From a virus, in IMG/VR virus record IMGVR_UViG_3300036770_002992, positions 1 to 58,767 of that record: 58,767 nucleotides of DNA; one strand, written 5' to 3'. Of this stretch, positions 1 through 58,767 are shown in pieces. Under the pieces are notes generated by a model. That model saw only the letters and a program-made list of their open reading frames with translations. It was not told the DNA's origin and did no database searches. Numbering within the stretch: the stretch's first letter is position 1; each line of letters opens with the position of its first letter. Position numbers and translations under genes: made by a program.

Positions 1-44
1 GCAGATTAGACATATCTCCTGGGCATGAGGTTAAACTGCCCTGA

Positions 45-124
45 GCCTCGCAGCCCCCAAGGTGGGGGAGCGGTCTGTAAAACCGTCGCCATTGGCACGC
101 TTGGTTCGATTCCAAGGCGGGGCA
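45..124 (+). tRNA. tRNA-Tyr (anticodon GTA)
   Basis: This is a class II tRNA. The acceptor GCCTCGC (45-51) pairs with GCGGGGC (117-123), with one G-T wobble. A four-base D stem (CCCC/GGGG) follows. The anticodon stem GCGGT/ACCGT closes the loop CTGTAAA, giving GTA. A 13-nt variable arm contains the short stem GCC/GGC, as expected for bacterial Tyr, and the T arm is CTTGG/CCAAG around TTCGATT. The discriminator is A124 and CCA is not encoded. It is the only confident plus-strand gene in the window and sits beside the candidate origin. Confidence 0.88.
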
Positions 125-367
125 CTTGACAAATCGAATGGGGCGTGCCGGGTTTTCCACAAGTTATGCACAGGTGTTATTACGAACCCATTAAGAACGA
201 TCACAAAAAAATCACAGAAATTTCCAAGACATTAAATTTTGTTCAATGTCAGACACATATGATAGGATGGGGCATGGAGTTATTACTATGTATTATTATT
301 GGTTTATTATGGCTAGGGCTATTCACTCCACCGCCGAACAATTAGCCAAACTCATATCTTATAGGAT

Positions 368-420
368 GGACAAATCCTAGATTAAATAGTTAATTTGTCC
401 ATGCCGTCCGCGCTACGCGG
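368..420. repeat. Two adjacent inverted repeats in the gene-free region
   Basis: GGACAAAT (368-375) pairs with ATTTGTCC (393-400) across a 17-nt loop. A compact GC-rich hairpin, CCGCG (408-412) with CGCGG (416-420) and loop CTA, follows. There is no clear T run, so neither is a classical terminator. They lie within the candidate origin region. Confidence 0.5.
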
Positions 421-531
421 CGGCGGTGTAAGGATATCCATACCCCTCATACATGTAATAATACCCTTACATAAACATATCATTATTAACAATATATCTT
501 ACACTTTTGATAAGATTCCGGGCATTTTCTG

Positions 532-664
532 CCTATTTTTATAACAAATCTATTACGATCCCATCACAAAAAATCACGGAAATTTTTGGCATATTTGCCC
601 ATTTTTATCAAATTAGACATTACGAACGCGCCTAAAAATATCACGGAAATTTCTGGGAATATCA
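532..664. repeat. Tandem 67-bp direct repeat
   Basis: Two consecutive units start near 532 and 598. Each has an ATTTTTAT block, then TTACGA (553 and 620), then ATCACGGAAATTT (573 and 640), both at an offset of exactly 67. A third, more degenerate copy lies at 177-225, with TTACGAAC at 180 and ATCACAGAAATTT at 211. A fragment TTACGAACGGCC follows near 716. The units are iteron-like. Confidence 0.65.
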
Positions 665-858
665 TATCTTAAAATTACCTTAGAGACACGAAGTTATCCA
701 CAGGTTATACACATATTACGAACGGCCTGTGGATATCTCTCCATATAACATCTAGATAACATTACTTTTCATAAATGCGTACGTTTTACATAACATCAAT
801 GTCTTTTGGTAGAAAATGGGCGGAAGTGGTAGCCTGTGGGAGCCCTTTCCTGACTATT

Positions 859-1029
859 TCAGGCACATAGAGGAATGTTTTTTATAGGTAAATGGACAGG
901 ATAACCCATATGTTTATTTCTATGTCTTATTACTAGTGTTGTTATTATATAGGGGATGGTGAAGGCACTCACTACTGCCGCCGCCAAAATTATTGGCTCA
1001 CTTCTTAGGATACTTTGTCTGGCAGCCAT
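859..1029 (-). CDS. Possible small membrane protein
   Basis: This is a possible 56-residue frame starting at ATG 1029, inside the preceding small gene. It has a central hydrophobic stretch of about 20 residues (ILAAAVVSAFTIPYIITTLV) flanked by basic residues, consistent with one membrane span. No good ribosome binding site is visible, and the long overlap with 998..1123 weakens the case. It could be a chance frame. Confidence 0.3.
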   Translation of the reverse strand: MAARQSILRSEPIILAAAVVSAFTIPYIITTLVIRHRNKHMGYPVHLPIKNIPLCA

Positions 1030-1123
1030 CGCACCATTTCTCCCAGACATACTTTCTATCCAGACCCCATTTAATCACACATGAGTATTCATTATGCTTG
1101 GTGGCAGTACAGGTGCTTTTCAC
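998..1123 (-). CDS. Small Cys-containing protein
   Basis: This encodes 41 residues. The GTG start overlaps the TGA stop of the upstream gene (GTGA), which suggests translational coupling. It is basic and aromatic with several cysteines, including a CDGC pair near the C-terminus, suggesting metal binding. No family was recognised. It is the last well-supported gene of the leftward string before the candidate origin. Confidence 0.55.
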   Translation of the reverse strand: MKSTCTATKHNEYSCVIKWGLDRKYVWEKWCDGCQTKYPKK

Positions 1124-1245
1124 GCTACCTCATTCTTAGTACTTTCATCAAATGGTTCATCGTCGAACTCAATATCAAAGTCTACTAAAGCGTCAGCAAT
1201 GTAGTCAAGAAAATCTTCAATTCTATTTCTCAAGTAATTCATCAT
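1120..1245 (-). CDS. Small acidic protein
   Basis: This 41-residue acidic protein has an amphipathic N-terminal helix and an Asp/Glu-rich C-terminus (DFDIEFDDEPFDE). A strong ribosome binding site, GAGGAGGG (1251-1258), precedes two adjacent ATGs. The first, at 1245, is used here. The gene is coupled to both neighbours by overlaps. Function unknown. Confidence 0.6.
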   Translation of the reverse strand: MMNYLRNRIEDFLDYIADALVDFDIEFDDEPFDESTKNEVA

Positions 1246-1342
1246 TTCTATCCCTCCTCAGACAAATATAGCATATCTCTCCATCCCAGGGAGGTCCGTC
1301 CTCAAAGCAATTGTGTTCTTCTGTATCACATGGTGATGTCAT
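1223..1342 (-). CDS. Small Cys-rich protein
   Basis: This encodes 39 residues. The ATG at 1342 lies within the end of the preceding gene, and the stop lies inside the following one. It has four Cys, the last two as CYIC, plus one His, a zinc-ribbon-like arrangement in a very small protein. Function unknown. It is one of a run of similar small Cys-rich genes between 1 and 6.4 kb. Confidence 0.6.
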   Translation of the reverse strand: MTSPCDTEEHNCFEDGPPWDGEICYICLRRDRNDELLEK

Positions 1343-1514
1343 ATTTATGCTGCTCCAGCCACCGTTCGACTTTTCTATTCAGGCCCCACCACGACAGGGC
1401 ATACATTCGCTTCATGGGGTGTCCGCAGACCCAATCCCAATCTGGATAGATTTCTGCATATTTCATCCCCATAAATATCGAATGATTCATCCTGTTATAC
1501 GTTACCTTATACAT
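1326..1514 (-). CDS. Small Trp-rich protein
   Basis: This 62-residue protein is rich in Trp, Tyr and Met. AAAGGA lies just upstream of ATG 1514. It shows no clear motif beyond the aromatic core and one Cys. It sits in the early-type string of small genes. Function unknown. Confidence 0.6.
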   Translation of the reverse strand: MYKVTYNRMNHSIFMGMKYAEIYPDWDWVCGHPMKRMYALSWWGLNRKVERWLEQHKYDITM

Positions 1515-1575
1515 AATGTTCCTTTGTTATTTCTACTTTCGGCTTTCGATTTTTTGCTGCTGGATGAGTATGTGG

Positions 1576-2292
1576 TTATTCATACTTCTTTCTGCTCCAG
1601 TATCTATCAACATAGTTATTCTTTATAGTGTTTAGGAAGCCCCTATTCAATTGGATTTGATACTCTTCCTCTGAAACATATGAGAAATCTGATTTCCAGT
1701 CCTCCCTTTTAAAGGGTATTACCTGTGCAATCGGAGCCCCCTTCTTTATTACGCCCTCAAAATCAGACCTTATCCAGCAGGGGAAGTTGCTATCGATAAT
1801 GGATTTATCTGTATCCACGATAGCAGACACTACTTGTATTGGCAAGTTGTCATGACCAGACGGGGGTTTTACTAAAACAGAGTACCCTGGTGGTGTATGC
1901 ATTCTAAAATATGTCATATACTTAAATACTATATTGGCAAAGCCTGCTGGTGATGGCATACCCTGGTACGATGATCCATGCACGGTAAATACATGTTGGT
2001 CTACCGTCCAGTTAATAAAAGGTCCGTTCGGTGTTTTCTCAACCAGAACGTCTGCCCATAGAGGAACTATGTAGCCCGATGAAATAGAGTCTAACATAGG
2101 CATACACTTTTTTGCAGTAGCATTCGACCCACCGTTCACTATAGACAATTTATTTCCAGAAGGACATGTCGGGGTAGGTGAATAGTTCGGCATGTTTTTA
2201 TGCCAATCTGGTATGTAATGAGATGCGGGTTTAGGCCTATCGCATACATCATAAGAATATTTGCTCAGGTAGGTAAAATTAATTTTTGGCAT
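1576..2292 (-). CDS. DUF6065-like phage protein
   Basis: This encodes 238 residues. The layout resembles the DUF6065 proteins of cyanophages and other tailed phages: an N-terminal PASHYIPDWHKN, then KKCMPMLDSISSGYIVPL, HVFTVHG, TPPGYSVL, SAIVDTD, and near the C-terminus DFEGVIKKGAPIAQVIPFKR. The biochemical role of the family is not known to me. The ATG at 2292 is the natural start. The family match is from memory of conserved motifs, so the exact name is moderately certain; that it is a real conserved phage gene is near certain. Confidence 0.75.
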   Translation of the reverse strand: MPKINFTYLSKYSYDVCDRPKPASHYIPDWHKNMPNYSPTPTCPSGNKLSIVNGGSNATAKKCMPMLDSISSGYIVPLWADVLVEKTPNGPFINWTVDQHVFTVHGSSYQGMPSPAGFANIVFKYMTYFRMHTPPGYSVLVKPPSGHDNLPIQVVSAIVDTDKSIIDSNFPCWIRSDFEGVIKKGAPIAQVIPFKREDWKSDFSYVSEEEYQIQLNRGFLNTIKNNYVDRYWSRKKYE

Positions 2293-2302
2293 GACCTTAT
2301 TT

Positions 2303-2467
2303 CTATCGATACTTACTACGAAGTGGCGGCTTGATTCCAGCCTTTACACATTGTGCGTAGGCTTGACCATACTTCTTCTCAGAGCCCTCGCCAGCCTTGC
2401 CACCAATCTGTTTTTTTACATCCTTGCTTGCCATTTCTAGATCCCTCAGAAGATCCTCATTGCTCAT
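2303..2467 (-). CDS. Small conserved-type phage protein
   Basis: This encodes 54 residues. It is a charged helical N-terminus followed by a basic segment with GEGSEKKYGQAYAQCVKAG. The ATG at 2467 overlaps the upstream stop by one base (TAATG). Function unknown. Confidence 0.65.
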   Translation of the reverse strand: MSNEDLLRDLEMASKDVKKQIGGKAGEGSEKKYGQAYAQCVKAGIKPPLRSKYR

Positions 2468-2643
2468 TAGTTTACCTTTCGTGATAGGTGATCATATTTT
2501 TCTATCGCCGCTATTGCGGTCCTAGCCAGGTCGTACCAAGTACGGGCCTCTGATTTATATGCATTCGCTAGTACATTAGCGATATATTCTACCTTATCTA
2601 TGGGCTGTTGTAAATAAATATTAGCCTCATCGTGAATGCTCAT
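2467..2643 (-). CDS. Small helical protein, paralogue-like of 2827..3006
   Basis: This 58-residue helical protein carries the pattern YIANVLANAY, then TWYDLARTAIAAIEKY. The same layout (YxAxxLxxAW ... NWAEIALLDAEVAI) recurs in the gene at 2827..3006, so the two may be diverged paralogues. The start overlaps the stop of the upstream gene. Function unknown. Confidence 0.65.
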   Translation of the reverse strand: MSIHDEANIYLQQPIDKVEYIANVLANAYKSEARTWYDLARTAIAAIEKYDHLSRKVN

Positions 2644-2837
2644 AATTTTTCCTTAAGTTTTTTAATTAATTCTTGATATGCAAAGCAGTCTTCATGCCTC
2701 CACCATAAATAACATTCGTCATTTGTAGTATTAAGACACATTCTGCTACGAATATCTTCAATTAATCTATTATACACCTCACGTTCAACAGAGGTTGTAT
2801 CCAACTCTTCAGAACATTGCCAGCATCTAATGGTCAT
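2640..2837 (-). CDS. Small Cys/His protein
   Basis: This encodes 65 residues. An N-terminal CWQC and a later C...WWRHEDC segment look like a zinc-binding site of the CxxC...HxxC type. The C-terminus is a lysine-rich helix. It is overlap-coupled downstream. Function unknown. Confidence 0.7.
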   Translation of the reverse strand: MTIRCWQCSEELDTTSVEREVYNRLIEDIRSRMCLNTTNDECYLWWRHEDCFAYQELIKKLKEKL

Positions 2838-3006
2838 ATTTTTTTTCTAGATAGTCCTTATATGCTGTAATGGCTACTTCTGCATCAAGGAGGGCGATCT
2901 CTGCCCAGTTCTTACCATCGTCACTATTAAGCCATTCTGGATCTGAGTGTGATCTAGGAAACCATGCCTTCATTAAGGCCTCTGCAACATATGTTAAACC
3001 TGGCAT
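2827..3006 (-). CDS. Small helical protein
   Basis: This encodes 59 residues. The ATG at 3006 sits on the TAA of the upstream gene, giving TAATG coupling. The sequence (LTYVAEALMKAW ... NWAEIALLDAEVAITAYKDY) has an Ala-rich helical pattern that I associate with short actinophage proteins of unknown function. It resembles the product of 2467..2643. Confidence 0.7.
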   Translation of the reverse strand: MPGLTYVAEALMKAWFPRSHSDPEWLNSDDGKNWAEIALLDAEVAITAYKDYLEKKYDH

Positions 3007-3578
3007 TAGTCTTCCTTAATTCCCCTCACGGAGCGACCAGCCTTTAGATTCGCCATATTAGACAGCGTGTTAGCAACAACTTCAAGGGTGGTGGAGACAT
3101 TAATGTACATATCCGCTGGGTGCCAGGGAGTCTCTGACCCGCCGCCATAGGTATCATTAAAGGCTACACGAAGAATGTCGAAAAACTCATCAGCGGTAAC
3201 ATAGTAGGCCGTCCAGGGACGGTCGCTAGCAGAAAATGTTGACTGAGCCAATTTATTATCCTTCTTAATCTGAATATTGTAGTCATCAAACTGATTCGTT
3301 GTTGTAGTTGATGAACTTGTATAGGTAACCGTAGGTTTCATTTCATTTGCCTTTCTTAGAGTGGGCCAGATAAGTGTGAGATCTTCTACTGCACACCAGG
3401 CTTCTAGTGGACCTCCAGCCCAAATTGGATTATTAAATTTTACCAGAACATCTCGCTCGGGTCCATTATTAATGGATCTACCTGGCTGATATTTCACTAC
3501 TATTCCCCGATTATTTGTTCCAATCGATGGGTTTTTAAAATTTACAATATCTCCTGGCTTTGGGTTATAGTTTGTCAT
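3006..3578 (-). CDS. Phage protein of unknown function
   Basis: This encodes 190 residues. Residues 1-65 look like a small beta domain (KPGDIVNFK ... RGIVVKYQPG ... RDVLVKFNNP ... CAVEDL), SH3- or KOW-like in pattern. A Ser/Thr-rich linker follows, then a helical C-terminal part. Start ATG 3578 directly follows the upstream stop. No family assigned. Confidence 0.7.
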   Translation of the reverse strand: MTNYNPKPGDIVNFKNPSIGTNNRGIVVKYQPGRSINNGPERDVLVKFNNPIWAGGPLEAWCAVEDLTLIWPTLRKANEMKPTVTYTSSSTTTTNQFDDYNIQIKKDNKLAQSTFSASDRPWTAYYVTADEFFDILRVAFNDTYGGGSETPWHPADMYINVSTTLEVVANTLSNMANLKAGRSVRGIKED

Positions 3579-4061
3579 TTATTCTCCGTATCCATGGGTC
3601 GTTACAGGCCAGTAGTAAGTGCATTTTCCTGGGCAACAGACATACTCTTGGTATGTCTCATATTCTGCGCGGTACTGTGGGTATAGGTCTGGGGCCTTTT
3701 CATATAGCCGACCACGGTGGGTAGTAAGGACACGATAAAACGTATGGTCGTTAAGCATCCACTCTGGTAACCCCGTGTCTTCGATGCCTTGTGACATGCG
3801 TTCGATCTCATTCCAGTTCTTCTCCCACTTATAGTCCCGCCGCTGCATCTCGTTACGGATGGCGGCTAGATAAGTATATAGTGCATATGGATATCCGTTA
3901 AACATTTTTACGGCGGGGTGATTACGCCAAGCATTAGACTTAGACTCACCAACAAGAATAGTCATAATCTGACGGCCTTCTAGCAATTGCTTGACAAGCC
4001 GCTTAGTGTCTAATTGCTGGGCAGCATCATCAAAATCTGGCTCTGGTAGAAATACCTGCAT
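3579..4061 (-). CDS. MSMEG_6728-type / pyrimidine-dimer DNA glycosylase-like protein
   Basis: This encodes 160 residues. The N-terminus (MQVFLPEPDFDDAAQQLDTK, then RLVKQLLEGRQI) and the WRNHPAVKMFNGYPYAL segment match the MSMEG_6728 family. That family resembles T4 endonuclease V-type glycosylases, which cut at UV-induced pyrimidine dimers. A DNA-repair role is therefore plausible but not shown. The start is the ATG at 4061, which forms TAATG with the upstream stop and has GAGGAG seven bases upstream. An ATG two codons earlier is less likely. Confidence 0.7.
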   Translation of the reverse strand: MQVFLPEPDFDDAAQQLDTKRLVKQLLEGRQIMTILVGESKSNAWRNHPAVKMFNGYPYALYTYLAAIRNEMQRRDYKWEKNWNEIERMSQGIEDTGLPEWMLNDHTFYRVLTTHRGRLYEKAPDLYPQYRAEYETYQEYVCCPGKCTYYWPVTTHGYGE

Positions 4062-4264
4062 TACCAATCTCCTCTTATTTGAGTTAAATTATCTCCATCG
4101 TCAATCCAAATGTCAAGATTTTTTTCCTGCATATAAAACCAGAGGGCTGAATCAATATAGTCCCCAGTCCCGACATTCTTCTCAAACCCGTTTTCTTCCC
4201 ACAGAATATCAAATACCTCTGTTTTTCCAGGTCGTTTTTTTAAAGTAACTTTAGGACGATTCAT
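4061..4264 (-). CDS. Small phage protein
   Basis: This encodes 67 residues from ATG 4264, which overlaps the upstream stop (TAATG). A longer reading to 4333 is unlikely because it would run deep into the upstream gene. The N-terminus is basic and the rest mixed, with a TGDYIDSALWFY segment. Function unknown. Confidence 0.65.
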   Translation of the reverse strand: MNRPKVTLKKRPGKTEVFDILWEENGFEKNVGTGDYIDSALWFYMQEKNLDIWIDDGDNLTQIRGDW

Positions 4265-4518
4265 TATTGTTCCAATTCGCATTGCCAACACATCGATGTT
4301 GACCATTCTCCTGCATATCCACATAAAAAGCAATCATTAGTGTAGAATGCTTCCGCCTCTTTATACCCACGCTCATGAGCGGCAGTAATTAGATCGCATT
4401 GACACTCACGCTGGCAGGCGTCGCATAGATAATATCCTGGAGCAGCCTCTAAAATTAGCACATGTGGTCCATTTATACATGTTGTGCTAATTATAGGACA
4501 CAGCGGATCGTGGGTCAT
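4264..4518 (-). CDS. Cys-rich zinc-binding-type protein
   Basis: This encodes 84 residues with many cysteines: CDACQRECQC in the middle, then CFLCG and CWQC in the last third. It probably folds around two zinc ions. ATG 4518 overlaps the upstream TGA (TGATG), with AAGGA nearby. A GTG one codon earlier is possible. Function unknown. Confidence 0.7.
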   Translation of the reverse strand: MTHDPLCPIISTTCINGPHVLILEAAPGYYLCDACQRECQCDLITAAHERGYKEAEAFYTNDCFLCGYAGEWSTSMCWQCELEQ

Positions 4519-4619
4519 CACTTTTTCCTTTCATAACTTAGCAATATTCTATAGGCGACCCACATGATAAGCAGGCCCCAAACTACACCATGAAGAAATG
4601 AATACAAGTGGTCGGGCAT
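4518..4619 (-). CDS. 33-residue membrane peptide
   Basis: This very small gene fits exactly between two overlapping neighbours. Its product has a short polar N-terminus, one hydrophobic helix (GVVWGLLIMWVAYRILL) and a basic tail (SYERKK), a single-span membrane protein with the basic end probably cytoplasmic. Both ends overlap adjacent genes. Function unknown. Confidence 0.6.
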   Translation of the reverse strand: MPDHLYSFLHGVVWGLLIMWVAYRILLSYERKK

Positions 4620-4915
4620 TAGTTACTCCCCCTTATACTTTCTCTCCTCCAACATTTAGAGCATGTTGATCCTAACTGCTCATGCTCTACAAATGAATGA
4701 TCGCAATCTCTTTCTTTAATTAGTTCTTCATCTACGCGGGTAGGAATATAATCTCCCGCCGCCCGATGCTTATCAATATGATTAAGCATCATATCGTAAT
4801 CATATCCTACAATAAAGTTATTTGCGTCGGCCATCCAGCACATGCAACATACTATTCCATAACTTATATCATCATATATATATGCGTCTGCTTCTAAGAA
4901 TCTACAGTAACTCAT
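4619..4915 (-). CDS. Cys-rich phage protein, MSYCRF type
   Basis: This encodes 98 residues. It starts MSYCRF followed by an acidic/aromatic stretch. A central CCMCW is followed by HIDKH, and a C-terminal CSKCW gives a second metal-binding pair. Proteins with this N-terminus and a C/H cluster are familiar in actinophages. The start overlaps the upstream stop by four bases. Function unknown. Confidence 0.72.
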   Translation of the reverse strand: MSYCRFLEADAYIYDDISYGIVCCMCWMADANNFIVGYDYDMMLNHIDKHRAAGDYIPTRVDEELIKERDCDHSFVEHEQLGSTCSKCWRRESIRGSN

Positions 4916-5277
4916 GGCAACTCAATTACTGTCATTGGTATCCCAGCCCTCTTTGCTCTATGGAGACAGTCTCTTGTCCCCCGTGATTCTCCTAGGATAA
5001 ATGCTGCACCAAGATCTATGCCTGAATCAACCATTTCCTGATTACGAATCGGACCAGCAGCCTTTCCATGCTTATTCCAGTCTGCCTTGTGAACCTCTAC
5101 AGGCAACCCCTGAAACTCCCAGCAATCCCTCGCAATTTTATCTACACCAGTAGGGCAGTCCCCAACTACTAAAACATCACTTGAATTTCTAAATGAAAGC
5201 CATATATTTTTTAACTGTTGCTTGATGATCTGATCATCTGTCCAATTTCTAGAACCAGTTACTAAAATTCTTGCCAT
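4912..5277 (-). CDS. DUF2493 / YspA-like SLOG-family protein
   Basis: This encodes 121 residues with the SLOG/DUF2493 signature. It has an N-terminal ARILVTGSRNW (nucleotide-binding Rossmann loop), VVGDCPTGVDKIARD in the middle, then DWNKHGKAAGPIRNQEMVD. Members bind nucleotides or nucleotide-derived ligands; the exact role in phages is unknown. The ATG at 5277 is preferred because GAGGA lies five bases upstream. A TTG four codons earlier would contain that ribosome binding site. Confidence 0.85.
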   Translation of the reverse strand: MARILVTGSRNWTDDQIIKQQLKNIWLSFRNSSDVLVVGDCPTGVDKIARDCWEFQGLPVEVHKADWNKHGKAAGPIRNQEMVDSGIDLGAAFILGESRGTRDCLHRAKRAGIPMTVIELP

Positions 5278-5278
5278 A

Positions 5279-5404
5279 TTAATCCTCAAATAAAATTTGA
5301 ACTTTTGGATCGCATGTGCAAGATACGCAACAATTATCCATTCCTATAAGGAAACATCCACGCTCATCAGCGTTGTTACATGGGCATGTGGGTTCATGAG
5401 TCAT
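5279..5404 (-). CDS. Small Cys-rich protein
   Basis: This encodes 41 residues with about seven cysteines (CPC near the N-terminus, then GC, CC and CTC). It could bind one or two zinc ions. The ATG at 5404 overlaps the end of the upstream gene, and the stop is one base from the next start. Function unknown. Confidence 0.65.
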   Translation of the reverse strand: MTHEPTCPCNNADERGCFLIGMDNCCVSCTCDPKVQILFED

Positions 5405-5730
5405 TGCATACCCATTTTAAGCAAAGAAATTGCTTTTATCAAGCCCTTATCGAAACCTCGCCAATATTCAGTATTATCACCGGAAGTATAAAAAGATGCT
5501 ATTTCTTCAATACAGTTCTCCCGCTCATGCTCTTTCCCCATCTTATATCCTTCTTCAAAAGAGTCTTGGTAGGCATGAAATTTATCTGCCATTAAATCAA
5601 ACTGCAGGATTGCTCTTTCGTCTTCCCTAACTTTAGCAATCAATTCACAATAACAAAATGGCGACTGCAATGAATGATCAAACCCGCATTCATCTTTGTT
5701 ATCAAACTCAAAACAAAGTGGATCATGCAT
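5401..5730 (-). CDS. Phage protein with N-terminal Cys cluster
   Basis: This encodes 109 residues from ATG 5730, just inside the upstream stop. Residues 1-36 contain HDPLCFEF, DECGF and CYC, a possible metal site. The remainder is charged helix (FHAYQDSFEEGYKMGKEHE). The N-terminus resembles that of the 4264..4518 product (HDPLC). Function unknown. Confidence 0.65.
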   Translation of the reverse strand: MHDPLCFEFDNKDECGFDHSLQSPFCYCELIAKVREDERAILQFDLMADKFHAYQDSFEEGYKMGKEHERENCIEEIASFYTSGDNTEYWRGFDKGLIKAISLLKMGMQ

Positions 5731-6172
5731 AAATAACTTCCTTGCGTGGGGGGTCACATTCCTTACAGTAGTCAATATCATAAACAAAATAGTCATCAGG
5801 ATCTGTGTGGGAAACGCCATGTGGACAGATTCTTGTCATGATGAATACTTTTCCAATCATTTCAAGACCTTGCTCCCAGCCACGCATTACATGATCTGTT
5901 CTCTTATGCAATGCACAGATAGATCCAACACATGTATCGGGGTGATGGGCAGCGATAATAACATCACTATTCTCAAGTTGTACAGAATGCGGTACATATG
6001 GCTTATCAGTAGATATAAATAGAGTCTCTACATCATTTCCGCCATAACGGAAGTATTCATTACCGCCATCAACCATGGTTTCACCACACAGGCATTGAAC
6101 ATAGTCGTGAACATGGGTAGACTGAAGAACTTCCTGGCAATTGTTGCATTTAACAGCGTTACGAATAATCAC
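5723..6172 (-). CDS. DUF7695-like domain protein with C-terminal Cys cluster
   Basis: This encodes 149 residues. Residues 1-50 have the pattern IRNAVKCNNCQEVLQSTHVHDYVQC, then CGETMVDGGNEYFRYGGN, a zinc-binding domain common in phages and prophages that I associate with DUF7695. The C-terminal 35 residues add more Cys/His (CPHGVSH ... YCKECDPP). The start is GTG 6172. Function unknown. It overlaps the next gene by eight bases. Confidence 0.7.
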   Translation of the reverse strand: MIIRNAVKCNNCQEVLQSTHVHDYVQCLCGETMVDGGNEYFRYGGNDVETLFISTDKPYVPHSVQLENSDVIIAAHHPDTCVGSICALHKRTDHVMRGWEQGLEMIGKVFIMTRICPHGVSHTDPDDYFVYDIDYCKECDPPRKEVIYA

Positions 6173-6218
6173 GGTGCTGCCACTTCATCTCAAAGTAGTC
6201 ATCAATTCCGTCATTCAT
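6159..6218 (-). CDS. Possible 19-residue coupled ORF
   Basis: The ATG at 6218 overlaps the TGA of the upstream gene (ATGA), with GAGGAG nine bases away. The product would be 19 residues and end inside the next gene. It may serve only to carry ribosomes to the weak GTG start at 6172. Too short to judge by composition. Confidence 0.3.
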   Translation of the reverse strand: MNDGIDDYFEMKWQHRDYS

Positions 6219-6406
6219 AACATCTCCTCATAATCGGGGTGGTCAATTGGTGTAGCAATAGTAAGAAGTGTACCACACATGGCACACTCTCCGTCAAGTA
6301 AATATGAGGCTATATTGTATTCTTCATCTAGATTCACACAAATTTTAATTAGCCAACTACCACAACTAGGACATTCTGGGGTAGGTACTCCCCTAATATC
6401 TAGCAT
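6215..6406 (-). CDS. Small zinc-ribbon protein
   Basis: This encodes 63 residues. CPSCG (residues 12-16) and CAMCG (residues 41-45) form a two-knuckle zinc ribbon with hydrophobic strands between. The start overlaps the stop of the Ntn-hydrolase gene. Function unknown; a nucleic-acid- or protein-binding adaptor is possible. Confidence 0.75.
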   Translation of the reverse strand: MLDIRGVPTPECPSCGSWLIKICVNLDEEYNIASYLLDGECAMCGTLLTIATPIDHPDYEEML

Positions 6407-6936
6407 TACAACTCCAATATTGTAAACGGGCTTCGTACAGATGGAGAAAATTTTTCAGCCGCCTGTAAGGACAACTTAATTCTAGCAGGCTGAGACTGCA
6501 TTCGTCCAGTAGAATACAAAGATCCTAAGGCAAAGGATGTTCCTGAACCTATTGCATTAAAGTTATTCGCGTCTTCTCCAAAGTGCCAATCATTACAAAA
6601 TTCAAACAGTCTGCCGTTTACCCCTACAAGCAATTCTGATGAGTCATCTTCAGATGACGGATCTATTTTAGACACCTCACAGGCCGATCTTAGGGCATCA
6701 ACAAACGCTGTATTTAAAAACTTGTCTAAATTGTCTGTTTGTAATTTTGGCGGGATGAAGATATGCTCAACGACTTTACCAAATCTAAAACTGCCAGCAT
6801 ATCCAATTAAATAGTTATTTCTAATGAATACTTTGGGCTCTTTTCTAGTAGAAACAAGATTGCCCTCATCTACGGCAGCAGCGTCTCCACCCATATACAC
6901 CTTACCGTTATGAGCAATTGCTGATATGCAGGTCAT
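6406..6936 (-). CDS. Proteasome/HslV-like Ntn hydrolase
   Basis: This encodes 176 residues with the beta-subunit fold signature of the 20S proteasome and HslV. After removal of Met the protein begins TCIS, giving a Thr1 nucleophile. GGDAAA supplies Asp17 at the canonical distance, and a Lys at 34 (KVFIRNNYLIGYAGS) sits where Lys33 normally lies, with one residue inserted. Later GSGTSFALGSLYS matches the GSG segment of active beta subunits. Phages carry such proteins as stand-alone peptidases of unclear target. No ATPase partner (HslU/ClpX) is visible nearby. The gene is overlap-coupled to the downstream zinc-ribbon gene. Confidence 0.82.
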   Translation of the reverse strand: MTCISAIAHNGKVYMGGDAAAVDEGNLVSTRKEPKVFIRNNYLIGYAGSFRFGKVVEHIFIPPKLQTDNLDKFLNTAFVDALRSACEVSKIDPSSEDDSSELLVGVNGRLFEFCNDWHFGEDANNFNAIGSGTSFALGSLYSTGRMQSQPARIKLSLQAAEKFSPSVRSPFTILEL

Positions 6937-6947
6937 CTTACTCCATA

Positions 6948-7049
6948 CTAATAGGATCTTTTATTTTGAATTCGCCGCTTTTGCTTCATTAGACGCTCAA
7001 TTTCCTCGTCTAAATCTTCTTCTTCATCGTAGTCGTAATTTATGTTCAT
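6948..7049 (-). CDS. 33-residue highly charged peptide
   Basis: The ATG at 7049 overlaps the TGA of the upstream dehydratase gene (ATGA). The product has an acidic first half (YDYDEEEDLDEEIERL) and a basic second half (KQKRRIQNKR). It is probably a single helix or disordered. Function unknown. Confidence 0.6.
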   Translation of the reverse strand: MNINYDYDEEEDLDEEIERLMKQKRRIQNKRSY

Positions 7050-8056
7050 AGTTGTAGCCACTCTGGGTTATCCAGAGTCCATTTTACCGTTCTTTCTAAA
7101 GATTCTTCTAGAGATAGGGGGGCCTTCCACCCTGTACCCGCTATTTTACTCCCATCTAAGGCATAACGCAAGTCATGTCCTGGACGAGATGAGTGGAAGT
7201 CTACCAGTTCATAATTTAGTGGCTTTCCAACAAAATTAGCAACCATCTCTGCCATCTCTAAATTATCTACCTCACGCTCACCAACTACATGGTATTTTTG
7301 AGGAGCCTGGAAATCTCCATAAAAGGTTACAGGGATATTCAGGGCATGAAGTAGGGCATCTGCCTGATTCCTGGCATGAAGATAATATCTACTGCCAATC
7401 TGACCAGTAGGAGAAGCATGAATGTCCATTTTTTCGCCAGACAGAACCTTCTTAATGACCATGGGGACGAACTTCTCTGGGTCCTGCATTTCACCAATGA
7501 TATTCATGGTATTAGTGATAATTAATGGGACTCCGTAAGTCCTCCAGTACGAGTAAGCAATTGATTCCTGGGCAGCCTTAGATGCTGAGTATGGATTTGA
7601 TGGAAAGTATTGGTCCATCCATTCACGATGGGCATGTCCGACAGGAGCAGGACCATACACTTCATCAGTAGATACATGAAGGAACTTCTCAATGTCTGAG
7701 AATCTGGCCCACTCAAGCATATTACAAACTAAGGACACATTATTCTCAATGAAGGGCACGGGCTCAGTAATGGATCTGTCAACATGTGACTCGCTGGCCA
7801 CGTTAAGAACATAGTCAATCTTACCAATCTCATGAGAGAGTACAGGTGAGATTGGAGCGGTAAGATCATGTTTGATAACTTTTACTCTCTTGAAATCATT
7901 ATCATATCCATCCACCGCCAAACGAATTCTGTCAGTAATTCCACGGTGTCGAAAAGATACCAAACAAACTACATTCCAGTCTGTGTTTGCAAGAATATGT
8001 CGTAGCACATGGCTGCCAACAAATCCGCTAGCGCCTGTGAGAAGTACAGTTGTCAT
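7046..8056 (-). CDS. dTDP-glucose 4,6-dehydratase-like SDR enzyme
   Basis: This encodes 336 residues of an extended short-chain dehydrogenase. It shows the NAD-binding loop TGASGFVG (residues 7-14), the dehydratase hallmark ASESHVDRS (87-95), the catalytic Thr-Asp-Glu of STDEVYG (130-132) and the Tyr/Lys pair YSASK (156 and 160). RmlB-type enzymes convert dTDP-glucose to the 4-keto-6-deoxy sugar, an entry point to rhamnose and other deoxysugars. Related GDP- or UDP-sugar dehydratases cannot be excluded. A sigma70-like promoter lies just upstream (8078-8107), making this the first gene of a transcript that may run into the small accessory genes. Confidence 0.85.
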   Translation of the reverse strand: MTTVLLTGASGFVGSHVLRHILANTDWNVVCLVSFRHRGITDRIRLAVDGYDNDFKRVKVIKHDLTAPISPVLSHEIGKIDYVLNVASESHVDRSITEPVPFIENNVSLVCNMLEWARFSDIEKFLHVSTDEVYGPAPVGHAHREWMDQYFPSNPYSASKAAQESIAYSYWRTYGVPLIITNTMNIIGEMQDPEKFVPMVIKKVLSGEKMDIHASPTGQIGSRYYLHARNQADALLHALNIPVTFYGDFQAPQKYHVVGEREVDNLEMAEMVANFVGKPLNYELVDFHSSRPGHDLRYALDGSKIAGTGWKAPLSLEESLERTVKWTLDNPEWLQL

Positions 8057-8077
8057 TATTTTCCAATCGTTTTTATT

Positions 8078-8107
8078 ATTATGACATTATATACAGTCAT
8101 GTGTCAA
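8078..8107 (-). promoter_or_regulatory. Sigma70-like promoter upstream of the dehydratase gene
   Basis: On the minus strand, -35 TTGACA (8107-8102) is followed by an 18-nt spacer and -10 CATAAT (8083-8078). It lies in one of the few intergenic gaps of the left half, about 22 bases upstream of the start at 8056. Confidence 0.55.
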
Positions 8108-8110
8108 TGA

Positions 8111-8977
8111 TTATATCCAGCCCTTAATGGCTCTTTTAATTCCGTCTTCAAAGGTGATCTGGGGGGTATACACCTTAAGCATATTTGTATTATCCGAAAC
8201 TCTATACATAACCCCCGTGGGTTCGGCTGGAAGGTGGCGGAATGCTGGCTCGTATCCAATTATTTTTGCTACTAATTCAGCAAATTGATTAAATGATACT
8301 GCCTCAGAGTTGCCAAGATTCAATGGTTCTAGATAATCTTGGTTAATAGCAGAATCCACAGCCTTAACAATATCTATAATGTGTATAAAGTCACGAACCT
8401 GTGTTCCGTCCCCCCAAATATCAAACGGGTCAGATCTTTCTACGCCTCGTTTAATATACGATGGAAACGGATAGGATAGATCCTGGTCTGTACCGTAGCC
8501 AGAGAATGGTCTAAATACATGAACTTTAATTCCTTCTGCCTGAGCAAACTGAGCAAGATATTCACCTGTTAATTTTGCCCAGCCGTAAGTAAGATCTGGA
8601 TTAGATACATCTGACAAATTAATATCAGACTCTTTTAGTCTGATATTAGATCCAGATGTTTGCAATTTAATTGGATAGGCGGCAGAACTGGAGAAGTATA
8701 CGACTCTTCCTGGTCGGGTATTAAGAACCCATTGAAAAAAGTCACTATCTATTGCCAAATCTGTTGCAACACTAAGGGGGCTTCCCTCAATAGTTTTTCT
8801 TCCCCCGACAATTGCTGCTAAATGAATAACAAGATCATAATATTCTTTATTTACTTTAAAGAAATCTCTGCAATCATTTCCGGTTTTGATATCAATAATT
8901 GTTAAATTATGGTCCCTGTAATACATTTGGAAATATTTCCCAACAAATCCTTCTCCGCCAGTAATTAATATCTTCAT
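8111..8977 (-). CDS. NAD-dependent epimerase/dehydratase (extended SDR)
   Basis: This encodes 288 residues. The N-terminal ITGGEGFVG is the Rossmann dinucleotide loop. SSSAAYP supplies the catalytic Ser region and YGWAK the Tyr/Lys pair. VFRPFSGYG and WGDGTQVRDFIHIIDI are typical of sugar-nucleotide epimerases and GDP-fucose synthase relatives. It probably epimerises or reduces a nucleotide sugar; which one cannot be told. It overlaps the downstream glycosyltransferase gene by four bases and is part of the glycan cassette. Confidence 0.82.
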   Translation of the reverse strand: MKILITGGEGFVGKYFQMYYRDHNLTIIDIKTGNDCRDFFKVNKEYYDLVIHLAAIVGGRKTIEGSPLSVATDLAIDSDFFQWVLNTRPGRVVYFSSSAAYPIKLQTSGSNIRLKESDINLSDVSNPDLTYGWAKLTGEYLAQFAQAEGIKVHVFRPFSGYGTDQDLSYPFPSYIKRGVERSDPFDIWGDGTQVRDFIHIIDIVKAVDSAINQDYLEPLNLGNSEAVSFNQFAELVAKIIGYEPAFRHLPAEPTGVMYRVSDNTNMLKVYTPQITFEDGIKRAIKGWI

Positions 8978-9633
8978 TCTGCGACCTGGAATTTGCTCAA
9001 TTCATCAGAGATATTGTACATCAAGTACTGCTCCCACGCAATTCTATCGTTGTTATTCATGTCAGAACTATTTACTTCTTCATATAGTTCGTCTGCCTGA
9101 GACTTACCTACAGAATAATGCATATGTTCTATGATTACATCTGGGTGATATTGTAGGGTTTTAAGCCTCCGACCCAATTCCATCCAAAAATTATCTAGAT
9201 AAAGATGCTTCATCTTAGGCGGAGCCATATATCCTAATGTTCTAATGATATTAGAATCTAGCATCGCAGCGGTGGCAAGACGTTCACCTTGGATCAAATC
9301 GTTTCCGTATGCGACAGTATTATCTTTAGCATGACGCATAAAGATTTTGTCCCAGTTTTTAGTTCTAATCCTGTGATCGTCACCCATGAATGTAATATAG
9401 TCATAGTCTTGGCAATATTTATTGGCAACAAGGTTGAGTGTACCATTCATGCCTTTTCTTTCATTAATCTCCCAGACTACACCGTCATAACGCTCTGAGT
9501 AATTGTTTTCATCATCCGAATCCAAGGCAAAGCAAAGAGTTGTTTGACCTGAGGTATTCTGAATAAATAAATCATAAAACTCTGATGCATTATGTGGCCT
9601 TGATCTTGTTGGAACTATGAGTAAGTTTTTCAT
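8974..9633 (-). CDS. Glycosyltransferase-like protein (GT-A type)
   Basis: This encodes 219 residues. It starts LLIVPTRSRP, typical of GT-A folds. FALDSDDENN and FMGDDHRI lie where nucleotide-sugar-binding and metal-binding acidic motifs are expected, and a late helical region follows. It is shorter than a full GT2 enzyme but has the core. It is overlap-coupled with the epimerase downstream and the next glycosyltransferase upstream. Donor and acceptor are unknown. Confidence 0.7.
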   Translation of the reverse strand: MKNLLIVPTRSRPHNASEFYDLFIQNTSGQTTLCFALDSDDENNYSERYDGVVWEINERKGMNGTLNLVANKYCQDYDYITFMGDDHRIRTKNWDKIFMRHAKDNTVAYGNDLIQGERLATAAMLDSNIIRTLGYMAPPKMKHLYLDNFWMELGRRLKTLQYHPDVIIEHMHYSVGKSQADELYEEVNSSDMNNNDRIAWEQYLMYNISDELSKFQVAE

Positions 9634-10418
9634 TAATATCCTAACTTCTTCTTCTCATTTTCAGTAGACGACCAAGTATGAGTATTCTTATAGAAGTCAT
9701 ACTCTTCATCAGTAAGGGGCTGCTTGGCCCACCACCCCATGTGGCGACAGGTGAATCTGCCAGCAATTCTAATAGCACTTGTATTGCAGGTCATTCTACC
9801 AGGCACATTATCTATCTCTGCAAGGAATTTGTCTCTATTGTATAAGGAAAATGTCGTATCAATCGGGGCGGCGTAGAGATCATCAATTTCCGGTAGACGC
9901 TCCACTTTTCTAGACCAATAATTTCTCTCCCACATGTCCACCTGATGAGGATTAAAAAATCTTTCGCGCTCTTCGGGGGTATCAATATCTATCGCCAGCC
10001 CTACCTTAGATACTCCGTACATATCAACAATTCTTTTCATCTTGTCGATAGCATTGGCAGGCATTTTTTCATTAAAGAGTAAATCTGGATCGGTCACAAT
10101 AAAATACTTTGGCATCCTGGAGCAAATATCTTTATCTTCTGCATAAACTCTTGGACCTAAGTTTTTCCCCCATTTAACCACATGATACTTGGACGCGAGT
10201 TCGTCTAATAAGTCTATCATCTCTGGATATGTAGATCCATTATCACAAATGATAATATTCGTCCAACCCTTTTCCTCTAACTGATCCACCATGGATTTTA
10301 GATACGTTGGAGTATTGAATACTGGAATAATTATGGGCGTGTCATCGGCTATCAAGGTCGCGCTATCATTTTCCTTCTGATACTCCAAAGCGACACGAAT
10401 ATCTTCATAGATCGGCAT
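9633..10418 (-). CDS. Family 2-like glycosyltransferase
   Basis: This encodes 261 residues. IIIPVFNTPTYL is the GT2 start strand. IIICDNGSTYPE matches the DNxSxD region, and FIVTDPDLLF carries the metal-binding DxD-like motif (DPD). MGWW near the C-terminus may form part of the acceptor site. It is overlap-coupled to its neighbours. The sugar is unknown. Confidence 0.8.
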   Translation of the reverse strand: MPIYEDIRVALEYQKENDSATLIADDTPIIIPVFNTPTYLKSMVDQLEEKGWTNIIICDNGSTYPEMIDLLDELASKYHVVKWGKNLGPRVYAEDKDICSRMPKYFIVTDPDLLFNEKMPANAIDKMKRIVDMYGVSKVGLAIDIDTPEERERFFNPHQVDMWERNYWSRKVERLPEIDDLYAAPIDTTFSLYNRDKFLAEIDNVPGRMTCNTSAIRIAGRFTCRHMGWWAKQPLTDEEYDFYKNTHTWSSTENEKKKLGY

Positions 10419-11029
10419 TATCTATTCTCTCCAAGAACTTCGGGGATATGTGCATATCCATATTTTGCAATGATTTCCTCAAATAAGAATCCATCAGCGG
10501 AGTGGTCATATCTATGCCAGCCCCCGATTGATTCCCAGGCTTTCTTGCTTGCAACACATTGTAGCAAATCAATTTTACCCATGACAGGGGGTACACCTGA
10601 GAAATAATTTATATCAAACTTCTCATGTCTACATGCAAATATTACAACATCTGACTCTGTTTCATCAATTTTGTCAGAAATCTTCTGCAGCGCATCTGGA
10701 TATAAAATATTATCAATGTTGAAGTGCAGAATATAATCACCAGAGGCCTGTTTAATTCCAAGGTCTCTTGAATGATGTCCCCAGCCATAGCCAGCATAAA
10801 ATTTATCTAGCCCATAAATTCCATAATGCTGCTCAGTACTGGTAAATCCAGTATTCTCTGGAATATCGTCTAACTCATTATCATACGAGCCTTCTCTAGG
10901 ACCATCATGAATAACTAAAAGTTCAAAATCCTTAAAGGTTTGATTATTTAAAGACTCTATGCCCTCGCGCATTCTATCTCTGGGGACATGGTTTTCTGCA
11001 TCGGTAGCAACAATAGTAAACCTTGGCAC
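10418..11029 (-). CDS. Family 2-like glycosyltransferase
   Basis: This encodes 203 residues from GTG 11029. That start is chosen because AAGGAG (11034-11039) lies four bases upstream and the GTG follows the upstream stop; an ATG at 11053 would overlap that gene by 23 bases with no ribosome binding site. The N-terminus PRFTIVATDAEN is followed by SLNNQTFKDFELLVIHDGP, a classic GT2 signature. HFNIDNILYP holds the DxD-equivalent (NID) and GGWH lies near the acceptor end. The sugar is unknown. Confidence 0.8.
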   Translation of the reverse strand: MPRFTIVATDAENHVPRDRMREGIESLNNQTFKDFELLVIHDGPREGSYDNELDDIPENTGFTSTEQHYGIYGLDKFYAGYGWGHHSRDLGIKQASGDYILHFNIDNILYPDALQKISDKIDETESDVVIFACRHEKFDINYFSGVPPVMGKIDLLQCVASKKAWESIGGWHRYDHSADGFLFEEIIAKYGYAHIPEVLGENR

Positions 11030-11030
11030 T

Positions 11031-11675
11031 CTACTCCTTAATGTACCAATCATCCCAATGGGATAATTCTTCTAAGATTCTAACATATCCCTTTGAAATC
11101 ATCAAGGAATAAATTAAATCTCTTTGATCTGTATAGTTATGCTCTATAGTTAATAGTTTAATGTTTCTACTAAATGAATATGATGAAAGAATATCAAACT
11201 CTGATCCCTCTGTGTCTACAGACATATACTCTATTGTTTGCGGGGCGGAATAATAATCTAGTAAATCATCTAGAGATACTGTTTCTACATCAAAAGTAGT
11301 GTTTCTTTTCCTTGTGGTCGCCCACCTATCTGATTCTATATAATCTGTTATAGTCGATAATTCTTGCATTTCACCTACGGACGCAAAGCAAATAGTTTTA
11401 CCAGTTTTATTATATACGCATCGATGGTCAACATGGCAGTTTCTAGACTTTAATGATTCGTGGAATGCTGGGTTGGGCTCTGCTAAAATTCCTTGCCATC
11501 CATATTCTTTTTCTAATAAATAAGTGTTTGATATACTTTCTGCGTCTGCCGCTCCAAATTCAACAAAATATCCATTTTTATCAAATAAATAGGCGGCTAG
11601 AAGATCTTGCCCCAACTGAGAATTGTGCCCCATACTATCTTTAAATTTTACAAACTTATCTTTAGATATTTTCAT
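11031..11675 (-). CDS. FkbM-family methyltransferase
   Basis: This encodes 214 residues. SQLGQDLLAAYLFD, FVEFGAADAESISNTYLLEKEYGW and GILAEPNP are the hallmark FkbM segments. VETVSLDDLLDYY and YMSVDTEGSEFDIL complete the SAM-binding domain. FkbM enzymes O-methylate hydroxyls on sugars or polyketides, so here methylation of the transferred sugar is likely. The position between glycosyltransferase genes supports this. Confidence 0.85.
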   Translation of the reverse strand: MKISKDKFVKFKDSMGHNSQLGQDLLAAYLFDKNGYFVEFGAADAESISNTYLLEKEYGWQGILAEPNPAFHESLKSRNCHVDHRCVYNKTGKTICFASVGEMQELSTITDYIESDRWATTRKRNTTFDVETVSLDDLLDYYSAPQTIEYMSVDTEGSEFDILSSYSFSRNIKLLTIEHNYTDQRDLIYSLMISKGYVRILEELSHWDDWYIKE

Positions 11676-11712
11676 TTATACACTTTTCTACTAGTTAATT
11701 TCTGGGCGGTCC

Positions 11713-12108
11713 TCAAAAGATCTTTTCTTCTATAATTTCTGAATTCATAATTATATTAATTTCTTTTTTAATTCCAGACCTCACATCATTATACATGTAA
11801 ATTAGACGGGCGCACAAAATAAACTCTTCATTAAAATTTTTTAGACGCTCATGTTTTCTAATTAAATCTTCCAAGTCCCAAAGTTTTTTGTTTATTAATT
11901 TTAAATCATTATAATAAATATCTGGGACCTGAGCACCTTTTAATCTATTTCTTAGATAAACTAATTCTTTATTTATATTCTCTGCCTGAGAATTATTTTT
12001 ACAAAACTCTGATTTAATCTCAAGTATGGTAATTTTATCTATTAGTTCTCCAACAGAGACTGGAATGTTTATTATCACCAGCAGGCCGCTCTTTATCTTA
12101 ATATCCAA
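11713..12108 (-). CDS. DUF6165-like protein
   Basis: This encodes 131 residues. INIPVSVGELIDKITILEIK is the recognisable start of the DUF6165 family, followed by charged helices. Bacterial members sit in surface-polysaccharide and glycosyltransferase clusters. No biochemical activity is known to me. It overlaps the GT9-like gene upstream by 16 bases, consistent with joint function. Confidence 0.72.
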   Translation of the reverse strand: MDIKIKSGLLVIINIPVSVGELIDKITILEIKSEFCKNNSQAENINKELVYLRNRLKGAQVPDIYYNDLKLINKKLWDLEDLIRKHERLKNFNEEFILCARLIYMYNDVRSGIKKEINIIMNSEIIEEKIF

Positions 12109-12842
12109 TTAGGATTTCTATACACCCAAGCAACATGTATAAGATTCTGACGATAAGAATCTTTATCTTCTGCGTCTGCTGGTATTCTGTCATATAGATA
12201 TATCTTGCCGTTATTACAATATTTATCTACTAGATATCCCAAAGCGCTTTCAACCACATGTATTTCTTTTGCTCTTTCTATCGCTAAAATCCAATCGAAT
12301 ATATTAAATGCGTTTTGCCTATCTCTGTCGGCATACATGTAATGCACAGGTAGGTCGGACTTTATATCTAATTGAACTTTATATGTATTAGAGAATATAT
12401 CATTGGCTAAAATATAATCTCCATGCAACCCATATCTGTCTATTAACTTATTTTCTCTTTCTAGATTTCTAGAAATTTTTACATTCTCTCTGAAGTCCCC
12501 AAACTCTATTCCAAGTTTATCTCTCGCCCAAAAATGTCTCGCCGTCATCCAAAGCCCATGGATGTTCATTTTATCTGCCTCTGGCATTAGGGCGAGGTAT
12601 TTATCTCCATTTTCAAAATCTATACTTTCTTCACCTTTATAATATTCTGCCATAGGATAGTTTCCATCTTCAGGGCACCAGATCAGTCCATCCATTTTTA
12701 TATATTTGTTTAAAAGTTTATGATCTAAGGCGACTGGCCAGTAAACTGTGTAACCTCTGTCTATTAAGTGTTTAGCAAAACTAGATGTATAAATTAAATC
12801 ACCCAAGCAGCAATGGTGGTAGATTAAACAATTTTTCGACAT
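12093..12842 (-). CDS. GT9/heptosyltransferase-like protein
   Basis: This encodes 249 residues. HHCCLGDLIYTSSFAKHLIDRGY matches the N-terminal GDxLxTxPxxxxL pattern of ADP-heptose and other GT9 transferases. The C-terminal VVESALGYLVDKY lies where GT9 enzymes bind the nucleotide sugar. It is shorter than typical GT9 enzymes (about 340), so it may be a reduced or non-catalytic relative. It is the first gene of this stretch, preceded by a short AT-rich gap. Confidence 0.6.
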   Translation of the reverse strand: MSKNCLIYHHCCLGDLIYTSSFAKHLIDRGYTVYWPVALDHKLLNKYIKMDGLIWCPEDGNYPMAEYYKGEESIDFENGDKYLALMPEADKMNIHGLWMTARHFWARDKLGIEFGDFRENVKISRNLERENKLIDRYGLHGDYILANDIFSNTYKVQLDIKSDLPVHYMYADRDRQNAFNIFDWILAIERAKEIHVVESALGYLVDKYCNNGKIYLYDRIPADAEDKDSYRQNLIHVAWVYRNPNWILR

Positions 12843-12872
12843 GATTTAATCCTTAAAAAAAATATTTATATT

Positions 12873-13091
12873 TTATATAATATCAGAAATATTTCTTTCA
12901 ACGATACAATCCATGCAATAAAAATCTGCATAACTGTTATATGCCTCATCTGTAAGCAACGCAGACAATTGATTAAATTGAGCCGCCTCGTTGAGACATT
13001 CTAGGTTAGAGCAGTAATATTCTTGAGGTTGCTTTATATCCTCAATACGCTTTTTTTTAAAAGATAAAGGAAAAGACTTAATCAGATTCAT
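12873..13091 (-). CDS. Small Cys-containing protein
   Basis: This encodes 72 residues. A basic N-terminus is followed by YYCSNLECLNEAAQFN and FYCMDC, two Cys pairs that could bind one zinc. The start overlaps the upstream gene by 14 bases. Function unknown. Confidence 0.65.
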   Translation of the reverse strand: MNLIKSFPLSFKKKRIEDIKQPQEYYCSNLECLNEAAQFNQLSALLTDEAYNSYADFYCMDCIVERNISDII

Positions 13092-13248
13092 AGTCTATCC
13101 CCATTTCTTTAACGTCTAGAAGATCTTCATTCTCAATAATTTCTTCGTAATCTATTCCGTCTTTGTGATATTTTACTAAACAGAAGTTTGCATAATACTT
13201 GACCACTTTACCCCAACATTTTTCAGATTCTATCCATACTAGACTCAT
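13078..13248 (-). CDS. Small acidic protein
   Basis: This encodes 56 residues. The ATG at 13248 overlaps the upstream TGA (ATGA). An N-terminal beta-rich part (SLVWIESEKCWGKVVKYYANFCLVKY) is followed by an acidic C-terminus. Function unknown. Confidence 0.65.
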   Translation of the reverse strand: MSLVWIESEKCWGKVVKYYANFCLVKYHKDGIDYEEIIENEDLLDVKEMGIDYESD

Positions 13249-13496
13249 CATATAGTCCTGGGTGGATCTCCTGGAGAGCCCTGTAGGTCACAAGCATAAC
13301 CGAATTGTTCTACCAGACCCTTTAGTTTATAAAGATATTCCATAACGATCATCTGTTTTTCCTTAGACAAGGACATAACTTCATTTTCATAAACCCTTAG
13401 TGCTATAAACTTTGGCATCTCTACAAGATCTACAATTATATTATATGGTGGCTTATGTTCTTTCAAAATCTTGTACACCAATGGATCATAGATCAA
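13248..13496 (-). CDS. Conserved actinophage-type protein
   Basis: This encodes 82 residues. The stretch KFIALRVYENEVMSLSKEKQ and the C-terminal GDPPRTI match a small protein family I recall from many actinobacteriophages, function unknown. It overlaps whiB upstream by 11 bases, which suggests co-expression. Confidence 0.7.
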   Translation of the reverse strand: MIYDPLVYKILKEHKPPYNIIVDLVEMPKFIALRVYENEVMSLSKEKQMIVMEYLYKLKGLVEQFGYACDLQGSPGDPPRTI

Positions 13497-13794
13497 TGTC
13501 TTCTCCCTCAGATATAAGTTCTAGCACCCTCGCCCAAGTTTCCTGGTTTTTATGAGAATTTCTCACATTGTCTAGTTTACCATCATTAAGGAATACACCG
13601 CCCCAAACTCCAAATGATTCTGTCTTTACACCATAGTCGAAACATTCTTTTATTACTGGGCAGGATAGGCATTGTCTATCTATTTGTCTAGCAACATCCT
13701 GGTCTAATTCATACTTATCAAAGTATAATTCTGTGTCTGTTCCAGCGCACAGCGCTTCACTTAGCCACATATTTAGCAGGAACTTTCCATCCAT
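13486..13794 (-). CDS. whiB: WhiB-family transcription factor
   Basis: This encodes 102 residues. Four cysteines (C16, C42, C45, C51) in the WhiB pattern C...CxxCxxxxxC would ligate a 4Fe-4S cluster. GVWGG (62-66) is the conserved G[VI]WGG turn. WhiB proteins bind sigma factors and act as redox-sensitive regulators; they occur almost only in Actinobacteria and their phages, so this gene is the strongest host clue. The short post-turn region lacks the strongly basic C-terminal tail typical of DNA-binding Wbl proteins, so it may act mainly through sigma factor contacts. Confidence 0.92.
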   Translation of the reverse strand: MDGKFLLNMWLSEALCAGTDTELYFDKYELDQDVARQIDRQCLSCPVIKECFDYGVKTESFGVWGGVFLNDGKLDNVRNSHKNQETWARVLELISEGEDIDL

Positions 13795-13975
13795 TACTGC
13801 CTGGGTGATACTTTCTAGTCACTCCCCATTTTCCATATCGGAACATCCCGTTCTTCTTGTACAAGCCATCTCTAAGGGGCTTCCAGTCAACGATGGTCCA
13901 GCCATCCCAAAATAGATTATTATTAGAATCTACAATCTCATGGGCGGCGTTGTAATCAATAAATACCTGGCTCAT
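13757..13975 (-). CDS. Conserved actinophage-type protein
   Basis: This encodes 72 residues. VFIDYNAAHEIVDSNNNL, WDGWTIVDWKP and YKKNGMFRYGKWGVTRKY resemble small proteins I know from several actinophages. It is basic and aromatic, which may suit nucleic-acid binding. It overlaps whiB by 38 bases. Function unknown. Confidence 0.7.
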   Translation of the reverse strand: MSQVFIDYNAAHEIVDSNNNLFWDGWTIVDWKPLRDGLYKKNGMFRYGKWGVTRKYHPGSNGWKVPAKYVAK

Positions 13976-14265
13976 TATTCCTCACTTGTTGTATAGACGA
14001 TTTTTTTTATTCCATTTTTTCTTATTGCTTCGTAACATCTTTTACAGGGTCGGCTGTCTCTTGCCTCTCCCCGCCTGTTTACTCTGGCAACATAAATAGT
14101 TGCGCCATGTACATCCTTAGCCTTCTTAATCGCATCAATCTCGGCGTGTACGGAGCAATGGTCCTTAATATGCTCGCTTGAAACTATGCGTGGATGGCTT
14201 CGATCCTTGTTAATTCCTGTAGAGATCACTCTACCACCCTTTACGATTACCGATCCATGCTTCAT
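13975..14265 (-). CDS. Cytidine/deoxycytidylate deaminase-family protein, anomalous 5' end
   Basis: The 96 visible residues contain the zinc-deaminase core: VHAEIDAI (H40, E42) and RPCKRC (C74, C77). dCMP or cytidine deaminases supply dUMP or uridine for thymidylate synthesis. The first usable ATG (14265) cuts off the usual N-terminal helix. That helix is encoded upstream in the same frame (positions 14334-14266: SKRDQAYLSVASYLASQSDC) but has no ATG, GTG or TTG. The properly placed ATG at 14359, with AGGAG upstream, is one frame away and stops after 11 codons. A +1 frameshift, a non-standard start or a sequence error would restore a normal-length enzyme. Confidence 0.82.
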   Translation of the reverse strand: MKHGSVIVKGGRVISTGINKDRSHPRIVSSEHIKDHCSVHAEIDAIKKAKDVHGATIYVARVNRRGEARDSRPCKRCYEAIRKNGIKKIVYTTSEE

Positions 14266-14367
14266 TCGGCAGTCTGACTGAGATGCTAGATATGATGCAA
14301 CAGAAAGATATGCTTGGTCGCGCTTAGATACGGCGACCTGCTCCTTTGATAATCCTCATTATTTCTC

Positions 14368-14736
14368 CTATACCTTATAGATGCTTACTGGAATGTTCTT
14401 ATTCTCTGCTTCAGAGATAACCACATCGAATACTTCCGACCTATCATTCTTCGTTGATAAATATACTACACTATTTAGGTCATAGTTGTCAAAGTTTTCT
14501 GCAACATCGTTCTTAAGCACACGATAGAAACGAGACTTAATACCCTTTTGACGAAAAAATCCTTCCGTCTTATTCACAAATTCGGCGGCGAACTGATTAA
14601 TTTTATATGGTCCAGCCGTATAAATATCAATTTTATTATCATCGCTAGTTACATTATTGTCGATAGCGACAACAACGGCGCGGGTAAAAGTATCATAATC
14701 TGAGAACTTATTGTTCCCATAAACAAGAATTTTCAT
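14368..14736 (-). CDS. Rossmann/SLOG-like small protein
   Basis: This encodes 122 residues. It starts KILVYGNNKFSDYDTFTRAV, then IDIYTAGPYKINQFAAEFV, similar in layout to DUF2493-type nucleotide-binding domains, with a later SVVYLSTKNDRSEVFD segment. The match is by pattern only. A stop lies just before the deaminase region. Function unknown. Confidence 0.6.
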   Translation of the reverse strand: MKILVYGNNKFSDYDTFTRAVVVAIDNNVTSDDNKIDIYTAGPYKINQFAAEFVNKTEGFFRQKGIKSRFYRVLKNDVAENFDNYDLNSVVYLSTKNDRSEVFDVVISEAENKNIPVSIYKV

Positions 14737-14745
14737 TATTATTCC

Positions 14746-15240
14746 TTAATATAGGTCGGGAAACTCTCCGGTTAAAATCCATTCATTAAATCCGATATTT
14801 ATTAGTTTAACTTCTGTGCCAGATTTTGTCAAATAAATATCTGAAGGAGAAGAGAATGAAACGGAAGCATTCTCAGTAATTATTTCGACCTCTCCTTCGC
14901 TAGCACGAACAACATTAATTCTAGATGCCACCCTAAGTTCACTTACATTTTGGTCGGGGATGATGATTTGAGTAGACGATGCTGACAGACATTTTAAAGT
15001 ATTCTCAGCATGAATTTGTTGCAACGTTACAGAAACGGATGCTGTGGATGAATCTCCAGTAATAAAAATTTCTGGGGCGATGGACTGTTTTAAATGCTCA
15101 TCGTCAGTTAGATGCACCCACAGACCCTTGAGTCTAACTTTATACTTTCCATCTTCAGTATTGTAGTAAATATCGCCATCTGTTCCAGTCGTTGGGTCTG
15201 ATGGAAGATTTACAACATTTAGAAGAGATACAAATTTCAT
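14746..15240 (-). CDS. Putative virion-associated protein
   Basis: This encodes 164 residues. The N-terminal SLLNVVNLPSDPTTGTDGDI, followed by YYNTEDGKYKVRLKGLWVHL, is a motif often seen in phage fibre or appendage proteins. The rest is beta-rich and Ser/Thr-rich. It lies away from the tail module, next to another virion-type gene. Assignment is tentative. Confidence 0.6.
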   Translation of the reverse strand: MKFVSLLNVVNLPSDPTTGTDGDIYYNTEDGKYKVRLKGLWVHLTDDEHLKQSIAPEIFITGDSSTASVSVTLQQIHAENTLKCLSASSTQIIIPDQNVSELRVASRINVVRASEGEVEIITENASVSFSSPSDIYLTKSGTEVKLINIGFNEWILTGEFPDLY

Positions 15241-15722
15241 GCGAACCTACCGCCCCAAATGTTTTTGTTTACATTGACATATCCAGGAGGAATGGCCGCT
15301 AGACGACATTTACCCATTTCTTCAATTTCATACGATAGAATCATGCATCCCAGCCCGCCGCCTTCTTTTTCAAAGTGCAGAGAACAGTTGCCGCACATAA
15401 CTCCAATTGACGCATCAGTATTTTGAGCGGCTGTCTCATAGCCAATCCAAATCCCAGTATCTTCTGCATCTAACGGGCCATACTTTTCGGCTAGTTGTAC
15501 AAGAGAATCATGAAATTCTTTTTCTGGGGCAGAGAGTTGTTCGTATAAATTATTCTCTGCCTTAGAAATGTCTTTTTTAGACCTTGCTTCAGCAGCGTAG
15601 AGAGCCCTTTGCTGATCTACCGCCTCACGACGAGTGCTATGTGTACCACGAACAGTACCATCTGGACCAACTACAGAATATCCAGACTTTCCGCGATAAT
15701 TTTGTCTAATATCATATGGCAT
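15237..15722 (-). CDS. Actinophage protein with GYSVV/RALYAAEA motif
   Basis: This encodes 161 residues from ATG 15722; GGGAGG lies upstream, and a TTG five codons earlier would include it. Residues 5-50 (GKSGYSVVGPDGTVRGTHST ... ALYAAEA) match a short domain seen in actinophage head-associated proteins. The C-terminal part carries VMCGNCSLHFEKEGGGLGC, a likely metal site. It may be a capsid-associated or internal protein. Confidence 0.62.
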   Translation of the reverse strand: MPYDIRQNYRGKSGYSVVGPDGTVRGTHSTRREAVDQQRALYAAEARSKKDISKAENNLYEQLSAPEKEFHDSLVQLAEKYGPLDAEDTGIWIGYETAAQNTDASIGVMCGNCSLHFEKEGGGLGCMILSYEIEEMGKCRLAAIPPGYVNVNKNIWGGRFA

Positions 15723-15753
15723 AACCAAGCCTCCCAAGCATTTTCTTAATCTA

Positions 15754-16911
15754 TTATACCTTAAGCAATGGAATTTTTTCCATCTTAGAGGCCTTAGCCT
15801 TCATATCAATAAGTTCAATCGCTTCCGACCACTTATATTTAATTATAAATATGTTAAAGTTTTCCACAACAGTCTTATAGTTTTTTTGCCGCTCAAACTC
15901 TCTTACCTCTGGGTCCATCAATTGCTTAAGATGCTTCAACCATTCTTTATTATTTTTAGCGATTCTGCCAGCACCAATATCTGCAAGGTCACGATATTCC
16001 TGTGTGTTAGAGGCCACAAACGGTATTCCAGATAGGGCGTATTCCAGCCCCTTAAGGTTGCTCTTAGCCTCATTAAACGGGCTAGGGTGAAGTGGCACGA
16101 TGCCAATATCTATGGGCATAAAAATATTACCGTAATACTGTGGCCTTGCCCCCGTGTATCCAGAAACTTTGGCTGGGTCGATATTGAGCGCTTCCGCTGC
16201 CCAGTCTGGCCTGTTTAGCATAATTCCTGAGTGATGAAATTTAAGATTGTTTTGCTCAATAATAGTCTTTAGTGGAGCGGACACTTCAACCAAATCGTTG
16301 ACCCTCCACATCATGATTCCGACCCAACCAATAGTAGGTTTATTTCCAGAAAGATCCATTCGATACATAAATGTCTTTGGATCTAATGAATTAGGGACAC
16401 GATATACCGTATCGTTATACTGCAACATTCTTTTTTCAAGGAACTTTGTGCTAGCGATAATACCGTCTGCCACCGAATATGTTGATATAAGATGTGCGCG
16501 GTTATTGTCTGGATTCTTTTCTGGGTCGGTGGTAATAAAGGCTAAATTGTCTTCTGGTAATTTTTCAAAGTGGTCGTCTGTATCAATAATTACAGTCTGA
16601 CCTAATTTTCTAGCCTCTTCAATATATTTGGGGGCGTCCTTATGCATGAATAATTTAAGGACCACTACATCTAATTTGTCGAAGCACCAGTCGTAATTTT
16701 TTATAACACCGATCCTGCCAGCCTTCAGCCTTTCATAAGGTTTAATGGCAACGAACCCTTCTCCATCTTTCCAACCAACTTCTCCAACAATCGCCTGGTG
16801 ACCTATTTGATTAAGATTATGTGCAGGTAGCATCATTCGTACATTAGTGCAGCCACCAGGCTGACCCTCTATATGGTCGCCCCAATCTGTTGAAAGAAAG
16901 CCTATTCTCAT
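15754..16911 (-). CDS. GT4-like glycosyltransferase
   Basis: This encodes 385 residues. It has an N-terminal Rossmann-like half (RIGFLSTDWGDHIEGQPGGC) and a C-terminal half with IGIVPLHPSPFNEAKSNLKG, then LEYALSGIPFVAS, the ExxxxG-P region that binds the donor nucleotide sugar in GT-B enzymes. VIIDTDDHFE and VYRVPNSLD are typical of GT4 proteins. It is separated from the main glycan cassette by 3 kb and follows a hairpin (16931-16975). Donor and acceptor are unknown. Confidence 0.8.
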   Translation of the reverse strand: MRIGFLSTDWGDHIEGQPGGCTNVRMMLPAHNLNQIGHQAIVGEVGWKDGEGFVAIKPYERLKAGRIGVIKNYDWCFDKLDVVVLKLFMHKDAPKYIEEARKLGQTVIIDTDDHFEKLPEDNLAFITTDPEKNPDNNRAHLISTYSVADGIIASTKFLEKRMLQYNDTVYRVPNSLDPKTFMYRMDLSGNKPTIGWVGIMMWRVNDLVEVSAPLKTIIEQNNLKFHHSGIMLNRPDWAAEALNIDPAKVSGYTGARPQYYGNIFMPIDIGIVPLHPSPFNEAKSNLKGLEYALSGIPFVASNTQEYRDLADIGAGRIAKNNKEWLKHLKQLMDPEVREFERQKNYKTVVENFNIFIIKYKWSEAIELIDMKAKASKMEKIPLLKV

Positions 16912-16930
16912 TTAATCTCCATTAAGTAGA

Positions 16931-16975
16931 TATGGCGGGGACTGTTGCCGCAATGGTTTGTTTGTCCCCGCCATA
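16931..16975 (-). terminator. Long perfect hairpin between lysin and glycosyltransferase genes
   Basis: TATGGCGGGGAC (16931-16942) is a perfect 12-bp complement of GTCCCCGCCATA (16964-16975), with a 21-nt loop. It lies downstream of the endolysin gene in the direction of transcription. No T tract follows, so it may be a partial terminator, RNA-processing site or stabilising structure rather than a classical intrinsic terminator. Confidence 0.6.
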
Positions 16976-16987
16976 CATATTGCTACA

Positions 16988-17611
16988 CTAAACTTTTTCT
17001 GGGGTGCATTTCTTGGGGAACAAACTCCATCCAGTATTGAAAGGAGCGATAACCCATGAATATGTCAGTCCAGATCCCCACAAGGAGTAATACATGCCCG
17101 CATCCACATACCATGAATCATTCTTATGCGAGTATCCATACCCCCAGTTATGCATCAGGCCTTCATCAAAGAAATACTTCTTTACGATGACCGCCTGCTG
17201 ATATCTATCTAGCATTACAGACCTAGACCACCAAGACTTTCCAGACCAAGCGCTCGTCTGTATTTGGGCCCATCCTAGGGCACCTGAATACCACCGACTT
17301 GATTCGTCAAGGTTCTGATGCTTAGACTCGCGGTAGGTGATTGCCCACATTCCTCTAAGCATTCCAGGCTTTGTAAATCCTGCCTTAAAAAGAATTTTGG
17401 CTGGCTTATCGTTACATTTTTCTGGTAAGGACCAAGCCTTCTTTTTATTTGCTGCTCTTTCTAATGCATCAGCGGTGACAGAACTACCTGCATCTTCCGC
17501 CAAGGGCGCAGACTTAGCATACGCCATACTTGGTACTGCAATAAACGTGATTGCAAGAACTATTGCGGCAATCCAGTTCATTGCCATTCCAAATTGGTTT
17601 TTTGTCGTCAT
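16988..17611 (-). CDS. Secreted lysozyme/transglycosylase-like endolysin
   Basis: This encodes 207 residues from ATG 17611, chosen for the strong AAAGGAGG upstream. Residues 8-32 form a signal peptide (MNWIAAIVLAITFIAVPSMA then YA, cleavage before KSAP). The mature part has a lysozyme-like domain: ITYRESKH (E95 a candidate catalytic acid), then SGALGWAQIQTSAW and YQQAVIVKKYFFDEGLMHNW. Such domains cut the glycan strands of peptidoglycan. A signal peptide allows export without a holin, which fits the absence of an obvious holin here. It has its own promoter (17642-17670). Confidence 0.8.
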   Translation of the reverse strand: MTTKNQFGMAMNWIAAIVLAITFIAVPSMAYAKSAPLAEDAGSSVTADALERAANKKKAWSLPEKCNDKPAKILFKAGFTKPGMLRGMWAITYRESKHQNLDESSRWYSGALGWAQIQTSAWSGKSWWSRSVMLDRYQQAVIVKKYFFDEGLMHNWGYGYSHKNDSWYVDAGMYYSLWGSGLTYSWVIAPFNTGWSLFPKKCTPEKV

Positions 17612-17641
17612 ATTGACCTCCTTTGGCGGCAACATTATTCT

Positions 17642-17670
17642 ACTTTACAGTAGTAATTCCTATTAGTCAA
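17642..17670 (-). promoter_or_regulatory. Sigma70-like promoter for the endolysin gene
   Basis: On the minus strand, -35 TTGACT (17670-17665), a 17-nt spacer and -10 TAAAGT (17647-17642) lie about 30 bases before the endolysin ATG. The -10 matches the consensus in four of six positions. Confidence 0.5.
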
Positions 17671-17994
17671 TTATTTATAATACTCGGCGTGCCCGCTATC
17701 AATCATTAATTTATTAATGCTAGAGATTTGATCGGCAGTAAATATTTCTGCCAGTACCCGACCGTACTTATCGTCTTGATCTAATTGAGTCTTAACAGTA
17801 ACAGTAGATCCAGCGGGAAGCGTCTTCGCCAAAAATTCTGTAGACCTTTTCCCAAGTTCAGTAAATCGTTCGGGAGCATTAATAAGGAGAAGTCTCACCC
17901 TTTTGGAAATTGTTACATGAAAACCCAAGTCAATATCCAGGTCTACTGTGTCGCCATCGACAACTTTAATAACTTCTGCACTATATGTATACAC
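17671..17994 (-). CDS. Thermonuclease (SNase-like) family protein
   Basis: This encodes 107 residues. VIKVVDGDTVDLDI supplies the calcium-binding aspartates, RLLLINAPE carries the catalytic Arg and Glu, and DKYGRVLAEI gives the second catalytic Arg, so all key residues of staphylococcal-nuclease-type enzymes are present. These cut DNA and RNA. No signal peptide is visible, so it acts inside the cell unless exported otherwise. The start is GTG 17994, overlapping the upstream small gene. It may help degrade host DNA or recycle nucleotides. Confidence 0.85.
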   Translation of the reverse strand: MYTYSAEVIKVVDGDTVDLDIDLGFHVTISKRVRLLLINAPERFTELGKRSTEFLAKTLPAGSTVTVKTQLDQDDKYGRVLAEIFTADQISSINKLMIDSGHAEYYK

Positions 17995-18103
17995 TTTTAT
18001 CCCATTTGATAATTTCCACCATGTTGCTGTATATATTAATGTGGGGCCTGATCACATATCCGCCTTCCGATTTTACTAGGCAATAAAATGTAAAGTATGA
18101 CAT
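17981..18103 (-). CDS. Small protein of unknown function
   Basis: This encodes 40 residues. The ATG at 18103 lies on the last base of the upstream stop (TAATG) and the end overlaps the nuclease start by 14 bases. It is a beta-rich, aromatic sequence (SYFTFYCLVK ... EIIKWDKSVYI). Function unknown. Confidence 0.6.
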   Translation of the reverse strand: MSYFTFYCLVKSEGGYVIRPHINIYSNMVEIIKWDKSVYI

Positions 18104-18489
18104 TAGAATGTCACGGGGCACAGATATGTTCTCGCTCCAACAATAAGAGCCGCACCAAACTTAGCCCCTGCATCATTGCCCATATTATTATTAACTAAAG
18201 CCTGAGCCAAAACCTGAGTAATCTCATCTTCTGAAAGACCGCCAGCGAAACCCTTACAGATAGTATCTCCAAGACCAATCAGATCGGACTCGTTGGCAAT
18301 CTCTCCATAAGTTCCACCATTCTGCCTAACAAATTCTACAAATTTCTGAGAGTTTGTGATCGCACCATCGTCTACATTAGGCGCGGGGGCCTGCTCAGTA
18401 ATTGTTACTGTCGGGGATGGATCTGCTTGTGAGGTACAACCTACTATAGCCACCGCAGAGACAGCGGCGGCGATAATAATCTTCTTCAT
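18103..18489 (-). CDS. Exported lipoprotein, DUF732-like
   Basis: This encodes 128 residues. A type II signal peptide ends in the lipobox IVGC with C18 as the lipidated residue, then a Pro/Thr-rich linker. The folded part (FVEFVRQNGGTYGEI ... TICKGFAGGLSEDEI ... ARTYLCPVTF) has two cysteines placed as in DUF732 domains of mycobacterial exported proteins. It would sit on the outer face of the membrane. Phage lipoproteins of this kind can block superinfection, which is an inference here. It has its own strong promoter. Confidence 0.8.
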   Translation of the reverse strand: MKKIIIAAAVSAVAIVGCTSQADPSPTVTITEQAPAPNVDDGAITNSQKFVEFVRQNGGTYGEIANESDLIGLGDTICKGFAGGLSEDEITQVLAQALVNNNMGNDAGAKFGAALIVGARTYLCPVTF

Positions 18490-18528
18490 AATTAATCCTT
18501 TTCTATAAATGACTTGCCCACGACACTA

Positions 18529-18557
18529 ATAATATAGTAATCGTGGGCGGATGTCAA
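18529..18557 (-). promoter_or_regulatory. Strong sigma70-like promoter for the lipoprotein gene
   Basis: On the minus strand, -35 TTGACA (18557-18552), exactly 17 nt, and -10 TATTAT (18534-18529). AAAGGATTAATT precedes the lipoprotein start at 18489. This is the best promoter match in the window. Confidence 0.7.
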
Positions 18558-18560
18558 TGA

Positions 18561-18719
18561 TTATGCCTGTCGTGAAAAGATGGCATCAATCTCTGCAACA
18601 TGTGATGGTCCAAATCTAGAAGCATCTCTCCTAGCCTTTTCCCATTCTGACTGAACTGTAAAGGGTCCGCTTGTGGCTGACCTAAACATTTCTGCAAAAT
18701 AATTTCCTAATGCTTTCAT
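18561..18719 (-). CDS. Small phage protein
   Basis: This encodes 52 residues. AAGGAGG lies five bases before ATG 18719; an adjacent ATG one codon earlier is also possible. The sequence KALGNYFAEMFRSATSGPFT, followed by SEWEKARRDASRFGPSHVAE, is helical and charged. Function unknown. Confidence 0.6.
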   Translation of the reverse strand: MKALGNYFAEMFRSATSGPFTVQSEWEKARRDASRFGPSHVAEIDAIFSRQA

Positions 18720-18802
18720 CATATCCTCCTTGTGGGTTGATACTTTAATCTTATCAGGTAGCGAATGAGGGGTCAAATTTTAAAAGCCTTTTGTGAGCAG
18801 TC

Positions 18803-18970
18803 TCACTCATCGTAGTCCCACCGAATAATCATCATGGCATACTTTAAGCCTTGTTTAAACCACTCAGCCTCAGAAGAATAATCTTCTGCAAAGGGGGTCT
18901 CAATGCATTCTTCTATTTGTTCTGAGAATCTATCCCGCCAATACTTTTGACATTCATCATTGCTGTGCAT
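18803..18970 (-). CDS. Small acidic protein after the tRNA genes
   Basis: This encodes 55 residues from ATG 18970, eight bases past the 3' end of tRNA-Asn; a longer frame would run through the tRNA. It is acidic with aromatic residues (YWRDRFSEQIEECIETPF). No clear ribosome binding site is visible. Function unknown. Confidence 0.5.
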   Translation of the reverse strand: MHSNDECQKYWRDRFSEQIEECIETPFAEDYSSEAEWFKQGLKYAMMIIRWDYDE

Positions 18971-18977
18971 TTCCACG

Positions 18978-19049
18978 CTGGCCTGGTAGGATTCGAACCT
19001 ACAACCCATCGGTTAACAGCCGATTGCGCTGCCATTGCGCCACAGACCA
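18978..19049 (-). tRNA. tRNA-Asn (anticodon GTT)
   Basis: The acceptor TGGTCTG (minus strand, 19049-19043) pairs with CAGGCCA (18985-18979) including one wobble. The anticodon stem encloses CTGTTAA, giving GTT. The T arm GTAGG/CCTAC surrounds TTCGAAT. The discriminator is G and CCA is not encoded. Confidence 0.9.
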
Positions 19050-19061
19050 CTATCTAAAACG

Positions 19062-19132
19062 CTGGAGAATCAGGGGTCGAACCTAAACTAAATGTTCCAA
19101 AGACATTTGTGCTGCCATTACACCATTCTCCA
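19062..19132 (-). tRNA. tRNA-Gln (anticodon TTG)
   Basis: The acceptor TGGAGAA (19132-19126) is a perfect 7-bp match to TTCTCCA (19069-19063). D stem GTGT/GCAC; anticodon stem AATGT/ACATT around CTTTGGA gives TTG. The T arm TTAGG/CCTGA surrounds TTCGACC. The discriminator is G and CCA is not encoded. It lies 12 bases before tRNA-Asn on the same transcript. Confidence 0.85.
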
Positions 19133-19135
19133 TGA

Positions 19136-19237
19136 CCGATGTGCCAGCGGGTAACTACACCATCCCAAGGTTATCTGCACGTTTGACTAACTTCATACTG
19201 GAATCAACCGCGTAACTCGGCATTGCTGGCACATCGG
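19136..19237 (-). repeat. 13-bp perfect inverted repeat, possible structured RNA
   Basis: CCGATGTGCCAGC (19136-19148) is perfectly complementary to GCTGGCACATCGG (19225-19237), enclosing 76 bases. It fills the gap between the 19241..19615 gene and tRNA-Gln and would close a 102-nt RNA element directly upstream of the two tRNAs. It could be a processing signal or a small structured RNA. No protein of credible length is confined to it. Confidence 0.6.
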
Positions 19238-19240
19238 GGC

Positions 19241-19615
19241 CTATTCTGTTATATCGAAAGCGGAGCCTTTCCACATCTTGCTGGACTGCTCTCTTCTCCT
19301 CATAATAGCATTTCTTTTTGATTCTGCCCAGGATTTTCCTGAATCCCCACCCCATAAAAGCCATGCTATAAGACCATTAGAGGGGTAACCTTCCTCCCCC
19401 TGACTCCAGCCCTTGCCCTTTTTATCAACAGCGTGACGGCTGAAAAATGAATGCATTCTTAATACAGTAGACTCACTAAGATTTTTTTTATTTGCAATAT
19501 CTCTTGCGCGTGCAATACCTACAGAGGTTCCTCCGCGATTAAATTCATCTCGCAGAGCAAGGCCACGACGGGCGTTAGACGCCATAGAATCTGTCGGAAT
19601 GTATGATTCAGCCAT
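19241..19615 (-). CDS. Conserved phage protein (AESYxP...WLLWGGDxGxSWA type)
   Basis: This encodes 124 residues. The run SYIPTDSMASNARRGLALRD, then GGTSVGIARARDI, then FFSRHAVDKKGKGW and GLIAWLLWGGDSGKSWA, is a widely spread phage and prophage domain that I have seen alone or fused to head proteins. Its biochemical role is not known to me. Overlaps the upstream zinc-knuckle gene by eight bases. The start is ATG 19615. Confidence 0.78.
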   Translation of the reverse strand: MAESYIPTDSMASNARRGLALRDEFNRGGTSVGIARARDIANKKNLSESTVLRMHSFFSRHAVDKKGKGWSQGEEGYPSNGLIAWLLWGGDSGKSWAESKRNAIMRRREQSSKMWKGSAFDITE

Positions 19616-19739
19616 TATATTTCTCCCATGTCCAAAAACTTATGTAATATGCATGAAAATGTGTTTGACAGACATACATTTTGGTTTCGTTTATTTGACC
19701 AATCCATTCGGCTGGCTGCCCACAAAACATGCATTCCAT
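19608..19739 (-). CDS. Small Cys/His zinc-knuckle protein
   Basis: This encodes 43 residues from ATG 19739, just past the SpoU stop. CMFCG, then CQTHFH, forms a CxxC...CxxHxH arrangement likely to bind zinc. A longer frame to 19826 is rejected because it overlaps the methyltransferase. Function unknown. Confidence 0.65.
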   Translation of the reverse strand: MECMFCGQPAEWIGQINETKMYVCQTHFHAYYISFWTWEKYNG

Positions 19740-19743
19740 AATA

Positions 19744-20304
19744 TTATAGCATTCCAATTTTGGTTGCATAATCATACATAATAATTCCACTAGCAACACT
19801 AACATTAAGACTTCTAACACTACCAAGTTGAGGAATCATCACAACATCATCGGCCATACCAAGACCCATTGGGCTAATACCCCTAGCCTCTTCACCAAAG
19901 ATCATAAAAGTGTTTGGATTCCACTCGTATTGCGTGATCGGAATAGCCCCAGGCACATTATCTACCGCCACCCAGCGCATGTCTCTAATATGCGGCTCAT
20001 TAAGATAAATATGGTCTAAAGATGGAGCATATTTAAGATGAATATAATTTTGTGTACCTACTGCCCCGCGCCTGTCCCACCTCTTATTACCAATGATCCA
20101 AGATTCTTTTGCAAGAAATGCATTACTATTTCTAATTCCAGAGGCCTTGTTAAAATCACCAGAAATATTTTCAAAACCTACAATAAATGGTAGGCGCTTA
20201 GTATCAAGGTCCGCCCTGATCTGATCATTTTCCCATTGCTTGTAATAATCAATTACGTTCCGTGTATCCTGGGTCTGGGAAACCGCCACTCCATGGTCCT
20301 CCAT
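19744..20304 (-). CDS. SpoU/TrmH-family RNA 2'-O-methyltransferase
   Basis: This encodes 186 residues of the SPOUT trefoil-knot class. Motif 1 lies at ENISGDFNKASGIRNSNAFL, motif 2 at TFMIFGEEARGIS, and motif 3 at VMIPQLGSVRSLNVSVASGI, the SAM-binding knot. Members methylate the 2'-OH of tRNA or rRNA. The nearby phage tRNA genes make tRNA a natural candidate substrate. ATG 20304 is used; a GTG five codons later with GGAGG upstream is an alternative. It overlaps the upstream gene by 56 bases. Confidence 0.85.
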   Translation of the reverse strand: MEDHGVAVSQTQDTRNVIDYYKQWENDQIRADLDTKRLPFIVGFENISGDFNKASGIRNSNAFLAKESWIIGNKRWDRRGAVGTQNYIHLKYAPSLDHIYLNEPHIRDMRWVAVDNVPGAIPITQYEWNPNTFMIFGEEARGISPMGLGMADDVVMIPQLGSVRSLNVSVASGIIMYDYATKIGML

Positions 20305-20629
20305 TGTATGCTCCTGTACTATAAATAAGATACATCATTGATTTTTCATCTTCGGTAAGTTCTTCTGACTGGACCCATTCCTCCGATTTATCGGTAAGAT
20401 AGATATAGGCATTTCCATCTTCATCCATCTTTAAATCTATAAATCCTTTAAACCATAAAGAATTCAATATGTCTGAGTCCATTTGTCTCATCCACTCTAC
20501 AAGTTCTTGCTGTTCTTGATAGAACAATTCAGTAACCTTATAGATTGGATCTCCAACAGGATTATATCCTACCACCTCAATATAGCCTCGCTCAAGCATT
20601 ATCTGGATAAGTTCCTCATTCATATCCAT
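20249..20629 (-). CDS. Terminase-adjacent protein of unknown function
   Basis: This encodes 126 residues of alternating helices and short strands with an acidic middle. The pattern MLERGYIEVVGYNPVGDPIY, then a helix and GFIDLKMDEDGNAYIYLTD, resembles a winged-helix layout, but no firm family emerges. The C-terminus is Gly/Pro-rich. It starts two bases after the large-terminase stop. Confidence 0.65.
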   Translation of the reverse strand: MDMNEELIQIMLERGYIEVVGYNPVGDPIYKVTELFYQEQQELVEWMRQMDSDILNSLWFKGFIDLKMDEDGNAYIYLTDKSEEWVQSEELTEDEKSMMYLIYSTGAYNGGPWSGGFPDPGYTERN

Positions 20630-20630
20630 A

Positions 20631-22409
20631 TTAAACCATCCCTATAGATTGGATATAGTCATCGATGTTGTTTTGACCACTAGAAGGAGGCTGAATAATA
20701 TTTTTTCTAGCCTCTTCTTCTCTCTGGTCCCGAATAAACTGTTTATATGTATGCACTTCTATCTCAACTTCGCCAGAGTCTTTTCTAGTATTAGAAATAG
20801 AGTTATAGATAGAACCACACACAGCATCAGATAGATCCTTGCTACCCTTTCTAGGATGGTCAACTTTATCACGGATAATTCTTAGTTGCAAAAGTTCATC
20901 TGTAAGCAGTTTAATGCTCGGGCCAATAATTCTTTCTTCCCCTACGAGCATTGCCATGTCATCATAATGTTTTTTAGCCACGGATAATGTCTCTGTTTGT
21001 ATGCCAATCATTTTTAATTCAGTCATAATGTCATGTGAGTTCCATCTGTCAAACGTGACCTTTTTAATATTAAATCCACGCGATCTTAAATCTACTATAA
21101 ACTGTTTAACTTCTGAAAAGTCTACAGATTTATCAGATGTAGGAGTCCACCATCGCACACAATCAACGACTACTATGGGGCTCACAACGTTATGCCCCAT
21201 AAAACTTTTAAGATGTACCCATCTATCAACATGAGACATAGCAACTGCACAATGATCATGCTTTTGAGCAAGATCAACATGGACATAGTATTCTTTTCCG
21301 TCCTGAGGAATAAACCAATCTTTAAACCTGCCCTCATCATCAACGCCGTTCATAGGCTGATTAAAGCACGCAAGGATTTTTTCCTTAGACTTAAAGAATG
21401 CGTCCACAGCATCTGGAGGCATACATGCAAATCTACCAAGAGCATCTGTAGGGTTATTATAAAAAGCAATTTTAAAATCATTTATCGACCTAGTTGGATT
21501 TACTTCCCAGGTTGGCCTCTTTAATGCAAAAACTTTAGGATATTTGTATGCATTAATCTGATCCTCCTCCCACTCAATGGTGAACTCGTTTTCTTTAACG
21601 TCGTCCAATTCATCATCAAGTTTGAAAGTGTGAGATCTAACGATTACATCTTTGTCTGCAATAACAGCATTATATCTTTGCTGAATAAAATCGTCGCGGT
21701 ATCTTGGGAATGAAAGAAGTACAACCTTTCCAACATCTGGGAACCGTGAATCTACAGAGGCTCTATACATATCATAGATCGCCTGACCTGTTTTTGCCTG
21801 CTCGTTACCGCTTGTTGATACTGTACTGAAGCCAGAAATCTCATCAAGAATCACACAGATAACGTTATATCCCTCCCAAGACTCTCTTTCTGAGTGACCC
21901 GAGTGACATGTAATAGATTTATCGAACGACACGCTTTGTGCGGTAATATTATATTTTCCAACAAACCAGGGGGAGTCTTCAATCCTTTTACGAAAGCCCT
22001 TGAAGAATACATTTTTTGCCTGTTCGGAGTTAATAGCGATATTAATAATATCAATGGAGTCTCCTGGAGGCTTACCAAAATATTTGGCGGGATCTTTAAG
22101 GCACAATAAAAGATATACAAGGTAGGTGACAGATATGGTAGATATATAATCTTTGCCGCTGCCCTTTCCTAATTGAAGAATTACTTCGTTACAGGTCTGA
22201 CGGCTTCTTTTTACGCCCTCTTCGTCTCCATATAATTTAACCAGGGTATCTTTTTTGTATACCTGCGTCATTGCTTTAATTGCCTGGTACTGAAATTCTG
22301 AAAGAGGCGGAAGGTGAAGGTAATCTTCATTTGTAACAAATTCTTCAATATTCACAGGATGTTCTTCAAATTCATCTTCCTCTAGAGCAGATATAAAATC
22401 ATCAAACAT
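20631..22409 (-). CDS. terL: Terminase large subunit
   Basis: This encodes 592 residues. The N-terminal ATPase has a Walker A-type loop LGKGSGKD (80-87) and Walker B VICVILDEISGF (about 180-190). The C-terminal RNase H-like nuclease has YYVHVDLAQKHDHCAVA (about 375) and SKDLSDAVCGS (about 522), giving acidic catalytic residues. It powers DNA packaging through the portal and cuts the concatemer. The position directly after the small subunit, with a one-base overlap, is typical. The portal gene is not next to it. Confidence 0.93.
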   Translation of the reverse strand: MFDDFISALEEDEFEEHPVNIEEFVTNEDYLHLPPLSEFQYQAIKAMTQVYKKDTLVKLYGDEEGVKRSRQTCNEVILQLGKGSGKDYISTISVTYLVYLLLCLKDPAKYFGKPPGDSIDIINIAINSEQAKNVFFKGFRKRIEDSPWFVGKYNITAQSVSFDKSITCHSGHSERESWEGYNVICVILDEISGFSTVSTSGNEQAKTGQAIYDMYRASVDSRFPDVGKVVLLSFPRYRDDFIQQRYNAVIADKDVIVRSHTFKLDDELDDVKENEFTIEWEEDQINAYKYPKVFALKRPTWEVNPTRSINDFKIAFYNNPTDALGRFACMPPDAVDAFFKSKEKILACFNQPMNGVDDEGRFKDWFIPQDGKEYYVHVDLAQKHDHCAVAMSHVDRWVHLKSFMGHNVVSPIVVVDCVRWWTPTSDKSVDFSEVKQFIVDLRSRGFNIKKVTFDRWNSHDIMTELKMIGIQTETLSVAKKHYDDMAMLVGEERIIGPSIKLLTDELLQLRIIRDKVDHPRKGSKDLSDAVCGSIYNSISNTRKDSGEVEIEVHTYKQFIRDQREEEARKNIIQPPSSGQNNIDDYIQSIGMV

Positions 22410-22927
22410 CAGAAGCCCTCCGCCTTGCCTGTGACTTCTTCTAGTCGCCTAAAGACTTCTCTCTTACAATGATCGCAGTCTGCCACGACCTCTTTAAGAA
22501 TCTTGACCAATATTTCTTGCTTACGCTCAGTATCAATGATTTGTTGAGCGATTTCGCTATCCTCAATAAGCCCAGCCTTTTGGAGCATGTCTATCTGCTT
22601 TTGCTGAATATCCGCGACGATCTTAATGCCAGCAGTCTTTTTACCCAGATCTCCAACTGTACCAGCCTGATTAATAACATCCCAACCCTCCTCAATTAAC
22701 ATGGAGTAGTGCCGATCGGCCCCAGATAAAGCCTCTCTTGCACGCATCTGTATCTGTCTATCACTTTGAATAACAGATCTCCACTCATCAAGATATTCTT
22801 GTACTTCCGCCCGTTTAAATCCAGTTGCTCTTGCAATAGCGGCAGGATTAGTTGTTCCCTTAAGGAATACATCAACAACTTTATTAATCTTTTCCCAGCG
22901 TTCTGCGAGAACTACATCAGTTGACAT
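22409..22927 (-). CDS. terS: Terminase small subunit-like DNA-binding protein
   Basis: This encodes 172 residues. Residues 10-50 form a helix-turn-helix (NPAAIARATGFKRAEVQEYLDEW). A long central helix region suits oligomerisation. The C-terminus has CDHCKREV. It is coupled to terL. Small subunits recognise the packaging site and feed DNA to the motor. Assignment rests on position and the HTH, not on strong sequence signature. Confidence 0.72.
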   Translation of the reverse strand: MSTDVVLAERWEKINKVVDVFLKGTTNPAAIARATGFKRAEVQEYLDEWRSVIQSDRQIQMRAREALSGADRHYSMLIEEGWDVINQAGTVGDLGKKTAGIKIVADIQQKQIDMLQKAGLIEDSEIAQQIIDTERKQEILVKILKEVVADCDHCKREVFRRLEEVTGKAEGF

Positions 22928-23219
22928 TCATCTTCTTCCTAATACTTTTTTTAGCATGGACAACGCCCTTTAGTTTTTCAACATAGAATGAGCGATATTC
23001 TCCTGTAGAAGGAGAGTAACAATCTATCCAAGTAACATCTTTCTTAATATTGTGAGCAAGTCTAATAAATCTGAAAGATCCGCGAATATCTTTAAATTTT
23101 AGCGAATCTCCTGGTTTAATGATATTCTTTCCAAACTTTAGTTCATAGAATACTGAGATATCTGGATTAACCTTATACGATGGCTGTTCTTCGGAATCAT
23201 TAACCCTTTTCTTAGACAT
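22917..23219 (-). CDS. Conserved phage protein of unknown function
   Basis: This encodes 100 residues. A beta-rich core (FKDIRGSFRFIRLAHNIKKD, WIDCYSPSTGEYRSFYVEKL) with basic ends suggests a small nucleic-acid-binding fold, and I recall similar proteins in actinophages. It overlaps the terminase small subunit gene by 11 bases. Function unknown. Confidence 0.65.
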   Translation of the reverse strand: MSKKRVNDSEEQPSYKVNPDISVFYELKFGKNIIKPGDSLKFKDIRGSFRFIRLAHNIKKDVTWIDCYSPSTGEYRSFYVEKLKGVVHAKKSIRKKMNVN

Positions 23220-23231
23220 GACTCTCCTTTA

Positions 23232-23408
23232 TTAAGTGGCAAAACCGCTTCCGCCACGGGTTGGAGCCCAGACCATTCCTGGTGAATCAATATTTCTTAC
23301 CAACCTTACGCCACAGTCTGGACAAATAGCATTATTTCGCTCTTCCATCTTTAAAAGCATCTCATGTGATTTGTCACATTCAATGCATGTAAAGGTATAT
23401 AACGGCAT
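23232..23408 (-). CDS. FmdB-like zinc-ribbon protein
   Basis: This encodes 58 residues from ATG 23408, forming TAATG with the upstream stop. MPLYTFTCIECDKSHE and CPDCG give the two CxxC knuckles of the FmdB family. Such ribbons are thought to be regulatory or nucleic-acid-binding. Function in the phage unknown. Confidence 0.78.
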   Translation of the reverse strand: MPLYTFTCIECDKSHEMLLKMEERNNAICPDCGVRLVRNIDSPGMVWAPTRGGSGFAT

Positions 23409-23749
23409 TACTTCCATGTCTCCTTTTGTGCAATACTCAATAATACCAGATAACCTATCAGATCGTCAAGGGTGTCTTCGCCAATGAACTCTGATCCACG
23501 CTCTATTCTAGACAATTTATCATCAATTCGAACCTTAATTTGTTCAATAGTATTTGATTTAGAAAATACCCTTACTGGTTCTAATACAGAGTTTCCGTAT
23601 GATTTATTTTTGGAGATTAGCATGTTTGATATTCTTTTGCACTCTTGCTCAATAGCCGACTGTGTATTAGTTTTTGGAGAGATTCGTTCGCGCACATCCT
23701 TCATTTCATTTATGTCTTCAAACATCGTTTCCCAAGTTTTTTCAATCAT
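23408..23749 (-). CDS. DUF1599/nucleotide-modification-associated-like protein
   Basis: This encodes 113 residues. KNKSYGNSVLEPVRVFSK, then RIDDKLSRIERG and EDTLDDLIGYLVLL, resembles small all-helical proteins of the DUF1599 type, related in layout to MazG and dUTPase helical bundles. This suggests a nucleotide-metabolism role but is pattern-based. Starts with ATGA overlap on the HTH gene upstream. Confidence 0.65.
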   Translation of the reverse strand: MIEKTWETMFEDINEMKDVRERISPKTNTQSAIEQECKRISNMLISKNKSYGNSVLEPVRVFSKSNTIEQIKVRIDDKLSRIERGSEFIGEDTLDDLIGYLVLLSIAQKETWK

Positions 23750-23910
23750 CTTTTTAACTTCCTTTGATCTCTAATTAATCCAAATTTAGTCAGATATCTA
23801 TAAATAGTCTGGTGGCTGACTCCACATTCTTTTGCTATCTCTTCAAGACTTTTCTTTTCTACCGCATATCTTTTAGTAAGATAAGCCTTATTTTCATATA
23901 GTTTAGCCAT
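23746..23910 (-). CDS. Small helix-turn-helix protein
   Basis: This encodes 54 residues. YAVEKKSLEEIAKECGVSHQ, then TIYRYLTKFGLI, is a clear HTH of the type used in transposase- and homing-endonuclease-associated repressors. ATG 23910 lies inside the RuvC gene end. It probably binds DNA, possibly to regulate the recombination genes. Confidence 0.8.
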   Translation of the reverse strand: MAKLYENKAYLTKRYAVEKKSLEEIAKECGVSHQTIYRYLTKFGLIRDQRKLKR

Positions 23911-24469
23911 GTGTCACCAAATTCTTATGAGCATAATATGCAAGCCCAAAGGCATCGCCAACATCGTGATCATCTAGACTTATGTAAAACATGTTGTTAA
24001 AATAATCTAAAGTTTTTTGTTTACGCACATTTCTTGCATAATTTCTGTACCAATTATCTGATTTGCCTGGATTGTCTAATTTGATCTGTTCTTTCTGAGC
24101 CTTTGTTAAATTATTATTTTTTATGTAAGATTGCCATTGTATCGGCGGGACAGTAATTATTCTCTTAGAGTCCAATGCTAATTCAGATATGAGGACGCCA
24201 ACGATCATAGCCATGTGAATAGCGACTGCTTGAGATTTTACCATGATGGCAGACTCTATACAAATATAATCTGGCTTAATCTCTTCTTTTATGAATGGCA
24301 TTTTATCTCTACAGTCTATTACTTTGTCATAGATATTATTGCCATGAAAATCTATTTTTCCCCATTTGATTGGCTCGCCATCAAACAGGCAGAAGGCGAA
24401 TGAATTAGTTGATGAATCCACGCCAAGGACTGTACTAGCGTTTTGCTTTATTAGTTTTTTTAGCGACAT
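23903..24469 (-). CDS. ruvC: RuvC-like Holliday junction resolvase
   Basis: This encodes 188 residues. VLGVDSSTNSFAF supplies the first catalytic Asp (D18), YICIESAI the Glu, and DDHDVGDAFGLA the last Asp pair of the RNase H-like RuvC fold. It would cleave four-way DNA junctions before packaging. A second resolvase-like gene of a different fold lies at 25823..26131. Confidence 0.85.
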   Translation of the reverse strand: MSLKKLIKQNASTVLGVDSSTNSFAFCLFDGEPIKWGKIDFHGNNIYDKVIDCRDKMPFIKEEIKPDYICIESAIMVKSQAVAIHMAMIVGVLISELALDSKRIITVPPIQWQSYIKNNNLTKAQKEQIKLDNPGKSDNWYRNYARNVRKQKTLDYFNNMFYISLDDHDVGDAFGLAYYAHKNLVTHG

Positions 24470-24731
24470 TATTTATCACCTCTAATATATTCCCGCGACT
24501 ATTTTTAGCATCTTCTTCTACACAGACAAAACATTTATTATTCTCATTGTATCTACTCAACAATTGACCGCACCCGCAATATCTTTTTTCTCCTCCAAGC
24601 CGTCTTTTATTTTCATAATATTTACTCATTATCTTTTTATTTGTTGCCAGCCTACAGCAAGCGGGATTACAGTATTTTTGGTTTTTTTTATTGGACTCAA
24701 ATGGGGTGCCGCAGTTAGCGCAATTCTTCAC
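24435..24731 (-). CDS. Zinc-finger protein
   Basis: This encodes 98 residues. CANCGTPFESNKKNQKYCNPAC forms a first finger and YCGCGQ with CFVC a second, separated by a basic helix. It probably binds nucleic acid. It overlaps both neighbours (RuvC and the Cas4-like nuclease), suggesting a shared recombination or repair role. Confidence 0.72.
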   Translation of the reverse strand: MKNCANCGTPFESNKKNQKYCNPACCRLATNKKIMSKYYENKRRLGGEKRYCGCGQLLSRYNENNKCFVCVEEDAKNSRGNILEVINNVAKKTNKAKR

Positions 24732-25504
24732 TCTATGCCAACCTTAAGATTTGCAATCTTAACTTCGCCTGCATCTTTTTCTAGGCAAGTTTCCGATACT
24801 GGGCAGCCCTTGCAGGTCCAGGTAGATTTTGTAAAACCTCTTTTTGGAAGAACATCATCCTTATATAAACCGTATACCTCTCTCATCCAGTCGAATACAT
24901 ACCCGATATATTCTTTGTTTTTTTCATTCATTTGAATAGGGATTGCAAGAAGTTCATTGTCGTTTTTATTTTCATATAAAATAAATCCTTCATCCGCCCC
25001 TTCGATCTCCATGTAAATTAATAGTTGAAGAAAATGACTTGAAGAAGGTATTCCCTCGCTTTTTCTTTGAATGAAATATTGGTCTTTGATTGTTTTAATT
25101 TCACCGATGACTTCTTCATTATCTATCTCCAAAACTACGTCAGCGAATCCTCTTACTGGGGGATCATCACTTTTTATTTCTCTCTCACGTTCTTTCAAAA
25201 GACCTGTGGTTTGTATAAGTTTTTCTATTCTTTCGTGGGCGTCCGTACCCGACCGCATAGATGCAATATTGGCAGCAGGAATGTTATCTGTAAACTCTGC
25301 CCCATTAAATGCTAGATACCAATATCTTGCACAAGTCCCGTGACCATAGCCAATAGTACTAGGAGCAAAAGTTTTCTTTTGCTTAAACTCTTTTACTGTA
25401 TTAGTATTTTGATAAGCAGAATTAAGCATTTTAATAAATTTTTTAGAATCCAGCCTAGTATTTTTAGGCTGGCTGAGTAAGGATGATATAAGATTTTTAG
25501 CCAT
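24728..25504 (-). CDS. PD-(D/E)XK nuclease, Cas4/RecB-like
   Basis: This encodes 258 residues. GTDAHERIE (H90), GFADVVLE (D122) and VIGEIKTIK (E135, K137) make the PD-(D/E)XK active site, followed by the QLLIYM helix motif. C58 and the late WTCKGCPVSETC (about 229-240) supply four cysteines for an iron-sulphur cluster, as in Cas4 and AddB-type exonucleases. No cas1, cas2 or repeats are present, so it is a recombination exonuclease rather than part of a CRISPR system. Confidence 0.85.
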   Translation of the reverse strand: MAKNLISSLLSQPKNTRLDSKKFIKMLNSAYQNTNTVKEFKQKKTFAPSTIGYGHGTCARYWYLAFNGAEFTDNIPAANIASMRSGTDAHERIEKLIQTTGLLKEREREIKSDDPPVRGFADVVLEIDNEEVIGEIKTIKDQYFIQRKSEGIPSSSHFLQLLIYMEIEGADEGFILYENKNDNELLAIPIQMNEKNKEYIGYVFDWMREVYGLYKDDVLPKRGFTKSTWTCKGCPVSETCLEKDAGEVKIANLKVGIE

Positions 25505-25506
25505 AA

Positions 25507-25839
25507 TTAACCTAGATTATACCTAACTGTATACTTCAATGAGTCTACCAGTTTATCTAGGGCCTCCTTACTTGAGTAGTATATATTCTTTTTAATATTA
25601 TTTGGAGAGCCCGTTGGCCCCTTTGCTGCCGTTGAATACCACGCCGCAAGAATTCCAAACTTAGCAGATAAAGCCTGCAACTTTGCAATAAGAGTAAGGG
25701 CCTGAACTGGAGGAATATCTGGCTTTGATATAATCTTTACGATAGCAGCCATTGCTTCATCAAGGCCGTCATCTCTGACAAAATCATGAATGTCAGCGAA
25801 CTCCGACACCTGATTGATCAAATCAATTGTGTTCTCCAT
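25507..25839 (-). CDS. Phage protein of unknown function
   Basis: This encodes 110 residues, mostly helical and Ala-rich (EAMAAIVKIIS ... ALTLIAKLQALSAKFGILAAW). The gene lies between two nuclease genes and overlaps the upstream one by 17 bases. No family recognised. Confidence 0.65.
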   Translation of the reverse strand: MENTIDLINQVSEFADIHDFVRDDGLDEAMAAIVKIISKPDIPPVQALTLIAKLQALSAKFGILAAWYSTAAKGPTGSPNNIKKNIYYSSKEALDKLVDSLKYTVRYNLG

Positions 25840-26131
25840 CTAACTCCTCCAATAACTCTTCTAGCACTTCCCACTCAATAACGGCGAGGCGTGTCTTTCT
25901 GCCACCACTTCCAAGAACAGCCATAAGGAGTGGATTCTTTTTATTATCAGTTCTTAGGCAATCTGTAACTATTTTTGCCCACATGTTCTGGCTCATTGAC
26001 AAAGATTTTCCATACTCTTTTACGTCAATGACGAACCTGGGGATATTTCCATCTGCTTTCTGGTACTGACCACGACCACTATTTTTATGAGACTTAGCAC
26101 CCATACGTCTTAGTTCTGATCTCTCACTCAT
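25823..26131 (-). CDS. Hjc-like PD-(D/E)XK resolvase-type protein
   Basis: This encodes 102 residues. GAKSHKNSGRGQYQKADGN, then FVIDVKEYGKSLSMSQNMW, follows the archaeal-type resolvase pattern, with Asp before the DVK Lys and a conserved Ser helix. A following MAVLGSGGRK strand fits the fold. It probably cuts branched DNA. It may also be a repair nuclease relative. Confidence 0.7.
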   Translation of the reverse strand: MSERSELRRMGAKSHKNSGRGQYQKADGNIPRFVIDVKEYGKSLSMSQNMWAKIVTDCLRTDNKKNPLLMAVLGSGGRKTRLAVIEWEVLEELLEELDGEHN

Positions 26132-26321
26132 AAACTAATCTAGCGCTTCCGTCATGACCGTTTGGACAGGTCCAATAAACCTTTTTATTAGATGCATCAT
26201 ACATTCCCTTTGTCGATACCTCAAAACATCCCTGCTCTGAGCAGGAGAATGTTCCATCTATCTCTTTAAACTTTGTACTGGATTTACTGGGAGCCGAGAT
26301 AAAGGCTTTAGGGTCTATCAT
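26124..26321 (-). CDS. Small zinc-ribbon protein
   Basis: This encodes 65 residues. FSCSEQGC and WTCPNGHDG supply a Cys/Cys and Cys/His pair for one zinc. It lies next to recA with a four-base overlap. Function unknown. Confidence 0.68.
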   Translation of the reverse strand: MIDPKAFISAPSKSSTKFKEIDGTFSCSEQGCFEVSTKGMYDASNKKVYWTCPNGHDGSARLVYE

Positions 26322-27325
26322 ATCTTTTCATACACCAACTTCGTTAATTCTTCTTGCATGTCAAGGTCTTCTCTGGCTCTCGCTACCACATTAGCGCGAC
26401 CCTGAATTCTTTCTCCTAATACAGTATACCAGGCACCCCCGCGCTCAATAATTCCAAGCATTTCAGCGGTGTCTACTAGGTCTGCTACATGATCCACGCC
26501 AACATGGTCTCCCTGGAAATAGAAATCATACGACCCTGTAATAAATTGAGGTCCAGTTTTATTATAATCAATTGTCCAATTAACAGGCCTTCCCACTTTT
26601 TGTTCGATAAGTTTGTCCCCCACCGCAATCTTATCCTTAATAGATGAAGCCTCCGCCTCGCTTGACCACAATTTTACAATAGTGCTAGAGAAGAACTTGA
26701 CAGCCATTCCACCCGTAGGAATATGACTAGCGTGCATTGATCCAAATTGATTGCGTTGCTGGGAGATAAGGATAAGCAGGGTCTTTTCATTAACATAATT
26801 CAGCATTTTTACTGCATGAGTCATATCCTTAGCCTCTGCGCCGATTTGTTTTGTATCCTGTAGTTGCTTAAGTTCTGATCCATCTTTTTCAAAATAAATC
26901 GCTGGAAGTAACGCGGAGATAGAGTCTACAACGAGTAAATCTACCCCCGACTGAATAAGTTGTGTCCCAACATCAACCATTTCATTGATTGTTTTTGCTG
27001 GGGAGTAGATCAGGGATCGTGAGTCTACCCCTAGTCTCTCTGCCCACTCTGGGGAATACGATTGCTCTGAATCTATCCAGGCACATAATTTTCCCTCTTT
27101 CTGAGCCTCTGCAATAATTTGCAGGCAGAATGATGACTTGCCAGCACTTTTATTCCCCCAAATAAGGACCTGTCTGCCATATGCTAGCCCACCCTTTAAG
27201 GCAACATTTAAAGACAAACTTGGTGTCTTTTGTTTATGTATCTCTACTTCAGCGGCGCTTCCGACCATCTTTCTTATTTTTGGGTCTAGCCGTGATAGCA
27301 CTTCCTCTATCATCATGTCGCTCAT
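26318..27325 (-). CDS. recA: RecA-like recombinase
   Basis: This encodes 335 residues. Walker A is GNKSAGKSS at about 57-65 and Walker B LLVVDSISALLP at about 135. ISQQRNQFG and the GGMAVKFFSS segment match RecA loops. It forms filaments on single-stranded DNA for strand exchange and phage recombination-dependent replication. It is slightly shorter than host RecA (about 350). The C-terminal segment ends without the usual acidic tail. The start at ATG 27325 overlaps the upstream gene by 77 bases, but the N-terminal helix before Walker A is needed. Confidence 0.92.
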   Translation of the reverse strand: MSDMMIEEVLSRLDPKIRKMVGSAAEVEIHKQKTPSLSLNVALKGGLAYGRQVLIWGNKSAGKSSFCLQIIAEAQKEGKLCAWIDSEQSYSPEWAERLGVDSRSLIYSPAKTINEMVDVGTQLIQSGVDLLVVDSISALLPAIYFEKDGSELKQLQDTKQIGAEAKDMTHAVKMLNYVNEKTLLILISQQRNQFGSMHASHIPTGGMAVKFFSSTIVKLWSSEAEASSIKDKIAVGDKLIEQKVGRPVNWTIDYNKTGPQFITGSYDFYFQGDHVGVDHVADLVDTAEMLGIIERGGAWYTVLGERIQGRANVVARAREDLDMQEELTKLVYEKI

Positions 27326-27479
27326 TAAAATGACTCTCCAATATATATGCTAAATCTTTTATACGCTCGTTCCTTGAGCGTTGCAAGGTATCTATGATGC
27401 TTTGCATAAGTTCTTCATTGTAGCCACGAATGACCATAAGTTTTTCTCCATCTGAACCATGAAGAAAGTAAGCCTTCAT
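27249..27479 (-). CDS. Small protein overlapping recA
   Basis: This encodes 76 residues from ATG 27479; a GTG four codons earlier is possible. KAYFLHGSDGEKLMVIRGYN, then a helix IIDTLQRSRNERIKDLAYIL and a basic Arg/Lys-rich tail (KNKKDGRKRR). The last 77 bases overlap the start of recA, an unusually long overlap. Function unknown. Confidence 0.6.
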   Translation of the reverse strand: MKAYFLHGSDGEKLMVIRGYNEELMQSIIDTLQRSRNERIKDLAYILESHFNERHDDRGSAITARPKNKKDGRKRR

Positions 27480-27483
27480 TATA

Positions 27484-27822
27484 TCATCCACGAACGCCGT
27501 GCAGCCTTGGTCGATCTTGATTTTTTAATGACTTTTTCATGAGAACAGAGTCTAGAGAAGGAAGGTCCCCGGAATAAACTTTGATACCTTTGTATAGGTC
27601 AAGGGCGCGAATAATTAAATCAGCAATTTCTTCTACTACTGCTTCATCGCCTTTGTCTTTTCTTAAAGCCTCAAGAATTTCTGTGGCTTCTGAATGGATC
27701 ATGGCAATCTGTTTTGAATAAAAGATAAAGAAGTCCTGTTCTTGCATTCTAGACATCGGCTCCCAGAACCCCTTTTGCTGTGCGGTATTGTGCAGTCTAT
27801 CTGCTAATGTATCTAAATTCAT
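27484..27822 (-). CDS. mazG: MazG-like nucleotide pyrophosphohydrolase
   Basis: This encodes 112 residues from ATG 27822, overlapping the dnaE stop. HSEATEILEALRKDKGDEAV, then EEIADLIIRALDLY, gives the ExxE...EExxD metal-binding signature of the all-alpha NTP pyrophosphatases. These hydrolyse dNTPs or the alarmone-related pools, and are common in phages. The position after the polymerase fits nucleotide supply or sanitation. Confidence 0.8.
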   Translation of the reverse strand: MNLDTLADRLHNTAQQKGFWEPMSRMQEQDFFIFYSKQIAMIHSEATEILEALRKDKGDEAVVEEIADLIIRALDLYKGIKVYSGDLPSLDSVLMKKSLKNQDRPRLHGVRG

Positions 27823-30800
27823 CTGATAAAACCCTTTAATGTAGTAGCGCCAGCAGCAGTTTCCCCAAAAATTGGGCGGCAATTAGTTCCTGGCTTCATT
27901 CTTGCAATTGCCTCTGCATACATAGTTGGAAAGATTACTATGGAAATAAGATCTTTATCTTCATTTGCGAGAACAGCGTTAGCCATTTTATCGCCCTTCT
28001 TAGTTTTCCTGGCTTCCATGTCTACAACGAAATATTCGTCTGGTCCAAGAACCATAGTCTTTGCCTTTAGAAATTGTACAAAAGAATTGCTAGATGAGTC
28101 AAGAGAATCTGGGGTTAGATAGGATAGAATCCTATTATCAGATATCAAGAAGATATACATCTTTCCTGGCTCAATTACTGTGTCTGCATTATGAAATACT
28201 CCGACGCTACCAGTCTTATCTACAATCTCGATGCGACTCCATCCGTCACCGCGCTTAATAGATTTGACCATAGCCATTACGATGAATGCTCCACTCTCAT
28301 CATATTCTTCTAGAGGCCTAAAGTATGACTCTACCCAACGTGGGATATTAGTAACAAACTCTGGAACATTGAGATATTCATATAGATATTCTCTTTCATT
28401 TCCAGACCTAGGGTTGTCGTCAAATGCCGCCGCACCAATTCTATTTAACGCTTCTACTGCACGACTATTTACCCCAGACCCCTTCTTTGTAGTAAATTCT
28501 AGGAACTCTTGGTATGAATAAAAAGGTCTCTTGGCAATAATCTTCTTAGAGATTCCCTGTGAAAGATATTTAATATTACCCAGACCAAATCTAATAGCGT
28601 CGCCCTCAAGTGTGAAGTCTTCCCCAGACTCATTGATATGAGGCAGACGAATCTTAATGTTCATTCTCTTGGCCTCAATTAGGTAATCGGTTCTCTTGTC
28701 TTTGTCCAGTTCATTCTTAAGAAGGGAGAACATAAACTCAGTCGGATAGTATCTTTTTAGCCACGCTGTCCAATAAGATAACGTAGAATAGGCAACAGCA
28801 TGACTCTTATTAAAGGAGTATCCAGCATGGGCCTCAAACATGTGCCAGAGTTTTTCTGCTGCTTCCTTAGAAATGTGCCGTGAAGCGCCAGAAATAAATT
28901 TATCTTTGAACTGGTCGAATTCTTTTGCATCTTTCTTCTTTCCAATAATCTTACGGACCTTATCGGCCTCTGTCATTGTCATGCCGCCCAAATATACACA
29001 CGCCTGCATGACTTGCTCTTGGTAAAGAATACACCCGTAAGTATCTTCTGTAAACTCTTTAAGAATTGGGTGGATATAAGATACCGCCTGACGCCCCTTC
29101 TTTCTTTTAATATAATCTGCACCAATCGTATTCATAGCGCCAGGACGTACTAGCGCATTAGAAGCAGCAAGTTCGTTAAGATTGCTCACACCCATTTTAA
29201 TAAGAAGGTTGGTGTACGGCGTCGCTTCTGCCTGAAACACCCCCTTAGTGAATCCAGCGCTTAGGTCTGCATAAACCTCTGGATCATCCATCGGGATCTT
29301 CTTAAGATCGATATTCACGCCCTTGCGCTCTTTGATATTATTTATCGTATCTTTTACAACAGTAAGAGTCTTTAGGCCGAGGGCATCAATTTTAATTAGA
29401 CCAATCTCCGCCGCCTGATCCATATCTACAGCCACAACGGGTATTCTATTGTCACTCTGAGAATCTTTTCTCGTTTCAATCGGTGCGTATGAAGATATAT
29501 CTGTCTTAGATGTAACGATCCCAGCAGCGTGCAAACCAGTACCACGAATTCTGCCACGGAGTCTGTCTGCGTACTCTACTACCTCTGGATACCTGTCCCT
29601 GAAGTCTTTGGCCCCTGGCGTACGGATAAATTCTTCCCATGTCTCAATACCCTTCAATGCTTTGTTTACCTCTGACAGGGGGATGTTAAAGGCTCTTGCA
29701 ACGTCCCTGACAACCCCCTTGTCCCTAAAAGTATTGAATGTTGCGATAGATGCAACATGCTTATACTCTTCAATTAGATAGTCTTTTACCTCTCCGCGAC
29801 GGCGGTCCTCGTAGTCAGTATCAATGTCTGGGAAGTCATTTCTATCTGGATTAATAAATCTGAAGAACAAAAGATTATGCTCTAGTGGGTCTACCTCAGT
29901 AATGCCTAGTGCATAACAAATAAGACTTCCTGCCGCCGATCCTCTTCCTGGTCCGACCAAAATTCCCTGACTCTTAGCCCAATTAATCATATTAGCGACT
30001 ACCAGGAAGTATGATGCAAAATTCTTAGTCTTAATAATATCCAACTCTTCTTTGGCACGCTCAAGATACTCTGGCTCAATAAGTTCTCTCTGCCTCAGAC
30101 CATCCATTACACGCTGCTTAAGTTCTGCGTCGGGATCTTTATGGCTTACAGGAAGTAGATCGACCCCAAATTTAATGTCATATTGTCCGATTTTTTCGCT
30201 AATCTCTACACTATTTTCATAGATATCTTCCCTATCAATTCCCTGAGCGAGCATTCTAGTCTTTACATCTTGGTATCCCATAAGCCAGATATCTAGATCC
30301 TTGAATGACATTTGTCTCTCACCATAAAGATAATCTAATCTTTCAATAAGATCTTTGATCTTTCGACTCTTATTGAAATCTGCGTCCCTGGCTATCTTGG
30401 GGTGTGTGCCTAGGATAAGCATGATTTCTTCTGCAATCCTATCTTCTGGAGAAGCAAAGTGGCAGTCCAATGTAACAACGGATTTAATGCTTAACTTGTC
30501 TGCAAGGTTAAGTAGTGAATGGTTTAGGTTGGCAGGATTGTGCGGCTGAATTTCCATATAGAAGTCATCCCCAAACGCATCCTTAAACCATTTAGCATAC
30601 TGCATGGCTGCCGCTTCATTATCATTTTCAATTGCCTTAGAAATCATTCCATTCATGCACCCAGAAAGGATAACTAGATCGGAGCCAAACTTCTCTAGCA
30701 TATCAAAGTCGGTGCGAGGCTTAATAAAAAACCCTTCCTCCCAGGCGTTTTCTGACAGTCTATTAATATTATTAAGGCCATTGTCATTCTTCGCCAAGAT

Positions 30801-31076
30801 AATAAGATGGTTATAGATCTGGTCATCTGGAGTTCTTTCTTTGCGTGATCGCTTATCAAGCCTATCGCTAGTGAAATACGCCTCTAGTCCAAGAATTGGC
30901 TTTACCCCGTGGTCATTACCAGCCTTAACCATTTCACGGTGGCTGCTTAAGGTACCGTGGTCCGTAATGCTAAGAGCCGACATACCAACCTCTGCCGCCC
31001 TCTTGACCAATTCTTCTGGTGATGAGTAGCCGTCTAGAAGTGAATAAAACGAATGTGAATGATGATTATGAAACAT
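27819..31076 (-). CDS. dnaE: DNA polymerase III alpha subunit (DnaE type)
   Basis: This encodes 1085 residues, close to bacterial DnaE (about 1150). The N-terminal PHP domain (NHHSHSFYSLLDG, then LSITDHGTLSS, GLEAYF and LDCHF) keeps its metal-binding histidines. The palm has DFPDIDTDYED at about 415 for two catalytic aspartates and KIDALGLK at about 563 for the third. A helix-hairpin-helix region and OB domain (IVMAMVKSIKRGDGW) follow. It copies the phage genome. No DnaQ-type proofreading subunit or clamp is seen in the window, so proofreading may rest on the PHP domain. Confidence 0.95.
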   Translation of the reverse strand: MFHNHHSHSFYSLLDGYSSPEELVKRAAEVGMSALSITDHGTLSSHREMVKAGNDHGVKPILGLEAYFTSDRLDKRSRKERTPDDQIYNHLIILAKNDNGLNNINRLSENAWEEGFFIKPRTDFDMLEKFGSDLVILSGCMNGMISKAIENDNEAAAMQYAKWFKDAFGDDFYMEIQPHNPANLNHSLLNLADKLSIKSVVTLDCHFASPEDRIAEEIMLILGTHPKIARDADFNKSRKIKDLIERLDYLYGERQMSFKDLDIWLMGYQDVKTRMLAQGIDREDIYENSVEISEKIGQYDIKFGVDLLPVSHKDPDAELKQRVMDGLRQRELIEPEYLERAKEELDIIKTKNFASYFLVVANMINWAKSQGILVGPGRGSAAGSLICYALGITEVDPLEHNLLFFRFINPDRNDFPDIDTDYEDRRRGEVKDYLIEEYKHVASIATFNTFRDKGVVRDVARAFNIPLSEVNKALKGIETWEEFIRTPGAKDFRDRYPEVVEYADRLRGRIRGTGLHAAGIVTSKTDISSYAPIETRKDSQSDNRIPVVAVDMDQAAEIGLIKIDALGLKTLTVVKDTINNIKERKGVNIDLKKIPMDDPEVYADLSAGFTKGVFQAEATPYTNLLIKMGVSNLNELAASNALVRPGAMNTIGADYIKRKKGRQAVSYIHPILKEFTEDTYGCILYQEQVMQACVYLGGMTMTEADKVRKIIGKKKDAKEFDQFKDKFISGASRHISKEAAEKLWHMFEAHAGYSFNKSHAVAYSTLSYWTAWLKRYYPTEFMFSLLKNELDKDKRTDYLIEAKRMNIKIRLPHINESGEDFTLEGDAIRFGLGNIKYLSQGISKKIIAKRPFYSYQEFLEFTTKKGSGVNSRAVEALNRIGAAAFDDNPRSGNEREYLYEYLNVPEFVTNIPRWVESYFRPLEEYDESGAFIVMAMVKSIKRGDGWSRIEIVDKTGSVGVFHNADTVIEPGKMYIFLISDNRILSYLTPDSLDSSSNSFVQFLKAKTMVLGPDEYFVVDMEARKTKKGDKMANAVLANEDKDLISIVIFPTMYAEAIARMKPGTNCRPIFGETAAGATTLKGFIR

Positions 31077-31090
31077 TAGTCTCCAATAAA

Positions 31091-31127
31091 TGAGTAAGCA
31101 GTAGGAGTATATCCTACTGCCGACTCA
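31091..31127 (-). terminator. Long hairpin between ssb and dnaE
   Basis: GCAGTAGGA (31098-31106) pairs perfectly with TCCTACTGC (31112-31120) around a five-base loop. TGAGT (31091-31095) pairs with ACTCA (31123-31127) beyond a small internal loop. It lies between the stop of the ssDNA-binding gene and the start of dnaE. Only a weak T-rich stretch follows, so it may be a partial terminator lowering dnaE expression, or an mRNA-stability element. Confidence 0.6.
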
Positions 31128-31141
31128 ACGATCAAGGTTAT

Positions 31142-31795
31142 TTACCAATCAACTGATGTGCTTGAACTAGTGTCTACATCTAGCCCCATGTAAAATGCTT
31201 CCTGGTCTGGGTAGGATACCTGGCGAACTGCCACCTTTTCTAGATCGAATGGGTCTACGCCTGTCCAGTCAAACTTCTCTGTGTCTGGTGCCAGCGGGAT
31301 GAGGGTATAACTTGTCTGAGTACCCGTCCCCGACCTCTTAAGACGCCATTGAAGGTTGCTGATTGACTGAGTATCACCAGCATATTCGATGAGAATATTG
31401 GTGGCGGGAGACTTCTGCCCTACGCCCTGCGACCATACAGCAACGTACTGCTCTGTGCCATCGTCAACAAGGACGTTTGTGTAGAAGCGCAGCCGTGCCT
31501 TCCAGCCAGCCTTTGGGTCCTTACGATGCATCTCGCATCCAAAGCAACGGCCCTCATCATCTAAACTGCATAGACCCTTACGACGGTAATCCTTTGGATT
31601 AGTATGCTCTGCTACAACAATAGCAAGCCCACGGTTCTTATCATAATTTGGTGAATCGGGATCTAGTTCATTAACAAAACGAATCTTAACGCTCTGGCCG
31701 TCTTCCAACTTAAGCCAGCGTGCGCGTGCGCCTTCTTCTACCTGGGGGCGCTCCATCTTACTCTTGATATTCTTTAAACCTGTAATAACTGACAT
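31142..31795 (-). CDS. ssb: gp32-like single-stranded DNA-binding protein
   Basis: This encodes 217 residues. ARWLKLEDGQSVKIRFVNE starts an OB-fold-like core. CSLDDEGRCFGCEMH is a zinc-binding loop like that of T4 gp32-type proteins. FYTNVLVDDGTEQYVAVWSQ and the late strands complete the barrel. The C-terminus is Ser/Asp-rich and ends in DW, which may recruit partners. It sits next to the polymerase and has a promoter upstream (31844-31872). Zinc-loop SSBs are typical of T4-like and actinophages. Confidence 0.78.
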   Translation of the reverse strand: MSVITGLKNIKSKMERPQVEEGARARWLKLEDGQSVKIRFVNELDPDSPNYDKNRGLAIVVAEHTNPKDYRRKGLCSLDDEGRCFGCEMHRKDPKAGWKARLRFYTNVLVDDGTEQYVAVWSQGVGQKSPATNILIEYAGDTQSISNLQWRLKRSGTGTQTSYTLIPLAPDTEKFDWTGVDPFDLEKVAVRQVSYPDQEAFYMGLDVDTSSSTSVDW

Positions 31796-31843
31796 ATTAT
31801 TTCTCCTAAAAGTATTTGACCCTATAAATGGGCCGATTCATAT

Positions 31844-31872
31844 ATTATACCGCTAAAACTAAAGTATTTCCA
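31844..31872 (-). promoter_or_regulatory. Sigma70-like promoter for the ssDNA-binding gene
   Basis: On the minus strand, -35 TGGAAA (31872-31867), a 17-nt spacer and -10 TATAAT (31849-31844), with AGGAG just before the start at 31795. The -10 core GGTATAATA recurs in other gaps of this genome. Confidence 0.5.
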
Positions 31873-32795
31873 GAATATTTATTAAATAAATCTTTCATTT
31901 CCTGGTCAGATAGATCTCCAACATCCTTTGCCCCTGTAAGAGATACTACCTCTATGATCTTATTCTTCACGCCGCCAACTATTCTATCTACCATTTTCTT
32001 GCCAGCATCATCGGCGTCGGGGCAAACAATAATACTCTTTGCGTACTGCTGTAGTAAATGAATTTGAGTCCTACTTACGGTCGCACCAAGAGTTGCTACA
32101 GCGCTAAATCCAGCCTGGTTTAATCTAATAACATCGAATGATGATTCGACCACAATAATAGATGATCTCTTCACTTTATTTAGATTGAATAAAACCTTGC
32201 TTTTAGGAAGTCCAACACTATTCTTAAAGGACTTTCCCTCTATCGATCTAGCAACGAAACCAAGGCACCTGCTGAATTCATCGAATACGGGGACAACAAC
32301 CATTTCCTGTTTATCTGAATAACCTAGTTTAAAATTAATGAATGACTCGTCAAGGATGTTCCTTGAATAAAAATACTCTTTAGCCTTCTGACTATTTATC
32401 AGGTTATTGTGCAATCTTTCAATAGTTTCTATGTCAAACTCTGGATGATCTAGCGATGTATCTATCGCTTCTTCCACCACACGCTCAATGTCTACTGAGT
32501 CCCGTCTGGAATGTATAAGTCGGCTAGCCTCAAAGTAGTTTCTGCTTGTTGTTTTCATCACCATGTCTATAATAGACCCTGACTCCCCACATGAAAAACA
32601 AATAAACATTCCATTATTCTTATCTATTTCACAAGCGGGGGTATGAATATTATAGTGAAACGGGCAGAACAAAAGAAAGTGTGTATCGATTTCTCCACCG
32701 ATCTTTACGTCACAGGACTGAAGAATCGATGCTATTTGTCCTGATGTGTAGTATTCATCGGGATGAGATTGTTTCCGCTTACCGCTAGATAGCAT
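31845..32795 (-). CDS. dnaG: DnaG-type DNA primase
   Basis: This encodes 316 residues. The CHC2-type zinc finger has C44, H47, C66 and C69. A Toprim-like catalytic core carries VVESSFDVIRLNQAG (the Glu motif) and CPDADDAGKK (the DxD motif). It is shorter than host DnaG (about 600) and lacks a C-terminal helicase-binding domain. It makes RNA primers for lagging-strand synthesis. The start overlaps the upstream gene by 64 bases, as no later Met precedes the zinc finger. Confidence 0.9.
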   Translation of the reverse strand: MLSSGKRKQSHPDEYYTSGQIASILQSCDVKIGGEIDTHFLLFCPFHYNIHTPACEIDKNNGMFICFSCGESGSIIDMVMKTTSRNYFEASRLIHSRRDSVDIERVVEEAIDTSLDHPEFDIETIERLHNNLINSQKAKEYFYSRNILDESFINFKLGYSDKQEMVVVPVFDEFSRCLGFVARSIEGKSFKNSVGLPKSKVLFNLNKVKRSSIIVVESSFDVIRLNQAGFSAVATLGATVSRTQIHLLQQYAKSIIVCPDADDAGKKMVDRIVGGVKNKIIEVVSLTGAKDVGDLSDQEMKDLFNKYSGNTLVLAV

Positions 32796-33034
32796 TGTGC
32801 TTTAGCCCTTCCAACATATACTCCATAAATTGTCAACAAGAACGTGTACTTGTCCTCTTTATATTTTAGGCTAAACGCTGGGTCTACGTCAAGGTGTGGG
32901 ACATAACCATTTGATCTCATCATATCTATAAGAATAGTTTCATATCTTTGCCTAATCTTAGGAATGGCTGCATCATCTTCAATGAGACCATCTATATGAA
33001 ATTCTTTTATTCTTTTGTGCCCTACAAATGACAT
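32732..33034 (-). CDS. Conserved actinophage-type protein near primase
   Basis: This encodes 100 residues. RQRYETILIDMMRSNGYVPH, then LDVDPAFSLKYKEDKYTFLL and IYGVYVGRAKAQCY, resembles a small protein I know from actinophages, function unknown. The primase start lies in its last fifth. Confidence 0.65.
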   Translation of the reverse strand: MSFVGHKRIKEFHIDGLIEDDAAIPKIRQRYETILIDMMRSNGYVPHLDVDPAFSLKYKEDKYTFLLTIYGVYVGRAKAQCYLAVSGNNLIPMNTTHQDK

Positions 33035-33057
33035 AAATATATTATACCGTTTGTTGA

Positions 33058-34281
33058 CTATTCAATTGGATCTAATATTTCCTTAAATGTTCCTTTATCA
33101 AAGTCAACCTCCAAGTAGAAGTCTCCCATAAATCCATGCCTATTCTTACGAAAGGCTGTTTCTAGAATATCTGAATTAGCCTTCCTCCCCATAGCCAAAA
33201 CCCAATCTGCATCATATGCAATTTGTCGTGACCAGGCAACCTGCCCAAGTTGTGGGACAGATTCTAGATCTGTAGAATCATCTGGTGTGGCAGACGCAAT
33301 TGCAAGAATTGGTAATTGCTGAGAGATAGCGAGAAGTTTAAGTTCTCTGGATAGGTTCTTGATCTTCACCGTTTCATTGTTAGACGTTCCAGAATTATCG
33401 GTCATCAACTGCAGATAATCTACAATAACAATATCTGGCTGGTATTGATCAATCTTCGATGCAATAAGATTCGGAGTCATTTCCGCCCCTGTATCATTAG
33501 ACACGATCTTAAAGGGTGGCTTATTTCCTAAGGCTTTTTCCGCCCACAATTTAAACTCATTATCGCTTACTCGCCCTGCGCTAAGAGCGCGGTGGCTAAA
33601 AAATCCATCACCGATAATAGTAAAAATTCTATTACGAACCTCATATTCAGTCATCTCAAGACTGATAACCATAGGCTTGTATCCATGCTTCCAGGCTTGG
33701 ACTGCAAAGTAAAGCGCTAGCCAACTCTTACCGATAGCGGGATAAGCAAGAAGAATCCCTAATTGCCCCTTGGCAATGCCCATGGGAAGGCACACATCAA
33801 ACGATGCAATATCGGTTTTAATACCGACCTCACCATTCTCCGCAGACTTTCTCGTCTTCTCAAAATACGCCAAAGCATTTTCTACGTCTGTTACGTCGAT
33901 ATCCCTAACCTTTGCCCCAATGCGAGCCATCTTTGCGACATCTTTAGATAATTCTTGCAAAGCCTTTGTTGTCTCTTTTTCATTCACCATCTGGGCGGTC
34001 TTACGCAAAGATAGCCTAATGGATTCATCAAGGTACGCCTGACGCAATTTATCCATATGATAAACGGTCGGCCCAGATTCTACTGGGTCAAAGTCGCGGA
34101 AGCGGGTAGCAATAAGATCGCCATCGGGAATCTCTCTGGTCTGATCGTAATAATCCTTAATAAATAGCCAAATATCTGAACAATCCTTAATAAGTTCATC
34201 GGCATTATTGTCGAATAGGACATGAATATCCTTGTTTTTACATACCGATGAGATTACCTCTACTTCTTCAAGATATGCCAT
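33058..34281 (-). CDS. dnaB: DnaB-like replicative helicase
   Basis: This encodes 407 residues. Walker A is AYPAIGKSW (about 180, with Ala in place of the first Gly) and Walker B PDIVIVDYLQLM (about 280). SREL-KLLAISQQLPIL matches motif H3-like strands, and the arginine finger region AYDADWVLAMGRK lies late. It unwinds DNA at the fork as a hexamer. It belongs to the helicase/primase/polymerase block. The N-terminal part is short for host DnaB. Confidence 0.9.
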   Translation of the reverse strand: MAYLEEVEVISSVCKNKDIHVLFDNNADELIKDCSDIWLFIKDYYDQTREIPDGDLIATRFRDFDPVESGPTVYHMDKLRQAYLDESIRLSLRKTAQMVNEKETTKALQELSKDVAKMARIGAKVRDIDVTDVENALAYFEKTRKSAENGEVGIKTDIASFDVCLPMGIAKGQLGILLAYPAIGKSWLALYFAVQAWKHGYKPMVISLEMTEYEVRNRIFTIIGDGFFSHRALSAGRVSDNEFKLWAEKALGNKPPFKIVSNDTGAEMTPNLIASKIDQYQPDIVIVDYLQLMTDNSGTSNNETVKIKNLSRELKLLAISQQLPILAIASATPDDSTDLESVPQLGQVAWSRQIAYDADWVLAMGRKANSDILETAFRKNRHGFMGDFYLEVDFDKGTFKEILDPIE

Positions 34282-34606
34282 TTAGATACTCCGCTCTTAG
34301 TTGACGAGTCTTTGTTCTTGCCGCTGCCCTGATTTTATCATCCTTTTCTGAGGCAAGTCTAGACAAATGTATACTGGAAAAATTATTGTAGAACCATGGT
34401 AACGAGTGGCCTTCACGATTGGTCTTAAAGTAATAGATAAGAGTTTTTGATACTCCATCTCTACCAAAATCTTCAACTAGTGAGGACATTCCCCACTTCT
34501 CCTTATATTTGTTAATAATTGGAGGTTGGCTGTATCTTTCCCAATAAAGTTGAGCATACTCTGATAGTAGTGAGTATGCGTCCTTGTCATTCTTATTTGC
34601 TGCCAC
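34268..34606 (-). CDS. Helicase-adjacent protein, possible loader
   Basis: This encodes 112 residues, mostly helical (LLSEYAQLYWERYSQPPI, NKYKEKWGMSSLVEDFG) with a basic C-terminus (RAAARTKTRQLRAEYL). It overlaps the helicase start by 14 bases. In other phages loaders sit here, so a helicase-loading role is possible but not shown by motifs. Confidence 0.6.
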   Translation of the reverse strand: MAANKNDKDAYSLLSEYAQLYWERYSQPPIINKYKEKWGMSSLVEDFGRDGVSKTLIYYFKTNREGHSLPWFYNNFSSIHLSRLASEKDDKIRAAARTKTRQLRAEYLNGIS

Positions 34607-34811
34607 TTAGATCTGCCTCAATCTCTTGAACGCGACGAATAAGTTGCTCCTCTACAAAATCATAAACCCTGTCCATAGCCTGAGCGACCGTTTCAGTATT
34701 TCGAACGTAGTCTTCTACACCCAGGTCCACATGGATGTTCTCGTAGTTACCTAAATTTCTTACGAACTTCAGGCCCACCTTCACCCGCGTCGGACTCATC
34801 TCCTGGCTCAT
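34593..34811 (-). CDS. Small phage protein
   Basis: This encodes 72 residues from ATG 34811, with TGGAG six bases upstream. VGLKFVRNLGNYENIHVDLG forms strands and a helical half (AQAMDRVYDFVEEQLIRRV) follows. The layout resembles proteins I know in actinophages. Function unknown. It overlaps both neighbours. Confidence 0.65.
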   Translation of the reverse strand: MSQEMSPTRVKVGLKFVRNLGNYENIHVDLGVEDYVRNTETVAQAMDRVYDFVEEQLIRRVQEIEADLSGSK

Positions 34812-35058
34812 CAAATGTCTCCAATACACTAGTAAATCCAATCGGGTTAGGCCTATCATCCTCTGGCTCACCCAAATATTTTGCTAAATCGTACCATGCT
34901 TTTGCCACCTTAATCAATGCTTCTGAGTCTTCTGAATCTTTTGCGACATTTCCTGCACGCATTAATGTCAAGCAGCAAGCAAGCAGGGTGCTTTCCGTAG
35001 ATATTGTCTCTCCGATAAATTCAATTAATTTATCTTCTTCAGTTTTCTTTTTGCCCAT
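34747..35058 (-). CDS. Phage protein of unknown function
   Basis: This encodes 103 residues from ATG 35058, overlapping the upstream stop (TAATG). A helical N-terminal two-thirds (DKLIEFIGETISTES, LLACCLTLMRAGNVA) is followed by an acidic Gly/Glu tail. A frame from 35079 would overlap further without benefit. Function unknown. Confidence 0.65.
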   Translation of the reverse strand: MGKKKTEEDKLIEFIGETISTESTLLACCLTLMRAGNVAKDSEDSEALIKVAKAWYDLAKYLGEPEDDRPNPIGFTSVLETFDEPGDESDAGEGGPEVRKKFR

Positions 35059-35591
35059 TAAAAATCTACCGTCCTCCACACAGGAATATATTCTCCGCTT
35101 TCTGTTTGAACGTAAAGAACGTCCCTGCGTCCAAGTCTAGCATCTACTTCTTCCTTTGTAACTGTCCTGTGAAGAGGGGTTATAGCACCATCTTTTCTTG
35201 GACGACCGTAATGAACATTAGCAAAATAATCTTGAATATCTAAGACATCATCTTCATTAAAATAAAATTTACCATTAGGTCCAGATTGTTGTGGTCGTTT
35301 AATATCTCCAGCAGTTATTGCGATTCTTATTCTTTCTGGATGACGGCTTACCATTTTTGCTACTTCATTAATAAGATACGCCTTCTTTGCGTGCTTTTTC
35401 ATAGTTTTATATGGATATCTAATCATTTTGTCTTGAACAAAATTCCATGTAGTGACAACATCTGCCGGAATATTAATATGAATGATATGGTGAAGTTCGC
35501 CGTTAATAAATATTTTTCGTCGGCGCTTAGGGGTTTTTAGTACCCCATATCTCTTCCCATCAGATACAGAGTTTCTTTCTTCATTATCCAT
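35058..35591 (-). CDS. MerR/HTH-like DNA-binding protein
   Basis: This encodes 177 residues. KKAYLINEVAKMVSRHPERI, then IAITAGDIKRPQ and GKFYFNEDDVLDIQDYF, reads as a MerR-type winged helix-turn-helix. The N-terminus is basic (KRRRKIFINGEL). It could regulate transcription or bind DNA in replication. The exact family is uncertain. Confidence 0.68.
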   Translation of the reverse strand: MDNEERNSVSDGKRYGVLKTPKRRRKIFINGELHHIIHINIPADVVTTWNFVQDKMIRYPYKTMKKHAKKAYLINEVAKMVSRHPERIRIAITAGDIKRPQQSGPNGKFYFNEDDVLDIQDYFANVHYGRPRKDGAITPLHRTVTKEEVDARLGRRDVLYVQTESGEYIPVWRTVDF

Positions 35592-35728
35592 CTTCCGAAG
35601 CCTCCATACTTTTCAGGGTACCTAAGTGGCCATCTTTTACCACAACGTAAACAGTATAACTCAACATGGATGTCAGACCCTAAAGTTCGGTCTACCATCA
35701 CCTTACCATCACACTTTTTGCACAACAT
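35537..35728 (-). CDS. Small zinc-ribbon protein
   Basis: This encodes 63 residues. CKKCDGK and CLRCGKRW form a classic two-CxxC zinc ribbon with short strands between (MVDRTLGSDIHVELY). It overlaps the next gene by 55 bases. Function unknown. Confidence 0.72.
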   Translation of the reverse strand: MLCKKCDGKVMVDRTLGSDIHVELYCLRCGKRWPLRYPEKYGGFGRWIMKKETLYLMGRDMGY

Positions 35729-36492
35729 TATGCAGTAAAGACCTTTCCGTCCACCACACAGGTATAGTCATGAATTTGAATCAACTGCATATGAGGATAA
35801 TCATTTACTACATGGGCAACGGCAAACCCTGCCTGCCAGTTCTTTTGAATTGAATAATCCATTTGATCTTCATCGCATAGATGACCAATTTCATAGCCTC
35901 TTAGTTCCTGACCGCTTAGATTGTATGTCTGAAAATACGCTCCCATACGATGCGAGTGGCCGCGTACAAGAGAAACGCCCCAATTATTAACATCATTACG
36001 AACCGATTCTCCAGAATGCTTTGAGATTGATTCCCCATGGTGTCCATACATATCTCCAAATCTTTTTACTGGAGGATCTTGATACAAGTGCCATTCAAAT
36101 CCCACTTTTGAGTATTCATAGAGGGAGTCTGGTGTTACTACATCTAGAAAGGCGGGTGCCTTTTTTGATAGATAGTCCCCGTGACGAGTCCAACCATGAT
36201 TCCCGTCATGAAAATGGCAATCAGCCTTCGGTACGATAGCCCTGATGTCTTGAAGAAATTTTCGTGTCCCATCTACGCCTCCATCATTAATTGATACCGA
36301 CATTTCTGCAGGCTTATCAGCAGCCCAGCGGCTAGTAGAATCAGCATCGTCAATATCCCCTAGTAAATCTACGGCATCTGGTTTCATCCATTTCATGACC
36401 TTAAGGAAAAGTTCTACCTTTCGTGGGTCATGACGAGGGAAATGTACATCTGAAACCATCATCCACTTAAGATCATTTTTTGCCTGTGTCAT
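35728..36492 (-). CDS. Calcineurin-like metallophosphoesterase
   Basis: This encodes 254 residues. The metal-binding series is complete: SDVHFPRHD (DxH), LLGDIDDAD (GDxxD), HFHDGNHGW (GNH) and LVRGHSHR (GHxH). Such enzymes cut phosphodiesters, for example in DNA repair (SbcD/Mre11) or nucleotide turnover. The substrate here is unknown. It lies between zinc-ribbon and HNH genes in the replication block. Confidence 0.88.
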   Translation of the reverse strand: MTQAKNDLKWMMVSDVHFPRHDPRKVELFLKVMKWMKPDAVDLLGDIDDADSTSRWAADKPAEMSVSINDGGVDGTRKFLQDIRAIVPKADCHFHDGNHGWTRHGDYLSKKAPAFLDVVTPDSLYEYSKVGFEWHLYQDPPVKRFGDMYGHHGESISKHSGESVRNDVNNWGVSLVRGHSHRMGAYFQTYNLSGQELRGYEIGHLCDEDQMDYSIQKNWQAGFAVAHVVNDYPHMQLIQIHDYTCVVDGKVFTA

Positions 36493-36937
36493 TATTCGCC
36501 TTTCGTCGGCATATTCTTGAGCAAAAATCCCATAAATGTTCTTTAATTACGGGAACGGTGTAAATCTTACCACACCAGCCACAAGTCTTGTCAACCTTTA
36601 TGGCTTTACATGCGGACCTACATTTTACTCTGTTCTTCATTATTGATGGAGATCCATAAAAATCCATCGAACAATACTTACATGTCTTTTTAATCCAAGA
36701 TGAATTAAGTTTATACATAGAAACAGTTTTCATGCCGTGCGCTTTATCATGTTCTTGGCGGTGGCATACAAAAAGGTTTTCTAACCTATTATCTGTTTTT
36801 ATTTCATTTATATGATGGACAGATTCATAGTCTTTTAACTTTCGACCCAAATATTTTTCCATTACCAATATGTGTTCATAATACAGGCCACGAATGGACT
36901 TTGGGTGGTCGGAAGGTATTAAATTATATCCAGCCAT
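36473..36937 (-). CDS. HNH homing-type endonuclease
   Basis: This encodes 154 residues. ESVHHINEIKTDNRLENLFV is the HNH core (His-His, Asn, Asn), with HRQEHDKAH adding the last His. The C-terminal part has zinc-finger pairs CKYC, CGWCG and CSRIC for DNA binding. Free-standing HNH genes of this type are mobile in phages. It overlaps the phosphoesterase start by 20 bases, suggesting insertion with little damage. Confidence 0.85.
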   Translation of the reverse strand: MAGYNLIPSDHPKSIRGLYYEHILVMEKYLGRKLKDYESVHHINEIKTDNRLENLFVCHRQEHDKAHGMKTVSMYKLNSSWIKKTCKYCSMDFYGSPSIMKNRVKCRSACKAIKVDKTCGWCGKIYTVPVIKEHLWDFCSRICRRKANNDTGKK

Positions 36938-36940
36938 TAA

Positions 36941-37396
36941 CTATTTAGAGGTAGTACCAAAGGCAACATAATTAATTTCTACCTTGGTGCTATTATTACG
37001 CTTTCTTAACAACTTTACCCTATAAGAAAAATTATTATTAGTTATTTTGGTAATAATAAGATAGCCGATGGGTATGCCTCCTCCTGCTGCTGGATCAACG
37101 AGGGTAGCGAGAACTATTGGGTTGCTATTAAAACCTGCACCGTTTCCGCTTCCCTGTCCTACTCTGAATCCTATAGTTCCATCGTCGCTAGTTCTATTTT
37201 CTGGAATAGTTAATGTGTCTGAGCCAAATATTATTAGCGGTTTATTCTTAGAATTACCTGTTTCGGGCCCTCTGATCTCAATGAGTTCTTCATTACCTTC
37301 TTCCGGCTCTTTGATGTCATTAATAGATTGAATGATTTGATTCAGAAGTTGGTAAGTAAACGGCTGTCCGTCTGAAATCGTATTAATTCTCGCCAT
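36941..37396 (-). CDS. Putative minor tail/fibre protein
   Basis: This encodes 151 residues. An N-terminal helix (TYQLLNQIIQSINDIKEPEE) is followed by a beta-rich body with Gly-rich loops (VGQGSGNGAGFNSNPIV). Such proteins cap the tail module. It is the last gene of the tail string. Function inferred from position. Confidence 0.62.
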   Translation of the reverse strand: MARINTISDGQPFTYQLLNQIIQSINDIKEPEEGNEELIEIRGPETGNSKNKPLIIFGSDTLTIPENRTSDDGTIGFRVGQGSGNGAGFNSNPIVLATLVDPAAGGGIPIGYLIITKITNNNFSYRVKLLRKRNNSTKVEINYVAFGTTSK

Positions 37397-37553
37397 CTAA
37401 TTTAGCCTCAAGTTCGATAATTTTCTTGTCTCTAGCCTGAATTTGTTCAGTAGCCTGAGCCTTCATTACTGCTAGTTTTGTTTCATAGTCGCTGGTCATC
37501 TGACCAATACGCTGTTGAAGTTCTTGTACAATAAGTTCTAATGTGTTTGACAT
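37383..37553 (-). CDS. Small coiled-coil protein
   Basis: This encodes 56 residues, almost wholly one amphipathic helix (LELIVQELQQRIGQMTSDYE ... QIQARDKKIIELEAKL) suited to a coiled coil. ATG 37553 is TAATG-coupled. It sits among tail genes and may be a small trimerising or accessory structural protein. Confidence 0.65.
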   Translation of the reverse strand: MSNTLELIVQELQQRIGQMTSDYETKLAVMKAQATEQIQARDKKIIELEAKLDGEN

Positions 37554-37804
37554 TAATTTCCCTCTTCTGTTTCTGGATACTGAATATTTAATTCAGTCAA
37601 TTTACTTTCTAGCACTTGCTCTTTCAAAGAATATTGTAGCATTTCATTAGAAAATGCTTCAAGTAAAATTTCTGATGGGTCGGGTAAAGAATTTTCTTGA
37701 AGAATGTTTAATTCAAGGCCGTACTTATTTAATTGAATATTTTTTAATTGTGACTTAATCACCTGTTTTTTTTCTTGTGCTGATAATTCTAGATAATCTG
37801 ACAT
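37553..37804 (-). CDS. Small helical tail-module protein
   Basis: This encodes 83 residues with charged helices (AQEKKQVIKSQLKNIQLNKY, SLKEQVLESKLTEL). It sits between the fibronectin-type fibre gene and the coiled-coil gene. AGGAGT precedes the start. Function unknown. Confidence 0.65.
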   Translation of the reverse strand: MSDYLELSAQEKKQVIKSQLKNIQLNKYGLELNILQENSLPDPSEILLEAFSNEMLQYSLKEQVLESKLTELNIQYPETEEGN

Positions 37805-37828
37805 AACTCCTCCTTTCGATATTTTATA

Positions 37829-39937
37829 TTATACATTAAATGTAGCCGATGTTGTCCATGCACTAACTCCTACGGCATTTACTGCTCTTACCCTAGCCTG
37901 GTGCGTTCCTCCCGTAATACCTGAAACTGTTGCTTGGAATGTTGAGGCGGAAAATGTTCCAACAGCAGTCCAACTAGTACCACCTATCTTCTGCCTTTCT
38001 ACTTGATATCCAGTTATTGGACTTCCGCCCGTTGAGGACGCGGCCCCCCAATTTATCCTAAATGATGTGTTTGTCAGTTTAGTTCCGCTAACACTACTAG
38101 GTGCCCCTGGAACAGTAGGTGTAGTTTGGGACGTAGTATTTGAATATGAACTTGCACCTACTGCATTAAAAACCCTCATTCTGTACGAATATGTGGTCCC
38201 TGCCGACAGACCAGAGTTAGAGTATGTGGTTGTACCAACAGCAACATTTACTAGAAAACCATATGTCCCGCTATTTACAGATCTTTCTAGTTGTTGAGTT
38301 GTTATTGCACTCCCCCCGTTAGATCCTAGAGACCAAGAAAGGTTGATGGAGTTTGTTCCGACTAGACCGCTAGAAAGACTGGGTGCGGCTGGAACGGTTG
38401 GTATAAATACTGATGGAGCATTTGACCATGGGCCCGGTCCTACCTCATTGAGGGCGGCAACTCTATGCCAATAGGTGGTGCCTGAGGTAAATCCAGAAAA
38501 TGATATTGAATTCCCTGTTGTATTTTGAATAAAGTTAAATCCTGAAGTCGGTCCAGTTGTTGACCTTTGAATCTGATATCTAGAAATTGTCCCCCCGCCA
38601 TCGGATGGCGTCGTCCAAGATAGATTTATTCCCGTCGTTCCGCTTAAGGCTGCGCTAAGAGATGGTGCCCCTGGAAGGCTGGGAGTGGGAGTGGTAAAAC
38701 TTACATAACCCACTGCTGAGCCAAATTGATTTCCAAGTGTGACCGTTGCCAAGTAAGTAATATTACCAACTACAGACATGACAACTGAAGTTGCTCCAGA
38801 TGTTACTGTTCCAGTATCAACTGCGCCAAAATCTAGTTGGACGCGGTAGGTCGTCTGATTTGTTGAATTCCATGATATTGTTGCGTTTTTAGTAGTAATG
38901 TTGCTGGCGGTAACATTACTTATGGTTGGCTTATAACCAACAGTACCCAGCGTGGATGGTGCCAAAACGTCGGTCCAGTTAGAATATACTCCTCCAACTA
39001 GAAGTCTGGCTCCAACCCTACAGGTAACATAGTATCCGTTGTCAGATGCCGACAGAGTATAATTAGAAGAATTTGCACCTGAAATATCTGTCCAAGTAGA
39101 ATTATTTGAACTTCTAACCCATTGATATCTATAATATAAAGTTCCTGTTCCCGACCAAGATCCATTAGTAACCGACCTAAATTCACCAATCGCCCTAGAT
39201 CCAGATATTGATGGAAGAACAGTATTTACTGGCGCTGGCGGGGAGTCTGTTGTAAATGGGGTTCCTGTAAGAGATGCTGTATCCCCAGTAGAAGATTTTA
39301 TTATAATTTGCGGACTATATGTAGTGCTGGGATCTAATCCTGTAAAATTATATGATTGAGCGGAGGTACTTGATATTTCTCCAGAATCTTTAATTCCTGT
39401 TCCTTCACCTAATTCATAGTACAAATATATCCTGTATGTAGATTGATTTGTTGATACCCACGAAAAATTGGCAGAGTTAGAGGTTTTTGATACTAATGTA
39501 AAGTTAGAAACTGTTGGAATAAGGGGAACTGTTATTGTTGTTGTATCTGATGCAAGAGTATTTGTTTCTGAATACACTCTAAGAATAATAGAATATGTTC
39601 CTGGGGACAATCCAGTAATAGTATATGACTGTGCTTGTGTGTAAGTTAGGCCCGTTTGTTGCTGAGATCCGCCAGACAATGTATATAAAATATTAATATA
39701 CTCTTGATATTCTGAATCCCAGTTTAATGTTATAGAGTTTCCTGTAGCAGAAGCGCTTGTTATCGATACTGTTGGAGTTAATGTTCCAAAGACTACCGTC
39801 CATCCAGTCATTGTGTTAGCGGCTGGCTCATAAGTCCATGCTACATTTACGTCCCTCCAGTTAGTTCCGTCAAAGACGGATGGCTCCGTTACTGTCCTCC
39901 AGTTGGTTCCGTCAAAAACACTCATTTCTTTAGCCAT
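37829..39937 (-). CDS. Fibronectin type III-repeat tail fibre protein
   Basis: This encodes 702 residues. The N-terminus has a duplicated SVFDGTNWR motif. About six Fn3-like domains follow, with repeats of the form PxxPxxxSxxxxxxSxxLxWxxxxxxGG...Y...R and endings like SGLSAGTTYSYRMRVFNAVG. One Ig-like domain occurs near 250-320 (RYQWVRSSNNSTWTDISGAN). Such domains in phage tails bind carbohydrate on the cell surface. The protein may act as a fibre or adhesion subunit. Confidence 0.85.
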   Translation of the reverse strand: MAKEMSVFDGTNWRTVTEPSVFDGTNWRDVNVAWTYEPAANTMTGWTVVFGTLTPTVSITSASATGNSITLNWDSEYQEYINILYTLSGGSQQQTGLTYTQAQSYTITGLSPGTYSIILRVYSETNTLASDTTTITVPLIPTVSNFTLVSKTSNSANFSWVSTNQSTYRIYLYYELGEGTGIKDSGEISSTSAQSYNFTGLDPSTTYSPQIIIKSSTGDTASLTGTPFTTDSPPAPVNTVLPSISGSRAIGEFRSVTNGSWSGTGTLYYRYQWVRSSNNSTWTDISGANSSNYTLSASDNGYYVTCRVGARLLVGGVYSNWTDVLAPSTLGTVGYKPTISNVTASNITTKNATISWNSTNQTTYRVQLDFGAVDTGTVTSGATSVVMSVVGNITYLATVTLGNQFGSAVGYVSFTTPTPSLPGAPSLSAALSGTTGINLSWTTPSDGGGTISRYQIQRSTTGPTSGFNFIQNTTGNSISFSGFTSGTTYWHRVAALNEVGPGPWSNAPSVFIPTVPAAPSLSSGLVGTNSINLSWSLGSNGGSAITTQQLERSVNSGTYGFLVNVAVGTTTYSNSGLSAGTTYSYRMRVFNAVGASSYSNTTSQTTPTVPGAPSSVSGTKLTNTSFRINWGAASSTGGSPITGYQVERQKIGGTSWTAVGTFSASTFQATVSGITGGTHQARVRAVNAVGVSAWTTSATFNV

Positions 39938-41463
39938 TAAGTGTACCTCAAATGTATATCACCAGTTGTTCTTCCAGAAGTAGGGGGTGCCCCCGTTCCA
40001 AAAGTTATTTTATTAGCGGGTGTCGGGCTAGTTGTTGCATTTCTATAGGCATTTCCTGCCGCGATATTTGTTAATCCAGATCCATCTCCAACAAAAGTCC
40101 CTCCACCGTAAAGTTCTATATTCCCTCCATTAAGATCGAACTCAACCGATCTTGTATCATTAGTTCCAGCAGGATTGCTAGCAATTTTTAAACCATTTAG
40201 GTAATTATAATAAATATAAAATTTATTAGCGCCTGTTTCTGTAGTGAATATTATATTAGGATCACTACCGACCGTAGAATCATTGATTAAAATCCTTTGG
40301 CTTAAATTGTTAATTCCTGTCTGCAACTTTTTTACTGTTAAGTTATTAACATCTATTCTATTTGCATCGATGGTTCCCGTGGTAATTCTTCCTCCATCGA
40401 TCGTGGTTGTACCCGATGGCCCTAAGTCTGATTCATCAATAAAACCAGAGATGTCTCCCTCTGTAGCATATCCTGAAATAGTTACTGCTCCGGTTTGCGA
40501 ATTTACGTTAAATGTAACCTGGCTGGCTGAATTATATGCAGTTATTCCTAAAGCATTTATTTTAAAGCCCCTAGTACCCAATAAAGGCTGGCTTGCAATG
40601 CTAACAAGATTGGCATTTATGGTTCCAGTTGTAATATTATTGCCATTAATTGTTGTAGAACCAGTTGTAATTAAATCGGCGTCGGTTACAAATCCAGCAT
40701 CATAAAGGAAGTCTACGGACGCTGATAGAGAATTAAGATCGATGGTTAGGTCTGATATAGAAGCAGATAGCCTATCATTGATATCATCAATTACGGACTG
40801 AACATTAGCGCTCGCACTTTCTAGATCCTCTTCTGTTGCATATCCACCAATGGTTACAATGCCAGTTTCTGCGTCTATATTAAAAGTGGGTGTTCCAGAA
40901 CTACTATATGATGTAAACCCTGAATTATTTAATACTATTCCACCGTTTGTCTCTGCATCTTCAGATGTGAATAGCCCGCCGCTGACTGTTAAATTCCCAG
41001 ATATGTCTCCCTCTGTTGCCTCTATTCTTCCTCTGACAGCCACATTGGTAAAAATAGCATTGCCTCCAGCAGTAATGCCCCATCCTAGAGAACCAACACT
41101 TTTGTCCGCCCAATCTTCATAGATTACGGATACCGAGTCTGTTTCTCCATAATCGGCAGAAACAACGTTTCCCTGATCATCAAGATAATTAATAGTAACT
41201 ATCCCAGTATTATCTATGTCAGGCTCGTCGGCTTCCACCGAAACAACAGAAAAATACTCTCCACCGGACTCTACTTGTATTAAATATCCAGGATTAACTT
41301 CGATTGCATCTATTTCACCTTCAAACTTTGGAATAGACCCATCGAAATCAAAGGACGACAACATTGGGGTGTTGAGTTTAAATGACCCATCTGCATCAAT
41401 AAAGACTGGCATGGGCTGAATTTGAAGATTAATCTCCTGTGGCTCAAAAGTATTTTCAGACAT
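39937..41463 (-). CDS. Minor tail protein / tail fibre
   Basis: This encodes 508 residues from ATG 41463 in TGATG overlap with the upstream stop; a GTG one codon earlier is possible. Repeated blocks such as TTTINGNNITTGTINANLV and TTTIDGGRITTGTIDANRI, with GAVTISGYATEGDI, form beta-helical fibre repeats. A coiled-coil-like stretch lies near 215-260. It is probably a structural tail-tip or fibre protein. Confidence 0.75.
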   Translation of the reverse strand: MSENTFEPQEINLQIQPMPVFIDADGSFKLNTPMLSSFDFDGSIPKFEGEIDAIEVNPGYLIQVESGGEYFSVVSVEADEPDIDNTGIVTINYLDDQGNVVSADYGETDSVSVIYEDWADKSVGSLGWGITAGGNAIFTNVAVRGRIEATEGDISGNLTVSGGLFTSEDAETNGGIVLNNSGFTSYSSSGTPTFNIDAETGIVTIGGYATEEDLESASANVQSVIDDINDRLSASISDLTIDLNSLSASVDFLYDAGFVTDADLITTGSTTINGNNITTGTINANLVSIASQPLLGTRGFKINALGITAYNSASQVTFNVNSQTGAVTISGYATEGDISGFIDESDLGPSGTTTIDGGRITTGTIDANRIDVNNLTVKKLQTGINNLSQRILINDSTVGSDPNIIFTTETGANKFYIYYNYLNGLKIASNPAGTNDTRSVEFDLNGGNIELYGGGTFVGDGSGLTNIAAGNAYRNATTSPTPANKITFGTGAPPTSGRTTGDIHLRYT

Positions 41464-42341
41464 CACTCTGCCCTACCAAAAATGACATTTCCAGAATCAT
41501 TGACTTGCAACCATTCACCAATCCAATTTTCCCCATTATATACATATCTGGCTATGGCGATATAGCAGAGAACTTTTTCTCCCTTTTCATCATTAAGAAT
41601 AAAGGATTTAGTTTTTGATTTTTTCCCAATAAACTGTACCACATCTGATCTGGGCGGAGGATTTTTAAGATCAATCTGTTTTTCATCACCGTCCATTATT
41701 CTATATTTAATAGATGCTTTATTAGGCCCATTGAATTGTTTATAGGCAAATACTACTATATCCTCCACATTACCCTTTTTGGGTGGAGAAGTAGGCTTTT
41801 CAGAAACTAATGTTTTTAATAAACTGTCTGGTAACTCAACCGTAATATCTCTTTGCTTTATCTTTCTTTCTAATTCCTGGACTGTTCCAGATATTATAGT
41901 AGAAGAATTTGGACTGGGAGAAAAACTGTTATTTACGCTAAAATGGGCCCCACTCTTACCCTCTTTGTTTTGTTTTACCCGCACCCCCTGAACAGAATTT
42001 AATCCCGCCCCAGGAAAATTAATAATTACTTTATCGTCTGGCTGTAACTCACCTTTCTTTTTGTTTGAATTTAGCCTGACAAATAAGAGATATCTGTTTT
42101 CTGACAAAGCGCCCTTTTTCTTGTATGCGTTGCAATTAAATACCCTATTGTCTCCGCCAATCAGCCTGTCTTTAATCGCCACTTTCATTTTAATTCCCTT
42201 TAATTTACTTACTAATGGTGGAGCCGGAGGGGGAAGAATTTTTACAGTATCCTCTACCTCCTCTCCGAAAATAGTCATTCTAATAAGAATTTCTACTTCT
42301 TGACCAGGAACCAGATTTCTATCAAGGCTTATATTAGACAT
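41463..42341 (-). CDS. Putative tail protein
   Basis: This encodes 292 residues, beta-rich and basic (KLKGIKMKVAIKDRL, KKKGELQPDDKVIINFPG). It ends in a domain WIGEWLQVNDSGNVIFG. It has one-base overlaps with both neighbours in the tail string. No family recognised; structural role by position. Confidence 0.65.
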   Translation of the reverse strand: MSNISLDRNLVPGQEVEILIRMTIFGEEVEDTVKILPPPAPPLVSKLKGIKMKVAIKDRLIGGDNRVFNCNAYKKKGALSENRYLLFVRLNSNKKKGELQPDDKVIINFPGAGLNSVQGVRVKQNKEGKSGAHFSVNNSFSPSPNSSTIISGTVQELERKIKQRDITVELPDSLLKTLVSEKPTSPPKKGNVEDIVVFAYKQFNGPNKASIKYRIMDGDEKQIDLKNPPPRSDVVQFIGKKSKTKSFILNDEKGEKVLCYIAIARYVYNGENWIGEWLQVNDSGNVIFGRAE

Positions 42342-43297
42342 TATGATCCAATTTGATTAAATCCTACTGAAAGTGAGTATTCTATTGTTAAAGGAATTCC
42401 TGGAGGTTTTCTTACTGGGCTTGCTAATACCGCCCGTGAAATCATTCCTGTAATAGTGTCTTGTAGGTAAGAACCAAAGTCTATTTTAAACCCATCTAGA
42501 TACAGGGCCGATCCACTCGTTTGCCATATTCGTGCGGAGGTAATACTACTCCACCGTGGGGACCCTGTAATTACAGCAGATCCTTTTTCTGCAGATACAA
42601 TAAAATATCCCGAAGCCGCAGGAGTGGTAAAGATATAATCAAAATAATTAGTCTCATCGGTATAGAATCTAAAATATACACTAGATGAAAAAAGATTAAA
42701 GTCGAATCCGGCCAACCTAAAGGTATCGAATGAGGTATATCTATCAATTTCTTCTAAAACATTGTCATTCGTTTGATAACTGATATATGAATTAGATCCA
42801 TCTGTATCTGGAAGAGAAAACATTTCTGTCCCTATTCTTGCTTCTACCGATTCCACCAAAGCCCCTGCACTTGCAGATCCAACCTTAGTAAATAAATCAA
42901 CTCTATCAAAATCAAAAATGGTGGAGCCAGTAACATCTGAATTTGTAGAATTTATGCCTCCTGGGAATAGCCCCACTTCATATATTTGATAATTCGCGGT
43001 GGACTCAATAACGCCTCTGTATACTAAAATGTCAACCGAATTAGATAATTCTAAAGATGATCCAACAACAGGGGTCCTGCCAATTTCAAATTGTAATCCA
43101 TTGTTTGTTATTAGATTAGTTGATGAGTCTACATTGTTTGCCTCCTGGCCAATTCCGTATGATATTACTCCTCCAAAATTGGGAACGATTCCAAGTAATG
43201 ATTTGATGGCGATAGCGCGGCCCACCGAGGTAAGGGCATTCTTTTCCTCATGAACTACTTGATTCTCTAAAATAAATTTATATGTGCCTTCTATCAT
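42341..43297 (-). CDS. Putative minor tail protein
   Basis: This encodes 318 residues. The N-terminal NALTSVGRAIAIKSLLG and ISYGIGQEANNVDSSTN, then YQIYEVGLFPGG, resemble phage proteins with a capped beta-sandwich used in tail tips. A C-terminal jelly-roll-like half (FDTFRLAGFDFNLFSSSVYF) may bind sugar. Assigned by position and pattern. Confidence 0.68.
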   Translation of the reverse strand: MIEGTYKFILENQVVHEEKNALTSVGRAIAIKSLLGIVPNFGGVISYGIGQEANNVDSSTNLITNNGLQFEIGRTPVVGSSLELSNSVDILVYRGVIESTANYQIYEVGLFPGGINSTNSDVTGSTIFDFDRVDLFTKVGSASAGALVESVEARIGTEMFSLPDTDGSNSYISYQTNDNVLEEIDRYTSFDTFRLAGFDFNLFSSSVYFRFYTDETNYFDYIFTTPAASGYFIVSAEKGSAVITGSPRWSSITSARIWQTSGSALYLDGFKIDFGSYLQDTITGMISRAVLASPVRKPPGIPLTIEYSLSVGFNQIGS

Positions 43298-43299
43298 AA

Positions 43300-44604
43300 T
43301 TAATCCTCATCCTCAAGGGTGTCGCCTTCTTCTAATACTGTAACAATAACATCTTCCAAGGTTTCTCCAGTAATTTCTAGACTAAATCTGTAATGTGGCG
43401 TTCCATTATTATTATACCGCAGTTCAAATAGATTCAGGTACTCTGCGTAATTGTACAGGCGGCTGTCCCTTTTCCCCTCGTCTAACACGTTTTGTATGGC
43501 TTTTATGATTTCTGCCAATCTTTCTTCCGCCATCCCAGAACTCACTTCTCCTGGAGAATTAAAATCAACAATTTCAAAAAACTCTTGCCCGTCCTCCGTA
43601 AGAATTTCATTATCTGGAACAAAATCTATTCCGTCATAATTAATTCCGCCCTCAATAAATTCCTTAGTTGAGTTGATTAATTGTTTGGTCAGCCTATTAA
43701 TCTCTCTGACAATTTTTTTGTCTAAATTAGGCATAGTTATTCGTTCTTTAGATTTTTCATTAATAGAATAATTTGCCCTGTTTTCTGCCTTGGGAATATT
43801 TATTTTTCTGTTACCACCCTTTACGATAGGGCTTGTTTCACCATCGGCTGGTTCATCCTCCTCTGCCCCACCATCATCACTTTCCTCCTCTTCTCCACCA
43901 TCATCCCCGTCGCCAGCGCCTCCATCACCTCCGCCGTCGCCTCCATCACCTCCGCCATCACCTCCGCCATTGCCCCCGTCTCCACCGTTGCCACCCCCTT
44001 CTCCTGGAGAAGGAGTCTTTTTAAACAATTTTTCTAATCTACTCTTCTCGTCTTTTGTAATTTTTCCATCTTTTACAGAATTAACAAGGGCATCTTTTTT
44101 AGTTTCACTTAATGTCTGAAAAAATGCTAATTTAGAGTCATCTGGTTTACCGCCAAAAATTTTACGGATAACGTCCCGATCATTTTTTTGTGTTAATTTG
44201 TTATATCCATCCTGGAATTTTTGCCATTTGCTCTTAGGCTTTTCTCCACCACCAGGCTTTTCTCCACCACCAGGCTTTTCTCCACCACCAGGCTTTTCTC
44301 CACCACCAGGCTTTTCTCCACCACCAGGCTTTTCTCCACCACCAGGCTTTTCATTATTTCCACCAGTTTGATTGCCACCAGATGGTGGCTTAAGGCCAGT
44401 TTCCTTTTTTTCCTGCTGCCCCTTTTTATTCAATGCTGAATTCAGTTTCTGGTTTATTCGATCTCTATCTTTAGGCCCCAAATCTCCCTTTTTATTTGCC
44501 AAAGATTGTGTTAATTGACGTAAGTCCTGGGCTTCTTTTTGTGTCAGGAATCCCTGACTTCTTGCATAATTAATTTTTTCTATCATTTTTTGCAAATCAG
44601 TCAT
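43300..44604 (-). CDS. Gly-rich repeat tail protein
   Basis: This encodes 434 residues. An N-terminal helical domain (DLQKMIEKINYARSQGFLTQ) precedes six tandem KPGGGE units at about residues 88-123. A second helical stretch follows, then a long Gly/Asp/Glu-rich low-complexity region (GGDGGNGGGDGGGDGGDGGG type) and a folded C-terminal domain. The flexible segments may act as linkers. It is a tail-module protein of unknown role, in the same strand string as the hub. Confidence 0.72.
   Translation of the reverse strand: MTDLQKMIEKINYARSQGFLTQKEAQDLRQLTQSLANKKGDLGPKDRDRINQKLNSALNKKGQQEKKETGLKPPSGGNQTGGNNEKPGGGEKPGGGEKPGGGEKPGGGEKPGGGEKPGGGEKPKSKWQKFQDGYNKLTQKNDRDVIRKIFGGKPDDSKLAFFQTLSETKKDALVNSVKDGKITKDEKSRLEKLFKKTPSPGEGGGNGGDGGNGGGDGGGDGGDGGGDGGAGDGDDGGEEEESDDGGAEEDEPADGETSPIVKGGNRKINIPKAENRANYSINEKSKERITMPNLDKKIVREINRLTKQLINSTKEFIEGGINYDGIDFVPDNEILTEDGQEFFEIVDFNSPGEVSSGMAEERLAEIIKAIQNVLDEGKRDSRLYNYAEYLNLFELRYNNNGTPHYRFSLEITGETLEDVIVTVLEEGDTLEDED
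44236..44343. repeat. 18-bp tandem repeat, six copies
   Basis: Six identical copies of AGGCTTTTCTCCACCACC (plus strand) encode the KPGGGE hexapeptides of the 43300..44604 gene on the minus strand. Perfect identity points to recent expansion. Copy number probably varies by slippage in steps of six residues without frameshift. Confidence 0.9.
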
Positions 44605-47600
44605 TACGATTCACCAACTTCCATCAAGGAAAGGGTCATTGAGGGTCCACTTGAGGTTACTGAATGAGCAATGGATGACACAACAAATGTTTTATCTCCA
44701 AATTTTTTATTATCCTGATAATATCCGCGAGATTTATCAAATATTTTTACTTTGTCCCCTAACTCTATAAGAGGATTTTCAAAAATCTCTAAGTTTAATT
44801 TCATTCTTTGCCTATTACAATACTTTGTAACCCATTGCATCATGGAGCGGGCCTGAGATAATGTTTGAATGTATTGACTATCTAATGAAAATGTTTGTTC
44901 TCCATAAATAGCAATGTTTCTCTCCCTCTCAGTTTGTCTTAGTTTGTCCTCTTCGCTACTTTCATATAAATCTTTTGCAGTAACAGTTCCTGTACTAAGT
45001 TCTTCCAGGCCGATACCGACAATATATAAAGGAAGTTTGGCGTCTGCACCTAATCTTATGGCTCCACCAGAAATGTTTGCTAGCACTAATTTTGCCCCAA
45101 AAGCGGTGGGCTCGTATTTTTTTACCAAATACTGTGGATTAATTTCTGAAATATCCAGCAATGCACTTGTTAATGCTGGTACAGTAAATCTAATATCATA
45201 TTCTCTTACCTGTCTTGCTAATTTAGCAAAATCATTGTAATAGAATAAAGCCTCACCTTTATCATCTTTAAAAAGGAATGATTTATTTACAGGAATAATT
45301 CCTTGCTCTAATCTTTTTTCAAACTGCCTATACCCTCTAAAGTACGACCCTGGATCATCTTCAAAAGGCTTGGCAGCGGCCATGATGTACTCATAAATAG
45401 CCTGAGAATCATTTCGAACAAACATACAGATATTCTTTGAGTCAATCCCTACTGCCTCACCGATCTTTTCTGTATAGGTTCCTATCTTGCTGTCTCCATA
45501 AAAGATCGTATATCTCATGGCATTTTGAAATTGTTGTATTTGAATTTCTAATTCAAACACGGGATCTAACTCTTGATTATCTGTTTTAATTACTTGAACA
45601 GAGGTGTCAAATACTGTAAAGCCTCCGACACTTGCTTTCAACAACACGGTGGGGCAGTAAACTTGCTTACCTTTATAATTTGCCAGTTTTACTCTATAGA
45701 ATCTTAAGTTTTTGACGATATCATCTTTTTCAGTAAAGTCTTTACCCGATCCAGCCGATTCTACTTCTAAGTAATACCCCTCCCCCTTGCTATTTATTCC
45801 AAACCCAATTCCAGCAATCGATGAGTTGCTGGCAGCGATGATTTTATCCTTTTTAATAATTTTTCTTGGAGAATAAAGACGCATTCTAGTAGAAATAACA
45901 TTGGGGGCGAATGGTAGAGTAATTTTTTGTCCATATATTGCTTTTTCTCCTTCTAGATATACAAAGGGGTCAAAGTCTTCTTCTGGAACTACCTTTCCAT
46001 CGCGCTCACTTGATGGAACATCTAAGTCAACTTGTTCATTGATCTTATTTAACTTATTTTTAGCGCTTGTAACTTTTCCATCTATGAGCGAATCCAAGGC
46101 TTCTTGGTCGCCTTTAGGACCAGTAGGTCCAGATATTTTTAAGAATCCTAGGTAGGTGTCTATAGAATCTTTTGGAATAGTTCCAAGAAATTTCTTTGCA
46201 GACTTATATCTTAATTTATCTGCAAAATTAAATTTAGTGGTGGCTTCTAGATTTCCTGGAACATTATAATTTGCACTCTCTCCAAGCACAAGTTTGAATC
46301 TTTTATTTTGTTCTACTCCGTCCGATTCTTCTATAACAGAATAGTGTCTTGCGGGAGTGCTATTGAACATACCCCTTCCGTCCCCAATAACTCTGTATTT
46401 ATACTTATCTCCCACTTTTTCAACCGTTCTAAATTTAACATCTATAACAAGGCCTCTAAAAGATAGAGAGTCCCCCGCCCCCAGGGATGAGATAAGTTCA
46501 AACTCTTCCTCTTTACTAAAAATAATTCTATGTCCATATACTCCGCTAGTTCCAGCAACATAAAAAAGTTTTCCCCTATATTTGATATATTCGCTATCTA
46601 ATAGAATAAATCCTTCATAATCTGGAATAGTAAATCCTTCATTGATATCCATATATATAATTAAGGACTGCCTTTCTTCGGCAGAATTTTTATCTCTATA
46701 TATTTGTCTGATGGCATTGTCTTCATTAAATGCAGTATATGTTTCTCCATCATAAAGATTTTTGAGCCTTGTCGGGAGGACATCTTTTAGAATATTCGCA
46801 GCCCCAAGGACTGCTGCGTTATCTTCTCCAGGCTCCCACAATATAGTAGTTCCATATCCAAAGTTAGAGAATGCCAGGGAGTTCATTGGAAATTGATCTA
46901 AGGCTAATTGATTATATAGATCTTTCTTCGTATCGGAAAGTGTGTTTGCTAGAGGAGATCTTCTTGGGCCATAATAATGGTAAATAATATCCCCATCTGT
47001 TATTGGATTAATCTTTTCTTCAGTTAATGAGGAAACATTAGCCGTATAATCGGATATATAGTCGTACTCATTATCTTCTCCCTCCACCACATCTTCATCC
47101 ATGACAAACCAAAAGTCTGTTCCAGGAGATTGTAGCGGAACTGGATGATCTTCAGAAACCCAGAATCCATAATAATTACTGTAGGTCCACTCTGTTTCAT
47201 ACGGGAGTGCGTCGGTGTTTCCACCATAGAAAAACCAGTTATTGTTATACCAAACATATTTCGTAGGATCTGGGTTTATATTTCCCTGTCCAGGCTCAGA
47301 GTCTTCAGAAGAAACATTCTCAGTAAGCCTTTCTTTTGTCAAAACATTAAGTTTTCCAGCAACGTCATAAAATATGGAGCATTGTGTCGCTATTGCTATA
47401 TTTTCTAAAACCTCCGCCACCGTCTGTTCTTTTTTACAAAAGAAATTTTTTATTATTGTATCTTCGTTATCATTTTCTTTTGAATCAGATGACTTTTTAA
47501 ATTCTAATCCTGTTACCCCCACATTATCCAGTATCATAAGAATGATGGCAGACATCGCGGCAAATGATGAAATCATAAAATCTGGCGCAGACAGTTGTCT

Positions 47601-48866
47601 TAAATATTTCATCCCATCTTCTAGTTCTACTGATACTGAATAGTCTTCTCCAATATTCCATTGATTAGAAAACATTACTCCCATAGGTATGTTAAATGTT
47701 TCATCTAAGTCTGGAACGTATACTTTTTGATAAAAATTAAATTTTACATCCTCATTTAACATCTCTGAGGTACTTAGAATATTTGCAAATAAAAATTGCC
47801 CATCTTCATTAGATAAAGATATATTACCTGTTCCCGACACTACAGTACCTACAGGTAAGCCAAAGTTAGTGGAATCACCAATAGATGACGCAAGATTAAA
47901 TGATTCTACATACTCTGTAATATCAGCCTCTAGCCTAGGAGATATTTCTATTAGTTCTAGAGGTGAGGACTTAAGATTCACCGGAAATTTTTCACCATTC
48001 TGTTTAATGGGTGGTGGCACGACGGGGGCCATTGACTCTACTCTAAACCTAATACCTTTTATTTTTTTAAAATGGGTTGGCTCTGATGAAATTAATTCAT
48101 CAAAATCATCCATTCTAGAAACTGTTTTAGACCATGTTCCGTTTCTTTGATAGTATAGATTTAACTCCCCTCCAATAAAATCATCACTAGACGTTGCTAC
48201 ATCATTTGGGTCCACTAGGCGAGAAAAATTGGCTGGAACATTATATATCTCAGTCCAGTTACCTCCGACCAAGATGTCTACAGAGAATGAAGATGGTATT
48301 GACACATGGTTTTGAACTTTAATAACAATTTTATTGCACATGACATTTTTTTCATATACAACGAATGGATTAACATCTGATATTCTTCCAAATCCATTAG
48401 CCACCCCGATCATTTTTCTTGTTCCGTCAAAGCCCAAAACCTTACCAGAATTGTAATAATCATATGTTCTATTTTCTGATACTGGATAAAATCTTGCGGA
48501 TGCCGTGGATAAATTAGACACTTTTATATTAAATACGCTATCGGAGAACACCGCCCCAGGATGCTTTTGAGTAAAAACAATTCCTGGGTCTGGTCTATTT
48601 GGTTTAAATACAGACGATAGTTGTGAGTAAAATTCTGATTTAGGATCTACCTTAGTATCTTTATCATCGAAAACAATTCTATTCTTTCCGCTGATAATAT
48701 TAGAACTGTTTGATGAGTATTGAGTTTCGTCCCCGTTTGATTTGTAGAGCCCGTATCTTTCAATAACAGAATATTTATTCATATTCCATTCAGCAACTAC
48801 AAGGTGCTCGCTATTTATTCTGTCTGCGTTTTTATAAAGGTTGCGAATGTCAGTATAATTTAACAC
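44604..48866 (-). CDS. Tail hub / baseplate-type minor tail protein
   Basis: This encodes 1420 residues from GTG 48866, which follows GGAGG and overlaps the upstream stop (TAGTG); a longer frame to 48899 is less likely. A beta-rich N-terminal half, then ALATQCSIFYD-type segments and a late QARSMMQWVTKYCNRQRMKL stretch followed by ELGDKVKIFDKSRGYYQ, match the tail-associated hub proteins of siphoviruses. It would sit at the tail tip and link to the fibre. No lysin domain was noticed in it. Confidence 0.75.
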   Translation of the reverse strand: MLNYTDIRNLYKNADRINSEHLVVAEWNMNKYSVIERYGLYKSNGDETQYSSNSSNIISGKNRIVFDDKDTKVDPKSEFYSQLSSVFKPNRPDPGIVFTQKHPGAVFSDSVFNIKVSNLSTASARFYPVSENRTYDYYNSGKVLGFDGTRKMIGVANGFGRISDVNPFVVYEKNVMCNKIVIKVQNHVSIPSSFSVDILVGGNWTEIYNVPANFSRLVDPNDVATSSDDFIGGELNLYYQRNGTWSKTVSRMDDFDELISSEPTHFKKIKGIRFRVESMAPVVPPPIKQNGEKFPVNLKSSPLELIEISPRLEADITEYVESFNLASSIGDSTNFGLPVGTVVSGTGNISLSNEDGQFLFANILSTSEMLNEDVKFNFYQKVYVPDLDETFNIPMGVMFSNQWNIGEDYSVSVELEDGMKYLRQLSAPDFMISSFAAMSAIILMILDNVGVTGLEFKKSSDSKENDNEDTIIKNFFCKKEQTVAEVLENIAIATQCSIFYDVAGKLNVLTKERLTENVSSEDSEPGQGNINPDPTKYVWYNNNWFFYGGNTDALPYETEWTYSNYYGFWVSEDHPVPLQSPGTDFWFVMDEDVVEGEDNEYDYISDYTANVSSLTEEKINPITDGDIIYHYYGPRRSPLANTLSDTKKDLYNQLALDQFPMNSLAFSNFGYGTTILWEPGEDNAAVLGAANILKDVLPTRLKNLYDGETYTAFNEDNAIRQIYRDKNSAEERQSLIIYMDINEGFTIPDYEGFILLDSEYIKYRGKLFYVAGTSGVYGHRIIFSKEEEFELISSLGAGDSLSFRGLVIDVKFRTVEKVGDKYKYRVIGDGRGMFNSTPARHYSVIEESDGVEQNKRFKLVLGESANYNVPGNLEATTKFNFADKLRYKSAKKFLGTIPKDSIDTYLGFLKISGPTGPKGDQEALDSLIDGKVTSAKNKLNKINEQVDLDVPSSERDGKVVPEEDFDPFVYLEGEKAIYGQKITLPFAPNVISTRMRLYSPRKIIKKDKIIAASNSSIAGIGFGINSKGEGYYLEVESAGSGKDFTEKDDIVKNLRFYRVKLANYKGKQVYCPTVLLKASVGGFTVFDTSVQVIKTDNQELDPVFELEIQIQQFQNAMRYTIFYGDSKIGTYTEKIGEAVGIDSKNICMFVRNDSQAIYEYIMAAAKPFEDDPGSYFRGYRQFEKRLEQGIIPVNKSFLFKDDKGEALFYYNDFAKLARQVREYDIRFTVPALTSALLDISEINPQYLVKKYEPTAFGAKLVLANISGGAIRLGADAKLPLYIVGIGLEELSTGTVTAKDLYESSEEDKLRQTERERNIAIYGEQTFSLDSQYIQTLSQARSMMQWVTKYCNRQRMKLNLEIFENPLIELGDKVKIFDKSRGYYQDNKKFGDKTFVVSSIAHSVTSSGPSMTLSLMEVGES

Positions 48867-49405
48867 TATACCTCCACCAAAGTCATGGAGATGTCCCACA
48901 AGTCGTGCGTCGGCCCTCGCTTTGTAACGACATAACTAAAATCTTCAAAAAATACATTGTATGATTCTAGTGAATACCTAAGAGGAACCGACGAGGCTGA
49001 CTCGGGTGTGTCGTAAACCAAAGTGAGATAGAAACTTTCCGTATGATCTTTATGCCAATCAAGCATCTGTTGAGAGGAGGCCCATCCTGTTGTCGTCCCG
49101 CCGAATCTCGTTTCTGATAATTCTGCGCGGGCAGAAGGTAAATCCTGCCAAGATACTGAGAATGTCTTCTTATCCGCCACATGATAAGATCTCATTCTTC
49201 CATTGATCATTCTTTTCTTGTATTCTATTCTTTCTATTGCTATCTGTAACTCTGATCTACTATCGTCGGTAAGATATAAAAAGTCTGTGTCTACAGTTCC
49301 TAGATTCCATTGACCAGCAGCAGCATTAACTGCTACTGGAGCATTTTCTGAAAATATCATTAATGCTGGGCGGGTCCATATTCTTTGCAATGTTGTGGTA
49401 GACAC
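48866..49405 (-). CDS. Distal tail protein-like
   Basis: This encodes 179 residues, directly after the tape measure gene as in most siphoviruses. It is beta-rich (FLYLTDDSRSELQIAIERIE, KKTFSVSWQDLPS, ESFYLTLVYDTPES) and ends with HDLWDISMTLVEV, a tail-tube-like strand. Distal tail proteins connect the tube to the hub. Identification is by order and shape. Confidence 0.7.
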   Translation of the reverse strand: MSTTTLQRIWTRPALMIFSENAPVAVNAAAGQWNLGTVDTDFLYLTDDSRSELQIAIERIEYKKRMINGRMRSYHVADKKTFSVSWQDLPSARAELSETRFGGTTTGWASSQQMLDWHKDHTESFYLTLVYDTPESASSVPLRYSLESYNVFFEDFSYVVTKRGPTHDLWDISMTLVEV

Positions 49406-52400
49406 TATATGCTCCTACTATGATTTCTTCTGTTGTTTGCAGAGTTAATCATACTAACAACTTTATTAGCAATTGCATTGGCTCCCTTGCCACCAGCACC
49501 ATTAATGACAACTTTAACATTAGTTTTGTTACTTGATGATGAAGAATTGCCACCGTATGTTGTGTTACTTAGACCTACAGATGTATCTGCCATTTCCGGC
49601 ATACTGAATGCTGGCATGGGGGCGGAGCCAACCATCCCCCCATTTGCAAATCGTGCAGGTTGAATTGATGAACCCTGGGACGGATTGAGTGAGCCAGAGT
49701 TAATTTGATCCATAAACCCCTTACCATATTTAGCAACAGAAGATGCCTTTATAACATATTCACCGTTTGAAAGCATCGCTGGAATCATATCAGACCTGGG
49801 TCCTCCTGGACCTGAAATAAATCCACCCATAGCATACCCCTTAGGGGGGCCAGCCCATTGGAATCTTGGGGTACCGTTCGATCTATTGGTATTATTCCAG
49901 CCATTATTTACAGATGTAGTTCTTACTCCAGTCGCTGGAGTACTTGCTTCTATAATTGTGTCATTTCCTGCATAAATTGAAGTATGCCCGCCACTAGCAC
50001 CGTCTGTCTTAAAGTATAAGACATCTCCAAGAGAAAGTCCAGATATTTTTCCATTCTTAAGACCGGACACTCTTTTTGTTAATTCAGACGCTTGGGTATG
50101 AGAGTATGCGGTTAGAACATTTTTTCCGATTGCCTGATTCCAGGCCCAGGCCGTAAGTTTAGAACAGTCCCATGAATCTGGTGGCCGTGCTCCTGGAGGA
50201 GTGTTGACATAAGGCTTACCTAATTGATTTCTGGCATAACTTACTGCCTTACTAGCAGCACCACCACCCGTCTGTCCGGCATCATTACTTCCACCGTTTG
50301 ATCCGCCAGTAAGTGATACTATTTGTCTCCACCAGTTAGGATTATTGTCGAACTCATTTATTCCTCTGCGATATCCATCGGAGCCGCCTGGGAATACACC
50401 GGAAACTGGATGTACATTCCATCCTCCCCAAGGGGTTTGAGTGCTTCCTCCATGATTTTTTGGATCTTTCCACATAGCATTAGCAATTTTAGAATTATAG
50501 ATTGCATCAAACATCCTAGACTTACTGAAATCAATTTTTTCTCCACCGACTTCTTTATGCCAGTAATCATTAATTTGCCATAGGCCCCAATCTATCCCCT
50601 TGCTACCCTTAGCCCAGTTATCATTCGTAGCGGTTCTTTTTCCACTAGATTCTCCCATAACCACACCATAGGCTGTTCTTACATCATCTTTAGTCTTCCA
50701 TCCAGAGCCATAGATTAATTTAACTAAGTTGAAGCCTTTAATAAATTCATCTTGATAATCTTTCGGGTCAAGTGTTACGTCCCTGCTCCCAGGTTGAGAT
50801 GGGTTATCTCTTGGATTATTTCTGTCCTGATTTGGCTGACCTTTATTAAGTAAGGACAAAATTCCGGGAAGACCTCTAACTGGACGGATATATGATTGTA
50901 TTGAATCTCCTACAGGATTTTCAGGGTTTTTCTTGCCAGTATTTTTGCCACCTTTATTTTCATTATTATTTGTATTTTCATTGCCACCCTCAGTCCAGGC
51001 TTCGTTGGCATTCTTAACAAATGTTGATATTGGGTACAACGTATCGTTTCTTCTCCCAATGGCCCAATCTTTATGGTTTATAATTCTTCCTTCAAATCCC
51101 GGCCATCCAGCCCAATCTCTAATCGCTGCAGTCATTCTTGCTATTGCATTAAATTGTCCAGAGGTAAAATCTTGAGTTTTTCCAGCAGAAGATACCTCCA
51201 TCTGCCATGAAACTGAGTTTGGGTGGCCCGCAATATCAATAATCTCTTTAGCAGATTCAGTTTCGCCCTTCATATACTTAGTTGTTCCCTCGCCGTGCCC
51301 CATTCCAGTATTTCCTGCAGCAAGAGTGTGGGCCACCCCACTCTTTCCTATCCAAGATTGGACTACTGGCTTACCCATCCAATCTTTAGCAAAAGAGTTA
51401 AGTTCCGCCTGCTGACTTACCCCTGGTTGTAAAGCGGTGTGATGCATTGTAACCAATTGAGGTTTGCCTTTAGACCATGAATTATATTGATTCCATCCGG
51501 CGTAGAATTGGTGGCCACCATTGGGGAAGAATTTTTTAATTGATTCTACTAATCCGCCCTCGGCCATTCTTATCGGACTAGGTAGATTTCCTCTGAATGT
51601 AGCATTCGCGTCGGAGGCTGCGCGGGAAGTAGATACGGGGCCACCATAGGCAAATTTTCCGGCGTTTATGGTATCCATCATATCCTTGCCATATTTATTT
51701 ACGCTAGAGGCTTGAACGACATATTCACCATTAGAAAGCATGGCAGGAACTTCATCAGACTTGGGTCCTCCTGGGCCAGAGACTTTTCCTCCGCCCATCA
51801 TCATTAGACGATTATTTTTAATGTATCCACCTGTTGCCGCCCCTAATGTTGATGGATTGCCGTCACGATCTTCAGTACCGTCGTAATTTCGTCCTGATTC
51901 AGGGATATTTATATCCCCGTTTAATGTCACTTGCTGTGCGTCTACGTTCATCTGTTGGACTGTATCAGCAAGGTCATCACCGACCCCAGTATCTCCAACA
52001 TTGTCTACAACGTAAGGGGTTGACGGTAAATTAAGACCTAATTCTTTAAGGATATTTTCTGCAGCAAGACTTGCCGACCTGCCCCTTGCATCAAATGACA
52101 GGGCCCCAGCCTTAATTGCTGCCTGGATTGCACTAACTCCGCCGCGATAATAAATTTCTTCAATTCTAAGTTTTAACATCTCTTTTCTTGCATCTAAATA
52201 TGGCTTTGATTTAAGTTCAGAGTACTCCTGCGAATATTTTCTTTCTGCTGAAGTAGCATTAGTCCTATAATCTTTTTCCATTGTTTCAATCTTTTTGAGT
52301 TCGTCATTTTTTGCTTGCAATATTTTTTCTTTATTTTCTTCTGATCTTTCTATCATATCGTCATAGCGTTTCATCTGAGCGTCATGAGCCTCTTGTTCTT

Positions 52401-55400
52401 GATCCATTAGATCCTGAACGCCCTTAATTCTATCTTCCATCATTTGCTCATACTCTTCTTGCTCTTCTTGTTTTTGCTCACGGACCTCATCAATTGCCTC
52501 TAACTCAAGGTCTCTTCTCTCTTCAATTCCTTCTATCATTTGATCATAGGAGAATTCTTGAGCATCCGCAGACATTTGCTCTCGCTCTTGAAGGAATCCA
52601 AAAACATCTCCAGAAGCAAGTTTTTCTAAAGCGCCAAAAGCAGTTTTTCTTTGTTGTGCAAAGAATGACTCAGCCTTTTGATTCTTTTCAAGGGATTTAA
52701 TGTATGCGTCGGAAGATTTTTCAATTGCGTTACGTCTGTCGTCCAGTCGATCCATTTCTTCATCAAAACTTCTTCTTCTTGCGTCCATCTCTTCCTGCAT
52801 ACCCTCAATGGAATCTTCGCGGGCTTTTTGCTCTACCTCAAATGCGTCCTGGGCGGACTCTTTTAGATCTTGATATATTTTAATCCTGTCATCTACGGCG
52901 TTCATATAGTTTTCTGCATTAGTGTTGATAGTATCTCTTTGTTCTTGAGCAAATTGATCAATCATGTCAAAGTAAGCCTGCTCAGACTCTATTCTTAGAA
53001 GTTTGGTAGCGTCTGCCAATGATTTAGCGCTAACTACCGCTCTTCCAAGGGCAATGTCAAATTCTCCGGCCTCATTAGTTGCTTTATCTAAAGATACCCC
53101 CGCTATTGCCATCTGAATTGCTACTATTTTTTCTTCCTGGGTGTCTATTGTGCCACCAATTCTGTCCCATTCTTGACCGTAGGCATTTTTAAGATAATCT
53201 GTTATTTTTTCCATGGCAGAGGCCTGGTTGCCTTCGTCTAAATTATTTATGATATCTGTAAATTCTTGTAAACCTTCTATTGCCGCAGTAGGATCTTGCT
53301 GATATGCCATGACTAAAGAATCCATAACCCCAGATATCATTTCTGGATTTACTTCCATAAGATCTTGAATTTGATCATTAATGCCATCAATCGCATTAGA
53401 TATATCATAGAGTCTCTGCTGGTCCTCTGGAGCCATTATTTGCGCTGGTGGCCCATACGTTCCAGCGACAGGAGAGTATGTAATCCTTGACTCTATTTCA
53501 GTTCTTTCATTTATTAAACTCTGCCTTTCATCTTCTAGAGTTTGAAGAATGGTCTTACCAGTTTTTCCAAATTTTGCTTCAGATGGCTGGAACTGAGATA
53601 TTATGTTGTCTACAGCATCCTTTACTGTCAACGACTCGTCTAGAAATCCTTGAGTGACTGCCTCTGTAAATGCTTTTCCTCCAGCCATACCAGCCTCTGC
53701 TGCGATAGCCTCTATTGATGCTTTAGCATTTTCTGCACTCATTCCAGAAATAATCATATTGCTATACGCCATCGATAATTCTTGAGCACCAGCACCCGCG
53801 CTCAAATATTTTATTTTCTCTATTAATGGACCGTAATCTTCTTTTACTGCCTCTCTAAGAGCGCTATCGATACCCCTAAGATCTTCTGAAACATTAGATA
53901 ATCTGTTATTTTCTAAAATATCCGAAACGTTGGCAATAGTTTCGCCAAAGTATTCCGCACTCTTTACTGGATCATTAAATGCTGAAATGGCTCTTTCTCT
54001 TGCCTCTTCAGCGGCGTTACGATACATCATAAATCCAGTAATGGCAGCAGTTATACCTAGTCCAGCAGCAATTCCTATAGGCCCTCCTGCAACACTAAGA
54101 AGTCTACTGGCTCCTAGAAGAGTCGCCCCCATCTTTCCTCCGCCTGCCGCTAATCCTGCTGCAGCGCCCTGTCCTGCCATTCTACCCCCTGCTAGGCCCC
54201 CCGCAGATGCAATGCTAGAAGCACGCTGGGCTAGAGCAGGATTCGCTGCCAATCTTGCAGCATTTGTTTGTCCAAGTTTCCCGCCCAAACTTCTCATCCC
54301 TAAGAAGTTAGTGAAAGTATTTTTTCCTATCCCCATATTCATCATCATGGTGGCCGTCATTAGAGCGGTGGTGAATAGTCCAAGTTTCATTGCGGCATCT
54401 GCAGACGCTCCGCCCATCATTGAAATACTTGAGGTAACCATGGACAAGGCAAACATTGCATTCATTGCGCCTGCACCACGCATTCCGCCTTGAGCCTGAT
54501 TTCTTGCAGAACCTATTGCGGCGGCAGGACCAGTAGGACCAATAGGTTTATTTAGTCCAGGGGCAGCAGCGGATGCGCGTCTTTGTGCGGCCTTTGCCTC
54601 TTCTTGTTCTGCCCTTAATTGGGCTTGATCTGCGTCTGCAATAGCCTGCTTCTTTTGATTAATAATGTTTTGAATTCTTAATTCTTTGTCCGCAGCCGCT
54701 TTTATTTCTGATTGAAGGCGACGCTTTTCCTCCATCATTTGAACAAGAGTAATTTCACCTCTTGCATATCTTGATTGAATAGAATTTAATTCTACTTCTG
54801 CTCTTACACGATTAGCGGTATGCTTAAGTTGCATTTCTTTAAGTTTAAGTATTGATTGATCTGCCTGTGCTATTTTTTGAGCATTTGATATTGACTCTAT
54901 CCCGCCGCCTGTTTTTATTACATTACGACCTTGCGTTACATTATTTAGGCCGCGCTGTAGCCCATTAAGAACCCCCTGACCAACGTTTCTACCACCAGAC
55001 TCACCTATTTTATCTGCTTCCTTTGATGGAGATGTAGATCTAGTTACTTCATCAAAACCTCTATCTAAACTAATAAGATACTCATCTAATGCTTGCCGTG
55101 CGATTCTTCTTACTTCTGGAGTAGATCCTAGCGCTCCTCCTCCTAGCGGCATTATGCTTCCAGAGAGTCTTTCGGTTCCTAGATGTGCGCGAGTATATCC
55201 TCCAGATGTTGGAACTCCAAGATACTGTGCTGAAGTTTTTACTCTATTCTGGAAAGATCTAGCCTCCCCAGTTCTATCGCTGTATTGAGTTCTTCTTGTT
55301 ATTTCTTTTGTTACTGGGTCAATTACGACGGCTGGAATACGAACATTTCCGCCGCTCAAAATTTGTGAAGTTGTTGGGGTAAGAAGTTTTTGCATAGCCA

Positions 55401-57906
55401 AAGCCATTTTTGGATCTGAAATTGAAGAAACTATCGCATCTATTCTAGGTCTTGCTCTTTCCATAACTTGAGATATATGCGTAACGTCTTCTCCTGCATC
55501 TATCATTTCTGTAGCAGTTAGCCTTAAGGCAGAAACTACTTGCTCCGTTATTGGCTGCATTTCTGTTGAGAGTCTTCCCAGAGCCTTATCTGTTAATCTT
55601 GTTTTTCTTTCAATTGCTACTGCGGTCATAGCAGAAGCCCTCATTGATTTTTCAAACATGTCCCCCGCATCAAAAAAGTCTCTTGACATACCGAAGCCAC
55701 TAGGAGTATTTCCTGGAGCAAACATTGTGTATGGCGCAAGAACGCTTGACTGTCCGCCTGTTAAAGATAGTGTTCCAGTTTGAAACCCTGGCAAAGTTCC
55801 GCGATTCATCTGTAATAGAACTGGGCCATATTTTTCAGTTGCCTCGCGGTTTACAATGAATTCACCAGGCTCAAGCATGGCTGGGATCTTGTCCCCGCGA
55901 CCAGATCCTGGAACAAATTCTGGGTTAGTAGACCCAGCCTGTCGGCGGATAGGAGTCTGACCTCTTGCCCCAGGCAAAGCGCCAGGAATAAATAATGCGG
56001 GATTGGCGGCAGTAAGTCTTCTTAAAGATTGCTCGTATGAACTTAAAACACCCGACAACCTCCTTAATGCGACCTCTTGTGTATCAAATGATTTCGTGAG
56101 ATTATCTACGCCAAGTTTTGCAGCCATAACATCTTGGTTGAGAAGTTCAAATTTTTCGACCCTGACCCCAGCAATTCTTGCACCAAGCCTTGTCATCATC
56201 ATGCCGAATTTAATGCCATTGGCAATGAGGTTTCCAAAAAGACCGACCATCATAATAATAGGGCCTGCAAGAGCGGCAATTGCTACACCATACTTAGCAA
56301 AATCTTTTACTGGGCCAGGAAGCGCCTGGAAAAATGAGGTCAGAGTCTTCATGCCGCTACCGATAAATTCAAAAATGGGTATTAGAGTTTCAGTCAGGGT
56401 TTGACCTATCGGCATAATCGCATTCTTAAGATCTTCCAGAGTTCTCTGGAATCTCATGGCAGTAGATTCGGTAAGAGTCCTAAGTTCGTCGTTTGCCACC
56501 TTAGCCAGATCTGCCGATGATTTAGAGGCTAGTTCTACGACAGATTCAGTCTGTGAGCCTGCCCGACCAATGTTGTCGAATAGGGCGGTAATTCTTGCAA
56601 ACTGGTATCTACCAAAAATTTGCTCAATGACTCTTGATCTTCCAAAACTATCTAGATTACCCAAGGCTTCTTGCATAGCATAAATTGTGGGCATTAGTTG
56701 CCCCTTATTTGCCTCAACAATTCCAACTAAGTCAATTCCAAATTGTTTAGCAACATCTGACGCCTGCTTGGTTGGATTAATCAGGGCAGAGAGGCCAGAC
56801 TTTAATGCGTTAGCCGCTTCTGCCGCAGGAATACCTCCTTCACGCATAGCGACTAGAAGTGTCGCAAGATCCTTTACGTCTCCGCCAAGACTTCTTACAA
56901 CAGGGCCAACCTTAGGAATGGCTGTAGCAAGATCTTCTAGTGTTGCGGATGTTTGGTTTTCTACAGCATTAAGGAAGTTAATAGATTCCGCAAGTTCATT
57001 AGTATTCATCCTGAATGCTGATTGCAATGAAAGAGTTGCTTTCATTGCCTCTTGCCTATCAACTTCACCAAGAACGGCTAACCTTGTGGTTTGCTGTACT
57101 GATGAAATAAGGGCCTCCCCCTCTTTACCAGTTGCAGCAATGTCTGCAGCCAAAGCCGCAGTATCTTTTGCAGCAATACCATATGTGCTTGAAATGTCAT
57201 AGGCTAATTGCTTGACTTGTTCCCGCATACGATTAGTAGATTCACTTATAGCATTACCAAGGTCAGCGCCGTACACCTTTTGGAATCTTGTTAATTCTTT
57301 ATCAAGTTCGCGGAATTGCTTTGAAGCGACAGCAGTAAAAAGCATTAATGGAACGGTAAACCCAACCATCAATTGCCGACCAGCCCATTGGGTGTTTTTA
57401 CCCCAATTAAGCATGGCCGTTGCTCCACCATTCATTAATTGATTAAATACAGCAAATCTTTGTGAGGCAAGGGCTGCGGCACTACTAGCAGCGTTGATAC
57501 TCTGCGGAGTCATCATCATGGCTTGCCCGCCACCCACGGGGACAGCGATAGATTGCTGATATTTTACTTGCTGTTCGGCAAGGCGTCGCATCATACTATT
57601 TTGACGGGTATATCCAGTAATAGCCTCGCGGAAATAATCACGCATAGTGAGGCGATTGGCTGCAAGTTGTTTGCCAAATGTTTCTACTGCATTTGTTGCC
57701 TTTATCGTAGATGTAGTAAATCCGCCAGCCTGCCCGACCCCCGCCGCGAATGTTGCGGCAAGACTTCTTTGAGCAGTAAGAGCAGATTTATCAAGAGTGT
57801 TAAACGCAGCAGTAAGAGTACCGATCTGAGCAGTAAGAACCTTAATCTGCGCTTGGGCCGCAGAAAGATTTGCATTGTAAGTGATAGTGGAGTGAATATT
57901 AGCCAA
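49405..57906 (-). CDS. Tape measure protein with three cell-wall hydrolase domains
   Basis: This encodes 2833 residues. The N-terminal 600 residues have the phage tape measure core (FRELDKELTRFQKVYG ... TRLAVLGEVDRQEAMKATL) and hydrophobic segments. A long coiled coil lies at about 1640-1900. Three IPAMLxxGEFIV-type repeats occur at about 672, 2052 and 2705. An amidase_2-like domain spans about 2140-2300 (VTMHHTALQPG, IINHKDW), a lysozyme/transglycosylase-like domain about 2385-2500 (YGVVMGESSGKR, WGLWQINDYW) and an NlpC/P60 domain about 2550-2680 (DCSKLTAWAW, GHTSIYAG). It sets tail length and opens the cell wall at injection. The length implies a tail of roughly 400 nm, using the usual 0.15 nm per residue. 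Confidence 0.93.
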   Translation of the reverse strand: MANIHSTITYNANLSAAQAQIKVLTAQIGTLTAAFNTLDKSALTAQRSLAATFAAGVGQAGGFTTSTIKATNAVETFGKQLAANRLTMRDYFREAITGYTRQNSMMRRLAEQQVKYQQSIAVPVGGGQAMMMTPQSINAASSAAALASQRFAVFNQLMNGGATAMLNWGKNTQWAGRQLMVGFTVPLMLFTAVASKQFRELDKELTRFQKVYGADLGNAISESTNRMREQVKQLAYDISSTYGIAAKDTAALAADIAATGKEGEALISSVQQTTRLAVLGEVDRQEAMKATLSLQSAFRMNTNELAESINFLNAVENQTSATLEDLATAIPKVGPVVRSLGGDVKDLATLLVAMREGGIPAAEAANALKSGLSALINPTKQASDVAKQFGIDLVGIVEANKGQLMPTIYAMQEALGNLDSFGRSRVIEQIFGRYQFARITALFDNIGRAGSQTESVVELASKSSADLAKVANDELRTLTESTAMRFQRTLEDLKNAIMPIGQTLTETLIPIFEFIGSGMKTLTSFFQALPGPVKDFAKYGVAIAALAGPIIMMVGLFGNLIANGIKFGMMMTRLGARIAGVRVEKFELLNQDVMAAKLGVDNLTKSFDTQEVALRRLSGVLSSYEQSLRRLTAANPALFIPGALPGARGQTPIRRQAGSTNPEFVPGSGRGDKIPAMLEPGEFIVNREATEKYGPVLLQMNRGTLPGFQTGTLSLTGGQSSVLAPYTMFAPGNTPSGFGMSRDFFDAGDMFEKSMRASAMTAVAIERKTRLTDKALGRLSTEMQPITEQVVSALRLTATEMIDAGEDVTHISQVMERARPRIDAIVSSISDPKMALAMQKLLTPTTSQILSGGNVRIPAVVIDPVTKEITRRTQYSDRTGEARSFQNRVKTSAQYLGVPTSGGYTRAHLGTERLSGSIMPLGGGALGSTPEVRRIARQALDEYLISLDRGFDEVTRSTSPSKEADKIGESGGRNVGQGVLNGLQRGLNNVTQGRNVIKTGGGIESISNAQKIAQADQSILKLKEMQLKHTANRVRAEVELNSIQSRYARGEITLVQMMEEKRRLQSEIKAAADKELRIQNIINQKKQAIADADQAQLRAEQEEAKAAQRRASAAAPGLNKPIGPTGPAAAIGSARNQAQGGMRGAGAMNAMFALSMVTSSISMMGGASADAAMKLGLFTTALMTATMMMNMGIGKNTFTNFLGMRSLGGKLGQTNAARLAANPALAQRASSIASAGGLAGGRMAGQGAAAGLAAGGGKMGATLLGASRLLSVAGGPIGIAAGLGITAAITGFMMYRNAAEEARERAISAFNDPVKSAEYFGETIANVSDILENNRLSNVSEDLRGIDSALREAVKEDYGPLIEKIKYLSAGAGAQELSMAYSNMIISGMSAENAKASIEAIAAEAGMAGGKAFTEAVTQGFLDESLTVKDAVDNIISQFQPSEAKFGKTGKTILQTLEDERQSLINERTEIESRITYSPVAGTYGPPAQIMAPEDQQRLYDISNAIDGINDQIQDLMEVNPEMISGVMDSLVMAYQQDPTAAIEGLQEFTDIINNLDEGNQASAMEKITDYLKNAYGQEWDRIGGTIDTQEEKIVAIQMAIAGVSLDKATNEAGEFDIALGRAVVSAKSLADATKLLRIESEQAYFDMIDQFAQEQRDTINTNAENYMNAVDDRIKIYQDLKESAQDAFEVEQKAREDSIEGMQEEMDARRRSFDEEMDRLDDRRNAIEKSSDAYIKSLEKNQKAESFFAQQRKTAFGALEKLASGDVFGFLQEREQMSADAQEFSYDQMIEGIEERRDLELEAIDEVREQKQEEQEEYEQMMEDRIKGVQDLMDQEQEAHDAQMKRYDDMIERSEENKEKILQAKNDELKKIETMEKDYRTNATSAERKYSQEYSELKSKPYLDARKEMLKLRIEEIYYRGGVSAIQAAIKAGALSFDARGRSASLAAENILKELGLNLPSTPYVVDNVGDTGVGDDLADTVQQMNVDAQQVTLNGDINIPESGRNYDGTEDRDGNPSTLGAATGGYIKNNRLMMMGGGKVSGPGGPKSDEVPAMLSNGEYVVQASSVNKYGKDMMDTINAGKFAYGGPVSTSRAASDANATFRGNLPSPIRMAEGGLVESIKKFFPNGGHQFYAGWNQYNSWSKGKPQLVTMHHTALQPGVSQQAELNSFAKDWMGKPVVQSWIGKSGVAHTLAAGNTGMGHGEGTTKYMKGETESAKEIIDIAGHPNSVSWQMEVSSAGKTQDFTSGQFNAIARMTAAIRDWAGWPGFEGRIINHKDWAIGRRNDTLYPISTFVKNANEAWTEGGNENTNNNENKGGKNTGKKNPENPVGDSIQSYIRPVRGLPGILSLLNKGQPNQDRNNPRDNPSQPGSRDVTLDPKDYQDEFIKGFNLVKLIYGSGWKTKDDVRTAYGVVMGESSGKRTATNDNWAKGSKGIDWGLWQINDYWHKEVGGEKIDFSKSRMFDAIYNSKIANAMWKDPKNHGGSTQTPWGGWNVHPVSGVFPGGSDGYRRGINEFDNNPNWWRQIVSLTGGSNGGSNDAGQTGGGAASKAVSYARNQLGKPYVNTPPGARPPDSWDCSKLTAWAWNQAIGKNVLTAYSHTQASELTKRVSGLKNGKISGLSLGDVLYFKTDGASGGHTSIYAGNDTIIEASTPATGVRTTSVNNGWNNTNRSNGTPRFQWAGPPKGYAMGGFISGPGGPRSDMIPAMLSNGEYVIKASSVAKYGKGFMDQINSGSLNPSQGSSIQPARFANGGMVGSAPMPAFSMPEMADTSVGLSNTTYGGNSSSSSNKTNVKVVINGAGGKGANAIANKVVSMINSANNRRNHSRSI

Positions 57907-58578
57907 GTTCGGTTCCCTCCGCTAATTCATATATAACTCCCATATCTGGGGTTAGACCCTGCTCTATTGCTCCAGCCATATTTTTATCACCAGTCAGTCT
58001 AGCGACTGCCCTAGCCTGAATTTCTTCTATGCTAGGAATTAGGGATTCCTCCTCTGGTTCTTCAGAATTATCGTCAATGTCTATGCCCTGAAGAGCGGCC
58101 ATAAACTTTTGTCTTCTTCTTTCCGCCTCATAAATTGCTTTTAATGTGGCGGCAAGTTCTGGCATAGATAGCGACGATTCAAGTTCCTCGTAGTCCTTCC
58201 AATGGCCCAGGAGAAATACTTCTCCTAGCATAGAGGCAAGGTCTAGATCCTCCCAGCGAGTTCCTGAGCCGTCGCCACTAGGTTTGGGTCATTCAACTTA
58301 ATATCAGCGGCTACTTCAAGAATCTTGTACATGGTCTGAAGATCTACTGCTTCTTCAAGTTCTTCTGTTGTTTCTGCTAGATCTGGAGCAAATTGACGGA
58401 AAGCAATTGATGTGCATTTGATGAGAACATCCAGGAATTCATCTTCGTTTTGAACCTCTGAAGCCTTCTGCCACTCCTTCATGACCTCGCGTAGATTCTT
58501 GAGGTTAAGGGGTTTTACTGTAATGTTTCGACCATCAAGAAGTTCTAATTCTATGGTTTCGTAGACCTTGGTTGCCAT
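57899..58578 (-). CDS. Tail assembly chaperone, -1 frameshift fusion product
   Basis: Joining the 58243..58578 frame to the 57899 frame by a -1 shift at CCCAAAC (58288-58282) gives a 226-residue product: 99 residues, then 127 more. Without the shift only the short form is made. The second frame reads PSGDGSGTRWEDLDLASMLG immediately after the slip site, the conserved WEDLDLA boundary of actinophage GT proteins, and has no ribosome binding site of its own at ATG 58231. The fusion is needed for tail assembly in known phages. It precedes the tape measure with an eight-base overlap. Confidence 0.85.
58243..58578 (-). CDS. Tail assembly chaperone, short form (G)
   Basis: This encodes 111 residues. 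KVYETIELELLDGRNITVKP, followed by a helical bundle (NLKNLREVMKEWQKASEV), is typical of siphovirus tail assembly chaperones. AAAGGATG precedes the start at 58578 and a TATAAT -10-like box lies at 58610-58605. It is upstream of the slip site and partly decoded into the longer fusion. Confidence 0.82.
   Translation of the reverse strand: MATKVYETIELELLDGRNITVKPLNLKNLREVMKEWQKASEVQNEDEFLDVLIKCTSIAFRQFAPDLAETTEELEEAVDLQTMYKILEVAADIKLNDPNLVATAQELAGRI
58282..58288 (-). promoter_or_regulatory. Programmed -1 frameshift slippery site CCCAAAC
   Basis: The heptamer C CCA AAC is a canonical X XXY YYZ slip sequence in the frame of the short chaperone. It lies about 12 codons before the short-form stop. 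The -1 frame is open from a TGA just before the site to the 57899 stop. Confidence 0.88.
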
Positions 58579-58620
58579 GTAACATCCTTTCGTTGTTTAA
58601 AAATATTATACCCTATAAAT

Positions 58621-58653
58621 GATAAAGACGCAGCAAAATGCTGCGCCCTTATC
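58621..58653 (-). terminator. Hairpin terminator after the tail tube gene
   Basis: On the minus strand a 15-bp stem (GATAAGGGCGCAGCA with TGCTGCGTCTTTATC, two G-U pairs) closes a three-base loop, starting 19 bases after the stop of the upstream gene. It may end or attenuate the structural transcript. A TATAAT box for the chaperones lies just beyond it. Confidence 0.75.
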
Positions 58654-58671
58654 ATAAACTATATTGAATTA

Positions 58672-58767
58672 TTAGAACAGTCTGTCAACAATCTTGCCGT
58701 ATGCGGCGTTGCCGTCAGGAGCCTCATTTGTGGTAGAGGGGAGAACGCGGAAGTTAACAGGGAATAC
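58672..58767 (-). CDS. Probable major tail tube protein, 3' end only
   Basis: The last 31 codons of a gene that starts beyond the right edge: FPVNFRVLPSTTNEAPDGNA, ending in KIVDRLF. Position directly upstream of the tail assembly chaperones and the PVNFRVLP strand suggest the major tail (tube) protein. Too short for certainty. Confidence 0.6.
   Translation of the reverse strand, partial: VFPVNFRVLPSTTNEAPDGNAAYGKIVDRLF

Follow-up and report, generated by a model that had tools for sequence, protein, structure and literature searches.

Three predicted peptidoglycan hydrolase domains in an apparently exchangeable slot of a probable actinophage tape measure protein

The tape measure gene and its neighbourhood

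The window considered here is the whole analysed stretch of 58,767 nucleotides from the viral record IMGVR_UViG_3300036770_002992. Its longest ORF, 49405-57906 on the minus strand, is a complete open frame and begins with a TTG that is preceded by GGAGGGAACCGAAC, with a ribosome-binding-like GGAGG upstream. The family matches of its product (PhageMin_Tail at 1.3e-29 in Pfam and phrog_10030 at 1.6e-114 in PHROGs) and its place as the longest tail gene, between the chaperone-position genes and the minor tail genes, identify it from sequence as a tailed-phage tape measure protein. The gene order, consisting of two small genes, the tape measure, a small tail gene and a large minor tail protein, is that of the Streptomyces phages Wofford and Anedea.

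58243..58578 (-): small ORF in the tail assembly chaperone position, placed as in Wofford; phrog_10504, a family with no assigned function
57899..58231 (-): small ORF in the pre-tape-measure position, following the Wofford gene order; phrog_10474, a family with no assigned function
49405..57906 (-): tape measure protein ORF, 2833 aa, TTG start
56611..57210 (-): PhageMin_Tail domain, aa 233-432, 104 bits
49408..49686 (-): conserved C-terminal tail, aa 2741-2833, ending RRNHSRSI, from an alignment
48866..49405 (-): small tail-region protein downstream of the tape measure, phrog_1194, placed as the Wofford small minor tail protein
44604..48899 (-): large minor tail protein, phrog_10359 (minor tail protein), 1.4e-69
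13594..13767 (-): WhiB-like gene, an indicator of an actinobacterial host, 48.8 bits against a cut-off of 23.6

WhiB genes are regarded as an indicator of actinophages (PMC10202952). The GC content of the window is 40%, and the nearest cultured tape measures are held by Streptomyces phages. The host is thus likely to be a low-GC aquatic actinobacterium. A contig search found one 36% relative in a cyanobacterial MAG, which is set aside as host evidence because the WhiB gene points to actinobacteria.

Elsewhere in the window are genes for a SpoU-type RNA methylase (19744-20304) and RecA with its C-terminal domain (26318-27325), as well as an HNH endonuclease gene adjoining the tail genes (36473-36937). 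A run of minus-strand genes (7046-12842) starts with a gene (7046-8056) for a GDP-mannose dehydratase-like sugar epimerase, and the two adjoining ORFs that were scanned have no Pfam match. No endolysin was recognised among the ORFs scanned, which are part of those in the window, itself a contig fragment.

Three serial domains near the C-terminus

Near the C-terminus of the tape measure, Pfam detects Amidase_2 (aa 2147-2288, 29 bits), SLT_3 (aa 2405-2482, 47 bits) and NLPC_P60 (aa 2572-2669, 35.2 bits) in series, each scoring over its curated cut-off (26, 27 and 23 bits, respectively). The modules that hold them are somewhat longer.

50977..51549 (-): Amidase_2 module, aa 2120-2310, with H2155, E2237, H2278, R2286 and D2288; from Pfam, residue alignment and Foldseek
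50302..50754 (-): SLT_3 lysozyme-like module, aa 2385-2535, with E2419 and D2439; from Pfam, alignment and a c-type lysozyme match
49837..50274 (-): NlpC/P60 module, aa 2545-2690, with C2581, H2641 and E2653; from Pfam, alignment and PDB profile matches

In the amidase module, the zinc ligands H2155, H2278 and D2288 and the catalytic E2237 are invariant in all five related modules aligned; the roles of these residues we take to be those established for AmpD and T7 lysozyme. R2286 stands where AmpD has a lysine, and each of the five aligned modules has a basic residue there (R/K). The SLT_3 module carries E2419, D2439, Q2444 and N2446 in a c-lysozyme-like frame of the form E-S-S-G ... D-W-G-x-x-Q-x-N. 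Its profile finds c-type lysozymes in the PDB, and the match takes in the Glu as well as the D-Y/W-G-x-x-Q-x-N stretch. The NlpC/P60 module keeps C2581 and H2641, with E2653 located twelve residues past the histidine, an arrangement compatible with a Cys-His-Glu triad such as that of RipA. Its profile matches in the PDB include CwlO, RipA and the hub-hydrolase CD1368.

The residues expected for catalysis are thus in place in the alignments of all three domains, and none was found missing at the sequence level. A sequence-only reading of this locus had described a tape measure with three serial peptidoglycan hydrolase domains that would cut amide, glycosidic and peptide bonds, and both the domain scores and the residues bear this out as a prediction. 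Its label of transglycosylase for the middle domain is less secure. Pfam's own name for SLT_3 is "lysozyme like domain", and given the c-type lysozyme match, the module could equally be a muramidase or a transglycosylase; the same bond would be cut either way.

Structure prediction, which the same reading had suggested as a check, recovers one fold of the three. The model of the block of three domains is poor overall (mean pLDDT 38); it was built from an alignment that excludes SLT relatives, as mixed-module alignments put the SLT rows in the wrong place. The amidase core alone is modelled with some confidence (pLDDT 50-83), and Foldseek returns LysC, AmpD, AmiE and T7 lysozyme as its top PDB matches, with probabilities of 1.00 to 0.99 for LysC, AmpD and AmiE. 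An amidase fold is therefore recovered in the predicted structure, but the SLT and NlpC parts fall below pLDDT 50 and lack a confident model, and their catalytic geometry is judged from sequence.

Linkers bracketing the slot

The motif PAMLSNGEYVVxASSVxKYG occurs at aa 2054 and again at aa 2709 of the window tape measure, on either side of the three domains, and a diverged copy is present much earlier in the protein, at aa 675.

55807..55914 (-): linker copy 1, diverged (PAMLEPGEFIVNREATEKYG), about aa 665-700, from the motif search
51637..51792 (-): linker 2 (PAMLSNGEYVVQASSVNKYGK at aa 2054), bounding the slot on its upstream side, from the motif and as a DNA island between otherwise divergent relatives
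49687..49833 (-): linker 3 (PAMLSNGEYVIKASSVAKYGK at aa 2709), bounding the slot on its downstream side, from the motif and DNA comparison

Fourteen related tape measures have the motif at both places and were compared on that basis (the window, L003, L005, L007, L009, L010, L013, L015, L016, L032, L038, L097, L122 and L156). All 24 hydrolase domains detected in them fall between linkers 2 and 3. From these comparisons, the three domains of the window appear to occupy an exchangeable slot bracketed by two conserved linkers.

A looser form of the motif, PAxLSxGEYVVxAxxVxKYG, recurs in tape measures associated with unrelated hosts, including Gordonia, Rhizobium, Brevundimonas, Vibrio and Shewanella (loci L148-L223, hits H73-H97). 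Judged by these sequences, the linker motif is widespread in tape measures, and hence not specific to the hydrolase slot.

Slot contents among relatives

A query with the first 638 aa of the protein finds 80 relatives in IMG/VR. The nearest of them share 77-96% identity with it across the first ~640 aa, yet their full tape measures run from 2243 to 3858 aa. Used as a single-sequence query, the C-terminal block recovers almost no relatives from IMG/VR. A tblastn search of 50,697 phage records yields no match to the amidase or the SLT module and weak matches only to the NlpC/P60 module. The slots of the 14 tape measures hold the following domains.

Amidase, SLT and NlpC: the window
Amidase and NlpC: L003
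Amidase and SLT: L009, L010, L038
SLT and NlpC: L013, L032, L097
M15 and SLT: L122
M15: L005, L007, L016
NlpC: L015, L156

M15 is assigned on three grounds: Pfam matches in L005 and L016 that fall below the threshold (18-19 bits against a cut-off of 25), the motifs NHPSGTAxDIN and MHxQIS, and, for L007 and L122, a profile built from these M15 modules. Wherever two or more of amidase, SLT and NlpC share a slot, they occur in that order. L018 has an NlpC domain in the region corresponding to the slot, and the more distant relatives L021, L027, L037 and L045 have M23 in their C-terminal region. The cassette in the slot ranges from about 210 to 1200 residues.

Close relatives thus carry one or two hydrolases in the slot. 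The number of domains therefore appears to vary by module exchange, and need not report a thick or highly cross-linked wall or resting host cells, which the sequence-only reading had taken it to suggest; nothing in the sequence supports that step. That reading had also called the full set unusual and proposed surveying other tape measures for it. The survey reveals varied hydrolase sets in the relatives, and the exact combination in the window only: no second case was found among the IMG/VR relatives examined, a sample biased by recruitment through the N-terminus or through module patterns, and an undercount, as a six-frame Amidase_2 scan missed the L003 amidase that hmmscan found. A 2017 review gives two as the maximum number of lytic domains in virion-associated lysins (PMC5380687). 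Three is no ceiling, however. The 3728-aa tape measure of L124 (275-11458) carries the linker motif five times and has two NlpC/P60 and two SLT_3 domains, so that its hydrolase domains number at least four, with a fifth suspected from a QHESGW stretch, and would apparently represent two slots in tandem. The set in the window is unusual, yet on these domain assignments it is one point in a range of at least one to four hydrolase modules.

Some slots also contain blocks of a different kind. A block of ~300 aa in L003 (12256-13188), L005 (16937-17809) and L007 (19487-20359) has kinase-like spacing of K..E, DxxxxN and D[FV]G motifs. It has no Pfam or PDB match and a weak match to phrog_3162, a family with no assigned function, and its AlphaFold2 model has a pLDDT of 35 and no usable fold. 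Blocks in L041 (15917-17989) and L097 (7577-9529) contain SHEMGHAYD and AHEGGHALD, and these HExxH-type motifs make a zinc metalloprotease possible. Searches of the relatives' slot blocks against PHROGs, Pfam and the PDB gave no usable annotation. In the tape measure of Gordonia phage Neville (L228, 1713-8546), two stretches match Beta-lactamase2 (PF13354, 7.8e-28), a serine beta-lactamase-like domain.

Exchange of cassettes at the linkers

In pairs of relatives that differ in the last module, DNA identity is near background (about 25%) upstream of linker 3, climbs within 20 codons upstream of it and is 63-100% from roughly ten codons ahead of it onward. Linker 2 is a conserved DNA island of about 40-50 codons with divergent flanks. 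L016 and L038 are 77% identical over their first 800 aa and 96% over their last 143 aa, with M15 in the slot of the one and amidase plus SLT in that of the other. Between L009 and L038 the identity is about 97%, save for a stretch of ~110 residues where the slot begins. As DNA identity rises sharply at the linkers in spite of differing modules, exchange of cassettes is the likely origin of this pattern. The comparison is ungapped and does not tell recombination apart from functional constraint acting on the linkers, which could add to the signal, but an exchange of modules at the linkers or close to them offers the simplest explanation. A survey of protein-fragment shuffling in phages describes mosaic signals in tape measures, with a recent case unconfirmed (PMC10684548), and the pairs L016/L038, L003/L032 and L005/L016 look like the recent cases sought there.

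Comparison with known systems

The N-terminal ~650 aa of the Wofford and Anedea tape measures (Stanwilliamsviridae/Boydwoodruffvirinae) are 32-35% identical to the window protein. These proteins share PhageMin_Tail, the gene order and a C-terminal hydrolase with it, but have a single M23 peptidase, and no SNGEYVV box in them matched the search pattern. Motif 3 in the tape measure of mycobacteriophage TM4 (motifs 1 and 2 are those of Barnyard, Che9c and others) is likewise a hydrolase module inside an actinophage tape measure. Its activity has been shown by experiment, and it helps infection of stationary-phase cells (PMC1796659). It is one tested motif, likened in that paper to other host protein families, and there is no set of amidase, glycosidase and peptidase.

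CwlP/YomI of SP-beta resembles the window protein in being a very long tail protein with two distinct hydrolase domains, a muramidase and a DD-endopeptidase, both active (PMC5380687). It differs in having two domains, an M23-type endopeptidase in place of NlpC/P60, no amidase and a Bacillus host. Enterococcal tape measures also have a C-terminal glycosidase, a lytic transglycosylase, but one hydrolase type only (n=97; PMC10194240). Tape-measure-derived effectors of the Sle1 type join a conserved, coiled N-terminus to functional domains at the C-terminus that can be interchanged (PMC13277306); these are effectors of bacterial injection systems and not a phage wall-opening block, and the likeness is one of domain layout.

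Alternative explanations

One alternative sees the three domains as adapted to a wall that is particularly thick, cross-linked or resting, such that entry needs all three bonds cut. Three chemically different cuts are indeed predicted, and TM4 provides a precedent in stationary-phase cells (PMC1796659), but one or two hydrolases suffice in close relatives, and the WhiB gene and 40% GC suggest a low-GC actinobacterium, for which a special wall is not indicated; we regard this account as rather improbable. About equally hard to favour is the idea that one or more modules have decayed and serve, without catalysis, in wall binding or targeting. The amidase is just 3 bits over its Pfam cut-off and has Arg in place of Lys, but none of the five amidases deviates at the zinc ligands or the Glu, the Lys position is R or K in every one, and the SLT and NlpC residues are intact. 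An assembly chimera of metagenome reads is highly improbable: although the contig is metagenome-derived and the combination is found on no second contig, a single 2833-aa frame of even GC runs through all joints, a linker lies at either end, and in relatives these modules are joined in pairs with their order kept.

A broader reading would make the slot a general cargo bay that also accepts domains bound for release into the host along with the DNA; the three hydrolases would then be its wall-opening version. The kinase-like motif spacing in L003, L005 and L007, the HExxH motifs in L041 and L097, and the tape-measure-derived effectors known in actinobacterial contractile systems (PMC13277306) are consistent with it. 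These blocks, however, have no Pfam or PDB match, the kinase-like block is poorly modelled, and the window itself holds none of them, so that this reading is best considered unlikely. Equally doubtful, if more specific, is the proposal that recombination loads the slot with both wall-cutting sets and kinase- or metalloprotease-like enzymes that enter the cell, following a logic like that of polymorphic toxins.

Proposed role

The preferred interpretation, to which we assign a probability of roughly 0.7, is that the three domains form the peptidoglycan-opening end of an actinophage tape measure and are carried in an exchangeable slot; it is from the directly observed domains, residues, slot position, variable contents and DNA-identity breakpoints that we infer hydrolytic activity, a location at the tail tip and a role in entry. 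Under this model, the N-terminal two thirds of the protein would act as the ruler, and near the C-terminus the linkers with their SNGEYVV boxes would enclose independent hydrolase modules joined by low-complexity stretches. Docking of the tail would expel the tape measure, and the modules would fold or become exposed at the tip, where they may cut the wall locally: the amidase at the amide bond, SLT_3 in the glycan strand and NlpC/P60 in the stem peptide. That three types of bond would be cut during entry is a reasonable reading with precedents in TM4 (PMC1796659) and CwlP. The resulting opening would provide a passage for the tube and the DNA. Recombination between phages in linker DNA would then generate new combinations of modules.

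How a ruler protein tolerates a cassette of such variable size is a puzzle that this model raises, and tail length would show the answer. If the model is correct, the tape measures of these actinophages would be modular lysins in which a wall-opening kit is reshuffled between conserved linkers, and nature would have provided in them a library of enzymes for entry through actinobacterial walls.
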